Shown here: piece after piece, positions 1 through 64,000 of the stretch | Position numbering within the stretch: position 1 is the first letter of the stretch | Layout of the letters: the number at the start of each line of letters is the position of its first letter | Origin: Sipunculus nudus | Lineage: Eukaryota; Annelida; Sipuncula; Golfingiida; Sipunculidae | Direction: 5' to 3' | Assembly: GCA_026874595.1 (NCBI GenBank) | Contig: CM049318.1 | Coordinates: 41,832,456 to 41,896,455, forward strand | Length of the DNA: 64,000 bases | Translations under genes and position numbers: made by a program | Notes under the pieces: generated by a model | The model's input: the letters and a program-made list of their open reading frames with translations, nothing else | Databases searched by the model: none | Told to the model about the DNA's origin: nothing

Positions 1-860
1 CAATAAGAAAGTATCTTTTCCAGATAGGAACGAACGGAGATGTAGAGTTATTGTGAACTATATATGTATACCATGCATGAATTAAGCGTTTCACAAGATT
101 TGACCTTAAATAAATATTTTTGAGGTTCACCGTGATCGCTTTTCGCCGTCTGCTCTGTAGGTAACATCAAGTCAGATAACTGGTTCATTGCATAGATGCT
201 GGTACTTTGCACAGATACTTGTGAAACTGGATAATTTTAATATACAACATTAGTTGCTTTGTAATCGTTATAGGAAATTATACTCCACTGCGGTAGTACA
301 TATAAGTGAATCCTGTACTGCTACAATTAACCAGAGAGAACATATATGGAACTTTATTTGTAATAAATTACCTGTTCAGGTTGAGGCACAGCTGGTTGCC
401 CTGTCGGATACTGAACTCGTAGGCCTTTATAAAAGCGGACTGAATATTAATTAAATGAATCTTTTGGACACGAACACTAATCAGCCGCTTTACTAAAAAG
501 AGGTCTATCTTTTTTAGGGAGTCGACAAAGATTCTTAATGAATTATCTTGAGTATAATCAAATAACACTAATCACCTGTATTTTCATTTTTATCTTTCAT
601 GATTATTGGTTTGTAAATTGTAATGCTTTTGAATAACTTCTCTTTTTTATATTTTGTATGATGGTCTTCGCTTGACGGATGGACTAAACGTTACCAACAA
701 CACACAAGCACACATTTACCATAAAGCGGTTATTTTTTAACATGCTATGGAAATTGTAAAATGCTTTTCCTGATGTTAAATTAACACGATTTTAGAATTA
801 ATACCACATGCGGCGTGTATTTCTATTGTTCTAACAGTACGACAAATCTATAAGCATAAT
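1..860. other. Unassigned AT-rich sequence
   Basis: I see no gene, RNA or recognisable repeat in this stretch. The short open frames on both strands have biased, non-protein-like composition and no splice context. Confidence 0.5.
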
Positions 861-1178
861 AGCTGGCTGTGATGCAAGTCAACATGACAGTTTCCAAATA
901 AGGAATGAACGTGATTTGCTCTTATTAAAATAGTAACTCTCTGGTCATTGATTACCAGGAGGCCTATGGTAAACCACACACTCTTCAAAAGCCCTTGTAA
1001 GATCCTTTGAGAAATAAACAGCTGGCTGTGATGCAAGTCAACTTGCATTACTTTTTCTAAATAAGGAATACACGTGATTTGCTCTTATTAACATAGTAAC
1101 TCTCTGGTCATTGATTACCGGGAGACCTATGGTAAACCACACTCTGTTCAAGAGCTCTGTAAGACTCATTGAGAAAAC
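861..1178. repeat. Tandem duplication, about 159-bp unit, two copies
   Basis: Two head-to-tail copies start at 861 and 1020 with the shared words AGCTGGCTGTGATGCAAGTC, GTGATTTGCTCTTATTAA, TAACTCTCTGGTCATTGATT and CCTATGGTAAACCACAC. They differ by scattered substitutions and small indels, so the duplication is not very recent. Nothing in either copy looks coding. Confidence 0.85.
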
Positions 1179-2394
1179 TAGAGACATCCCACTCAAGGAT
1201 AACATTATGATATCTCAGCTAAAAAGGGGTTTTTATTAAAAAATCGAAGATATTGTTATTATCGTAAACATATGTAAAATACACTTGGGCAGTGTTTTTC
1301 GCTTTACATATCGTTTGATACTTCAAGCCTGCAGCCTCTGGGGTAAATTTTAAATAATGTAGAACCTACCAGTGGTTCGTTTCTCTCAGCGAAAAGGGCA
1401 TGCAAATCTGATAAGGAGACCGTTGCAAATTATTTTTAAAGTGAATTCTCTTTTATTCATAAACACAATATATAGCTAAATTGCTTAGTCATTCGAATAT
1501 ATACTTATTTTAGGATCCAAATTACCTAACTGTCCCTGACAGAAACACAATATTTGATTTTATACAATAGTTTCCCTTCAAGCGATGTAGATTCTGGAGT
1601 TTTTCCAAACCTTTTTATTCGGCAGTACCCAGGATCCGACACCGCATTTAAGCATTTAGGTGAAAGCTTTACCAGGTTGGGGCTCGCTTATGACAACAAA
1701 TCTGCTGATACAAATACAAATCGGCTTCGCCTCGGGATGCCATATATGACACATGTGATTCTATGTACGTTTTATAAACAAAAATAACCAACTTAACAAT
1801 AATATGATATTCTATAAGATTGACCTATTGCAAGACCGAAGGCGTTTCATGTTTAAAAGACACTAATTATTGATAAATTGTGAGATAACCAGTTAATCAG
1901 TGTACCCCGCTTGACTTGTATCAATAAATATGTATGTCTGGGTATTTAGCAGGACATTTTGTTTTATATTCAAACATTTAATAAACTGGTTTTACTCCTA
2001 CCAGTTACACTTATATTCTTCGAGAACTTTTCTTCATGTGCTTGTTACGGTGAGGCTAACAGGAACAGGTAGTTAACTGTAAAGTGAAGCCGGACAAGTA
2101 TCGCAAGGGCAAATTCTAGGGCATCATGGAACAAATGCTCGTGCATTCAGTGACCCTACATTTCCCTTTTATTATACTTCTCAAAGGAGGTGCTATGAAT
2201 TTGCCGTTGTTGCATAACATTTTTTTTACATACATCAAAATTTATGAACTCATTTTTAACGATTTTGGTGTAGGGTTATCGTAACATCGAAGAAGCCACC
2301 CGATAAATTTAAGGGGTATTCTGGATCACAATAATATGCATTCCTCGAAAGGATTCTTCATTATTGCAAGATGGGCCATTTCGTTTGTCCCTGT
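1179..2394. other. Unassigned sequence
   Basis: No assignable gene. An open stretch of 77 codons at 1554-1787 (+) has no recognisable motif, and its region is moderately open on both strands. It may be a decayed mobile-element fragment, but nothing visible names it. Confidence 0.45.
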
Positions 2395-2760
2395 TCAGAG
2401 CGAGAGCACTGCCATTATTAGAATTAATAAAAAAAAAACGTAAGGTTTAACTGCCAAAAGGTGCGAAGGTTTCCATAAACTGCAACGTGCGACATACTCA
2501 AAGACGCCTTTGTTCTGGCGGGAAGAGCTGACCTCCGATGCAACCAGTCTGTTGTGAACACTGATCAATATATTTTCGGCATTTACGTTATATTTAAGTT
2601 TGATCAGGATCCTGTTTATATCTGTTGATTCAGAATTAGTTATATGCGGTCCCCAAGTGCTTTCTAGTGGCAAATTAAAGTAAATGCTATTTTTAACAAA
2701 ATAAAAAATAGACATGAACGTGATAGGACCAAAATGTGCAAACTCAGCTAGAAATCTCAA
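2395..2760 (-). CDS. Unrecognised open frame of 121 codons
   Basis: I do not recognise this product. It is one of the longest uninterrupted frames outside the mobile elements, and long for such AT-rich DNA. The middle (roughly residues 30-100) is mixed polar and charged. The last 15 residues (ending FFLLILIMAVLSL) are strongly hydrophobic, like a membrane segment. There is no clear upstream promoter, no splice partner and no conserved motif by eye. It could be a host exon read past its end, a fragment of a decayed element, or chance. Confidence 0.18.
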   Translation of the reverse strand: MRFLAEFAHFGPITFMSIFYFVKNSIYFNLPLESTWGPHITNSESTDINRILIKLKYNVNAENILISVHNRLVASEVSSSRQNKGVFEYVARCSLWKPSHLLAVKPYVFFLLILIMAVLSL

Positions 2761-3001
2761 AACTTATTTAGAATTTTCGTGTAGAAATTATCTTGGATTC
2801 CTGAAAATAATGGATGGCAGGAACTGTGTAGCCCGAGGCTCAGCTTCCGGTTGAGCATATATTTAGGCAGTATTTCCTGCGACTAGAGACAAAACTAAAT
2901 AAATTGACTGGCCGCATGATCTGCAAGCACGACTGAGTATCTTGTTAAAATTAAAAACCATGTAAAGATTGGAAATGTGACACGAGGTCCTCGCTGTTTT
3001 A

Positions 3002-3151
3002 GCGTGTTAACGAGAACGACGGGGTCCCTGTCCAGATATCTGTCCTTGCAGATATCGCCGCCTCACAAGTTAACGCCCACGGAGCGTGATGCTATTGGTG
3101 CTACTTTCCCAGAGATGACGGTGTTGTTTTTACCCACTACAGGTAGGCAAA
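3002..3151 (+). other. Exon-like stretch with splice-site-like ends (unassigned)
   Basis: A GC-richer patch is bounded by an acceptor-like TCGCTGTTTTAG and a donor-like CACTACAG|GTAGGC. One frame is open right through it. A second frame reads protein-like (for example VNENDGVPVQISVLADIAA) but has a stop about halfway. I cannot name a product. It could be a decayed exon of the same unit as the open stretches at 4282-4840 and 5030-6120, all on the plus strand. It could also be simply a GC-rich patch with few stops. Confidence 0.2.
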
Positions 3152-3316
3152 CATTCATATTTATGTCGTCTGACTTTAGCGGCGGCTAGAGCTGTCACAC
3201 TTATATGACTTAAGAAACATTTAAAAAGACATGGATATAAAATGATATTTTTCCTTGTTGAGTTTATTCCGGGCGGCTTATTCAGAATGTATCTTTCATT
3301 CATGAAATATAAGAGG

Positions 3317-3506
3317 GGGGGGGGGGGGGCGTCCAGGGGGTCCGGCCGCCCCCCCCCCCCCCCCCCGTTTTAGTCGCCCTTTTCAGAGTTTCAGACCATT
3401 GTTTTGCGGCTTGGACCCTCCACCCTTTACTGGATCTGGGGACATTTAACGGCTTTACCATTTCTCCTCCTGGTCCCCCGTCTTTTCCTTAATCCCGGAT
3501 CCACCC

Positions 3507-3512
<6 letters not shown>
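3317..3512. repeat. Poly-G/poly-C flanked repeat, related to the GGATCC-ended MITE
   Basis: A run of Gs, then GTCCAGGGGGTCCGG, then a run of Cs is followed by a segment ending in CCCGGATCCACCCCTTT. This resembles the GGATCC-containing terminal inverted repeats and the poly-G/GGTCC interior of the better preserved element at 13269-13466. The right end runs straight into an (AT)n tract, so its boundary is lost. Confidence 0.4.

Positions 3513-3578
<66 letters not shown>
3513..3578. repeat. (AT)n microsatellite
   Basis: Uninterrupted AT dinucleotides for over 60 bp, followed by a short TG run. The tyrosine/isoleucine-alternating open frame across it is a repeat artefact. Confidence 0.97.
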
Positions 3579-3583
<5 letters not shown>

Positions 3584-3892
3584 GTGTGTGGTAAAACTAT
3601 TTATAAAGTTAAATATAATTTAGAACACATTTGTGTTCTTTTTTCATTTGTTTAAGAGTTTTAATCAGAATATAATACACTAATAAAAATACACGTGTCG
3701 TATCAGGTACGGAATTACGTATATTGCAATGCGTATTGTACCTGAATAGGTCGACAGACACTCAGCCCCAGTGTCCAGTGATTTTGGTTCATCCCTGACA
3801 TTCACAAAGTAGTACGCCACGAGGCCACTGGAGAAGACTACACTACACACTACACAGACTCCGGATCACAAGAGTATCACTCTGATGTTTAG

Positions 3893-3927
3893 GCATTGTT
3901 GGTGTCAAAATCTGACACCCACAATGC
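3893..3927. repeat. Short inverted repeat (hairpin)
   Basis: GCATTGTTGGTGTCA and TGACACCCACAATGC are reverse complements with one mismatch, separated by AAATC. The result is a 15-bp stem with a 5-nt loop. Confidence 0.8.
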
Positions 3928-4281
3928 ACCGGAGCTTCTAAATACGCCAGCGGCGTAGGTTTAAATGCAGTGAAAAATACAATGTAGTCCATTCAAGTGT
4001 GTTTGGTAAGAACTGTTTCAAGGCAAATAACGTAAACATGGGTGTTTTTGTGGTAAGGACTTTGCGGACTAAGTAATATTTTGTAAACATGCGCAAGTGG
4101 AATGTTAAAAAAAAGGTGTTTCCTTAAAAGGTAACAAATTTTGATTTTAAAGTTTGACAGTTAAGACAAGTAGTCCCTGCCGTCCCACTTTGTCCAAACA
4201 GAAGAGATTCGTTTCGAGTAGAAACGACCTCTGGCGGAAGGGTGCAGGAGAAGCTGGCCTATTATTACGTCATACTTTTAG

Positions 4282-4521
4282 CTCAAGGATGGAAACATCG
4301 CTACGGTGACAGAAATAAAGGCCCCACAGGCAAAAAAAAAAAAAAAAACTGCTGAGGTCACTGAAAAACAAAACTTTGAGTTTAGCTATAAGTTGAATGG
4401 TGGCACTGACTACCCGCCCGTCGGCACTGTATAAAGGTACAACGAATGCGAGTTAGTTGCATCGCTGCCAGACAAAAAGGTTACTTATGTCCCGTTGCCT
4501 TGGTTACTGTCATTTGGATAA
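4282..4521 (+). pseudogene. Exon-like open stretch with one internal stop (unassigned)
   Basis: After an acceptor-like CATACTTTTAG, a frame opens with LKDGNIATVTEIKAPQ. It passes in frame through a 17-nt A tract (five lysines), continues as AEVTEKQNFEFSYKLNGG and hits TAA at 4432-4434. The same frame then stays open for 28 more codons (ELVASLPDKKVTYVPLPW) to a second stop. The composition is far more protein-like than the surroundings, but I recognise no family. It is probably a decayed host exon or an element fragment. The A tract could also be an assembly-sensitive position. Confidence 0.25.
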
Positions 4522-4711
4522 AGTTAATGGACTGGGTCAGTTTATGGTTAACCAGGAGTCAACTGTAACTGTAGTTGTAATTTGATGCCTTTCATCATAG
4601 TTAATTTGCACGCAATTACAGCCTGAGAAGTCGCTGTGATGGGTTGTCGGTTAGGAAATTAAATCCTCCTTATCATGGGATAAGAATTACCATGCCCCGT
4701 GTCTGTTACAG

Positions 4712-4840
4712 ATTCGGTTTCTTAAACGAACGAGGTTTCAGTCAGCTGCAGTTGCTGTTAACATCACCAGGATATATATAACAGATAGAACATCCGGCAA
4801 AATGCTGCAGGGTACAGTCAATCATCTTCTAAATAATTAA
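4712..4840 (+). other. Possible terminal exon, 42 codons plus stop
   Basis: A good acceptor (CCCCGTGTCTGTTACAG) is followed at once by a frame beginning IRFLKRTRFQSAAVAV, continuing ITRIYITDRTSGKML and closing with TAA at 4838-4840. I recognise no family. It lies about 190 bp after the previous exon-like stretch, on the same strand. Whether the two belong to one gene cannot be settled by eye. Confidence 0.25.
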
Positions 4841-5029
4841 AACGGAGTTGGATTTTTTCTAGACCACGGTTTACCTGCTTCTGTTCTGATTTGACTCTCC
4901 AAATTCGGCAAACGTATAGGTGGTGCGCTCTTATAGGACATGTTTGTTTTATTTTGCGGGATAATGCCCTATTAAGCTTAATAATTAATAATTGAATATT
5001 TCCCTTTAGGTGCCCCTATTTCTTTTGTG

Positions 5030-5440
5030 CTGCAAGGTCCTCCACGCCTGTGACGCTTTTTCAGGAGGCGCCTAGGGGATTTTCACTGGCCTGTTAAGAC
5101 CGTGGCCAGAGCGCATGTCCTGCCAAAAAGGCATTTCCGTGCAATACGCGGTCACGCGAGTCCACTATAATCCCCATTGATCCCCCACAGCCATTGTAAC
5201 GCCTCTGAAGGAATTTCTGTTTTCAAAACGAAGGTTTTTAATCCAAAGACCACATGCGAGGGCTGTTTAGGATGGGCAACAGTGGGCACTGTGTCCAGTG
5301 ATGCGACCACCGTTTGACAATTTTTTTATGGGTTACAGGTATGTTGATTTTTAAACATTCAAATATATATTTTATAAATATCTTTCCATGATAACCATGG
5401 TTTCAAAAGTTCGGCCAAGTCATATGTTTTATGATTTTTT
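5030..5440 (+). repeat. Diverged direct repeat, copy 1 (exon-like, ends in splice donor)
   Basis: This shares blocks with 5880-6160: GACGCTTTTTCAGGAGGCG near the start, AATCCCCA, GAAGGAATTT/TTAAGGAATTT in the middle, AGGTATGTTGATTTTT near the end, and ATCTTTCCATGATAACCAT after it. Part of one reading frame is conserved between the copies (KEF followed by basic residues). Each copy ends in CAG|GTATGT, a consensus 5' splice site. This copy has several stops and looks like a decayed exon. Confidence 0.5.
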
Positions 5441-5879
5441 TCAATAAGCTGCCCCACAATTTAATTATCATTCGGGTTGGGTGGGGGTGGGGTCGGGGGG
5501 GGGGGGGGGGGGGGTCACATATATTTTTTAAGAATTGTTGTCTGTTGGGACGGTGAAACATAAACAAATATCACCAGTACATCTTTAAATTGATAACAAA
5601 CTAAAATCTGTAGTCAACGCGTACAGACCTCCATCAGAATCTCCTTAAATATCAGTCATGTGTTCATGTGTATGCGTTTCATGTGTGAACACTGTCATGC
5701 TTCAGTAACCCGAGTCATCTTGCGAGTGGCAGAACAAATAAAATCGAATGGGTAGCTTCCACACGGGGACAAAGAAATGGTCCTTTGTCATAATGGTTTA
5801 TAAAAAATATATATTGTGGTGATTATTTTTATGAAATGGGCAATTTATATGTCTTTACCTTAACCCCCTACAAATGTTC

Positions 5880-6160
5880 AGCAAAATATTTTTCGCCTGT
5901 CACGCTTTTTCAGGAGGCGACATGTAATCCCCACTTATATCGCCTGTTAAGGAATTTTACTCTGTCAAAAGGAAGCAAAGATTTTAAATTCAAGCGCGGA
6001 ACACATGTCCACATGAACCTCTTAATAGGGAGCACTTTTCCGATTAGTGGACACAAAGAGCTGAGACCCTTCACACAATCACCGTTTTATAGGTTTACAT
6101 GCAGGTATGTTGATTTTTATACATTCAGTATCTTTCCATGATAACCATAATTTGAATTGT
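5880..6160 (+). repeat. Diverged direct repeat, copy 2 (exon-like, ends in splice donor)
   Basis: This is the partner of the copy at 5030-5440. It sits in an open frame of about 100 codons (5836-6141) and is followed by the same CAG|GTATGTTGATTTTT donor-like junction. The upstream CCCCCTACAAATGTTCAG could be an acceptor. I recognise no domain. The pair suggests an ancient exon or gene-segment duplication, or two insertions of one element. Confidence 0.5.
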
Positions 6161-6179
6161 TCGGCCGATTTATGGGTTG

Positions 6180-6908
6180 TTTGAAAAAAGTATGTTGTTT
6201 ATCGGGAAAAAAATTCACACTTAAAAATTCGTACATCCTGTATATGCCTAACGTCTCTTTCCAAAATTAATTTTTTTGTGTGATTTCTAGAATAGAATAA
6301 TTTTACTTTCTATGTTGATATTTTGAGGAATGGTGTTCCTGGAGAATTCTAGCAGAAGTAATCTTTATATCATATAAGTCAAACACATGACAAAAGTTCC
6401 TGCAAAAAGGATTAAAATATGCGTCGTTTAGGTCCTATCAGCTCATTACAAAAATTACATCAGCAAGAGCCGTGGATTTTTCACGGGAGCAGCTAGTCTT
6501 CATTATTATCATATATCCCTCTTCCCTTACAAATAAAAATCTCTGACTCGGCTTATTAATTGCCTTTTCATACAAAGGACAATGACCATTACAAGTCACG
6601 AACCTGTCCTTTAAAAATAAAAGAAAAAAATTTCACATTTTATTAATATATAAATAACTTAGGAAATAGTAACAATAAAGCTACGGAACTTGTACTTGAC
6701 TCTAGAAGTAGACCTATAGAATATTTCATTTTTTATAGATGATTACGTTATAGAGGTTCTGTCACAATATCATTATTTAATGTACACTAACCCACCATAA
6801 ACTTAATCGCAGACATCTAATGTAAATAGCACAGTCAATGAATATACTTTAAAACAGACTTTTCATTTTTAGATAACATTGTTTAGCACATCTATATATG
6901 TACAAAGT
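6180..6908. other. Unassigned AT-rich sequence
   Basis: Left flank of the hAT-like element. I see no gene, RNA or repeat unit here. Confidence 0.5.
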
Positions 6909-6916
6909 CTGTTAAT
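6909..6916. repeat. Target site duplication, left (CTGTTAAT)
   Basis: This 8-bp word precedes CAGGGTTG. It recurs exactly at 21086-21093, just after CAACCCTG. A length of 8 bp is the hallmark of the hAT superfamily. Confidence 0.88.
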
Positions 6917-6995
6917 CAGGGTTGTTGATTTATTTAAAAGAAAAATCGGATTTATTTGATTAAAATAAGATTTTTATAATTAAAATCGTTTTTCT
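6917..6995 (+). repeat. hAT-like terminal and subterminal repeat, left
   Basis: Terminal inverted repeat beginning CAGGGTTG, followed by AT-rich subterminal words (ATTTAAAAG, GATTTATTTGATT, AAAATCG). The mirror end lies at 20995-21085. Confidence 0.8.
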
Positions 6996-7841
6996 TTTTT
7001 TTTATTTTTTTAGATAAAAAAATGATGATCATTCTTTACAGAATGTAAACTATATGAACCAATGATAGTGTAAGCTCCCGAGGCAGTGGAAATCCTACGC
7101 TTCTAAAGAAGCAACTGATTTTCACGCTGCCAGCTTTGACCGTTTATGATACACTTAGACACCAGATGGCGGTTCGTTGTCCGCTGAAGAACACGTATGT
7201 ATGATGTGACAAGCAGCCAACCAGATGCCAATAAACAAACACTCGACAGGCATCCTGGCTCCGCCCATAGCTGCGCTTCAAGTGCCGTTTGAACAGTTAA
7301 CGGTCGAATTTTAATTGCTCCCTCTGCATTCTCGCATCATCGACCGATTCGATTCTGACAGTATGACTGTGTTAGCGTAGCCATGTATATGCTGTCTGCA
7401 GAACTGAAACAGCCAGCGAGGTGTGCACGCAGCCTTTGTTGTTACGTTTCGTTTGAATTACACCTCACCGGCCGGGCATCCTGTGCTCAAGGCCCTAAGC
7501 AAACCACGTCTGCGGCAATTCTCTCCGAGCCTGTTGCCTGTTCAGACGGTTACCGGGACGATGAGCTGTCACTCAAAACGAAATAAACATGATTGGCTCC
7601 GTGTTTTCCTCGCTTGGCCGTGTCTTCAAGCACAAGGTCTGATCTAATTAGACAAAAATACAGTGCTCCCCTCTGGTGTAGCAATTCAGGATACGAGGTC
7701 ATTACAAACAGCGCTTACCATATAGGCAGTAGGCCTATAGTTAAAGCGCTGTGTAAAGAGCGTAATGATAGTGGTCAAGCACAATTTTGGACATTGTGTA
7801 TTGTAATAATTGACAGAATATTCCACTAAAGAAAGGATTTG
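6996..7841. other. hAT-like element interior, left part
   Basis: Moderately GC-richer interior sequence with overlapping open frames of 60-80 codons (7383-7829, +). None shows a transposase motif. These frames overlap in different phases over the same bases, as expected from low stop density rather than coding. Confidence 0.4.
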
Positions 7842-8440
7842 AGCTCAGCTGACAATAAGTCATCTGAGCTATAGTCATGGTCCTTTTCCCTATTGTCCAT
7901 CCGGCCGGCCGTTGACACAACACATTTTGTAACCATTGGATCCAGGAAACCAAAATTTTGCATACAGTTAGATGTCCCCCAAATCTCAAACCATACCAAA
8001 AATTGGGTCACAAGGTCTTAGTTCCCCAAGATATTAAGGAAAATCCTCAGTTTTTTCGTTAAAAAAACCGAATGTTACACTTCAAGTCTGCCTAATATCA
8101 AAACCACTGATCCTTTGTATTAGTTTTAATATACACATATTCTTCTGCTTAAACATAATACACTTTGTATACCCATTTCACATGAAAACTGCTGAAGCTA
8201 GTGACCTTTTTTCAGGGACATAACTTTGTTTAATCAAGATTCAATTATGTACTCAAAATTAGATCTGATTTTTGCCAATATCTTAAGTTTTTGGCATGAA
8301 TAATAAATTCAGAACCTTAAATTTTTGTCCAACTTTGGCCAAGGCACGTTTTTTTTCCTTGTACGCTCTATTAATTTAATTTTCACAGCATGTACACATG
8401 AGGATTTAATCTTTAAAAAACCTTTTTAAAGGAATTGATT
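7842..8440 (-). repeat. Dispersed repeat, AGCTCAGCTGAC-ended family, copy
   Basis: It begins GAGCTCAGCTGACAATAAG and contains ATAGTCATGGTCCTTT, CCGGCCGGCCGTTG, ACAGTTAGATGTCCCCCAAA and AAAACCACTG. The reverse complement matches 55440-55830 in order (GGACATCTAACTGTATGC, AACGGCCGGCCGG/GACGGGCGGCCGG, AAAGGACCATGACTA). So it is the same family in opposite orientation. It lies inside the hAT-like element, left of the LTR retrotransposon, and codes for nothing visible. Confidence 0.75.
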
Positions 8441-8623
8441 GAAAGGAGTAGGTTTTATTCAAGTTTTGAGACATCATGTCAAGTATTATTTACATCAGCC
8501 AGCCCAGTGTAACAGTGGTGTGTAGAGGGTTGATGTTATGAAATGTCTTCACACTCCAGGCAGCTTAGCTTTGCTGAGCTTCAACTAGATCCAGCTTGAC
8601 ATCCCCTCTGCACCCCTCCCGCT

Positions 8624-8661
8624 CCCCCCCCCCCCTCCCCGTACTTTTACTGTGTTTAAGT
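8624..8661. other. C-rich tract before the 5' LTR
   Basis: Poly-C stretch followed by GTACTTTTACTGTGTTTAAGT, abutting the start of the left LTR. No convincing short target duplication is shared with the right end of the LTR element. Confidence 0.5.
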
Positions 8662-9110
8662 TGTTTCAGGTGTCTGTTTAATTGTGCGCAGGAGTGTTAC
8701 ATGTGTTTGTTGACATTCTGATTCGTGTAGCGCAGGCATAGTTCGTTGCTGTGGGATCCTCGCTTGTTGGGCGCTGGCTCGCGTGTGGGGTCTTGAGCGT
8801 AGAGACACAGCGTTCTTTGTTCTAGATGTTTCAGGTCTGTTCCTGTGTGGTTGTATTGTTCTTTGGAGTTCCCATTTCTAGATATATTGGAAGAGAAGCT
8901 ATAAATAGAGGCTGTATTTAGAGCCGGCTGAAAGGAAAAACCAATGAGCTATAAGAGTGTTACCTTCACGTCAGTTTAAGGACCTTCCCGAAAATTGCAG
9001 TGGTGTCAGATATTTAACGGATTTAATACATATTTAATACGGACTGTCTCCATTTAGCCTTTTGATATTACTATTATTACTAAAGAATTGTTGTTGCCTT
9101 TCGGACAACA
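8662..9110 (+). repeat. 5' long terminal repeat of Gmr1-like Ty3/gypsy element
   Basis: It starts TGTTTCAGGTGTC. It shares long near-identical blocks with the 3' LTR, including TTAATTGTGCGCAG, GTTGACATTCTGATTCGTGT, AGCGCAGGCATAGTTCGTTG, GAGACACAGCG and TCTTTGTTCTAGATGTTTC. Past the point where the LINE cut the 3' copy, the match resumes with AATTGCAGTGGTGTCAGA and ATATTTAACGG. Homology fades near 9110. The last 150 bp or so of the right copy have no clear counterpart here, so this LTR end is deleted or the right end is over-extended. Confidence 0.85.
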
Positions 9111-9167
9111 CGTAGGGCTAGGTGTGAAAAAAAGTTTTTCGAGAAAGCCTGATATATTGCTTAAGTC

Positions 9168-9830
9168 ATGCAAGATCTAGTTAGCAAAGGTTTAATTGAA
9201 GAGAGTGAATCGGAAACGTCAACAAATGACAGCCTTGCTACGCAGTTAGTATTTAAAAAGTTAGAAATGCAACATGAGCTAGAATTAAAACAGTTAGCAT
9301 TAGAAAAAGAAAAAGAAACTGAGTTAAAACGACTGGAGTTAGAAAGACTTAAAATAGAACATGGTCTACATGCTGCCCCAAATCACAGTTTTGATGCTAC
9401 TAAACACATGACTTGTCCCACCTTTTCAAGAAAAAGAGGTTGATAAATATTTCTTACACTTTGAATGGGTAGCTGAAAATTTAATTTAGCCTACGGAAAA
9501 TTGGACTATGCTATTAAAAAGTGTATTGACTGGAAAGGCCAGAGAAATTTACGCCGCTGCTGACTATGACCAGGTTAAACGGTTAATCCTAAAAGGATAT
9601 GAGTTAGTTCCGGAGGCTTACCGCCAGAAATTCAGAAACTGGGAAAACAGACCTACGTAGAATTTGCTAGGACTAAAGAGCAGTTGTTTGATCGCTGGTG
9701 TAGTTCTAAAAATGTAATGAAAGATTATGACAATATCTGCCAGTTGATTTTGCTTGAAAAATTTAAGCGCTGCATTAACGCAGATGTTAAAACTTTTCTT
9801 GATGAGAAATTATATCTATTGCTGTTTGCT
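9168..9830 (+). pseudogene. gag-like region (SCAN-related capsid), frameshifted
   Basis: The start MQDLVSKGLIEES is followed by a charged, heptad-like helix at about residues 25-70 (KKLEMQHELELKQLALEKEK, then ELKRLELERLK), as expected for a gag coiled coil. The frame breaks near 9430. It resumes in another frame as KEVDKYFLHFEWVAENL, has a stop at about 9486, then reads LTGKAREIYAA. A further shift gives YELVPEAYRQKFRNWE and finally FARTKEQLFDRWC. The EAYRQKF region resembles the SCAN-type capsid fold, which is known to derive from Gmr1-like gag. It would form the particle shell in a live element. At least two frameshifts and a stop make it non-functional. Confidence 0.8.
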
Positions 9831-9831
9831 G

Positions 9832-10285
9832 TCAGAGAATCATTTCAAGAGTCTTTGGGTTTCAGTCCCCTTGAACAAGTTTTGGGACACTCAGTTCAAG
9901 GTCAATTAAAACTGCTTAAAGAAAAACTGTGTGAAAATCCTGATTCTCTAAGTTTATTGCAGTATGTCTCAGACTTTCGCACTAAACTACTTAATACTTG
10001 TGTAGTAGCAAAGTCTAATCTAAAATCTACACAAAGTAAAATGAAAACAAAGTATGACTAGCACACTGTAAGTAGGACTTTGAGAATGGTGAAAATATCC
10101 TTGCCTTACTACCAATCCCTGCAATCTGCAAGCTAGGTATTTTGGTCCTTACATTGTTGACAAGAAAGTCAGTATTTTAAATTACATAATGTTAACACCA
10201 GATAGGTGTAAGAAAATACAACTGTGCCATGTTAACATGTTTCAACCATGTTATGACAAAAATAGCACATCAGATGTTGTACATA
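9832..10285 (+). pseudogene. Integrase C-terminal remnant, upstream of RT
   Basis: The frame runs AVRESFQESLGFSPLEQVLG, then LSLLQYVSDFRTKLLN, then SKMKTKYD and a stop at 10059-10061. These are the familiar end of a retroelement integrase core. In shifted frames, the next 200 bp give a GPY/F-like module (ILNYIM, then CKKIQLCHVNMFQPCYD). The N-terminal zinc finger and the DDE core are missing. The remnant is fused to the end of gag, so about 2 kb (protease plus most of integrase) appears deleted. Its position before reverse transcriptase is the diagnostic point. Confidence 0.72.
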
Positions 10286-10489
10286 AAGTTACTGCTGTTA
10301 ATTGTGTAAAAACTGGCCCTGGCCCAGTTAAAGTAGATACTGATTGTAAGTATGATGTAGACATTTAGTGTGGAACAGTACCACTAAACATTCAGACTTG
10401 CTTGACAACCTGGATGCCAAACTGTCACACCTTACCGACAACAAAAACAAGACCACAAGAACCTGCTGCGGAATTATGAACATTTGTTT

Positions 10490-11640
10490 AGTGACATTCC
10501 AACATATTGTGCCATGACGTCGATGTTTGCGAAGTAAGCGCAGTCAAGCAGCATCCTTATAGACTGAATCTAGAAAAGCAAAAGTATCAACAAGATGAAG
10601 TTCAATATTTGCTGGACAATGATTTTTTTTAACCTAGTAACAGAAACTGGAGTTCACCATGTATTCTTGTGCCAAAACCTGATGGAAGTTACCGTATGTG
10701 CACAGATTATAAAAAACTGAGTATCGATGATTGGAGTCGGTGGCTCCAGATATGTTTCCATGTTTGACTTGCTAAAAGGATTCTGGCAAGTTCCGCTGAC
10801 AGAACGAGCAAAAGAGGTGTCCGCATTTGCGGCGCCAAATGGACTGTACCAGTATAAAGTTATGCCGTTTGGCATGAAGAACTCGCCAACCACGTTCCAG
10901 CGCCTGATCCGTATGGTTGTCAAGGACATTCAGGGCTGCGACGCATATAGTGATGACCTCGCCGTGTACAGCGACACCTGAAAGAAACATCTACAAATTC
11001 TTCGCGACCTCTTTGAAAGACTCAGTGAAGCACTTCTGACGGTCAACTTAGTCAAATCTGAGTTTTGTCATGCACAAGTAACATTTTTGGGTCATATTGT
11101 AGGGCAGGGTCAAGTAACACTTGTTGATGCTAAAATAATTTTTAGTGCTATTTCTGCATTCCCTAGACTAGAAAACAAAAAGCAAATAATCCGTTTTCTT
11201 GGTATGGTTGGATACTACAGAAAGATTTGTCCAAATGTTTCTGCTGTAGCTGAACCTTTAACTAATTTGTTAAAGAAGAAACAAAAGTTTGTATGCAATG
11301 TTCAGTGTGAAAATGCATTTCAGAATTTGAAAGCAATTTTGCAAAATTTACTAGTTTTGGCAGCTCAAGACTTTTCTGTACCTTTTAAATTAGCTGTAGA
11401 CGCTTGTGATACTGCTGCTGGTGCTGTGTTGTTACATGAAGGTAGTGATGGCATATATAATCCGATTTGTTATTTTTTCTTCAAGAAAGTGTAAATGCAA
11501 ACCAAACAAAGAACTCCACTTTTGAAAAAGAATGTTTGGATTTGAATTTGGCATTGCAATATTTTGAAGTTTATGTTACTTCATCAGTCAAGCCTATCAT
11601 TGTCTTCAGTGTGACCGCAAAAAGACTTTCTCTTTTCTTA
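10490..11640 (+). pseudogene. Reverse transcriptase and RNase H region, multiply broken
   Basis: The N-terminal linker and fingers read in pieces: KQKYQQDEVQYLLDNDFF, a stop, then NWSSPCILVPKPDGSYRMC. After a frameshift come FDLLKGFWQVPLTERAKEV and QYKVMPFGMKNSPTTFQRL. The catalytic box is YSDD (the usual YxDD with S) at about 10950. A stop follows at 10979. Then come TFLGHIVGQGQV, RFLGMVGYYRKICPN and the tether. RNase H starts at FKLAVDACDTAAGAVLLHEG (catalytic D visible) and is frameshifted near 11490 before NSTFEKECLDLNLALQYFEV. The region runs straight into the polypurine tract. Confidence 0.88.
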
Positions 11641-11643
11641 CAG

Positions 11644-11652
11644 CAGGGGGAG
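11644..11652 (+). other. Polypurine tract (plus-strand primer site)
   Basis: CAGGGGGAG sits immediately before the 3' LTR start TGTTACAGG at 11653. This is the expected place for the plus-strand priming site. Confidence 0.7.
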
Positions 11653-11962
11653 TGTTACAGGTTTCTTTTTAATTGTGCGCAGAAGTGTTACATGTGTCTG
11701 TTGACATTCTGATTCGTGTAGCGCAGGCATAGTTCGTTGCTGTTGGAGCCTCGCTTGTTGGACGCTGGCTCGCGTGTTGGGTCTGGAGCGTAGAGACACA
11801 GCGCTCTTTGTTCTAGATGTTTCGGGACTGTTCATGTGCGTGTGTATTATTCTACGGAAATTTTCCATTTCTGGAATTTTCGGGTGAGAAGCTATAATTT
11901 AGGGGCTGTGTAGAACCAGCAGAAAGGAAAATACCAGCGAGCACTAAGAGTGTTACCTTCTC
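11653..11962 (+). repeat. 3' LTR, first part (5' of LINE insertion)
   Basis: Matches 8662-8968 of the left LTR along its whole length with scattered substitutions and small indels. It stops at GAGTGTTACCTTCTC, where the LINE inserted. The remainder continues at 19714. Confidence 0.88.
11948..11962. repeat. LINE target site duplication, left
   Basis: GAGTGTTACCTTCTC is repeated exactly at 19699-19713. One or two extra A residues could belong to it but merge with the poly-A tail. Confidence 0.92.
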
Positions 11963-12195
11963 GAGACTTCAGGTTTGCCTCCGGTGTTGGTAGGCAGCAC
12001 TCTTCACAGCTCTTAGTGTTTCATTGGATTATACCGCGAATAAGAACAAGTACGGATACCTAAAACACATTCGGATATTAATCGTGATCCTGGATTTTAT
12101 TATTTACTGCCCAATCGTGTATTATCGCAGTGCAAGACTATATACCTACAACGTTTAACTCCTCAAGACTGCAGCCCACGGGGGAGACTGCTAAC

Positions 12196-12837
12196 ATGGC
12201 TTCTCAGGACCCCGCCTTGGAGCCAGTATCAGTCACGCCGCTGTTCATACGTGGGACTCAGTTACCACAGACACCTGATAACTATATATCCACTTCTGGA
12301 TATATTCGAAAATTCTGCCGGACTTGGCAGCATGGACGGGGCACAGAGAATACCGGGCCTGTGGAGGCTCTACCCAACCTCAGAGCAGGCACGTGCACAC
12401 CTTCTTGTCAATGGTTTGCAGGTACGTGGCATTACTGTGTCACTACTTCCAGAGAACCCCTTTACTGCGAGGTATGAGGGCAACGAACAAGTAAGTGTTA
12501 CAAAACTTATTGTAAGTGACATTCCATTGTCATACAGTAATGTGGACATAATGAAAGCCCTTAAAAAACTAGGTTGTAAAGCCCGATCGGAGCTACTGAA
12601 TGAACGCGATCGGGACACCAACGTAAAGCTTACGCGCTGGAAAACGGGCCGACGTTTTGTGTATATTGAAACTCCCACCACGCCAATTGCCAAAACGGTG
12701 TCAATTGGTTTATTCAAAGTAAGTTTATACCATAAAGAACAAAAAGAGGCCCAAAAAAGGAAGAATGCAGTCTGTGGAAACTGCTTTGAAAGCGGCTACT
12801 ACAAAAGCGAATGCAAAAACAATACAAGTGACCCATG
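12196..12837 (+). pseudogene. LINE ORF1, N-terminal and middle part, frameshifted
   Basis: The likely start is MASQDPALEPVSV at 12196. The frame shifts near 12330 and continues as SMDGAQRIPGLWRLYPTSEQ. It then reads through an RRM-like region (VTKLIVSDIPLSYSNVDIM, ALKKLGCKARSELL, TGRRFVYIETPTTPI) to the first zinc knuckle, CGNCFESGYYKSEC. The knuckle should be CX2CX4HX4C, but the histidine is replaced by tyrosine. The frame is then cut by a foreign repeat at about 12838. In an active LINE this protein coats the RNA and acts as a chaperone. Confidence 0.82.
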
Positions 12838-13268
12838 GGTCATGACGCTCAGCTGCCAAGCATGACCTGTGACATCATGGACTGAGATTCACAACTTCCA
12901 GTCAAATTTTGAAGAACCAATTTGCCAGTTTGTTGAAAATTTTCTATGACAACAGAAATATATATCACCTATGTCTGGTTAAAACACAGTGAATTGATGG
13001 TCTGAGGAAAATGCATGATTGTTAAGCTATCAGGAACTATTCCAACAGCTTACTTGCAACCTGTCAGTCTCAAAGGAACACCACAAAGGGAAAATATAAG
13101 ATCAAAATATATAGCAAAAATCAAGGAAATACATGCAAGAATTATTGAGAAACAGGTGCTTCTGTATGAATTTTTATTCAATACAAGCCAACTGTACTGC
13201 ACTTTTATAAATGATGGTAATATTTATTCACAAAATATTTGACCCAATCCTTTACAAGATTACATAAA

Positions 13269-13466
13269 CAGGGGCGGATCCAGGATTTAGGAAAAGGGGG
13301 GGGGGGTCCAACCCAGGAGGACTTATGAAAATCCTAAAAAAAAGGTCATCACGTCTGGAAAAGGGGGGGTCCAGGCCGCAAAATTACGTCTAAAACCCCT
13401 TAAAAAAAGGTTGCTTCGGGTGAAAAAGGGGGGGTCCGGACCCCCCCCCCCCTGGATCCGCTTCTG
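13269..13466. mobile_element. 198-bp MITE with GGATCC-containing terminal inverted repeats
   Basis: Left end CAGGGGCGGATCCAGG, right end CCTGGATCCGCTTCTG (inverted). It is flanked by ATAAA at 13264-13268 and 13467-13471. The interior repeats a poly-G/GGTCC module three times (GGGGGGTCC followed by AAAACC or AAATCC spacers). It is too small to code and would depend on a transposase elsewhere. The superfamily is not obvious. Related ends occur at 3317-3512 and 50754-50865. Confidence 0.8.
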
Positions 13467-14479
13467 ATAAATATACATCCAACTGCATTCACTTTAACTG
13501 TTCTTGAGATAATATGATCAAAAGAAATTAAAAGATGGTTGCCTGGTGGCCATGTTGGACTTCTGACAAGTCTGAAATCAGACAACAAACATTCTCTAAA
13601 TCGGACCAAACATTAAAGAAAAATTACTGAAACTGCACTAAAGAAAGAATTTCTAAGGTGGCTAACTGGCAGACATTATGGATTTCTGACAAGTATGACA
13701 TTTGATATCCCACATTCTCCAATAAGAGACCAAACTTGGGCAAATTATCCAGTTATGAATGCCCAAAATAATTCAAAAGGCATGTCCAGGCCCTCATATC
13801 AGATTTATAGATATGCAATTGTTAAAAGTGTAAGTCCAATATTTTTTTATTATCACTCTGCTTTTCAATGGGGTCAGCAGGGTAGGTAAACTGCCAAACC
13901 TGAAAGAAAAGAAATGCAGAAAGCATGACTAAGAGTCTTGAAATAAAACAAAAAGCCATTCTAAATCAAGGTACACATCCACATATTATGAGAACAAACA
14001 CTTGCTTTTATATGTGGTGATATATATTAAAATATTCAGATATCTAGGAAACCAAGTTTATTGCTAGGACTTCATAAAATAAACTGCAAAATGTTCCCAT
14101 CATCTTATAAATCAATAGCTAAACCTTAATACTATACTCTCATAGTCTTAATGCCTGGCTGAAGCATTCTGACAACAGTGTTTTTGTTATGAAGTAACGA
14201 GGTACTTATCACTGAGCCTTATCACTTAATAGGCTGATAAAAAAGGGAGTCATATGTCACCAGTGTCACTCACAATTACAGCCACACAGGGAGATGTACC
14301 AGCTGGAGTGGGATGGTTATATATACAAGAAAAATAGAGATGGTCTATAAAATAAGTAATTGTGAACATCCCTGACCTATGACCTTGGCCTTTTGCCCAT
14401 ATATCAACTGGATTCTTTCTAAATGATGGGTAACTACTTACCACTTAAATCTGGTGTAATTACTTGACAACCAATGGGT

Positions 14480-15235
14480 GAATAACTTTGACCTGCAACC
14501 TTTAACCTGCTGACCAGCTGACCCCAAAATCAATAAGTTATTTATTCAAGCAAAAAGACCATTAATATGAAGTTTGAGTCAAACTGAGTGATGCATAGAT
14601 GTGGCATATGTGAAAGACTGAAGGTTTGGGTTGAACAGTTACACTTGAAATATGCTCACAAGCATTTAGAACAATTAAATATTGTGACCTTGACCTTTGA
14701 CTTTTTGACCTCAACATCAATAGGCTTCTTCCCTTATTGGTAGGTAAGCCATATATGACAGATGGAAGGTACAGTTTGAAAAGTTTGCCTGAAAATGACT
14801 CCACGCAAGAAGTGGGTGCTGTGAACTTGACCTTTGACCTCAAAATCAACAGGTCTTTTCCCCTGTTGGCAGAGAAGCGATATCAGTGCTGGAAGGTTTG
14901 GAATGGAAAGTCTAGCTTGAAATGTGTCCACAACCTTTTCAAAGAAGTGGATCCTGTGACCCTGACCTTTGACCTTATGACCTCAAAATCTATAGGATTC
15001 TTCTCCAACTTAGTAGGTGAGCTATATGTGAAATATCAAAGATTTGGGATGAAAGGGTTGGCTTAAAATGCATCCACAGGCTTTTCAAAGAAGAGGCTCC
15101 TGTGACCTTGACCTTTGACCTTCTGACCTAAAAAAAATTATGGTTCTTCCCCTGTTGGTAGGTGAGCTGTATTTGAAAGATGGAAGGTTTGGGATGAAAA
15201 TTTTGTCTCAAAGAGTTATTTCTGGGGGTGCAAAC
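14480..15235 (+). repeat. Tandem array, about 135-145-bp unit, with DR1-like TGACCTTTGACC
   Basis: Each unit reads GTGACC(T/C)TGACCTTTGACC, then a CTCAAAATC-like word, then CCCCTGTTGGTAGGTGAGC, then GATGGAAGGTTTGGGATG, then TTTTCAAAGAAG. The core motif is at about 14695, 14827, 14962 and 15106. A more diverged unit lies upstream near 14490. TGACCTTTGACC is the reverse of the AGGTCA-type direct repeat with one spacer that many nuclear receptors bind. The frames open here (about 60-110 codons) are repeat artefacts. Confidence 0.85.
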
Positions 15236-15466
15236 ACACCCCATAACTTCGAGAATATAGGTCGCAGTGACCTAATTTCAGGTTTGCAAGGAGATCTTTT
15301 TATAACCTTCAAGACTGCATAGGGTTCATGGCCCTAGCACCTACGGTTACGATTTGTGCCCTGCTAACGGACGGACGGCCGGCCGGACGGCCGGACGGAA
15401 GGACGACGGACAAAGACCCATGCATCGCTTTAGCCCAGCATGACTGAAAGTCAGCTGAGCTAATAA
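15236..15466 (+). repeat. Dispersed AGCTCAGCTGA-ended family, copy in LINE insert
   Basis: Contains AGGTCGCAGTGACCTAATTT, CAGGTTTGCAAGGAGA, GATTTGTGCCCTGCTAACGG, a GGACGG/CCGG-rich stretch, and finally GTCAGCTGAGCTAAT. The same order recurs near 24030-24600 and 55190-55380. Confidence 0.75.
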
Positions 15467-15468
15467 AA

Positions 15469-15839
15469 TGCTGAGTTTGCCGTGAGGAGGGGCACCGTGC
15501 CGGTGACTCGGCCTGCACACTACAAGCACTTGATACAACGAAGCTGACCCATAACAGTACTGTTACGCCCGTGGCTGTACACACAGAAATGACACAGGGG
15601 CAGAGCTGAACAGCCAACAGACGAGGAAACCAGAGCTGGCCGCCCCTCGCGGAAGGCCTAACAAAGCTCTAGGACGAGACGCAAGCGACTACTCGCGGGG
15701 ATCGTCAAATGACAGAGTGAAATGTGAGACAACCACAACAAACAAAAAGCGGCGAGCATCACAATCTCCGCCCGCTGCCGCACAAGAACAGAAACGGTAC
15801 AATAATAACAGCGGCCAGAGCGACGATGGTGACACTTGA
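15469..15839 (+). pseudogene. LINE ORF1, C-terminal part (second zinc knuckle and basic tail)
   Basis: Coding resumes right after the foreign insert with a second knuckle, whose first cysteine is at 15469. An in-frame TGA follows, then VCREEGHRAGDSAC. After a frameshift near 15600, a basic, low-complexity tail reads PRGRPNKALGRDASDYSRG, then NKKRRASQSPPAAAQEQKR. It ends at TGA 15837-15839, about 90 bp before ORF2. The shared reading logic on both sides of 12838-15468 shows that the intervening 2.6 kb is an insertion. Confidence 0.7.
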
Positions 15840-15928
15840 CACACGTTTTGACAGTTACCGCTGACTTCTTGGAATCAGATTTAGGAACTGGACTTGGACT
15901 ATGAATAATTAAACTATGATTTTATGAA

Positions 15929-18900
15929 ATGGCGCCTCTGAAAGTTCTAACGCTAAACTGCAACGGTTTGCGAAATAGATTGAAAAGACAAGGAATTTTT
16001 AGAAAACTGAAAATGGATAATGTGCATGTCGCATGTTTATAGGAAACCTTCTTAAACAAGCATTTACTGAAATATGCTGAAAGAGAACTCAATGGTAAAT
16101 TTTTGCATGTAGAAGGTACGAATAACAGCAAAGGAATTGCTAAATATCTACACAAAGCACTCTTAGACGAACTTTCAGATATGAAAACGGTAACTGAACG
16201 GGAACGTTTACTAGGGATAAGTTTTACCTACAAAAAAATACTTATTGTCTCTTTAATATATATGCTCCATGCAATGCCACAGCGAAAATTGAATTTTTAG
16301 ACAGGGTTAAATCCGTTATCAACAATACAACCACAAAAGGGGAATATGATCATGTGATTGTTGTAGGGGACTTCAACACTGTGTTATGTAACGATCTAGA
16401 TATTATTTTTGGTAATCCCCATGCTAAACGAGAATTAGCTGCTTTCAATGAATTCATAACTGATATTTCTATAAAAGATACTTGGCGCAAAAAACATTAA
16501 CACACTAAAGAATTTTCATGGTCTAGAAACAACCCTTTCGTAGCTCGCAGATTGGATTATGTTCTAATGGATGATGAGCTTACAAATTGTACTAAATCCG
16601 TGGGAATTATTAGATACCCCTTTTCGGATCATAAAGCAGTCCTGGCTGAAATAGACATTGACGGGGCACCTCGAGGCCCGTCGTATTGGAAATTCAATAA
16701 GTCATTCCTATACACAAAGAGTATGTCAACATGATTACCAAATTATTAGATGAGTTCCGGGACGGATATAAAGGTTTTCGGGATAATCCACAATAATCCA
16801 AAAAGAAAAAATAGAAAAAAAAACAAACCTTGTGAATAAATTACACAATACTGAGTGTCTTTTGGCTAATAATCCAAGCGATCCCGACCTAATTCGACAG
16901 GAAACAAATTTTCGTAAAGAACTGGACTTAATGGCTTCCTAAGAAGCCCGCAGTGCTCAAATCCGCTCCAAAGCTGCGTGGAGAGAGAAGGGTGAGAAAA
17001 TACTAAATATTTTCTCAGATTAAAAAAATCTCATGCGTCTAGAAAACTTATTTGAAGTCTAAAGACAACAGATGTCCGTATTATATCCGAGCAAAATGAC
17101 TTAATAGAGTAACAGAGCAATTATTTTAGTACTATATATAAGAAAAGGGAGGCTAGAAATCTTAATAAAACATTTGAAAATGTTGTTAAGGATATAGATA
17201 CGCCTAAATTGGATATCACTGATCGTGAGCAATGTGAGAGCAAAATTACCACAGATGAACTAAGCAGAAGACTTCATAAAATGAAAAATAACAGTAGTCC
17301 GGGACTAGACGGTCTGACTACAGAATTTTATAAATTCTTCTGGAGCAAAATAAAACACATTTTACAAAAGGTTTATGATCATGCATTTGTAAAAGGTGAA
17401 CTATCAGCGACTCAGAAACGCGGTATTATTACTCTAATACATAAAGGTAAGGACCTACCGGAGGACGTGCTTACTAACTGGCGCCCTATAACACTAACCA
17501 ATACCGATTACAAAATATTAGCGAAATAACTTGCTCTCAGGCTTGAAAGCATTTTACCAAAAATAATAAACTCAGACCAGGTGGGTTTTATGAAGGGCCG
17601 AAGTATTGCATCAGCCATCAGAATGATTGATGATATTAACTTATACTTAAATGATGATGATAAACCCGGGGCTCTTGTTGCGGTAGATTTTAGAAAAGCA
17701 TTTGATACTCTTTCCAAACAATTTATGATCAAGTCATTTCAGCACTTTGGTTTCGGAACGGACTTTGTAAAATGGCTAATAATTTTAAATGAGGATGCTA
17801 ATAATTGTATACAACATAATGGCTGGTTCTCAAAAAGTTTTCACATTAGAAAGAGGAGTAAGACAAAGATGTCCCCTCTCTCCGCTTACGTTTATAGTTG
17901 CAGTGGAATTGTTGGCTTGTAAAATACGGCAAAATAAAACCATAAAAGGAATCGACCTCCCACAAAGGCTATATGCGAGAAACAATATAAAAATCCTACA
18001 ATACGCCGACGACACCACCCTTTTCCTGCAAGACAAGAAGGACATCACAGAATCCTTAATTTTACTCAATGAGTTTGAAAGAATTGCAGGATTGCAAATA
18101 AATTTTTCCAAAACTGAAGCTTTATGGCTGGTTAGAAATAAGAAATGTCAAGACAGTTGCCGGTCTGAAGTGGCTACGTCACCCAGACAACGAAATAAAA
18201 ATACTTGGAGTCAGATTTAGTAACTGCAAATCAGCCTCTAACATCCAATCAAATTGGACAAGCAGAATGGAGAAAGCAATAACGGAGATTAAAAAATGGG
18301 AGAGACGCAATCTCTCTATCATGGGCAAAATACTCATCGCTAAAACATTTGTTATGTCGCAGTTTATATATTTAATGCAGTCATTATCAATGCCTGAAAA
18401 CATCGCCATCGAAAATATCATATTGAAAAAACGTTACAACAATAAAAGAGCTTTCGAAAAAGTGAAAAGAAACACGATGACTCTTGATTATGATTATGGA
18501 GGTCTAAAAGTCATTGATGTGAAAGTTATGCAGAAAGCGCTATTAATTAAATGGGTCAAATTGTTTACTGATCAATCTGAGGAAACCTGGAAAAATATTC
18601 CGGAATACTATTTCAATAAACTTGGTAGAAATAGAAGCGTTTTACAAGCAAACACCTTACCGAAAAATTTTTAAAATTTACATGTAATTAAAAACGAATT
18701 TTACCGTAACGTATTAAAAACGTGGCTTTTTACGCAAAAACGAGGGCCTGCAGACCCAGCTTCACCGGTGCTATGGAACAACACCGCCGTTACATATGGA
18801 GACATTCTTTTCTTTAACGACTGGGTACAGGGAGAGCTTATCTACTTCTCTGATATAGTACAAAATGGTCTTATCATGAGTTTTGAAGACGTGGTCAGAA

Positions 18901-19586
18901 AACTAGGCAACAGTCCAGCAAGAATGCTGGAGTATAATGTAGTACAGACGGCAGTTAAAAATTTTATACGCAGGAATGGTTCCCCAGTCTTCGAGCCACA
19001 AGATATTCAGTTTCAAAGCGTGCCAATTACAGCGCTTAATGTGAAATCTATTCGTAATTTAATAAAGCAGGATAACATCGTGACTCCCTACTCTGAAAAG
19101 TTCTGGCTAAATAAATATCCAAGTAGACGCCTAACATCAGCGGACTGGTATACAGCAAAGAACTGTTTTAAAGAGGTCAGGTTACAACTACTCCACTGGA
19201 AAATACTTCATAAAATATTTCCCACCAATGTGTTGCTACATAAAATGGGTATAAAGGACTCTATTAAATGTAGTTTTTGTGACGAAACAGACTACATTGA
19301 ACACTTTTTCTATTCATGTGGAAAACTTAAACATTTTTGGTTTGAAGTAGAAAGCAAAATTTCGGTAATAGCTGGCAAATGTGTCAAATTATCGGAAGCT
19401 GACGTAATACTCGGATACAAATGTGAAAATAATAGTGAGACCACATCAAAAGTCAATCACATTATTCTCAAAGTAAAAATGTGTATCAGTAAATTTAAAT
19501 ATGGCAATACAGGCAACCTGAAATTTGTCTTCGAAGTAGAAATGGAAAATAAAATTAAAACTTATTGTACATTGTACCACATGTAG
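15929..19586 (+). pseudogene. LINE ORF2: endonuclease, reverse transcriptase and C-terminal Cys domain, decayed
   Basis: It starts MAPLKVLTLNCNGLRNRLKR, the usual first strand of an apurinic-type endonuclease. A stop follows at 16040-16042 and a frameshift near 16250. The other endonuclease landmarks read in pieces: VVGDFNT, FSWSRNN, RRLDYVL and YPFSDHKAVLA. Reverse transcriptase begins about 17200 (KMKNNSSPGLDGLTTEF, NWRPITLTNTDYKILAK then a stop). It continues DQVGFMKGRS, VAVDFRKAFDTL, a frameshift near 17870, GVRQRCPLSP and the catalytic YADD (18002-18013). The C-terminal zinc motif CSFCDETDYIEHFFYSC lies near 19270-19320. At least six stops or shifts make it inactive. Confidence 0.9.
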
Positions 19587-19682
19587 TATCCTACGGTCCT
19601 AGGTTCTAGCTGTCGGAACCAGATCGGATCTATTTTGTAAAAGGCAGCTTTGAGCAAAAAACTGTGTAAAAAAAAAACTACC

Positions 19683-19698
19683 AAAAAAAAAAAAAAAA
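19683..19698 (+). other. LINE poly-A tail
   Basis: An uninterrupted A run follows ACTACC and directly precedes the right copy of the target duplication. Confidence 0.9.
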
Positions 19699-19713
19699 GA
19701 GTGTTACCTTCTC
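19699..19713. repeat. LINE target site duplication, right
   Basis: GAGTGTTACCTTCTC, identical to 11948-11962. Confidence 0.92.
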
Positions 19714-20012
19714 AGTTTTCGGACCTTACGGATAATTGCAGTGGTGTCAGATATTTAACGGACTTAATACAGATTTAATATGGACTGTCTCCAGTTTGCC
19801 TTTAGTTTATTACTATTTACCCGGATTATTGGTTTTAAAGGACTCTTGTTGAGCTGTGACAGTGGTGGTATCCAGAATCAAAGCCTAGGACCGGGACACT
19901 CTGGTACTGTGCATGTTTAATGTTGTACTGTGTAATTGTTTTTATTTAGTTTATTGTAATGTTAGGATTGTTCTCAGAATAAATTATAATCATTTGTTAA
20001 CAAAAAACCAAT
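19714..20012 (+). repeat. 3' LTR, second part (3' of LINE insertion)
   Basis: The LTR resumes with AGTTTTCGGACCTTACGG, then AATTGCAGTGGTGTCAGA, then TATTTAACGGACTTAATAC, matching 8969-9110 of the left LTR. Beyond about 19861 the left copy offers no match. An AATAAA signal (CAGAATAAATTATAATC) and a possible terminal TTAACA occur at 19975-20006. A TGGTATCC-like word at 19868 would suit a primer site, so part of this end may not be LTR. Confidence 0.7.
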
Positions 20013-20994
20013 GACTTCTTTATTCATTCTCTTTGACATTTCACGCTGCCTGGTTTTACAGAATCTGATTTTTTTTTATCTCCGTAACAAAATTTGTGCT
20101 GATCACGATTACGTGATGTGTTGTTAATACGTTTCGTAACAAAGTACACATTTATTTGTGCCCATTGTGGTACATTCAATAAAGAATTTGGGCACACATT
20201 CCTGGAATTTAATCTTTAAACGGAATTTAGAATTATTAAATACATTCTCACATTTTTTTTTCAATTATATCCTCTGGGATAATGTAGTCCAAAAAGTGCC
20301 ATCTAGTTTTTGTGTTGCATATATTTAGTATTTGATTATAACAAAATAGCAAGGCCATTTTCTCTTAGCTTTTCAAATGCTAATATGTAAAAAAAATTAG
20401 AAGAAAGTTCATGTTGCATTTGCTAAAAGTTTACAAAATTCAGCTGAGTGCTGTGACCCATGGGTCCATTGTTTTAATTTTATTATTCATTTGCTTTATA
20501 GTGATGGACAGTTTATAGAATCCCGTATGATAATATGCATACACCCATTGTGCATTTCTGAACAGTTGCAATTACCTAGCAACATATCCATTTTTAAAAT
20601 ACTTACTTATCGATGGGAAATCCACTTACTAAATAACATCACATGTATGATTTTAACTGATGTTGCACAAACAAGTAAAGTTCAGCTTAATGTAAAAGTA
20701 TTTGATAGGTGTACACCCTTGAACATTTGAATATTCTCCTTCAAAAGAGTTTATAAATTCAGCCTACAGAAAGTTATTTATTTTCTATTTTTATTTATTT
20801 GGAAAGAGCTGATTATTTATTGGTTTTGCATTTATATAGATGAAAATAAAAGCAGTGCTGTTAAATCAGACTTCAAGAGGGTGTAACATTCTTTTAAAGT
20901 GCCTCTAAAGCTCTAAGTATAAAAATGAAAATGTTTGAATTGAAAATAATTGAAGAAAAGAAAAATAAAAAAAAAGAGAAAAACTCATTTTTTT
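20013..20994. other. hAT-like element interior, right part
   Basis: AT-rich sequence with one open stretch of 79 codons (20491-20730, +) that shows no transposase motif. No other feature is visible. Confidence 0.4.
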
Positions 20995-21085
20995 TATAAA
21001 AGTTGATTTAAATTAGTGATTTTAAAAAAATCAAGTGATTTTAATCGGCGATTTAAATCAACGTGATTTAAATAAAACAACCCTG
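20995..21085 (-). repeat. hAT-like terminal and subterminal repeat, right
   Basis: Inverted counterpart of the left end. GTTGATTTAAATTAGTG, GATTTTAATCGGCG and GATTTAAATCAACG words precede the terminal AACAACCCTG. The terminal 10 bases match the left end. A 3-nt indel then separates the two arms. Confidence 0.8.
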
Positions 21086-21093
21086 CTGTTAAT
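21086..21093. repeat. Target site duplication, right (CTGTTAAT)
   Basis: Exact copy of 6909-6916, immediately outside the CAGGGTTG terminus. Confidence 0.88.
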
Positions 21094-21562
21094 ATACAAT
21101 ATAATCTGCTGATTGAAATAACTGACTGTAGGAAATAAAATGAGAATATAATGAACTAGGTGACGTACAGAAAGTGTGTATGAGATTTTAAAGGACTGAG
21201 GAAGTTGAAAGCTATTAAAAGTGGATAACAGTCACAACAGACGAGTAGAGTGATTGGTGTACGGAACTGACGGCTTTATTCAGGCCAGGTTTAGTATGTT
21301 GTTCAGTAGGCATAACTTTAATGTGTTAATACTTATTACTATATTCTAATATTTAAACATGTGCTTGTATTATTTTTCTTAACTGCATGTGCCTTATAAA
21401 AAAGTTGTGTGACACCGAAATGCCCCATGGGGGAGCTATAAATGATAACCTATTCCTACCTAATCCGATATTTATTTACGAATCTATATATCATCTGACA
21501 TCAATTTAAAAAACAAATTGTTAAAGAAATCATAAGTTAAAAAGTAATATTTTACTACTTAC

Positions 21563-21653
21563 ACTGCCTTCAGAGGTCACGTGGACCTTCCACGACGCAT
21601 GAGCCGTCAAAGTCCTTAATATCCAGGTAATAAATCCAGGGGTAGCAGGAGAT
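21563..21653 (-). other. Candidate internal exon, 91 bp
   Basis: On the minus strand, CTCATTCTTTCAG (strong acceptor) precedes 91 bp and a consensus GGCAGT|GTAAGT donor follows. After one leading base the exon is open for 30 codons (SPATPGFITWILRTLTAHAS, then WKVHVTSEGS). The other frame with long continuity has a stop near its end. I recognise no family. The splice sites are the best in the window, and the block is GC-richer than its flanks. The hAT-like element lies 477 bp further along this transcript direction, so if the exon is real the whole nest would sit in an intron or beyond the gene's 3' end. Confidence 0.4.
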
Positions 21654-23990
21654 CTGAAAGAATGAGAGCGACAAAAGTTGTTAGCTTATACTTGTTTATG
21701 ACTATGACTTTCAAATCCTAACTGAAAAGTCCGCTCAACCTGGTATAAGGAACCCAATGGAGGCTGGTTATAGGCCAGGCGGTATGCGGATGACGGGCTT
21801 TATACACCGGTAACTGTAGGGGCGCGGGAGGTATTTTAATAATGAAACCTGCTGGGCTCGTACAATAAGGGAAACACGTCTTTATGACGATATTGGGTCG
21901 CTGACTACAGACCAGAGAACGTCAAGGACGGCTGAGTGTCTCATTATTACTGTGGAACTGATTGTTATTGCTGCTTTACTGGTGCAGGGCTGAATATCTC
22001 AGGTCGTGCTGCAGGCAAGATAGCTAAATAATACATTTACCTAGCACCTACAAGGCTCCGGTTACGTCACTTAGTCATATTTGACTTAAAGTGACCACTA
22101 AAAACACAACCTTACCATGTAATAATTAATGATAGATATGATAACTGAAATGAGATTTCAGTTATGGGGATCCTCTCACAGAAAAAAAAATTAGCAAGGG
22201 TATATTAGGATGTTTGCAAAATAAACAGAGAAATTGAAGGAAAATAAGCAAATTTCTAACCAATAATGGCTATTAAACTAATCTGGAGCAAAAATAAATA
22301 ATGTAGGAGTGCTCCTATAAGGAAATTGCTAAGATTTCAACTCCTGTTGTTTTCTGGAGCCTGCAATGCTGTCATGTTTATCTTTTGTCACATGACCCTG
22401 TCCTTGACCTTATTGATATGAGAAAAGTTGTCCAAGGATTATTGTCCCAAATAAAATTATAGTGATTATTGTTTGGATAACTTCCATCAGCAAATCTGTT
22501 AAACACTTAAAAGATATAGCTAAATACCTATAAAGGACTTATTGAAGCCATATATTTCCATTAACTCTAAATCATTATTCATGATTTAAGATGTTTTGGA
22601 ATAGATTTATTAGCAATAAATTACTTTGGTACACCAGAGGTCAGGTCACAGGTCAGGTCATGGGTGACAAGAGTTCATGCCTCAACAACATGGCTGTGTC
22701 AGTGACGGGCTTCTGCTCTTCTCTTCATGATAAAATGTTACATCATATCAAACATAACCAGGGCACTCCACCTGTATGTCCACTGAGAAATAAAGGATTT
22801 ATATAGTGAACATAGTTTAAGCTACATCTTATTCTTAATGACTCTTCTATTCGTTCCTCTGATATATCAGAAGGACCGCTACAATATTGCATAAGAACAT
22901 ATTCAAGACTGAGTATGGCCCGGGTCCCCCGGTGTGTAATTATCAGCCTTGCACCAAGGCAAGGTTTACAGTATACAAATTATAATATTCCAGACAGCCC
23001 TGATCTGTGTGCTCTGATAAACAGAATTGGGAGGGCATGTCCGCTAACACTCAAATATCTTCGATGGGCTCATTTGAACAAAATTACATTAAAACCAAGT
23101 CCTGCTTTACTTGCCTTCGAGACAGGTTACCATGGGTCAAAACATTTCAGTTTTAATGCCGCTGTGAATAACGCTGATGAGTAAATTTAATCAAACTTCG
23201 GAATTACCCTTGTATTCGTCTTTGTGTTTTTTTTAAACAATTAATAAAATTATATATTTTTCTACAAGTCTTCCGTGTTTTGTAATCCAATTGTCATTTA
23301 AAGACCTTACATAACATTTGCTAAATATAATCCAGACCCTTATTGCAAAACATTTGGTCCTGTTAGTTCACAAGTTCAATTAAAAAGCACTTTGCCTGTT
23401 CATTAAGCAGAATGTACCGTTGGGTTTGATGATCTGAGGTGATTACAGACCATAAAAAAATTCTGACAGGAGCTCCTCCCAGTTAACCCAATGGAATAAT
23501 TACATCTATTCTTTCGTTATGATTTATTAATTACACATATATTTTTACCAAGAAAGCCCATTAGGCATAATGCTTTTTTTCTTTGGGCTCCTCTTACATT
23601 ATTTTCTATTAAAATCTTTTAATGTTTTATATCAGTGCCAATCTACTTTTATCTGATAATACATAATTCTGCTTATGCGCCAAATAGACAATAAAAAACA
23701 GTCGAGACTTAACTTCTTGAATGTTATATAGGACACTCGAGGTAATTTGTCAATAAAGTGAATATAACATTGTGGTACACTGCTGTTACAGATAACGAAC
23801 CCTCTTTAAAACCCGTGTTTACCGGCGGTTTATTGACTTCTGTTATATATTTCATACAAGGTAATAATCTGAATCTTTAAGGCTAATAAAAGACAATTCA
23901 TTATGCGTGGTCTGAATATTGATCACAAAAAAAGCAATGACCAACACTTTTCACATGGCCCTTTTATTTCATTTACGAAGTTTCTAGATC
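21654..23990. other. Unassigned sequence
   Basis: No named feature apart from the half-site cluster. Open stretches of 71 and 89 codons (22591-22806 and 22915-23184, +) have no recognisable motif, no clear splice ends and no repeat partner in the window. Confidence 0.4.
22638..22661 (+). promoter_or_regulatory. Cluster of four AGGTCA-type half-sites
   Basis: AGGTCAGGTCAC followed at once by AGGTCAGGTCAT: the 12-bp word AGGTCAGGTCAC is nearly perfectly doubled. Half-sites of this type bind nuclear receptors, but function here is unknown. It may be part of a decayed repeat. Confidence 0.4.
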
Positions 23991-24600
23991 AAATGGTAAA
24001 AATCATGGTTTGTTGGCTTGTTGCTCGCAGGATTTAGGCCACCATGACCTAATTCAGGCTTCCAAGGTGATCTGCTTGGACCTACCTGGATAGCAAGTAA
24101 GATGTTTTAAGGTAAAAATGTTATGATTTGTGCCCATTTGACGTTCACATGGCTAAAATCATGCTTTTCTTACACATAGCTCATAAATGTAGGCCACAGT
24201 GACGTAGTTTCAGGTTTCCAAGGAATGTCACCCTGCAGGTCCTCAGTGGATTATACTGAAAAAGATTCTGATCCAATCTGTCACGATCTGGGTGCATTTG
24301 ACTTTCAGGGTGCCCAAAATATGTTTTTATTTGGATACAGAAGAATTTAAGCAACATTGACTTAAGTTTGGGCTTTAAGGATACTCCTTGGTTTAAGTAG
24401 GATGTTTCCAGGTCTAACGTTTACAATTAATATGTGCCCTGTCTAACTTCCGACCAATTAAAATACTATTATTTCTTATTTCAGATTTCCTGGGCAAGGT
24501 TAGAAGTTTCTAGTTCAAGCATTTCGATTTGTGCCCTGTTAACGGCCGGGCGACCAGGCAGATCGCTTCAGCTCAGGTGACTTAACGTTAGCAGAGCAAC
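23991..24600 (+). repeat. Dispersed AGCTCAGCTGA-type family, internally tandem copy
   Basis: Three diverged units of roughly 180 bp, each with a TAGGCCACNNTGAC-like palindrome half, CAGG(C/T)TTCCAAGG, and GATTTGTGCCC. It ends in CCCTGTTAACGGCCGGGCG and CTTCAGCTCAGGTGAC. Same family as 15236-15466 and 55180-55380. Confidence 0.65.
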
Positions 24601-25660
24601 ATTTTCCTGTTTGAGTATCGAAGGATGTTGAACATTCGCTGACCAATTACAAAAATGCAATTCTTGGTGCACAGAGTCGTGGTTCCTGGCCTATCTAAGA
24701 AACATATGTATATATTAACAAGATAACATTGGGTTTAGCATTATTTAACTCCTATAGCTCCCTGAACACTGTGATTATTCTAAGCCAGTACGTCTGATGG
24801 CAATAGGTAAAACATTTCTTGTGCTTGCAAGAACAAGCCCGGGCTTTGGTCCAACACCCGTAGATTGACTTCGTATAGGTCCACAAAGTGTAACATATTG
24901 TTGTTTGGTATTACTGCCTGTGTGACGTATACAGGCTTTCAACAATACCAGTAATATATTGTCTAAAAGTTTCTACTTATACAATTAAATAACACAAATA
25001 TCCTGCCATTTTTTTTGGTATAAATTTGTCATTGTAGTTTACCGCCCTGGCCACCTAAGGATTGACCACAGACCCTTGGAATCATCAATATCACTTCTTT
25101 AGAAACCTCATAGCCATAGGTCATTGTACATATACATATGTAACCATGGATCTGTTAAAGAAGTGTTATTAATAATTTCAGGGTCCGTGGGTTAACCTTG
25201 TTCCTGCCACTATCCTCCCGTAAGAGGAGAGGATCTAATTTTGGTACCTTTACTGTACAATACACGGGATAACCACACTTTCATATTGCCCAAATATTGT
25301 TGCATAATATGTTTTAGAACTTATTACATAAAATACTTTCTTTTTCTCACTTACAGTTTTTTTTTATATATTTGATAAACATAAATTTTTGCTCTTCATA
25401 AATTTTAATTGACAACTCGATGTCTGCTATCTACGAGCGATCGGAGGCCTCCCCTTTCTGGTCACCAGTAATAATTAAAACGCAACAATAGTGAAAGGGG
25501 TAATGTAACCTGACCATTAGAACTTGGTCAAATATCATAATTCTGTCCTATTACCGCCCAGCTAGGGGGAGTAGGGAGTTATAGCTGGGCAACTACAAAC
25601 ATCTAGTTTATCCTTTTTTTCCTTGTTAATACCGGTAGTATAAGCTTAATTGTCGATTTC

Positions 25661-25663
<3 letters not shown>
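24601..25663. other. Unassigned AT-rich sequence
   Basis: No gene, RNA or repeat recognised. Confidence 0.5.

Positions 25664-25722
<59 letters not shown>
25664..25722. repeat. (AT)n microsatellite
   Basis: About 59 bp of pure AT/TA dinucleotides. Confidence 0.97.
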
Positions 25723-25726
<4 letters not shown>

Positions 25727-27827
25727 GGTCCAAATGCTTTCAAAGTAATCGATTAAAAAATAAAATTACTATTAAAAGTAATAGACTTCAATTACAAATA
25801 CTTTTGTGTTTTCGGAAAAGTTATCCATTTCAACTACTAAAAGTAATCACAGTTACTTTTGCAATACTTTTGCAGTTTAAAGGCCATTTCCTCCTGATAA
25901 GAACAGAGCAAATGGGTTAGAAATTTGTTCTGAGCTCATACCATTTACTTGGAGTCTAAACAAATTAAATTAATGAATTAAGTTTATTTGAATTCATTTA
26001 ACCGGAAAGCTTTTAGATACAGCATATCCGGCATAATACCAAAGTCCAAATTAAATTTTGATATGTGGTTCATAAGCACTGGAAATACATTAATCAAAGC
26101 CAAGACATATGTGTGTCGCCATTCCGAATTTATGGTTCAATCACAGGTCAATGTGCCAACCAGAACATAGGCGGCTCCTACCATGTTATATTTATAGTGT
26201 AAATGCCGAGAGTATCAACTTACACCTCATTTGGAAGTGACACAAATGATTCATCAAATACACTTGTAAATGATAACAGCCTCGATTGCTCTATGGTAAA
26301 ATCCTTCAAAGAAAACATTACGGTGATCCAGATTACCTCAAAGTTTACTAGGTTGTCTTAACCTAAACCCTTAAACTAAAAAAATTATCTAAAACTTTCC
26401 TTCTCCTAAATTTCTGAGTAATGTTGCCTACAAAAAAAAAACTCGGTGAACGGCGACTGTGACATAGTATCCTTTGCAGCTTGTGAAGTTAAATTTTAAA
26501 GGGACTTGTTGACATGCGGGGTTTGATATATTAATGTGACGTATATTGGTTCACCGTAAAATATATTAGTAGTATCTGCCTCTATACGTTGAACTTACTC
26601 CTAAACTTTAATAAAAAATAAATTTGCACCAGTCGCGTTAAGTGCGCAGAACCTATTCATACTCCACCTGGTGGCTGTACCGCGCAACTTACAAATAAAG
26701 ACTCTTCAGTCATTACACCAGTGTTTTTATGTGTTTTTTCTTTAAAGTTTTACCCTTGTTTTGGAGCTGTTTTTTTTTTTCAAGATCACACCTAGGGTCA
26801 TGTAAAACATTAATCATATATACATTTAAGATATTTTATCAAAGGTTTCAGATTACCTCTCTTTTCCTATTAAGAGTGGGGATATGAAATCGGTGTTATA
26901 TTACCCCTCCCCCACCAGCCGGGAATCTTGAAGTCGATTTCAGATTATACATTACGCTTTTAGATGACTATTTAAAAACAGCTGGTTCTATATGTTTATT
27001 AACATAAAATTCATAAACTTCTTCTTGATTTCTTGAATTAGTTTGAATCTTAGCATATCTCATGATTGCAAGTAATTTGTCAGTGTACAAGTCAACAAAA
27101 ATATACTTTACAATATTGTAATCATTATGCGACAACTTTATGAAAACTTTATTTTACTTTTTAATATAAATTTGCCATTGCAATAAACCAGCGATACTGT
27201 AACCTAAACAGGTTAACCTGAAATTATGTTCAGACTAGCCCCAGGGGTAACCTGAGGATTTTATATTGGGATAGTTTTGCTGGGAAACTTTTCGATTCAG
27301 TCAAAATGAAGTAGTAGCCTTAGACAATAAACATTATTTCAAATGCATGTGGCCTTTTGTTCCGACAATTACTTTTCAAAAGCATCGATCACAATTCGAT
27401 TACTTTCAATGATTAGAAAATCTAATCGATTACAATTACAATTAATTTTAATTACAATTAATTTAAATACAATAATCCTCAAGCGACCAAGTGGGGTCAT
27501 GTATGATATGTACTTTGTCAAAAATAGAAGATTTTCTCGTCAAGAAATTTTATCTTTAAATAATTTTTTTTTGCTGTGTATGTATATATGCCGTTGTGAT
27601 GGTTGTTATCCCAAAAATGTTTCCTTCCACGAATTTGTAAATTAAGTCCTCCTTAAACTTTTCATAATTTCTTTACAGAGATGGGACAATTGGTGTAGAA
27701 AATGTAATGAAAGATGATCTGGGTTCATATACGACCCCGCAAAGATGTCTTTTCTTTAACATTACAGACTGATTCTGTTGTAAGGTTCCATTCATTATCC
27801 ACATATTGCACTGTTTTCCACTGGACA
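25723..27827. other. Unassigned AT-rich sequence with AATCGATTA-rich patches
   Basis: AGTAATCGATTA-like and CAATTAATTTTAATTA-like words at 25745-25870 and 27370-27480 resemble the AT-rich subterminal regions of hAT elements. A possible terminus CAGTGTTGAGCCAATTAATC is found inverted, ending at about 28856. No matching opposite end or duplication was found, so no element is called. Confidence 0.35.
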
Positions 27828-28112
27828 GTGACTAAGGGGCCTGGAGGGGTAAAACGCTCGGCCTTCTCCGCTATAGTGACCCGGGTACGATCCCCGGTGT
27901 GGCTATGAGAGTGGTTTGTAGTGGCCCGTCCGAGGCCGGTGGTTTTCTCCGGGTTCTCCGGTTTCCTCCACCTCTACCGACTACCAAACGCCATCATCGG
28001 AGCCATGGAGAGTGCCTTGATTAGTTATAAAAACTATATTTGTACATTTTATATAATATAATTGTAATTGTAACATTGTACATTCCATGTTTAATAAATA
28101 AGTTTATATTTA
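27828..28112 (+). mobile_element. tRNA-derived SINE, copy with both promoter boxes
   Basis: The head GTAAAACGCTCGGCCTTC with GGGTACGATCCCC (box-B-like) resembles a tRNA. The body carries GGTTTTCTCCGGGTTCTCC and GGTTTCCTCCACC, and the tail is AT-rich (TTTAATAAATAAG). A second copy with the same body is at 47360-47568. It would be transcribed by RNA polymerase III and depend on a LINE for mobility. Confidence 0.8.
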
Positions 28113-28394
28113 TATTTCAGAGACCTGGACCTGCAAATGTTTATGATGCGTGTGATAGTTAATTTGAAACATGAGAGACATGGCACTTTATACAGTGTAT
28201 GAATCTGTGTGAATTTAAATTCAAACATACGATGAATAGAAGGCAGCAAGTTTAATAAACCCTCAACAATTCTATTGAATAAAATTCAATGGAAATCTGA
28301 TTTATTTATACACACAAAATGCAAATTAAACAAGAACAAAATTGACTGGAAATCTGCTTTAAAAGGAATGCAAGTCTCTGTTGTGCTTCCCAAA

Positions 28395-28665
28395 CTGTGT
28401 TTGGATTCATTTATTCGGCCTATATTCCCAGTTTCATTCGTGCATTAGTTACTACACATTTATAAATATTCCTTGATGACTTCCTGAATTCGGATCATGT
28501 TCCAGATCCTAACCAAAACCTAATATATCCTTCATTGTCCAATTCCCGAAACGCAATTTCATGAGAATCCTTTCGTGATTGCGTGAGTTATGTTCTGAAC
28601 AAACATACACACAAACACATACACACATGAAAGGGAATGAACGCATGCCCTCATGGCGGAGACTA
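28395..28665 (-). repeat. Dispersed repeat family X, copy A
   Basis: Read on the minus strand, it shares in order a GGCATGCGTTCATT start, CATAACTCACG, ATTCTCATGAAATT, GATCCGAATTCAGG, AATATTTATAAATGTG, ATGAAACTGGGAATATAGGCC and AATGAATCCAAAC with copies at 32243-32480 (+) and 50060-50262 (-). No termini or coding frame are conserved well enough to classify it. Confidence 0.75.
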
Positions 28666-29744
28666 CAAAATATAACTATATAAAAAACTATTTCAAGCTG
28701 ACATAAACATGGTTTGCATTTAAAAATCATCTATAGAAAGCTATTTTCGGAACTTTAAGATCTATATAACCAGAATCGATTAGATCAAATTAAAACCAAT
28801 TATCGATTACGGGAAAATAAATCAATCATAATTGATTAATTGGCTCAACACTGTTCTCTTCTTACAGAAACATAATACATCGAATATCCTTTTCAATCAC
28901 CGACACAAGGATACAGGAATATTTGGCTGTATATGAAGATAAAGGTTATAAGTTTGGAGTTTTATAGGAGAAAAAAAAATTACGTGTTCTTTGATGTTCC
29001 ACGAGGGCCGCAACGGTAGCACATGGTTAATTGGCATTTAGCTTCGGAAAGCGTCTGTCATTACTGATATTTACCAAATCTACAGCCACCAGTAGGGTAT
29101 TAAAAATACTACAAAGTCTTTAAATAAAACGGTAGCATCAAATAAACACTGAAAGAAAATGCTAGATTCTACTTACATTGCCACGATGAAGGCATTCTAC
29201 CATTCTGTATATTTATTATACGATCAACGTTAACCTAGTGTGACCGGTTCTGGCTGACCCATGCTGACATAACATGGTCTATACGTGTATACCTTAGTAG
29301 GTGCGTTGACATATCTTTGACCCGTGCATAAACAGCGAAACGCTGCCGCACAAACTAGCAAGTTATTAGTGCTTTGTACTACAGCTGTGTAAGAGGACTA
29401 CAGGTGTTTACGAACTTTAGTATACAGAGAATATACAAATAGGGTGGCCACTTAACCCTTTACCTTGCCAGGCCAGTTATTGATATATAGACAGGGTGCC
29501 GCTGTATTTGTTAACACACAATGAAGTCAAGGACCGACCCATTTCACAATGGAAAGATTAATTACAGACTGGTGAGTTTATCGAAATATCAACCTGCATA
29601 CCGATGGCTCTGGCAGCAGGACCTTTTTTTCAGCTAAGCTCTTACCCATGTCGTATGGAAAACATTCTGTAAATGACATGTTTTGTGGCATGAAATTTAA
29701 ACCGAACGCAGTTGGGACCTATTGTCTTTCAGCTTCCATATTAA
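28666..29744. other. Unassigned sequence
   Basis: Apart from the possible hAT-like terminus near 28856 and the weak exon candidate at 29521, nothing recognisable. Confidence 0.4.
29521..29571 (+). other. Possible 5' coding exon (17 codons) with consensus donor
   Basis: ATG opens MKSRTDPFHNGKINYRL and ends at ACTG|GTGAGT, a strong 5' splice site. No downstream exon could be matched, so this stays a weak candidate. Confidence 0.15.
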
Positions 29745-30090
29745 GACGAAACCTGTGATGGAGACGTAATCTGAAATCGAGATGAATCAAGAAATCGAAA
29801 TGTAACCTGTGATCGAGATGTAACATTTGATCAAGATGTAACCAGTGATCGAGATGTAACCTGGGATCGAGATGTAAACCAGTGACTGAGATGTAACATT
29901 TGATCGAGATGTAACTAGAGATCGAGATGTAACCTGTGATCGAGATGTAACCAGTGACTGAGATGTAACATTTGATCGACATGTTAAATGTGATCGAGAT
30001 GTAAACTGTGGTCCGGATGTTTCCTTTTTTCAAGTAGTAAGCTGTAATCGAGATGTAACATGTGAGCCAGATGTAACCCGTGATTCCGTA
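29745..30090. repeat. Minisatellite, 18-bp unit GATCGAGATGTAACCTGT
   Basis: About 19 imperfect copies. The third quarter of each unit (GAGATGTAAC) is best conserved. Because the unit is a multiple of three, the minus strand stays open with alternating Y-I-S and H-L-D peptides. This is a repeat artefact, not a gene. Confidence 0.92.
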
Positions 30091-30734
30091 ATAATACTTT
30101 TATATATTTTTCATTTATTCTTCAGAAACAAAAGCCTTTGGTGAAAATTTTCTTAATTTATTTCTAAGAAGTACTTAAACGCAGAGCCTGCTCCCTCACT
30201 GGTCCCACTCATATATACTTCGATACTTACCGCGACATAATTACCGCCGCTAACATTGTTAGTTTGGTCGTATGATCAATGTCGTTTGTTTACTGTAGTT
30301 TGTGTATGTTATAAAAATGATATCCTCATTATATGACAATGAATAGTTTTAAGGCAGAATTTCTGGCAATAATCTCTCAATTCAAAATGAATTGAGAAGT
30401 CGTTTTAAATGCATATTAGACACCATAAAATAATATTATATTAAAAATTGCACAGAGTTCTTTCTGATTTTAATATATACTTATGAAATTCTCGTTCATT
30501 TTCATATGATATTTCAATATCATAATCAAACTACCTGACAAAATCTCTAAATCATATTTTTTCTCTTTCTTAATTTTTTTTTACAAATAAAATTTAGCTT
30601 TTTTCTACTGAATCAGAATTTAAAATTAAATTTTAATTTAGAGAGAAGTATAATAGATGAAAAAATAATAAAAAAAAAAGGTTTTGAGATACTGTCACGT
30701 AGTTTGATATTTGCACAATAACAAGTGATACGCG

Positions 30735-30797
30735 GGTAGGACGTGGCCTGGTGGTTAAGGCGTTGGACTTCGGATCGAACCCCGCCGGTGCCTCAAA
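30735..30797 (+). mobile_element. tRNA-like head of a SINE or tRNA pseudogene
   Basis: TGGCCTGGTGGTTAAGGCG fits an A box and GGATCGAACCCC a B box, 28 bp apart, as in tRNA genes. The acceptor stem does not pair and there is no clear variable region, so this is not a working tRNA gene. It is followed directly by a minisatellite. Confidence 0.55.
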
Positions 30798-30804
30798 TTG
30801 TATA

Positions 30805-31235
30805 AGGGTGATATATCGACAGTATAAATGTGTAATACCTATTGAACAACATAAACGCTTAATAACTATTGAACAGCTTGTATGATTAATAACTATAGAT
30901 GCATATTAATGCATAATTAATTATGATTAATAACTATTGAACAGCATATATGATTAATCATTATAAACGTTAACTAACTAGTGGACAGCACAAACAAAAT
31001 ATTGAACAGTATAAATGTGTTATAACTACTGAACAACATAAACGCTCAATAACTATTGAACAGCATATGATTAATAACTATTAAACAACGTAAACGTTTG
31101 ATAACTATTAAACAGCATAAACGCTTACTCACTAGTGGACAGCACAAACGTTTAATAACTATTATACAGCATAAACGTTTGATAATTATTTAACAACATA
31201 AACGTTTAATCATTTCTGAACATCATAAACCGCAG
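30805..31235. repeat. Minisatellite, about 26-30-bp unit with AATAACTATTGAACAGCATAA
   Basis: Roughly 15 imperfect units built on TAATAACTATTGAACAGCAT with AAACG(T/C)TT between them. Variants include AACTAGTGGACAGCACAAACG. It starts just after the tRNA-like head, so the two may form one unit. Confidence 0.88.
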
Positions 31236-32242
31236 ATTTTGATCGTTTGATACTCTGAATAGGCCCACTGGTAATTTGCAGATTTCTCCATGCACAGCTA
31301 GTCTCTTGTAGAAGCGTATGTATAAACTAGGATTGAATGTCAAGGATCATGGTTTAATTTTCCCAAGTCGACTTGTTAACCTCGGAGACGAGGTCAGCAC
31401 TAAAACCCTAGACAGGGCCAGCGTGAGTTTTCTACGTAAATGGAGGTGATAACGTGGAATATGTAGAGCAGTTAAAGAATTAAAATCTAAAATTAAATGG
31501 TTTTGATTACTAGATTTTATCTTTCGAGGAGAGGTCCATTATGTGTTGATACTGTATGTTGAGTGACGACAAGACTTGATGAACATGATAAAATATTACT
31601 TATAAGGAAATATACTCTGGATTAAGTAAACTCAGGCAGCCACTGTCAACATGTAGTTAGATTATATAAGTGAATCGTGAGCATATTATCAGATTTCACA
31701 ATTACGCCTCACTATGGTCTTTGTACAGAGCGGTTAGTGATAATCTACGCCCCCTGTATCTAATGATCGGGTTTTTTTTTTCTTGATCTTGCCACCAGTG
31801 GACAGGACGCTATGTTGAACGCAACACGATGTGCAAGCTGACATTGAGATCCAAGCCCTCCAACTTGCTGAAATGAGTACCCGAACTTTAAAACCTGTGT
31901 CCGTGTGACTGTGCTAGTTGGAAGATTTTATTTAGAAAGAGTTAAGAGTTATCGGACGTCCTGCATTTTAGCGTCTTACAACAGTGAATGTATTGTCAGT
32001 GCTTGTGTGCCAATCTTGGAACAAGAACATTGTTTCGATTCCATTGGCGATGCGTTAGATATTTAGAAAGGGCATTTGACTGGCTGAAAATTACACATAT
32101 ACGGCTGATGTATTTCAGTATACCCGCCATCTGGTGCCTAAATCCATCAATCATGGTCGGCAAAGGCAGCAGTAAAACCAAAAACTATCTAGTGAAATGC
32201 GTTGCAATGTCGCTACATCTACGCCTCAACAATTGTTGCCTC
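31236..32242. other. Unassigned sequence
   Basis: No gene, RNA or repeat family recognised. The open stretch around 31988-32281 overlaps the start of repeat family X. Confidence 0.45.
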
Positions 32243-32480
32243 CGCCAGAAGGGTATGCGTTCATTGTTGTTCATACCATAACTCATGTGATCAGGAACAG
32301 AATCCAATGAAATTTTCAGGGCACCTCGGCAATGGGCAAATGAAGAATCGAATACATTTTGGTGTGGGTCCGACTCATAATCCGGGTCCAGGCAGCAGGA
32401 CCTCCAAGAGTATTCACAAATGTGCGGTCACATGCCCGATTGAACATGGAAATATAGGCCGAATTAGTGAATGGAAACGC
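32243..32480 (+). repeat. Dispersed repeat family X, copy B
   Basis: Plus-strand copy: GGGTATGCGTTCATTG, CATAACTCATGTGATCAGGA, ACAGAATCCAATGAAATTTT, GGGTCCGACTCATAATCCGG, AGTATTCACAAATGTG, GAACATGGAAATATAGGCC. The frames open across it (about 90-100 codons on both strands) are explained by the repeat. Confidence 0.75.
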
Positions 32481-32833
32481 TCGTTGCGGAGTACCCCACA
32501 TTAAGGACTGCCCACATTGCGGAGGCCTGCATTCCTGATACTGCATATTTCTAGTTTGGATATGTTTACTTACTGTGAAACTCTCCATGGTCACCATCCT
32601 GTCAGCTCGGTCAATTAATAACCATCACGGTGGTTCTCTGCCAGGGCACTTTTTGTTAGCAACTACCCTGTATAGTTCGTGAAGGAATAAATTGGGCTTG
32701 TTATTATGCAGATGACAGTTGACCTTGTATGTCTGGTTATATTACAAATTGTATCTAAACATGAAGCTATTTAAAGATTTCGTGGAGTCCAGTCAATTTC
32801 TGATTCTAATATGTGTAACAAGTGACGTACAAT

Positions 32834-32929
32834 TATGGCCCAGAACGGAGACAAGGTCAAAGGCCCAGCAAAGGGTTCCATATCCTCATTAACCAGTAAA
32901 TATTTAGACAAGTGCGAGGAAAATGGATA
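32834..32929 (+). CDS. Small open frame, 31 codons, unrecognised
   Basis: ATGG in fair start context opens MAQNGDKVKGPAKGSISS, continues TSKYLDKCEENG and stops at TAA. The hydrophilic, lysine-rich composition is unlike the surrounding AT-rich noise. There is no splice donor before the stop. It is either a small ORF, a terminal exon or chance. Confidence 0.15.
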
Positions 32930-32997
32930 AAATCGTTCTATTAATAACACAGTTATCGCTTGTGCAAACTGATAAAATGCGCAATTGGTAAATTACG

Positions 32998-34535
32998 GTT
33001 ACGTGTACGGTATAAAGAGTATCATGGCTAACAGATATACATGTACGGTATAGTCTCATGGCTAACAGAGAAACGTGTACGGTATAAAGAGTATCATGGC
33101 TAACAGATATACGTGTACGGTATAGTCTCATTGCTAACAGAGATACGTGTACGGTAGAAAGAGTATCATGACAAACACATACGTGTACGGTATAGTTTCA
33201 TGGCTAACAGAGATACGTGTACGGTATAAAGAGTACCATGGCTAACAGAGATACGTGTACGGTATAGTTTTATGGCTAACAGAGATACGTGTACGGTAAA
33301 AAGAGTATCATGGCTAACAGATATACGTCTACGGTATAGTTTTATGGCTAACAGAGATACGTGTACGGTATAAAGAGTATCATGGCTAACAGATATACGT
33401 GTACGGTATAGTCTCATTGCTAACAGAGATACGTGTACGGTAGAAAGAGTATCATGACAAACACATACGTGTACGGTATAGTTTCATGGCTAACAGAGAT
33501 ACGTGTATGGTATAAAGAGTATCATGGCTAACAGAGATACGTGTACGGTATAGTTTTATGGCTAACAGAGATACGTGTACGGTAAAAAGAGTATCATGGC
33601 TAACAGATATACGTCTACGGTATAGTCTCATGGCTAACAGAGATATGTGTACGGTATAAAGAGTATCATGGCTAAAAGATATACGTGAACGGTATAGTCT
33701 CATTGCTAACAGAGATACGTGTACGGTAGAAAGAGTATCATGGCAAACACATACGTGTACGGTATAGTTTCATGGCTAACAGAGATACGTGTACGGTATA
33801 AAGAGTATCATGGCTAACAGAGATACGTGTACGGTATTGTCTCATTGCTAACAGAGATGCGGGTACGGTATAAAGAGCCTCGTAGATTACAGAGATACGT
33901 GTACGGTATAGTTCCATGGCTAACAGAGATACGTGTACGGTATAAAGAGTATCATGGCTAACAGATATACGTGTACGGTATAGTCTCATTGCTAACAGAG
34001 ATGCGTGTACGGTATAAAGAGTATCATGGCTAACAGAGATACGTGTATGGTATAAAGAGTATCATTGCTAACAGAGATACGTGTACGGTATAGTCTTATG
34101 GCTAACAGATATACGTTCACGGTAAAAAGAGTATCTTGGCTAACAGAGATACGTGTACGGTATAAAGAGAATCATGGCTGACAGAGATACTTGTACGGTA
34201 TAGTCTCATGGCTAACAGAGATACGTGTACGGTATAAAGAGTATCATGGCTTACAGAGATACGTGTACGATATTGTCTCATTGCTAACAGAGATACGTGT
34301 ACGGCATAAAGAGTATCATGGCTAACAGAGATACGTGTACGATATTGTCTCATTGCTAACAGAGATACGTGTACGGTAGGAAGAGTGTCATGGCAAACAC
34401 ATACGTGTACGGTATAGTCTCATTGCTAACATAGATACGTGTTCGGTTTAGAGTATCATGGCTAACAGAGATACGTGTACGGTATAGTCTCATTGCTAAC
34501 AGAGATTCATGTACGGTATCAAGAGTATATACATA
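32998..34535. repeat. Satellite array with nested 36/72/286-bp periodicity
   Basis: The basic unit is ACGTGTACGGTATA followed by either AAGAGTATCATGGCTAACAG (38-bp form) or GTCTCATGGCTAACAGAGAT (34-bp form). The two alternate to give a 72-bp dimer. A marked variant (GGTAGAAAGAGTATCATG then ACAAACACAT) recurs at 33151, 33437 and 33723, exactly 286 bp apart, making a four-dimer higher-order unit. Minus-strand frames of 65-83 codons rich in LYRTRISVSHDTLYTVHVS arise because 72 is divisible by three. They break each 286 bp because 286 is not. Confidence 0.95.
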
Positions 34536-34794
34536 CTTCTTTATCTCATGCAATATGGAGTATTTGGATTAAGGAGGTTCGTCGAATAATCCTATATAAG
34601 AGAGCCATTACGCCAGAGGATTTTATCGTGTGCACGTCAAACTTTTTCTGGTTAAAATCAAGGTTAACACAAAAAAATTCAAAAACTATTTTAATATAAA
34701 ATTTCAAAGAAAGAAGCATGGTAGATCTGGAAAAAAAGGACATTTGTAACACCATCAAGCCTATGAAAAAGTACCTTGCTTAATAATATGTATT

Positions 34795-34850
34795 ATATAT
34801 ATGGTATATATATATATATATATATATATTTAATATATATATATTATGTG
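34795..34850. repeat. (AT)n microsatellite, interrupted
   Basis: TATATA runs interrupted by GG and TTTAA. Confidence 0.9.
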
Positions 34851-37800
34851 TAACTTGGTGCTAACTTTAAACATGCATGACCCTCTGCCTACGCGGTATT
34901 GTATTTTCTATTACGCCTTTTACCAAATTAATAAGAATAAATTAGAACCTTGTTTCGCGACCGCCTGTAAACAGATGAAATGTTTTTCAGAAAAAAAACT
35001 GTTGTATTCACCAGAGGTCAGTAGCGGCGCCAGGCCCTTCCTGAGGGGACCATTAGACAAACAACTGGATGTGGGAAAACTCTGGTTATAAATCATTAAA
35101 AATGAACCTCTAAAATATTGAAATTAATCCATACCTTTATATACCATACACGTGTAAAAAACGAGCAGGCCAACAGGCAGGAGAACTGACAGAGAAGAGG
35201 AGACCTAGGGAATGAACACCCAACTTCTCAACAGCACTCAGAAAGCGCATACCTCCTCCACTGCAAATACCAAACCAATGAATACCCCTTAAGTGTATAA
35301 TGATCTCTTCCATTATAAACGGCATTACAGGTGATTCTTTCTTTAAGATGTAACTTAAGACCACTTGCAAACAAAAAAGAGTTAAGTTTCTGCATCAATG
35401 CGTTGCTTAGCTCCAAGATTTAATCATCCCCTCACCTCAAAGAAACAGACAGACATGGGGGAATACATCACCTCCTCCCAGCTTGGGCGGCAGTGGTAGC
35501 CTGTACGGATGATTGATATATCCGTCAGTGCAAGGTGACAAATAGAACAGTCAAAGGGTTAGCGTATACAGTAAGGTATAAGGGCCATGGTTTATTGGGC
35601 CGTTCTCCACACTGTAACCCCTGGTCTTGGACTTTCTAACAAAATATATGCCTTCGCACAGGGGTCCCATTGGTACTGGCCACTCGAGTAAGGCAGATAT
35701 AGAATTGATCACCGCCTGATGTCATTTGTTTGTGTTTTGGCTGTTTGCTTCCTAAAAGTTTAGATGACCCACACGTGTTAACGTGTTACTGACATTATCG
35801 ATGATATCACACCATAAACCCATTACCTTTTGTCATACAATTTTTCCTTTTCCCTGTGGAACCCTAAAGGTTCTTTTATATATTTCTTATTTTCATGCTC
35901 GTTTTCAAGTAAAAATGTGCGGAAGTAATAAAAAAAAATTACTTACACAGGCAATATCTGCTCATGGCCGTCTAGAGAAAAACGCACACATAATCCAATG
36001 TGACTCGAAAATAATAACTCTTATAAAGTCGATAACCTGATTGGATTAACATGGATAATTCTGTGTGCTGACTGATGATGACATATCTAACCCTCGCTTA
36101 GCTTTGGAGGGCTTAAATAATTAGTATACACTAATCTGCTCACACAGTCCAAACAAACGATAAGATTACACAACAGCACCTTCCATGCCATAACATTAGA
36201 CTAACACGCCCCGGATGTCATTTTCTTTATCGCCACACAAACGTGAATTTGTCCGACACATAGCCTTGTAAAATAATGTTGAACCCGGGACCCAATCGAA
36301 CAAAAATAAACTAACTTTATTTTACTCAGAGTTATCGAGAATAATATATCAGAAATCCCACATAGTCCCATTGGGAGAAAATCGTTCAATATGACGATTT
36401 CCATTGGCTAATTAACAATTAAGCTTTACCTTGTTAATATCCACATTGTCTTATTAAACCTTGTCTTTTTCCTAATGAGTTACCACTCGACTGAAAGATC
36501 TCTTCACTCAACTGAAAGATCTCTTCATTGCCAGTCTACGAAACTGACTAAGATTTAAATTTTATCAATAATACAGATTTTCGGTATAATGACCAGGGCT
36601 CGACAATTACACTTGCCCACTTGCCTAAATGGTTTGGAATATTATGAAAATACGGTATCCCTTTATTTGAAATTTGCCTGCTGGGCCTACAGTACATCCG
36701 AATCTTGACAGTCCAAGGGAACACAGGATATAAAGTGTAAATAAGAGTAGGGAAGGTTTATATGACGATTTGTATCATAAGGAATATAGAATTATCGATA
36801 TCAGGGAATATTTTGCATTCAAAATGTTTTCAACCTCTTTTCAATAAATTTGATACATGGAATTTGACTAATGCTCCCCTCAGAAAGTTTTTCGTACTAA
36901 CTCAAACAATCAACGCAAGTAGAAAATTTAATAAAAATCACATCATAGATAATACATTTAGAATGGGTGCATTTAGTGTCATTATCTCAAGTTATCTCAA
37001 GTGAAATCAATAAATATGTCCAAGGATAGATATTGATAGCCCATATAAATAAAAAAAAAATACTTTAAAAGTTTACTTTCACAAACAGGGTTTTAGTGTC
37101 TTCAATTAGAGCAATCATTAGATCATCCATGTTCGGGTATTCTTATTGAAATGTTTAAACGCTGCATCAAATAACGATATAGGCATAGTCTCAGATGGTA
37201 TTTGTGTGTGTCTTGAAACGCATCAGTTGATCACAACTACATCATGTATAGTTGCCTTCTATTGACGAAGACCTCAGTGGCAAAGTTCGGATTTAGAGAT
37301 AATTTATTATTCCTGTTTGATTCGGGTGATGTGGCCCCATAATAATGCTATTTATGGTTAAAGTGGTGTTTTTATATTTTTTCCACATGGTCATAATGTG
37401 ACCAAATCATACCTATAGCCCAGTGGTACGTCTGTCTTGACGTGAAAAAGGAATATTAAAAGCCCTCAGACTGCATGCACACACAATGAAGTCGTAATCA
37501 TGGCGGGTAAAAGCAACCGGACGCCCTGCGCGACGTAAGACCACGGGAGGTCAATTTATAGTACCACGCAACATATATGTATCCACATATAAGTCAGTTT
37601 AAAATTTAATCAACCAATGTCCGAGCCTTCCACATTATTCTTTGAAATTTATTGTACACATTAGGTGATTCTAATTTAAGTATAATGTGAAAAATGTAAA
37701 CAGGGAAATGCCTAGTCCCGTCCTTTTACAAAGCCAGCAAAATTATATAAAAAAATACTGTTGGAGATCTCATGTTGTCCCAGTCACGCCAGTCGAATTA

Positions 37801-38359
37801 AATTAAAAGTATTACTTTAAAGAAGACTTTGTCCTCGACATTAACTCTTTTGATTTGTTCATACATTTTTCAAACATCTGGAAATAGTCAACTGGGGCCT
37901 CAATGCAGAAATAATCTGAAGATAAACTAGCATGAATCTTCATTCGGGTTTCTTTTTAAGGTTTTTATACAAAGTTTTAATACAAAACAGCCTTCTTCTG
38001 ATAATTTCCCTCTTGTTCAATTATCAAAGGATTTTTTTCTAGAAGTAAATAAGATATTGAAGAACAGATAGAAACAAAGGGTAAATGCTTTAGTGTGGGA
38101 CTGAGAACCTTCTGTTATAACCTTCTGCTGAATATAGATACAAAACCTTATGAGTCTTTCATCATGATTTTAGGCCTCATTACTCGTTCATAGGCCCGGA
38201 AACGAGGGAACAACGTAATTGCGTTGCCAGGTATTTAACCTGGACGATCACGGGTCCGGACCTCACACCGGGGCCTCGATTAGGCTTTCGATCAAAATCA
38301 ATCAAAGACGTTAATTATTCACCTATTTGACGACTGATGCGGTTATTAGGTCATGCATG

Positions 38360-38362
<3 letters not shown>
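34851..38362. other. Unassigned sequence
   Basis: No gene or RNA recognised in this 3.5-kb stretch. CCAGGGCTCGACAATTA at about 36592 looks like one end of a hAT-type element, but no partner end is visible. An ATG-started 12-codon stretch with a GTAAGA donor at 37500-37534 is noted but too short to call. Confidence 0.4.
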
Positions 38363-38417
<55 letters not shown>

Positions 38418-38425
38418 TATATATA
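38363..38425. repeat. (AT)n microsatellite
   Basis: TA dinucleotides with a single AA interruption near the end. Confidence 0.95.
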
Positions 38426-41145
38426 AACTTTAAAAAATGCAGACTTGCATAATTTCATCTTATTTAAACTGCTGAAGTTTTAAAAAAGAGGGCTTTATGC
38501 CTTAACAGTTACGGCATGTATAGACATACCTTCCTGTCCATAACTGTCAGGACATTAATACACACCTTCCTGCCCTACCACTGTAAGGGTACGAAGGCAG
38601 ACCTGCATGACCAAACTGCTGCATGTATACCTTCACAAACCCCGATTAGACTGGAAAGAACAACATCAATTACTTTGTTACAAGATTTTGTCTAAAAACT
38701 GTGATAAAAAACTTTTATAAATAAAGAATTCATCGCATATAAATGCTGCAAACAAATTACTCTAGTAATAATTATATAGAAACACACAAGCTTTACTGTC
38801 AAGTATATTGGTGCCTGACTTACATTTCAATATCATTAAGTATGGAATGTTGTAACGTTTGCACTGTGTAAGCTTTCGCACAGGATTTCAGTGCTAACAT
38901 TTGGTTACCAATACAGTTCCATTAATGATAATGAGAGTGTTGGTGGGACCCAATGATGACATCTTGTTACAGATTTGGTTTTTTTCTTAGATTAGGGCAT
39001 AATCCAATCAATATTAATCTAGTACAGAAGCAGAAAACTCTTACTGTGGATTATTAGCAATAACATACATATTAAAATAAAAAAAAAATTACTGGGGGAA
39101 TAATCTGACTCGCCTACAGATTATTAGAAATTTGGCTTTCGGTCATTTATATACCTGTGTAGGCAACAAAACTTTACTGGAAGGGCTATTTTACTACAGG
39201 AAAATAAGAGTCATGAGTGACTTTACATATGCAGAACGCCTTCAATTAAAAAAAGATTGGGAGTTACAGGAAAAAATATCAGAGCCTTTCTGGACTTTTA
39301 TTAGGACTCAGCAACTTCTCGTTGCCTTCTTCATGTTCTAGCGAAACCTCCTTATAACAGCCAACCTTCATTTTAATGTGAAAGGAAACAACTACCATTC
39401 TGCCATGTTTTTATTTTTCGTCAGGCTGAGGCCCCCGTAACATAGATTATGACACACTGGGCAGTAATCTGTTTCAGGCCCAACAAATAAACACGTCACT
39501 GGATCATCACCCATACAGAAATAAAGGGTAAAATATGGGATGATTGAGAATGTATGTTAAAGTAAGTCAAGTGTTAAACCTTGACTCACGCAAAGTATTG
39601 GTACAAACAGCTCCGCTTATAAACAGACCATCCAGCAGCTGTGAGCAGCGTTCTGGAGATAATGTGTTTGTTTTCTATAGCTATGTAAATATTCATCGAG
39701 ATAACGACTCGGTTAACTGCTATTTCATTACAAAATCCCACACATACACAGGAGATTATGCACGTTTCCCGGAGTTATGCGACATCGAAAGTATATATAC
39801 GAAGTCTGTAAACCATGTGAAACGTAACGAATAACAATATATACCGACCAACGCATTGCTGGAAATAGATATGAATATACATATCTGTCTGTGTATATAA
39901 ATAAATAAAGTGTCTAGGTCTGGTATTGTCCAGCTGGTTTGATATTGTTCGGTTAGTGTGATGTTGTTCAGGAGGTATAATATATACAGGGCTATTACCA
40001 GCGCTCTTATATTTATATACATTTTGCCAGACAGGTCTTGTTTTGTAATTCAGAGTTGTGATAATTTAAATGACCATCAAATTAAACATGAAATATATCA
40101 TCATAATGTGATTTTTTTTCTGGTCTGGATGGATATGAAGCAGAGCTGGGCATTGAGACACGTATTGATTATCAATACGTTTTACAGAAGACACTGTGAA
40201 ATATATCTGAACTGGCAGAAAGGTAGTGAAATATATAAGCAATAACGGAAGCAACGCGTTGTCATGATGAAGCGTCCGAAGGATTTTGACATAAGGGGGG
40301 ATATGACGCATGTGAGGGTTGGGGTTGTAAGGGCTATCCCCTCTCCCAGTGAAATGGAACTTTATACCATTGCTAGACACATTTTGTGGCACTTTAAAAC
40401 AAAATTGTATTGATGTTTTAGCAAAATGGTGGTATAGAAAAACATATTTTAAAACTTCTGTTAGCCTATTAATTGTTCCGAAACCAGAATATCCTAAATG
40501 GGAAAAAAAGTTAATGAGGTCTTAATCTTAATTATTTTCTCATTTCTTGTTTTTTAAATGAACAAAAGGGATGTTAATTACGTTACTAGACAAATAACTA
40601 TGGTTACTGCAGTCCGAATGAGAACTAGGTGTCACCAATCGTTGATCGCGGACACGCAGTCCCCTATCTAGCGACCCCCCCCCCCCCGAAACCACCACAC
40701 AAATACTGTTGCAAAAACCAGGCGTGTGATATAGGAGATCTAGCGCAAACAAGGACAGAACCGAGAGATAATGGGGATCTTTTATGAAGTGTATACGGGT
40801 AAAGGGAGAGAAGAGTTTGCACGTCGGGGGCCTAAGAAAGTTACCCAAAAAAATGACCAAAAACTGATATAGAAATAAACTCGATCATGAACCCCTAAAA
40901 AGGCTGTGACATTCTGTGACATTTAGTAAGTTCATAATAAAATTGCAATGATAAATATTCAAGCTTATATTGAAATACAAATGTTGCCTAATGGCGACAA
41001 GGTGTAATCAGGCGTATTTTCAGTCTGGACCAATTACGGAAAAATAATTTAGAATGTTTTGTCAAACTTTGTAAGGTACCTCTATTTGCGCCCAGACCAT
41101 CTTGTAAAATCATGTTGTAGTACTTACTTATACTTCACGTATTGC
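38426..41145. other. Unassigned sequence
   Basis: No gene, RNA or clear mobile element. A poly-C run at 40675-40687 is the only simple-sequence feature. The many open stretches of 60-108 codons overlap each other on both strands and show no motif. Confidence 0.4.
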
Positions 41146-41360
41146 TTTTTAGCTCGCCCGAACAAAGTGCAGGAAAGCTTATACCGTTCCCCCGGCGTCT
41201 ACTACCAAGGTTAAAGTTTTTGTTAATAGGCAGGTGGCTTAACTGAATTATTGTTACACGCCGGATAAAAGCACCAAATTTGGTATGTATAGTATCTACA
41301 GGTCGATCCTGATCATTCTGGAGGGGGTGCCCACCCGAACTCCATTTCTGGTTCTTTCAG
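41146..41360 (+). repeat. Dispersed repeat family Y (TTTTTAGCTCGCCCGA start), copy 1
   Basis: Starts TTTTTAGCTCGCCCGAAC. Contains GGCAGGTGGCTTAA, CCGGATAAAAGCACCAAATT and GGAGGGGGTGCCCACC. The reverse complement of 44030-44250 matches in the same order, so this is one family in two orientations. Confidence 0.7.
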
Positions 41361-43995
41361 CAGGCCCGAGTCCAAAATAACAGGATTTTACGTAAAATTT
41401 CACAAGTTTACAAGAATAAAAGGAATGTTATAAACTCATTTGACTCTAAATCTCATTTTAAATTAATCAATATACATAATAAGAACATAATAAGGTCAAA
41501 AGTTCACGTCATCCATTGATGTGAAACTGTATCCATTGAGTGTGTTTAAATGCCCCCATGTTCTAAAGTGAAAATATTGCAGAAGTTAAGAAATATATTA
41601 TTTCAATAAAAAATTAAAATTGCATAATGGTTAGAATTATAAAGATTAAACACCCATTTAATTAAAATATATAGGGAATATACTAGTATATATACACTTT
41701 TCCATTGAAACCATTCCTTTTGAAAGCTATATATCTGAAGTCGTATTGACGAAAAACCCAGGTGATTGAAACAATTTATTGAAGTGTCCACACCTTTGAT
41801 CATTATTTATCAGGGTACAAATACATCTCGATTATAAAATATGGTAAATGTGATAATAAAAATATGTCATGAAGCAATATTTGTTTTCACTTATACAAAA
41901 TAATATCAATCTGGAGGGAAGAGAGCTACAAGCAAATCCATGGACTTATTGGGTATATAATAAGCTAATGGGCGATTCTTGAACATCAATTGGGTATCTA
42001 TATATGTTTGGAATAATAACATTTCCAAGAAATTAATAAATTGCAGTAAAATTATCGATGGTAGCAATTTAGATCAAGTTTATATACAACGGAGCTTGCA
42101 GTGGCGTTTAGTCACCTGATAAAGATCATAGTAGTATAGGTGCAATCTGGGCAGCTAAGTGTATGATTGGAGTTTACATTTGCAGTCTATGTGGATTGGA
42201 TCATTATTTTTACTGGACAACAGGTACCTGTATATATAGTAATTGTGGCGGCCGCACATTTTGATTATCATATCGTCGTCTATTCCAGCAAGACCATCTG
42301 TTTAATTGCTGTGTCTCAATTAGTAGTTACTAAGAAGACAGGTTATTGAAAAAAATTGTTGAGCTGCCTAAATATTTAATCATTGAGGGGCTGTTACAGT
42401 GTTGAGCTGCCTAAATATTTAATCATTGAGGGGCTGTTACAGTGTTGAGCTGCCTAAATATTTAATCATTGAGGGGCTGTGCATTTATACATCTCAGCCA
42501 CGATAAATGATATACAAGCAAGTGAGACAATTCTTATAATTGCAACATAAAGCAGCAATTGTTTACACTTATCATAAAATAATATTTAACTGAAATGACA
42601 AATTTGGCTTGTAGCTTTGTTCATATCTATATGCACTGTGAGACTGTGGATACCTTTACAGTACAAATTCAGTTAATGAGGACTTATAAAGATCAGCTGG
42701 GTGTTTTATTCGTTTAGAATTAATATGTCTCTATAAAAATAAATGTCAGTTTCATTATCGATTTGCGTTGTTTAGACCAATTTTTACATTCTAAATTGTT
42801 TAGACATATGAGGAAATGTCCGACTGAGTTAACTTTAAATGTTTATGATTATAAAGTTATGTAAGTGAATGAGAATGTGCTAAAGTTGTATTATAATGCT
42901 GAGACGACCATTTTAGTGTAAGTTTTAAGTTCTGTGGAAGCAAACACGATACATCTATCAGGAAAAGGGGGCTTTGTCTTACGTTTACCTACACATTTTG
43001 TTGTTCAGAGGTGTTTGTCAATGTTGGATTTCTAAACCTAAAAACCTTTAGGGTGAATTTCAGTGTTTGGAGATACAGATAACACATATATTGGATTTGG
43101 AATATAATTGGTCGATTTCGTTATTCAGACATATACTTTCAAGCTTTCATTTATTTATAGACATCTTGTTTGCGATTAATCATTTCATAAAGATATATAA
43201 GCCATTATAGAAAACCACTATATAAACAAGAGAGCTTGCTGCATAACAAAAATGCAAGACAAATTTATTGTAAAAAGTACTACAATATTCCAAGAAGACT
43301 AAAAGGCAGGATATATTGAATCAACTATAATTAAATCTTGGAGATTAAGAACGTATATTATCCGGCTCATAAAGATCACGACAGGATAATTGCAGACTGA
43401 TAACGTTTATATTTTGCTATGGCATAAAAGCAAATAACATGACTATATGGAAGTCTGGATCCCAAATTAAAGTCAGCTACAATGGCCGCACAGACAGTTA
43501 TCAATAATTCCTAATAGACTATACTCTCCAACTCAGACAAAAGATATAAGAATTTTTAATACAATCAAACTAATAAAAATTCACTGTGCTGGCCCAGAAG
43601 TTTACATTTTGAATTTGCAATAATTTACAGAGATCAGTTGCAATGAATAACAAGGACAAATATAAATATAAACGGAAATATGGTTTATCGGTCATATTTA
43701 GTTCAAACACCAGTAGCTGCTAAGGCAACTATCCGTTATTATAAACATTTAATACTTCCCCAAAAACTGAATCACAAACTCAACAATAGTAAACAAGAAA
43801 AATATTTGCACATTTTTTTCGTTTATACACTTAATATCTTGGTTTAATGTTTACATGTAGCTTTCCCAGTCCCGAAATTGAGAGAAGGTATTGTCACGCG
43901 ACCATTCTACATTTTTTTGGACAACAGGTGTATAATAGAAAAATGTAAGCGGTATTGTTAGAAAGAACACTTCTTTTGCTTTCTTATGGTATATA
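41361..43995. other. Unassigned AT-rich sequence (apart from the 43-bp repeat)
   Basis: No gene or RNA seen. Words such as AAAGATCA and GAGAGCTTGC/GGAGCTTGCA recur near 42090, 42690 and 43220. They hint at very diverged repeats that I cannot delimit. Confidence 0.35.
42358..42480. repeat. Exact 43-bp tandem repeat, 2.9 copies
   Basis: GTTGAGCTGCCTAAATATTT followed by AATCATTGAGGGGCTGTTAC and AGT. Copies start at 42358, 42401 and 42444 and are identical over all shared bases, so the expansion is very recent. Confidence 0.97.
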
Positions 43996-44029
43996 ATTAA
44001 CTATATTTCATTGAATCGTGTGGATCTAA

Positions 44030-44730
44030 GATTATTTTTCCTTTCCTACCCCTCTTCATTTTCATGCGAAAAGAGGGTACTGTGATACGCAAGGTGCAGA
44101 TGGTTTTCAGGCTCTGAAACTTATCTCGTGGGTACTCCATGAGGGCACCCCCTCTGAAATCATCCGTTTTGGTGTACTCTACCCATATACAAAATTTGGT
44201 GCTTTTATCCGGTCTGTAACGATATGGCCAAAATCTGACGCTAAGCCACCGGACTATAAGTCTATAACTCGGCAACTAATGACCCGATTGCTTTCTTATT
44301 TATTGTATAGGTTGGTATTAATCCCCCCCCCCCCCTATGATTTTGGGATGAAAATGTCAAAGGTCAAGATCACAGACCTCCGTTGTTCAAGAACAAGTCA
44401 GGCTAAAGTTTTATGTTAGGCTCATTTCTCCATTGGTTATGAAGAAATTTCAGTTTAACTTTACACACTGATGCACAGTGACAATATCTAGCACAGCTAT
44501 TAAACGTTTTTACCATATTTTAATTTAAGGGCCAGTATTAGACAAAATTTGTACAGATCCCATCCCAGCTCATGTTAAAATTTTTGTTTACTCTTTATAA
44601 CTCGGCAACCTCTTACCCTATTGCTTTTATATTTCACACATACATTGCATGTAGGGGATTAGGAATTCCCCGTATGATTTAGGGACCAAAAGATCAAGGT
44701 CACAGGCCCCACAGACGACTTGTTATTCGT
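44030..44730 (-). repeat. Dispersed repeat family Y, copy 2, plus internally repeated segment
   Basis: 44030-44250 matches the family at 41146-41360 on the opposite strand (GAGGGCACCCCCTC, AAATTTGGTGCTTTTATCCG, CTAAGCCACCGG). The adjoining 44250-44730 contains two related segments, each with ATAACTCGGCAAC, CGATTGCTTTCTTAT or CTATTGCTTTTATAT, TATGATTT(T/A)GGGA and a (T)CAAGGTCA- or GGTCAAGATCAC-like word. No coding frame is conserved. Confidence 0.65.
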
Positions 44731-45004
44731 GATTTCAAACCTTTCAAACAAATGGTTAATTAGACTCTTAATGGGAATATTCATTTTTTAACTCCACGGA
44801 CTTATTTCCTGCCAGCTAACAAAGATGTTAGCCTGCGTCTTTCCATACTAATGAATATTTCCTGAAGTTTTAAACAAACAAGCCACAAACATTCAGCGCT
44901 TACCTTTCATTTCACTTGACAGTATTATTTCATACATTCGTCATCTATATAGCCTGGGTTTAACTTCTTTCAGGGGCGTGTTTAAAGGGGCGCGCAATAG
45001 GCGC

Positions 45005-45025
45005 CCCCCCCCCCCCCCCCCCCCC
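45005..45025. repeat. Poly-C tract in a CAGGGGCG-type repeat end
   Basis: TTCAGGGGCGTGTTTAAAGG, then GGCGCGCAATAGGCG, then 20 or so Cs. CAGGGGCGT-like starts recur at 58164 and, inverted, at 47270-47292. This suggests remnants of GC-ended MITEs. Confidence 0.5.
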
Positions 45026-45349
45026 GCTAAAATGTGGTCAACAAATATTTTGGGGGCACCCAATTTCGTTAATTGTAAGGGCGTGCCTAAGCCTTTTGCA
45101 AAATAATCTCACAAAGTTGTATTTGTAAGTTCCAGGCCCTAGTTAAAACTATTTCAGTTTATTGGCCTAACAGTATAGGATGACGCCCTATGGCTGTGAT
45201 GGACGAAACAAAATCCTCACTGGAAGCTGCTGCTCATGCATAGGTTATGTCGTGTTATGCATGGGGCACGACAGTCCTATATAGGGCTAAAAAATTTGCG
45301 CAGCCCGGCCGTTTGTCATTTGAGAAACATGTATGTATACAGATCTAGT

Positions 45350-46160
45350 TTTTAATCGAAATTGAGGGGCCTAAATTAAAGGACCCGTAACGGCTAGGGA
45401 TTTCCTCAAAGGCCCAATGAATAGTGTTTGAAAATGTAGGTCTCACTTAATTTTTTTAGCCTAGGAATTTCCAATAAGGTACAAGAAAAAGCTAAAAATT
45501 GATTAACTAACGTGTTTTTACGAAAAGTAAATATAGATTTTCTAAAAGTGAATGATCCAAAGGGCCCGGGCCCGTCAGAAGGTTCCTATGTGAAGAACAC
45601 CAGAAAGTACTTGAAAATAAAAAAAAAATCTCTTTTACCTTTTATGCTAATTTGCAACTAAATAGCTGTCATCAGGAGGCTCAAAGGGGCACGGCTCGGG
45701 CTTTGTCTCCCCTAGGGCCCAGTTAAATTCTCGTTAGGCCTAATGCTGAACATGGTGTTTTCTCTTTGGTATTAGCTTATAGTTTTATTCAGATGTGATA
45801 GGAAGGGCCTATGAGGACTCGGGCCCAAACGTTTCCAAGGCACAAGAACAGGCTTGATGATGAGGCCTCATATTTAAATCTCTCATTTGTTTTAAATAGC
45901 ATTAGCTAGTTTATACATATATGTTTTAACCCGTAGAGTCCAAAGGGGCTGGATGGGCCAGGTGTTCTTAAGGCCCTTAGAAAGTTCTTAGAATGCATGG
46001 AAATGTAGAAATTCCTGAGTGATGGTACATAATGGTTACGGTATAACAAAATGACAAATCTTATATTAAGTACAACAGACCCGTGCATGGAAGAAATTAA
46101 CTAAAATTAATATTTATTTGCATTAATTTAACATGGTCCAGTGGGCCCTGGAAAGCCTAG
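45350..46160. repeat. Degenerate periodic GGCCC-bearing repeat
   Basis: Words such as TCAAAGGCCC, CCAAAGGGCCCGGGCCCG, TCAAAGGGGCACGG, GGAAGGGCCTATGAGG, CCAAAGGGGCTGGATGGGCC and CCAGTGGGCCCTGG recur at about 45403, 45549, 45682, 45802, 45940 and 46137. The spacing is roughly 120-190 bp within otherwise AT-rich DNA. The units are too diverged to align by eye. Confidence 0.4.
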
Positions 46161-47039
46161 TCTTTCATTCCGGAAGTACATGCCGTTTGTTTTCAATTTA
46201 TTCTTTAACTCTGTTTTAAGTATACAGATCAGGTATAAAATTTAGGTTAGTTGCTTTTGTTAAGTGTTCGTGAATAGAATTAAACAAGGAACCAAATTTT
46301 TTTTTATTCACGCTGAATATATAACAATTAAGTGGAGAGGCCTCTTTCATTTTTTTAAATTTATCTTGATGCTTTTCTTTGTGTGTGCGTTGGTGTTTGG
46401 GGGGATCGCTTTCATTTTGTTAAAAAATCCCGTGCTCCTAATATATGCATTCTATATTTAAATATTGTCGATTATCAACTTATCATTAACCTATTTAACA
46501 TCCTATTATTGTGACAAACCAACTATAGATGCGGGTATCAAATATTCAAATTCATACGAGCAATTATAGGTCTTGGTTCATTTATTTTAAACGTCTTTAT
46601 GATACATGGCTAATTTCCCCAGAAAGTAAAGAAAACTTTGGTAGTTCCTCCGATGTGTTTGGCAGCTGATATGTGTACACCTTGAGCTATTGTATATTAA
46701 ATATAGAAAGGTTTTCGCAGAATCACACTTGTCCACACAGTCCAAACAGCTTCCACTGCTGGTCTAACACCTGTCAAAGTATGTAACAATCTAACGCATT
46801 AGCACTCGCTTTAGCTGCGGCGGTACGAATTTAACTATTTTAACCCCTTATTATGTTCCTGTTAATATTTTTTTATGCTGTCAAGTTTCAATTGTTTTGT
46901 GTCGTTGTTGTGATAGTATTGATTTTGATAGTACTTATATATACAGGATTCGAGGTACAGACTGTAGTGTGGGTAACCTCTTGTAGGTTGCTTGCCTTGA
47001 GGTTATAGGGATGCCTGCAAAGACCTCCATTCCCCAATA
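46161..47039. other. Unassigned sequence
   Basis: An open stretch at 46264-46461 (+, 65 codons) ends in a hydrophobic segment (FKFILMLFFVCALVFGG). It has no other support and looks like an AT-rich chance frame. Nothing else is recognised. Confidence 0.4.
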
Positions 47040-47040
47040 T

Positions 47041-47053
47041 CTCTCTCTCTCTC

Positions 47054-47092
<39 letters not shown>
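47041..47092. repeat. (CT)n microsatellite
   Basis: About 52 bp of CT dinucleotides with one CA interruption. Confidence 0.97.
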
Positions 47093-47095
<3 letters not shown>

Positions 47096-47162
47096 ACTAC
47101 ACACACATACAATTTCTTAATATAAATAAAGTCATTTGTGGTCGATCAAGAAACCAATGGGA

Positions 47163-47300
47163 TGGGGGGGGGGGGGGGGGGGGGGACGTATAAAGATTAT
47201 ACCGCAACTGCCCATTCTCTCTGCCGAAGGGGGAGGTATCCCCCTTTTTTGTGGTCTTCAGCCCCCCTATGCTAAAATCCTGCGCACGCCCTTGTCTTTC
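47163..47300. repeat. Poly-G tract and GC-ended repeat remnant
   Basis: About 20 Gs are followed by a segment ending GCCCCCCTATGCTAAAATCC and TGCGCACGCCC. The latter resembles an inverted CAGGGGCGTGCG-type terminus. No opposite end was identified. Confidence 0.5.
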
Positions 47301-47359
47301 CACTAACGTTGTAATTTGTTAACCATTCTCTGTATGTTAAAAACTGTATTTTTGAAAGT

Positions 47360-47568
47360 AGAAGGACAGCTGAGTAGTAAAACGCTCGGCACTCTCCGCT
47401 GGCGACCCGGCGATGAGAGTGAGGTGTTGTAGCCTGTCCAAGGTCCATGGTTTTCTCCGGGTCCTCCGGTTTCCTCCACCCCTACAGACTACCAACGCCA
47501 ATATCCTCGTATTCATTTTAATAACTAGTTGTACAATCCATGTAAAATAAAGTTTATTTAAAAAAAAG
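47360..47568 (+). mobile_element. tRNA-derived SINE, copy lacking box B
   Basis: Shares TAGTAAAACGCTCGGC, ATGAGAGTG, CCATGGTTTTCTCCGGG, TCCTCCGGTTTCCTCCACC and an AATAAAGTTTATTT tail with the copy at 27828-28112. A deletion runs from GACCCGG straight into CGATGAGAG and removes the box-B-like GGTACGATCCCC. This copy should therefore be transcriptionally dead. Confidence 0.8.
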
Positions 47569-48118
47569 TAGTAGTCATAAGTGATCGCGGGATGTTGTTC
47601 ACCAGAGTTTAATTGAGCTGTGCTTGCCTGATCTTTTGATTTCCTGGCGACGCATTCTCTTAATGAAACTACCTATTAAATGTTTTTACTAAGGGTGCTC
47701 TAAGATTGTGTGATGAGCGATAACAGAAGTGCCAGAAAAAATGTCCCTGTTCCACTGGGCAATACAACACAACTACCTTCCTGCAATATGCCGCAAGTTC
47801 TTAGTTAAAGTGCGTTGTATATTGATATTTCATTTTTTTCATCTCTAACGGTAGAGGACAAAGAAGAAAATAAGTAGAGCAACTGCCTAACCCTTTCTAA
47901 GGACTTCAGTTAATGGAAAGAATTAATATTTGGTAAATTTGTTCAGTAATCTGACCAAGGAACACCAGTATAACAGTAAAGGTGTCTCATTGGCAGCGTT
48001 TATACGTTTATTTAAAAAAGTGATACCAATTGTTCAAAAAGAAGCATGGGTAGACTTGTATCTTGGTGGAGAATGGAGTTTTATCAGGGAGATTCACGGC
48101 ATGTTCACGTTGTGAACT
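47569..48118. other. Unassigned sequence
   Basis: No gene or repeat recognised. A 61-codon open stretch at 47930-48115 has no motif. Confidence 0.4.
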
Positions 48119-48350
48119 GGGACCAAGTCTAGCGGTAGGTCAAGAGTGCGTCCTGAAGGTCCTGGGTTGAAACTGACTGATAGAAAGTCTGGATTTTGCC
48201 AGTCGATATGGTTGGTTGGGAGGCCTCGGGCCATACCACTGTTGTGCAGAAGCTTTCAGGAGCGGCCACCGCGTTGTCTGACTGCCGCTTCTATTAGTTT
48301 GGTCTGACACGCCGTGCATGTATAAGTGTTCTTGACGGACGGGACGCTGA
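48119..48350 (+). repeat. Possible decayed tRNA-derived SINE
   Basis: AGTCTAGCGGTAGGTC (A-box-like) is followed about 20 bp later by CCTGGGTTGAAACTG (weak B box) and then a GC-richer body. No second copy is visible in the window, so the assignment is weak. Confidence 0.3.
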
Positions 48351-49990
48351 CTTTCTATATTTTACACAGACTTTCTCAGCGGATACACATTTGTCCTTGT
48401 CTGGTTTGATTACCGAACATTGAAAGCATGTTTATGGGTCTGTGGCCTCGCAGTCGGTGTGACCCTAGATTTGGGAGAGATGCCCAAAATATACATCATT
48501 GGATGTCATTGGATCTAGATGACATCCAGTATTACTCAACAATATTTAAAACCGGCCTGGGAAATATGAAATGATACGTGTATGCTGGTCTAGCCGATGG
48601 GTGCCAGTATACCACAACGTCATATGACCTCTAGAAGCGTCACCGATGATGCGATGGCTGTCAGATTGACCTTCAATGGGTTTTACAATGATACAAGTCC
48701 CTGGTGACGGAAGGACGGCCAAGTTCTGTCCTATAACACCTCAGATAACGTCCATGATCTGTAGACTTGATTCTGCACTTACTCAGCACATGCCTTCGGT
48801 TTATATTTTAAATTGCTCACATTCAACAGGTGACATATTTCCACATGATCTACTTGAGGGCGAAATTTGTTAAAAAAAAACATAACTTCTGAATGATTTC
48901 TCTGTTCTCGTCACAGGTCCTATAGCGATAAAAGACATATTCCATGTACAAAGTAAACATAACAGTCTCTGATTTATTATTATATAAACCTTTAAGACAT
49001 ACACGTACACATACATGGGCTATATCTGACTGACTTAACACAATTCAAATATACGTGGCGGGGCTAGTACTTACTTCCGGATGTCTACAGATTATTCCAT
49101 AGTAACACACGGTAGGCGTAACGAATAAACAAAGAAATAATGCTTGATGAACAATATCAACAAAACAAGTTAATTTGCTGTTAAATCTACCAAATCAAGC
49201 AGATAGCGACGAACCACCGAAAATGTTTAGCAACGTAGGCCTAATGACTAAGTCTGAACTGGAGACATTTACCTGCGATACCCAATTTATATACACCCCA
49301 TTATAGAAGAGGGCATAATAGTTCCTCAGGTATATGCTACGACCAGGATTAAAACTACTGAAGCCAACGCCTGTGCTATCATCTTTATGATGAGACAGGT
49401 ATCTTGTCTCATTAAGGTGTAAGTAAAGCTAATCCTAACGCATTATTCTACCAGACCGCTCTCAACCCTGTCCTTGATTACGACCACCGCTTATCTAAAG
49501 AGCTGAGTTGATGACTGTACATGAGCGTGAGAGGCCGGCGCGTGACAGCAATGATAAGAATCACCTACCTTCGTCTGGGCGTCCGGAAGGTCGATGTATT
49601 TCCTCACGTATCATGTGACAAACACTACAAACCTGCCCGCCTGCTGTATTCATATCTGTAAAGTAGCATTGTTTGCTTCCACAATGGTCCATTATCATAG
49701 GGCCTCAGAATGTCCAGCCTAACGCCATCCCGCCCTGGATCAATGTACGGCGGTCCGTCCGTGCGTCGCCCTGTCACCGACGCTAAGAACACGAGCACTG
49801 GTAAAGGTGTCGGAAGAGTTACTTATCGCCAGCATCAATCACTATCTTCCTGCCTAATATTGTTATAGAATTGTTGTTTATTACCACAATGTAATTTCCG
49901 GAGGATCAGTAAATTTTATATAATATTTTTGCAGGATCGCACGACAAGTACCCACAATTTTTTTTAAGTGTGTGATACACCTGAGTAGCA
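48351..49990. other. Unassigned sequence
   Basis: A small hairpin GGATGTCAT/ATGACATCC at 48501-48527 is present. On the minus strand at 49569-49614, a 15-codon ATG stretch ends at GACGAAG|GTAGGT, a good donor. Nothing else is recognised. Confidence 0.35.
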
Positions 49991-50059
49991 AATCAGTAGT
50001 AAATACCGACAGTAAAGTCTACAATTTGACGATGAATCATATGTGTTCCAAAAACAATG

Positions 50060-50262
50060 TTTGTATTCAATCATTTGGCCCATAATTCCAGGTTCATCGG
50101 TGCATAAGTGACTATACATTTGTGAATATTCCATGCTGACGTTCCTGAATCCGAAGCATGAGCCGGATCCACACAACCATCTCATGAGATTCCGTTCATG
50201 ATAACGTGAGTTATGAACACACACGAAAGGGGATGACCGCGTACCCTACTTGCTGAAGCAAT
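50060..50262 (-). repeat. Dispersed repeat family X, copy C
   Basis: Minus-strand copy: TACGCGGTCATCCCCTTTCG, CATAACTCACGTTATCATGA, ACGGAATCTCATGAGATG, ATTCACAAATGTATAGTCAC, GAACCTGGAATTATGGGCC. Matches copies A and B throughout. Confidence 0.75.
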
Positions 50263-50415
50263 CAATATATCATACTTCTTCTAGCAACATTCCTGGAAAA
50301 ATCCAGGATCTTCCTGTCAGTGTTCAGACGTTCTAGGATCAACAACTTTAAAGACGAAAAGAATATAACATACAGTGATACTTTCCATAACCAGGCTACC
50401 ATATCTGTAATATAC

Positions 50416-50423
50416 TCTCTCTC

Positions 50424-50511
<88 letters not shown>
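50416..50511. repeat. Compound (CT)n-(AT)n-(TG)n microsatellite
   Basis: CT run, then TATATA run from 50460, then TGTG run. The 92-codon open frame over it is a repeat artefact. Confidence 0.97.
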
Positions 50512-50515
<4 letters not shown>

Positions 50516-50753
50516 ATAAACTTAATTCGTTATTTTTTAAGGTTATTTTTAAATTAAATGGCTATAATAACAATTCACGGGCAACAGTTACCATGTAATC
50601 GAATATGCCTTGAATATCTCGATATTAAACTTAATATACCCTGACAAGCGAGTACCATTAATAAGGACAAAAAACAACACCCATCTATCGTGCAAGCTTA
50701 CCGCAAATAAATTAATATCCAAAACAGATTAAGAAAAAGAGAAGATTTAATTA

Positions 50754-50865
50754 CAGGCGCGGATCCATGATTTTTTTTTTTGCAGGGAGTGGTCATTGGT
50801 TGTCATGCATAAAAATTTTTTGAAAAGTCGCTGGTTTAGAGCGGTCACGCCCGGATTTGCGCCTG
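50754..50865. mobile_element. 112-bp MITE with GGATCC-type inverted ends
   Basis: Left end CAGGCGCGGATCCATGATTT, right end GCCCGGATTTGCGCCTG (inverted, a few mismatches). It resembles the 198-bp MITE at 13269-13466 in its GCGGATCC ends but has a different interior. No clean target duplication is visible. Confidence 0.55.
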
Positions 50866-51189
50866 CATTATCAAGGAAACTTGCTTTATAGCCCGATTAT
50901 AAGGAGGCGCGTTCCCAGCATTTTCTCACGTCTCACAAATGAATAAAATGTTTTATAAAATGATACCGTATCTCAGAGATACAAAATGTATCGTTCTGGA
51001 TGACGCTAATATAAACACAGAAACCAGACAGCATTTAAATAATATTAGAAGTAAATATTATATAACTGTCTGCTTCCTGTAAGCAGGACCACTTCCTATT
51101 GTCTGATCGTGACGGGTGTATAACATGGGGGCGGCAGGGATAGCTCGTACCGTAGAGATGCGGTGAATTAACGGGGCTAATTTACACAG

Positions 51190-51430
51190 CAGTAACATTA
51201 TAATACTCTCCATAGGTGCTTGCCCTGCCTCACAATGTCACGTCCCTGTTGGCTTAACCACCACCTTGCGCTGGGCGGCCCATGGCGCGTGCCAGAACAT
51301 ACAAATATCCATCCTGTTTGGGGCGGTCGCAGAGAGAACGACATGGAGGATGGTTTCATTCCTAGAGTACCTTGTCCGACGACCTCAGGCTGTACATAAC
51401 GCATTATCTGGGATGTTTAATTTAAAGTCA
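51190..51430. other. GC-richer patch open in several frames
   Basis: After an acceptor-like ATACTCTCCATAG, three plus frames and one minus frame are open for 45-80 codons. One reads GPWRVPEHTNIHPVWGG, another LFGAVAERTTWRMVSFLEYL. Multiple open frames point to low stop density rather than to a gene. An exon cannot be excluded, and no motif is recognised. Confidence 0.2.
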
Positions 51431-52330
51431 TCAATAAACATGGCCCACTATATGGACATGATCACAAGATTACTCTCGTCTTTTCGGGTTGTGATCTTGT
51501 CATTTTGGTTTTAAAAGACAACAGCAATACAAGTGAACGTTTCTCTATTCTTACAGAAATGCAGAGTGGATATTGTTGGCATTTACAACATGTGATAAAT
51601 AATTTAAATTTGCATACAAGGATTCATTTAAGTAATAAAATTGTAATATGCTAAATAATCTCAGATGCAAAAGAAAGTACAACATGACAAAGTTAAGTGA
51701 ATATTATTACCAAATAGCGATGAGCACGAGGGGCGCCTCGTGTCTGAATTTGCAGAAGTCTCCCGAAACAGCTGCCAATGAAAAAACTGACCGTCCAACA
51801 ATCTCTCTTCGTAGATTCCGCGGTTCCCACAGATGACCATGCTAAGTGATACGGAATTTTGGATCTTGAGTCAGCCGAGAAAAAATTAAATTAAGGAAAA
51901 TTGCGTCAATTAAGCGAACTGACATCTGAACACGGACGAATATTGAAGAGCCACCGCCTGCAGAAACTGCAGACACCGCCCCCAGATTTTCAACGAACGC
52001 GCATTTTTGATGAGCTGCAAAATACTGGCAGATTGAATACAGCTGATGTTCGTGACAACAAGCAGTGCACACTGGACAATTTTTTCAATGTTTATATATA
52101 TGCGCGTAAAAGCCTTAGTTAAACGCAGTTTGATAAAATACGGAAAACTTTGTAATCCTGAACACAACCATATTATAAATAATAACGACATGTCGGCCCA
52201 CGCCGAGGAGTTGTCTCCCAAACTTCTTGTGCTAACCCGTCCAATTTGTGGGACTGGATCTTTAATGGCTTAAAATATGTTTGATACAATCTTAAATTTC
52301 TGGAATGGCATTAAACAGGTTTTCTTTATT
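51431..52330. other. Unassigned sequence
   Basis: Several overlapping 60-100-codon open stretches on both strands (51648-52273) have no motif and no repeat partner. No RNA gene seen. Confidence 0.4.
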
Positions 52331-52333
52331 ATA

Positions 52334-52705
52334 AAAGCTTTGCAATATTTATTTAAAGAAGGACAATTTTCATTTATACAAAGACAAGGCATTATAAGCT
52401 AGCTTAGAAGAAAAAAAAAACAAAGATCTAACATATATTAAAAACTGGAGACTATTTTTAAATACAGATTATAAGATTATAACTAAATGTTTAGCTAACA
52501 GAATCAAGAAAAAAATACCAGATTTAATTAATGAAAACCAGACAGGCTTTATAAAAATAGATACATTGGCGGAAATATAAATAAGATAACAAGTAACATA
52601 AGATATGCGGATCATTATCAAAATCTATCGCCATTAACATTGTATTTAGTTTATATAATACAATGTTAATGGCGATAGATTTCGAAAAAGCTTTCGATTT
52701 TTAAG
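52334..52705 (+). pseudogene. Second LINE remnant: reverse transcriptase fragment
   Basis: In shifting frames the strand reads EGQFSFIQRQGII, then DLTYIKNWRLFLNTDYKIIT, then KCLANRIKKKIPDLINENQT and GFIKIDTLAE. After a break it reads MAIDFEKAFDF. These are the NWRP, TDYKI and FxKAFD blocks of L1-like reverse transcriptases, as in the intact-order LINE at 17200-17720. Only about 370 bp survive, with stops and an internal inverted duplication. No ends or target duplication are visible. Confidence 0.8.
52621..52682. repeat. Perfect 26-bp inverted repeat with 10-nt loop
   Basis: AAATCTATCGCCATTAACAT plus TGTATT, a loop TAGTTTATAT, then the exact reverse complement. The right arm is the LINE-coding FxKAFD upstream sequence (MAID), so the left arm is an inverted copy of it. 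Confidence 0.95.
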
Positions 52706-53277
52706 GGTAGGATTATCTGTATTATATTATTACATGTATAATATTTGAAAGTTAATGAATTTTGATTCCAGTAATATATCTATGATAAAAACAGTCAATA
52801 CAAACATTTCCAGTTGTGATTAAATAACAACTACACCTTTTTTTCCAGTCACAATTAAGGGGAGCCCATTATCGACATACTTGTTTGTTTTCAGGCATTG
52901 TATAGTATATATAATCATATTATGAAATACTTTTAAAGACTTGGTCTCCGTAGACACATGATTCACCAGGCAAAGGATTCAAAACGTTGCGGATATTTAT
53001 GTGTTTATATTTGCCAAAATGTGTAATCTCATTCACAAAATGGAAACATGATTCTTTGTTTGATTGAAATATCTTAATCTAAAGGGGGGGGGGGATATTT
53101 TAATTACATCAAAATTTAATCTGGTAGTCCCTGTTATAAAAACATTTTGCCTGATTTTGTTTAAACAACTAGATATTTCTTGCCATAGTATCCCCAGACA
53201 ATTAACCCCCCCCCCTTAAGAATAGGGCCCCCATCTTCAGCAACAATTAATATAAGACCACACTCATAGAAAAGGTC
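52706..53277. other. Unassigned sequence with poly-G/C runs
   Basis: Short homopolymers at 53082-53092 (G) and 53206-53215 (C). No gene recognised. Confidence 0.4.
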
Positions 53278-53835
53278 ACCCCCTTAGAAAAGGTCATGAC
53301 CCCAATTTCAATATACATCATCCCCTAACCCATGTCTATGTATATGCATAATATGAAAGAAATCTGTCCATGACTTTTTGACTTATAATGCTCACAGTAC
53401 TGTTAAGTGGCAATGATGGGAGTATTAAATGGCACGAAAACAAGTAAAAAATAACAGGTGGCGCAACCTGTTTCCGGTACATGACAATACTATCCAAGAT
53501 CTTCGGTCAAGTTGATTTTTGGACCAATCCATGCATCCCTTATTGAGATATTAATGATTTTGTGTGATTTTCACCATATATAGCAATATTCAAGGTCAAG
53601 GCCACTCTCATAGGAAAGGTCATGACCCCAATTTAAATAAACATCATTCCATAACACATATCTATGTATATGCATAATATAAAAGAAATCTGTCCATTAG
53701 TTTTTGACTTATAATGCTCACAGTACTGTCAAGTGGCAATTTTTGGGGTATTAAACGGCACGAAAACAAGTAAAGAATAATAGGTGGCGCCACCAGTTCC
53801 CGGAACATGACAACCCTATCCATGATCTTCATGTA
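53278..53835. repeat. Direct repeat, about 327-bp period, two copies
   Basis: Both copies share AAAGGTCATGACCCCAATTT, TATGTATATGCATAATAT, AAAGAAATCTGTCCAT, TTTTTGACTTATAATGCTCA, CAGTACTGT and GGTGGCGC. The cores start at 53291 and 53618. Each core holds the palindrome GGTCATGACC. The minus-strand 112-codon frame over the second copy is not a gene. Confidence 0.88.
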
Positions 53836-54689
53836 GTGCTGCTTACATGTCTCAACCTGAAACACGTTTCCCAAACTCATGATTCGGAAAATCGACGACC
53901 CACGAAACACATTCTTGGAACATGTTTCAAAAGATAAACCACCTGTTTTATTTTGAAACTGGAAATTGTTCGAAGCACCAACTTGTCCCAACTTTGGCAC
54001 ATGTTAATCTGTTTTAAACCCCGTTTCACGAGTGTCATGTTTCAAAGTGTGATAAACATGTTTTAAAAACCCCACTTGCTTTACATTAAATATTCATGAA
54101 AATCACAGGTTTTACACAACATGCTACACACGGCCATAAACAAGGACCGTAAAGTTCACCTGTGAATTCCTCACATATAACAATACTGGAAAACACGAGT
54201 TACTCTTAATTATTTCATAAAAGAAAATTCCTGAAATTTAATAGATCATTTCAACTGCAAAATCATGTAAATTTCAGCTGTTTACTATTTTTCCATGGCT
54301 GCTATATTTAAATTTCCAAAATATGCCCTTGACAGTTTTGTAAAGAATTGTTGGACCGACTGTCGTAAATAAAATACATATCAACAAGACATAACTATGC
54401 ATTCATCTGCACCAATGACTGTACACAAGTGAACCAACATTTATGATTATCGAGTGCTGAAATAAACAAAATGGTGCAGCTTGTCCATAAAAATGACCAT
54501 GAAACCTTCATCTTGAAAGAAATGAAAATATGTGGGCAAATTATAAAAAAAAAATAAAAAAATGACCCCAAAATATATTGGGTTCTTGCGTTAAAGGTGG
54601 GCCATATGTAAGTCAAGTTTAAAATCCACGTCAATCCAAACTGTATTTTTTTCATCAGAAAACAAATATGACAGACATACATCGAGACA

Positions 54690-55070
54690 AACAGGACAGA
54701 CGGACAGACAGGGTGATTACCATAGGGCATCCACTTACTCAAGTGGGGCCCTAATAACACACAAAGTTTCAGGACACTAGATGAAACCTCAGTTGCAAAT
54801 ATTATATTATCAATATGATTCGGCAGTCTCAAAATAAAGGAAAAAACTCGTTAAAACAGAAAAAAATACAATTGGCGCTACCCATCTTTAAGAACTGGAA
54901 ATACAAGTCACAAGCAATAAACACACCAGGTTAAAGGACACTAGATTAAACCGCAGTTAAGAAACGGACTCAATTGGTATCATTTGAGGGCCTCAAAAAA
55001 CAGAGGAAAAAATCGTAAAAACTAGAAAAAATGCAATTGGTGCCATCAATTTTCGGGAACCGACAACTTA
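54690..55070. repeat. Degenerate direct repeats with CACTAGAT and AATTGG(C/T)GC words
   Basis: Two diverged units (about 54740-54890 and 54910-55050) share CA(G)GTTTCAGGACACTAGAT- or GGTTAAAGGACACTAGATT-like starts, CAGAAAAAAATACAATTGG- or CTAGAAAAAATGCAATTGG-like middles, and (C/G)GCTACCATC- or TGCCATCA-like ends. They appear related in layout to the arrays on either side. Confidence 0.5.
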
Positions 55071-55179
55071 GTAATAGTAAACATTCAAGCCAAGATTCAG
55101 AGCAATACATGCATTAATTGTAAAGATACTTGGGGTTTTGTATCAAATTTTTAATGATTCTGGGAGATATTTACGATCC

Positions 55180-55380
55180 CCATAGCTCAAAGATTGTAGG
55201 TCACAGTGACCTAATTTCAGGTTTCCAAGGAGAGTTTTTATAGTCCTCTCTGGATATTCAGTTACAGGTTTCTAGGTCCAATGGTGTCAAAACGTGCCAG
55301 TCTTACAGACAGACAGACGAAAGATGAACACTGTTTGATCACGACAGCTAAGTTGACATATAGTCAGCTGAGCTAAAAAG
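55180..55380 (+). repeat. Dispersed AGCTCAGCTGA-ended family, copy with perfect IR3 palindrome
   Basis: Contains GTAGGTCACAGTGACCTAAT, CAGGTTTCCAAGGAGAG, TCTAGGTCCAATGGTG, then a remnant of the CAGACAGAC stretch and the end GTCAGCTGAGCTAAAAAG. AGGTCACAGTGACCT (55198-55212) is a perfect inverted AGGTCA repeat with a 3-bp spacer. Confidence 0.78.
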
Positions 55381-55439
55381 TCTCTATAGCTTCAACAATT
55401 CTAAGGTAAAGTGAGTGAACATTTTTTTCTGATTTTTTA

Positions 55440-55830
55440 AAAAAAGTGCATTATGATCGGGCCCAAAACATCAATAAATTACATTATATTAACCTAATTT
55501 CTGATATGTACATAGGGAATGCATGTAAAGAGAAATAAGTATTCTAAATATGATCAAAAACAAGGCAGTGGTTTCGATATTAAATAGGCAGTTTTGAAGT
55601 GTAATTATGGGTTTTCAATGGGAAATTGAGGGTTTTCTTAGTATCCAGGAGGGACAAAGACCTACTGACTAGATTTTCGGTTTGGTAGGAGATTTTGGGG
55701 ACATCTAACTGTATGCCAAATTTCGGATTCATATGTCAAAGGGTTTCAAAACGTGCCCTGTTAACCGTCGTCCGGACGGGCGGCCGGACGAAAGACTGAC
55801 AAAGGACCATGACTACTGTGGATGCCTTTT
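55440..55830 (+). repeat. Dispersed repeat, second type of the same family (matches 7842-8440 inverted)
   Basis: Shares CAGTGGTTTCGATATTAAAT, GGGGACATCTAACTGTATGC, CCCTGTTAACCG, GGGCGGCCGGACG and AAAGGACCATGACTA with the reverse complement of 7842-8440. Non-coding. Confidence 0.75.
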
Positions 55831-55952
55831 TATTCGCGAGGATTTTAATTTCACGATAACGCAAATGAGAATTAATTGCTCACCCACAGGTATAAGGTAA
55901 CATCACGTGACGCAGGTATGAACAAGTTGTTAATTACCTAATTTTGCTACTA

Positions 55953-55958
<6 letters not shown>

Positions 55959-56016
<58 letters not shown>

Positions 56017-56022
56017 TATTAT
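55959..56022. repeat. (AT)n microsatellite
   Basis: TATATA run with one CA near the end. Confidence 0.97.
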
Positions 56023-56224
56023 ATAACTAGAATGTGGGCAGTCGACAAGCGACAAGGTATCCGCCAAAGCAGAGAGACAAATAATTTTTCCTGAAATGAA
56101 GCCTTCCGCATTCGCGGCATCAGAGATGCCAAAGTATCCAAAGACGCAGAGGATGGACGAAACTAAATGGCATTTTTTGTGGCACCATCTGTACACATGA
56201 TGTACAATATCATATAATCCTACA

Positions 56225-57300
56225 TCTAGGGACACACAAAACGTCAGGCCGATACATTGAACCACTCATGAAATAAATGCATAAATTTATATCACAATAC
56301 ATGATTGTAGAATGCGCTACCTGTCTTATATATGAGGAAGCTTTCCGAGATATATAGACATGCACAATTTCAGGCCGTTGAATTGAATGACTCCCAGGAT
56401 ATGTGTGAATTTTACCAAACAAAGATCGACAGATGAACGTCAGATGGAATTGATTGTAGATTGCTCCACCAGTCACGTATATAAGATAAATCATTCCTCA
56501 ATCATTCCAAGATCTATATACATGCGAATGTTCAGGCGGATACATGAAACCCTTCTTGAGATAAACGCCTGAGTCTATTCTATAATATATGGGTGGAGCC
56601 ATCAGTCTTGTCTACAAAATTGAGCAATCCAAGAACTATCGGCATGCACAATTTCAGGCCGATACATTAGTTCCTTAAAAAATAAATTAATTAATGTATT
56701 CTACAAAAAGATGATTGTAGGCAGTCTTGCATAGAAAAGGAAGGATTAATATGCAAAATATCAGGCCGATACGCAAAACTACTCATGAGAAAGGGAATCC
56801 ATGTATTCTGCAAAAAAGGATGGTAGGTGGCGTCACCTTTCAAGTTTACGGAAAAGCTATCAAAGACGGAACAACGTGTAAACTAAACATGCAAAAATCT
56901 CTTCAGATGTTTGCAATATTCACCAAAACAGATCTATCAATGGACGCAATGCCGAAATGATATAGGTGGCTACAGCAGTCTTGCACACGAGAATGCAACT
57001 CAAGATGGATAAGCATGCAAAATATCATGCCGATGCGACAATCAATTCTTGGGAAAATGGCATCCATGTACTCTTCGAAAACGGATGATAGGTGGCGTCA
57101 CCTGTCTTGTGTATTATAAAGCTATCCAACACGAATAACATGTAAAATAAATGTGTAAAAATATTTTCAGATGTGAGCAATTTTCACCAAAACTGATTTA
57201 TCAATGGAAGTAATGAGGAACTTATTTTAGGTTCTCGTGTATGAGATTAAGGTGGACACCAGGCAAAAGAATTTAAGGTGGCGCCACCAAACTTACTTAG
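56225..57300. repeat. Degenerate array built on CAGGCCGATAC and GGTGGCGTCACC words
   Basis: CAGGCCGATACATTGAAC-like cores occur at about 56245, 56370, 56537, 56655, 56765 and 57018. Each is preceded by GCATGCA(C/A)AAT(T/A)TC-like words and followed by a CTCATGAGA/AAATAAA stretch. GGTGGCGTCACC-like words follow several of them. Spacing is irregular (about 105-260 bp), so this is an old, partly deleted array. Confidence 0.6.
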
Positions 57301-57548
57301 GCATGGGTTGACAAGTGACCTAATAATAAATGCGGTTTCACACCGGATGTGTCCGAACAAATAAGACACGAACGAATATTTCTGTCGTTCCGACTAAAAT
57401 CCTGTCGCATCCGAAATTTCATTCACACCAAATCCGAACGATATTTATTGGTTTCCGACCGAGGAATTCTCGTCTCCGAAATTCGTATTGGACAGCTATA
57501 TGAGAAATATATCGGATGCACTACAATATAAGGCATATTATCATATAA

Positions 57549-57562
57549 ATACACACACACAC

Positions 57563-57597
<35 letters not shown>
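57549..57597. repeat. (CA)n-(AT)n microsatellite
   Basis: Short ACAC run then ATATAT run. Confidence 0.95.
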
Positions 57598-57601
<4 letters not shown>

Positions 57602-60600
57602 TATACAGAAAAATGTAAAATATTTTTGAACATGTAAATTGTTTTTTTTTTCTCATTAATTTTGTAATCAAAATCAAAGTTATCTCTGAGTGTACTGACT
57701 GTTTAATTGAAAATTATTGGGCCTTGACATGAGTTCACGTGTAACATATATTTATACCACTGACTGGACCCAGATTCATGTTTCAACATGCCTTTAAAAA
57801 TAACTGTGCAACCTGTTGTTTCAACAGAACAGATTCCATTGCAACTACTGCATTTCAAGTAAAATTAAAGTTTAAATCACTAGTTTAGTTTGATTTATAT
57901 TTGATTTTTCAAATCTGCCAATATGATTTAGAACAGTCTGCCCAAAGTTTTGAAACTTCTGTTTTATATGCAAAACGTTTAACTTAAAATAATACTTTTG
58001 TAATAATAAAAGTGACACATGAAAACGTTATTGTTTCATGATTTGTTTTTCTAAATATATAGCAGAACTTTTTTTCTGGGGAGGGGTTGGGTAATGATTA
58101 ACACCAGGTCCTGGACAATGTTGCTTATTTGTGTACATATCGCTTATACAGCTGACTTACATTCAGGGGCGTCAGTATAGGAGTGGGGCTATGGGGGATG
58201 ATCGATGTAATCATCCCTCCCCCTTTCAGAGAATAACAGAAAAATATTGAAAAAAATATATTAAGAATTAGAATATACCGTGAAATGTTATATCTTAACC
58301 TTAAAATCTAAATGTTTTGTCCTCGATTGTAAATTAAAATAAGTGGCCAAGCGGTGATTGAAATCCCCTTTGATTATAATATAATTCCCCCCCCCCCCCA
58401 GGAAATATACATATTATATAAAAAGGAGTCTAAAAAAAGCTATAAATATATGTTTAAATCAAATAAATTTAATTGAAATAACAGTAATGCCTCTTTATAT
58501 ATTTTTCTTTTTTCACATAATTTTACAAAAGCGGACAAGGAAACAACATTTATTTAATGTTGGGGTATTATATATCAAATAGGTAACGTACAAATGAACC
58601 AGTTGTTAACTGACAGAACAAATGTATTTTTTCAAAAAGATTTCCCCCAAAATGATATTGGTGCTATTTTGATTGCAAACATTGGTCGCCTTTGAGCGAT
58701 ATGAGGAGAAAGAATGGGATAAGCAAATATTTATAAATCAGTAAAACTAATTTATGTGATGAGTGATTTATCTCATGATTCATATGTACCAATGGGATTT
58801 GTAAAATAGTAACAAATAATTTTATTAACCTTTATTGAAACCTCATCTGCCAACCTTAATAACTATAGATTAACTCGACCACTTGCGGCCGCCGGAGATA
58901 TCTCTGACCGTGTGTCAGTATTAATTTATGACAAATGGACACATATCTACGATATTTAATTACATGTTTTTACATCTGTTTTCAGACATGAACGTGGGAT
59001 CGAAGGGACCCCAGGACCAATACGCATTCTTGAGAATTTGACTTCAGGGACACATGTTGAACTAAAGCGAACGCACGCTTGAAAACGGTGAACAAAATCT
59101 TACCGCGTGATAGTCTAGTGGCTAAGATTTGATTTGTTTATATGAATGTATTAAAGGGCCAAAATATCCATTTCGACAACATAATGACGATGCTAATGAA
59201 GAATGAAATATATATACATATACACACATGCATATAATATATATATACTTCCCAACCGCTGTTTATACTTTCTTATACTGAGGTTCAGGTGATACATATG
59301 TATATAAGGTCGTGGGCTTATATGCTCACAGTTGCTTTCTCTAGCACCAAATAGTATCTCATATCAAATGCATCAAAACTTGGTATATACAAGCTCATAT
59401 ACATATATTATTACATTTTGTATATGTAATAATAAAATAAATTGTATTTATTAATGTGGATATTTTGTCCTTTCTGTACAAAGGCTAATATCTTTGTCAT
59501 TGGTGTAGGTGTGATTCAGACAAGAGAATTTGTGACGCAATTTCTGTCACCTAATCTTGCATGACTTGGACAAATTTACCACACAAAGATATTATCTTAA
59601 GGTGGTTATTACTGAAGATATTCTCCAAAATAAAAAAAAATAAAAAAAACTTGCCTTTCGTCTGATTTTATAAACGACAGCTTCAGCTAAATGAAACACA
59701 CTTGTAAACAATGCAAACCTTTTCACGCGGAACCTCAGCAGATATGTCCATTGCAATTAGAGTGCACTCGGAGAGCGCATTATCTCTCCAATTATACTTG
59801 ATTTAAATCGAGTTTTTTCAAATCATCAGCAACAAAACCAGGGAGCCAATCTCAGTTCACTTTATCCATTTGTCTTTCAGAGTATCTTTAAATTAACAAA
59901 CAATGACTAAAACTGCATTTTTCTTTCCTGTTACTTCTTTGAACAAATTCGTGGAAAATATTATTAATTTTCGTATATATTGATAAAAGTTTGGTGATCA
60001 ATTAAGCATTAGACAGTAAGGCAGAAAGATTTATTGAAAGGTAGTGATTATATTTTGTGAAACATTTAAGTAGCATATGTAAAAAAAATCGACTGACATC
60101 TATGTAGACATTTTCAGAAATACTATTTGAAACGGTCAATAGAACCAAGATTTCATATAGATTAAGAAATATATCTTAAAATCTGGTGGTACAAGGTTTC
60201 TGTTAGCGCTTTATTGTCAAGACCGGGTATTTAATTGACCAATGCCATATAGGTTTTACTAAATATGGCATTAAATGTATATCCTGGTTGTTCAGGTAAA
60301 CGGGATTCCAAAGTACGTACAAATATTATTGTTGGAATCATGTTCAGATATCATGGTGCAGTGTTAACTTCACTGAAGACCTCTTCAGGCCATAACGTCA
60401 GATTATGGAGCTCTCTTGTGTAAACATACGTCGCTTTCGGTTACCTGCTCGATGATAAAATAATATCATCTTCCTGGTGGACTGTCTCTCAGGAGGCGAA
60501 TTATAGTAACAGAACTTCCACCCATAACAACAATGCTTAATTATGTGTTGTGGTGTGACTGATAACGGGAAACCAGGTTTAAAAACGGGCGTGGCTTAAC

Positions 60601-60968
60601 GTATCTAGGAGCTCTCTCCAGAGGAATCAGCGAACCTTTCGTTTTAAAGCAATACCATTTTCCTGAGGAAGATTGTTAATGAGATAATGTTGTTGTTATA
60701 CATGACAACTCGACTCTATCACTACAGGCCCTGCCCAAGATCGGTTCATATGTACACTGATGTTTTTCATGATATGGTGTGTATGCATATATAAAGAGGC
60801 ATATACGATGTGTTACTTGTTACATAATCGTATAAACAAATGTTTAAAAGTTACTCTGCAAAACCGTGTACTTCGTGAGGTGCTATAAGAGAGTTGTTAG
60901 AGTTCTGATAAGTTTTCCCGGAATACATATCAAATAAGGAACCATCCGAGAATACTAAAAATAAAATA
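57598..60968. other. Unassigned AT-rich sequence
   Basis: No gene, RNA or named element in 3.4 kb. A CAGGGGCGT-like start at 58164 and a poly-C run at about 58387-58399 may be MITE remnants. Confidence 0.4.
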
Positions 60969-60997
60969 ATTATAATAATAATATTAATAATAATAAT

Positions 60998-61040
<43 letters not shown>

Positions 61041-61072
61041 GTAATTAAAATAATAATAAAAATAATAAAATA
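60969..61072. repeat. (AAT)n microsatellite
   Basis: About 100 bp of AAT/ATA trinucleotides with interruptions. Confidence 0.97.
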
Positions 61073-62040
61073 AAATTTTCCGGGTGAGGGGTGGGGTCAT
61101 CCCAAAAGCGTTCCTTGATCTTCCACTTAGAATATACAGTCTATCGGCCAACATACTCTCTCCGCATATAGACGCTCAACTTGAGACTGTTCTGGGAGTC
61201 AGTTTCTGTATGTGTTGCACTTGGCACATATTACACGTATGTAAAAAAAATCAAATGTATCTATCCAGCCATAAATAAGAAAAGCTGTTAGTATTAAAAG
61301 ATGAATAACAAACGACAGACAGACCAGTCGTGGTGCTGGAGCTCACAGATGTTCTAGTGATGTTGCATACAATGTAGGGATCTTGATATAGTGAAGACTC
61401 AAAATTAAAAAAAAAATACATAATTTATTTTAAAATCAAAAGCCCATTTTAAAATATATGTAAATTGCATGAAAAAATACATGTATGATAATGTTATATA
61501 TACCAATCATCTGTAGAATTTAAATTTATAAATGAACCAATGAGTCATGAAGATCATCTGTTAGCAGATCTTAGACTGTGACATCTCAATTAGATTTTCC
61601 AAATCCCATGACCATCCTTCACAGTTATCCTAAATCATTTTTCTAACAGCTGAACAGCAGTAACAAAGAAACATGCAAGGAGTGTAAAGATGCTCTTTTG
61701 AAATAACAGGCGATTCTGTTGACTAGAACAAGCTGACTGAAAACTCTTGCCGTAGACAATTATAATTGTGTATGATGAATAAATATTACAAAAATATTTT
61801 TACACAAATGAATACCTGATAGATTACTGAGGCTCATACATGCTTAACGGTGCCCATTCACCAACCTTTTGTAAACGAATTTATGTGATTCCTGGCTTCC
61901 TCTGTGTACATATTAATTATCTAAGGGTAGTTTTGATTGAAAAATGTTCTTGTAATACCTTCGTGAAGGATGCATGAACTTGTTAATCAAAAACTTGTTT
62001 TGTACACAGCAATGTTGAGAAGCAGGAAATAGCATGTTAC
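61073..62040. other. Unassigned sequence
   Basis: No gene or repeat recognised. If the minus-strand exon candidates to the right belong to one gene, this would be intron or 3' flank. Confidence 0.4.
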
Positions 62041-62397
62041 CTTAGGTGGTAGGTTGCGTATATGCGGAGGTAGAAAGGTCACTTGTTGGAAACGCCATTT
62101 GCAAAGCTCTGGCTTATCTGACTTGCCGCCAGATGGCCGTGTTGAATTTGTTTTGAATATTGTGTCGGGCCCCCACATATTTTAAACACTTTGATATAAA
62201 CAGGCACAGGCAAGCAGGCAGGCTGTGTTCGGTGAATTCCACGTTTTCTGGCATATTTTTTTAAAAGCTCCAAGGGCTTATCTTTAGTTTATAAAGGTCA
62301 GATATATGATTAAGATAAGTTTGATGGTGTCTAAGCATAACTTAAATACAGTACAAAGTAACAAGCAAGCAGCAGGTAGAAGCTTCTCCAAACTAAC

Positions 62398-62537
62398 CCA
62401 GCGCCATTTAAGACACATATTTCTATACCATCTCCAACTATGGCTGTTGATCTCAAATCTTCATCATCATACATAAAGACCATGAAAGGCTCTGCTCCCT
62501 CAGCAGACTTGAATGTGTTGCTTCCAGTAGCATCCTC
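62398..62537 (-). other. Candidate internal host exon, 140 bp
   Basis: On the minus strand, GGATTTTTTTTTCTTGCCAG is a very strong acceptor. The frame then reads EDATGSNTFKSAEGAEPFMV, followed by FMYDDEDLRSTAIVGDGIEI and CVLNGA, and ends at a plausible GCTGG|GTTAGT donor (2 bases left over). It begins in phase 0, which fits the phase-0 end of the exon candidate at 63872-64000. The composition is typical of a real soluble protein. I do not recognise the family. Confidence 0.45.
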
Positions 62538-62540
62538 CTG

Positions 62541-63015
62541 GCAAGAAAAAAAAATCCAGTAAGATTATCTAATTTTGCATAACATAATCTGTAATGTACT
62601 GCCCGACATTCTATGCAGAAGTATTTAAAATGAGTCAAGAAGCAAGACAAGTTTTATGTACAATATGGATAATTAGCTTCTTAATACTCTCCATGAGCAA
62701 TTTGGGCATATCAGGTATCAGGAGAATATATATGAACCCTGATTTTACACAATCACTTACTGCTGTAACCTGGCAGTAACCAAATGCCAGTTAAAGTGCA
62801 TAAATAAAAAAAAGTGACACAGCTTGTCTTGTTTATCAAACTAATCGTGACATATACAGTTCTAATTATAATAAAAGATAAATTCACTGATTAGAAACTG
62901 ACACCTTTGATTAAATTTGGCAGTATAAAAAATTAGCAACAAAAAATCATTAAACATATGATAGTAAAATGTATGTTTTCCTACTTATCTTGTACTTATC
63001 CACGCCACTGCTACC
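62541..63015. other. Unassigned, possible intron
   Basis: AT-rich with no other open stretch that has splice support. It fits an intron between minus-strand exon candidates. Confidence 0.35.
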
Positions 63016-63135
63016 TCACTGCTGAGACCAGTATTTAAACATTATACTTGGCTCTTCTTCAATGTGGAAGATTTCCATTTTAGGGAAAGCAATGAGTTTA
63101 ACATGTTCTTTCAACTTCAGTGAACTCCAGACATT
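63016..63135 (-). other. Candidate exon, 39 codons to a stop
   Basis: An acceptor-like TTTTCTATCATACCTAG is followed by NVWSSLKLKEHVKLIAFPKM and EIFHIEEEPSIMFKYWSQQ, then TGA. If real it would be a terminal exon, or its true donor lies before the stop (AGCCAA|GTATAA is one option). Phases do not join cleanly to 62398-62537, so the relationship is open. Product unknown. Confidence 0.28.
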
Positions 63136-63332
63136 CTAGGTATGATAGAAAATCTCAGCCCAGTCACCTAATGAGAAAATTTTTACAAGGAAATATTAAT
63201 TATTAGTTAAGCACATATGAAAAAAGGTAAACTTTGACTTTGTACGGTAATCATTACGATATTACGAACCATTTATTTGATAATCTGCCCATTTCCTGAA
63301 ATATCCACCACAACCGTATTTATTTACACCCC

Positions 63333-63365
63333 CATCCCCCCCCCCCCCCCATCACACACACACAA
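63333..63365. repeat. Poly-C / (CA)n tract
   Basis: A run of Cs followed by CACACACACA. Simple sequence inside the putative intron. Confidence 0.9.
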
Positions 63366-63871
63366 TGCTCACACAATAAGAAAAAGCGTTATTTGAATGA
63401 ACATTTTCTTGATACCTACTTCTCTAACGTTCCCAAACAGATTCAAACTTGAACTTCACTTTGGCCCAAGATGTTGATCTTCTTGATCACTGTTGATCCG
63501 GTTGTCGTCTGGTTTTCAATAGCAGATGACGCAATTTTTAGTTTGAATGCACAGACTAACATTCAAGTGACGAAATATAAAACCGAAAAGGCAAAAACAT
63601 GATTATAGCACCAGTGAGGAGACGGTCTTTACCAAATTGTCTTTTTCTTTTCGTTTCCCTTCATTTATTGCATTTTCTGAGGAGAAATGAAAAAGTATTG
63701 ATCTCGTGAAACCTAAATTCTCTTAATTCCGAGACAGATTCATCTTTGCAGTGACTATTGGTCATGATATTGTACAAATGCACCTGGTCAGCTGCTGTAG
63801 GCATATATGTACTTGTGACCAGTCTCACATGATACAAAACATGGCTGAGAGTAGATCATCAGCATGATTAC

Positions 63872-64000
63872 CTGTGACCTATAACAATAGCCACAACATT
63901 GGCTGCATCTGGCTTTGTCATCAGTTGGGTATAGCTTTACATAACTTACAAAGCGTGATTTGTGCTTTATGGATGGGCCATGCACTGGCTGTTTAGAGCT
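63872..64000 (-). other. Candidate host exon, cut by window edge
   Basis: On the minus strand the window edge is already inside an open frame: SSKQPVHGPSIKHKSRFVSY, then VKLYPTDDKARCSQCCGYCY and RSQ. It ends exactly at CACAG|GTAATC, a good donor, in phase 0. Four cysteines are clustered (CSQCCGYC), which could bind metal or form disulfides. The 5' end lies outside the window. I do not recognise the family. Confidence 0.38.

Follow-up and report, generated by a model that had tools for sequence, protein, structure and literature searches.

The window, a 64,000-nucleotide stretch of the Sipunculus nudus genome, contains a nest of about 14 kb (6909–21093) made up of seven transposable elements stacked six deep. 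From the outside inwards, the main stack consists of a hAT-type element, a Helentron-type element called X, a Gmr1-like LTR element, an L1-type LINE, a second Helentron-type element called HINE2 and a MITE. The seventh element, Y, which is taken to be Mutator-like (MULE), sits in the hAT arm beside this stack. Repeat-rich genomes often contain nested insertions, every kind of element found here is already known, and the nesting as such is ordinary. The nest and the coordinates given for it in a first-pass annotation were borne out when borders and duplications were checked base by base, but the five levels counted there are an undercount: Y and X, both inside the hAT element, had been overlooked. 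The features, with the evidence on which each rests, are as follows:

6909–6916, no strand assigned: left target duplication of the hAT-type element, CTGTTAAT (base-by-base check)
6917–21085, no strand assigned: hAT-type element, layer 1 (TIRs, 8-bp duplication, relatives with and without X)
7071–7764 (694 bases), no strand assigned: Y, presumably a MULE-like non-autonomous element, in the left hAT arm (9-bp duplication, uninterrupted site in relatives)
7842–20472, in halves 7842–8657 and 20146–20472, plus strand: X, Helentron-type (HINE) element, layer 2 (subterminal repeats, 3' palindrome, relatives)
8662–20141, plus strand: Gmr1-like LTR element, layer 3 (LTRs, AAGT duplication, empty site)
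11963–19698, plus strand: L1-type LINE, layer 4, in the 3' LTR (duplication, reverse transcriptase comparison, empty site)
12824–15462, minus strand: HINE2, Helentron-type element, layer 5, in LINE ORF1 (ends, empty sites)
13269–13466, no strand assigned: MITE, layer 6, inside HINE2 (ATAAA flanks, empty site)
21086–21093, no strand assigned: right target duplication of the hAT-type element, CTGTTAAT (base-by-base check)

All five layers named earlier were found, with target duplications of 8 bp (hAT), 4 bp (LTR element), at least 15 bp (LINE) and 5 bp (MITE); Y has one of 9 bp. Exact duplications flank five of the seven elements, and the borders coincide with element ends. Given the local base composition, the chance of a random match is 2.5e-5 for 8 bp and 2.3e-9 for 15 bp. 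For 4 and 5 bp it is 0.005 and 0.001, which is weak evidence when taken alone, and support for these two layers is therefore drawn from family copies and empty sites. The empty-site test takes each layer in turn and looks for copies of its host element elsewhere in the same genome (1.43 Gb, 153 contigs) that lack the insert.

The outermost element has the terminal sequences CAGGGTTGTT. Its 8-bp target duplication and its short TIRs starting with CAGGG, a start that is a hallmark of hAT elements, place it in the hAT superfamily. The hAT sequence proper makes up just 826 of the 14,169 bases (6917–7061, 7774–7841 and 20473–21085), too short for a transposase. Y interrupts the left arm between two copies of ATGATAGTG (7062–7070 and 7765–7773). 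Its TIRs measure only about 7 bases; a second copy, about 90% identical and found in locus L010, is flanked by a 9-bp duplication of its own, CATGATAAC, so that both known copies have 9-bp duplications. The Y site is uninterrupted in all 12 other hAT copies that cover it among the matches listed. Outside the hAT element, the left flank (4800–6908) had no match in 216 kb drawn from the LTR-neighbour loci and from part of the window, and the right flank had one in the same sequence (22141–22455, in L024).

X had previously been read as hAT sequence, which it is not; it has HINE ends and represents a distinct family. The element opens at 7842 with AGCTCAGCTGAC, for which there is a complementary partner, and its other end, near 20472, is marked by CAGCTGAG followed by the palindrome GACCCATGGGTC. 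Subterminal inverted repeats and the 3' palindrome GACCCATGGGTC are present in both X and HINE2, with a 9-base match that is shorter than the published 11–12. Relatives of the left part of X were found at six fetched loci and at one further site in the window. None of them carries a hAT arm, and X is therefore regarded as a separate family.

The relationship between the two outer layers was examined by searching with the hAT arms fused so as to leave out Y and X. This search returned 42 matches, two of them the window itself, with 40 of 145 candidates scored. Among the matches listed, 36 other hAT copies extend as far as the right side of the X site: nine are empty there, and 27 start at query positions 220–226, which is the X border. 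Four further copies stop to the left of the X site, at 212–222. In at least 18 of the 27 border-broken copies, a same-strand X match lies no more than 3.5 kb upstream; this is a lower bound because 40 of 2357 X candidates were scored, and because L044 holds X without a listed match. Three loci read from end to end (L043, L044 and L045) enclose X between two hAT ends, without Y and without the LTR element, and their 8-bp flanking repeats match at seven, seven and six of eight positions, none being exact. In L041 and L047, X continues into the right hAT arm, and L040, L048 and L049 are hAT copies without X. L046 (see below) fits this pattern less well.

These data suggest that hAT and X spread as one unit and arrived at the present locus already joined. 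The recurrence of the hAT/X border and the near-exact 8-bp repeats flanking the chimeras imply that X entered the hAT element before this locus was hit, and it may have done so only once. A composite of two transposon classes that outgrew its parent, in which rolling-circle ends were multiplied by a cut-and-paste element, is somewhat better than an even bet. Alternatively, the X site may be a hot spot hit repeatedly by Helentron-type elements, the common border being a product of convergence. The hAT/X border is T-rich, a preference for T-rich sites is described for HINE elements in the portions of text cited (PMC4067079, PMC7492417), and L046, which consists of the right hAT part only, is broken at the X border with X absent from the 1.3 kb before it. 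The hot spot is nevertheless improbable, since L041, L043, L044, L045 and L047 all show the identical X sequence, in the same orientation, leading into the right hAT arm. Even less probable is that X entered the hAT element at the present locus after the arrival of the latter, all layers then being local. The nine copies in which X is missing at the site would fit such a history, but the same border breaks 27 of 36 other copies, 18 of them with X upstream, and the three end-to-end copies hold X between hAT ends.

The pre-joined hAT+X unit bears on how the nest is counted. The first-pass annotation had named the same junctions occurring elsewhere as a single unit as an observation that would speak against layer-by-layer growth, and it overlooked that the hAT/X border does recur in other copies; the LTR, LINE, HINE2 and MITE junctions do not recur among the matches listed. 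A single unit that spread with all layers was rejected for those four junctions and accepted for hAT/X. Part of the apparent nest may have been inherited ready-made, as a family-level chimera resembles two local insertions at one locus, and counting one event per interruption would over-count here.

The Gmr1-like element comprises a 5' LTR from 8662 to about 9078, an internal region to 11652 and a 3' LTR in two parts (11653–11962 and 19714–20141). The LTR termini are TGTTAC ... GTAACA, and a duplication of AAGT, for which the first-pass annotation gave no counterpart, lies at 8658–8661 and 20142–20145, where the element interrupts X. Among 22 fetched loci, a subset of the 39 other LTR matches listed, 21 have LTRs of 725–750 bases (some ends being extrapolated) and one has an LTR of 564 bases. 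An exact 4-bp duplication was found at eight of the 22 loci, at two of them as ATAT in AT-rich sequence; L015 and L018 are 3' LTRs of longer elements, and no 4-bp duplication is expected there.

The Gmr1 clade of Ty3/Gypsy is recognised by an integrase upstream of the reverse transcriptase, according to the passages cited (PMC8220671, PMC6238403). In a relative, L019, integrase domains lie between gag and reverse transcriptase, which bears out the Gmr1 label. This evidence is indirect for the window copy, in which the terminal part of the 5' LTR and the integrase core have been lost; the placement follows domain order in the relative. A SCAN-like gag has been noted for Gmr elements in the part of PMC4131045 cited, and the window gag piece (9603–10061) matches SCAN with an E-value of 3.7e-05 and 23.9 bits, below the Pfam cut-off of 27; two gag pieces of L019 matched no family.

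The site of the LTR element was searched with the joined flanks of X. It is crossed by 25 of 36 left-side X matches among those listed (40 of 2357 candidates scored). Five of these reach query positions 367–380, and 20 cross by 17–21 bases; where a following piece is listed for these, it picks up again about 60–75 bases further on. The other 11 end at query positions 152–236, no further than the site (the join lies at 230), and are uninformative. X copies vary in length near this site, which blurred a test on a few loci; the genome search was clearer.

The LINE interrupts the 3' LTR between copies of GAGTGTTACCTTCTC (11948–11962 and 19699–19713), a duplication of 15 bp, or of 17 bp if two A beside the poly-A are counted. 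Its reverse transcriptase pieces match human LINE-1 ORF2p with E-values of 2.1e-08 and 1.2e-15, compared with 0.02 and 0.0019 for R2, and LINE-1 ORF2p is the best match among solved structures. The element shares this match, a poly-A end and a long target duplication with L1-clade LINEs. The endonuclease match is weak (18 bits against a cut-off of 27.4), and the ORF1 piece has no family match. The subclade is presumably Tx1. None of the 39 other LTR matches listed (40 of 1735 candidates scored) is broken at the LINE site, which is likewise uninterrupted in all 22 fetched LTR loci and empty in the 5' LTR of the interrupted element itself.

Specificity of the LINE for this LTR family, which would make layer 4 a targeted rather than a chance insertion, was considered because another LINE copy, L038, has its end within the gag region of that family. 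Its position there differs from the layer 4 site. None of the 39 other LINE matches continues past the poly-A (query 499), those that end earlier being no test of the junction, and 26 of the 27 copies whose 3' flanks were read have no match to the LTR element. Twenty of these flanks are short, at 133 bases, and the copies include several that duplicate each other. On the matches and flanks together, a site-specific LINE was rejected, and targeting is very unlikely.

HINE2 lies in LINE ORF1. The first-pass annotation placed a composite repeat here, correctly as to location and place in the order; its identity is now that of one Helentron-type element. The 5' end consists of TAGCTCAGCTGACT with a partner; an ACGG microsatellite and 146-bp tandem units follow, and the 3' end consists of CAGCTGAGC followed by GACCCATGGGTC. 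A search across the HINE2 site gave 15 matches. Two of them are the halves in the window itself, and another falls short of the site; the remaining 12 LINE copies span it, at 86–95% identity, and all are empty. In one of these loci, L042, the flanks rejoin to the base and without a duplication. By this comparison, with one locus, HINE2 occupies a T-rich, duplication-free site. At the other HINE2 border, all 39 other matches listed (40 of 1301 candidates scored) stop at 15461–15474.

This layout resembles that of the Pacific oyster Cg_HINE elements and of Pearl elements. As described in the text cited, these have a 5' subterminal repeat with a complementary partner, a 4-base microsatellite, tandem units near 140–180 bp and a 3' subterminal repeat followed by a palindrome, with a T-rich target and no duplication (PMC7492417). 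Subterminal repeats, microsatellite, tandem units, 3' palindrome and a T-rich, duplication-free target are shared. The present elements are likened to Cg_HINE by layout, not by sequence, and their subterminal match is 9–10 bases, in contrast to 11–12; a further difference from Cg_HINE and Pearl as described there is that X is carried inside a hAT element (PMC7492417).

The innermost element, the MITE, is flanked by ATAAA at 13264–13268 and 13467–13471. With the MITE excluded from the query, its site is empty in all 40 scored HINE2 matches (the best 40 of 355). A 5-bp duplication was found for the window MITE and for two of seven other paired MITE copies in the sequences examined. The loci examined hold no close relative: matches have 71–78% identity over 146–222 bases, and shorter pieces reach at most 93%. 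The MITE, which we take to be of the hAT5 kind, is placed as the youngest layer by nesting alone.

Divergence offers a second line of relative dating. The two LTRs differ at 49 of 411 sites (11.9%, K2P 0.130), the LINE is about 4–8% divergent from seven relatives, and HINE2 copies differ by 1–2% over 378 bases and by 4–6% at the 5' arm. These values fit the nesting order. The LTR–LTR comparison that had been proposed as a check gave a value consistent with the order, but unrelated LTR copies differ by 12–15%; the pair is about as divergent as these and therefore dates the layer poorly. The "dated layers" claimed for the locus consequently stand as a relative order with rough divergences, not as calibrated dates. 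The locus tests relative dating against itself, as nesting and divergence agree in the three layers that have both.

The previously proposed order of hAT, LTR element, LINE, composite repeat and MITE is backed by the empty sites in same-genome copies. The ends, the duplications, the empty sites and the recurring hAT/X border are direct observations, and the nest was very probably built by successive independent transpositions, with the hAT+X chimera pre-formed. In the proposed sequence, X would have entered a short, non-autonomous hAT element before the present locus existed. Transposition of the hAT element would then have spread the chimera, which would have inserted here with its 8-bp duplication. 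Y may have entered the hAT arm at any point relative to the other inner layers, as its timing is not fixed. The Gmr1-like element would have integrated into X (4 bp), the 3' LTR would have received the LINE by retrotransposition (at least 15 bp), the young HINE2 would have inserted into LINE ORF1 without a duplication, and the MITE would finally have inserted into HINE2 (5 bp). The enzymes used in these steps are presumed. That misassembly piled up unrelated repeats is barely credible: the junctions are known from the assembly alone, but the borders are element ends, exact duplications accompany five of the seven elements, and the HINE2 empty site that was sampled closes to the base.

REANNOTATE, LTRtype and TRANScendence are reportedly tools for the chronology of nested insertions. 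Like them, this analysis derives a relative order from which element interrupts which; unlike them, it treats a single locus by hand, with empty-site counts for each layer. A literature search found nothing on the present locus. Most useful are the chimera of hAT and Helentron-type element and the burst of young HINE2 copies: with 98–99% identity over 378 bases among the best 40 of 355 matches, HINE2 points to a recent Helentron-type expansion in this genome.

HINE2, the Helentron-type element lodged in ORF1 of the nest's L1-type LINE (window 12824-15462), matches sequences on many contigs with 98-99% identity over 378 bases, as seen among the best 40 of 355 candidates. Such close similarity marks this Helentron-type element as one that expanded recently. 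A relative of both HINE2 and X, the Helentron-type element inside the hAT element, was recognised by sequence matches elsewhere in the window (54980-55815), where it carries tandem units.

Further copies of the LINE occur in the same genome. Three of them lie on contig C15 (G000), near 31.87, 31.94 and 32.00 Mb, and have almost identical 3' flanks; this trio most probably represents a local duplication, in which the LINE would have been copied along with its surroundings. At another locus, L038, a LINE copy ends within gag of the LTR family represented in the nest, at a different position.

The two known copies of Y, a MULE-like non-autonomous element, one at locus L010 and the other in the hAT arm (window 7062-7773), lie at target sites that resemble each other, CATGATAAC and ATGATAGTG. 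Within the copy at L010 lies another insert, about 580 bases long and with inverted ends.

Just outside the nest, window positions 22141-22455 share 88% identity with one end of locus L024, and this segment is probably a dispersed repeat. The window also holds a 1.5-kb tandem array (33000-34528) of 72-base units, with higher-order periods of 214 and 286.
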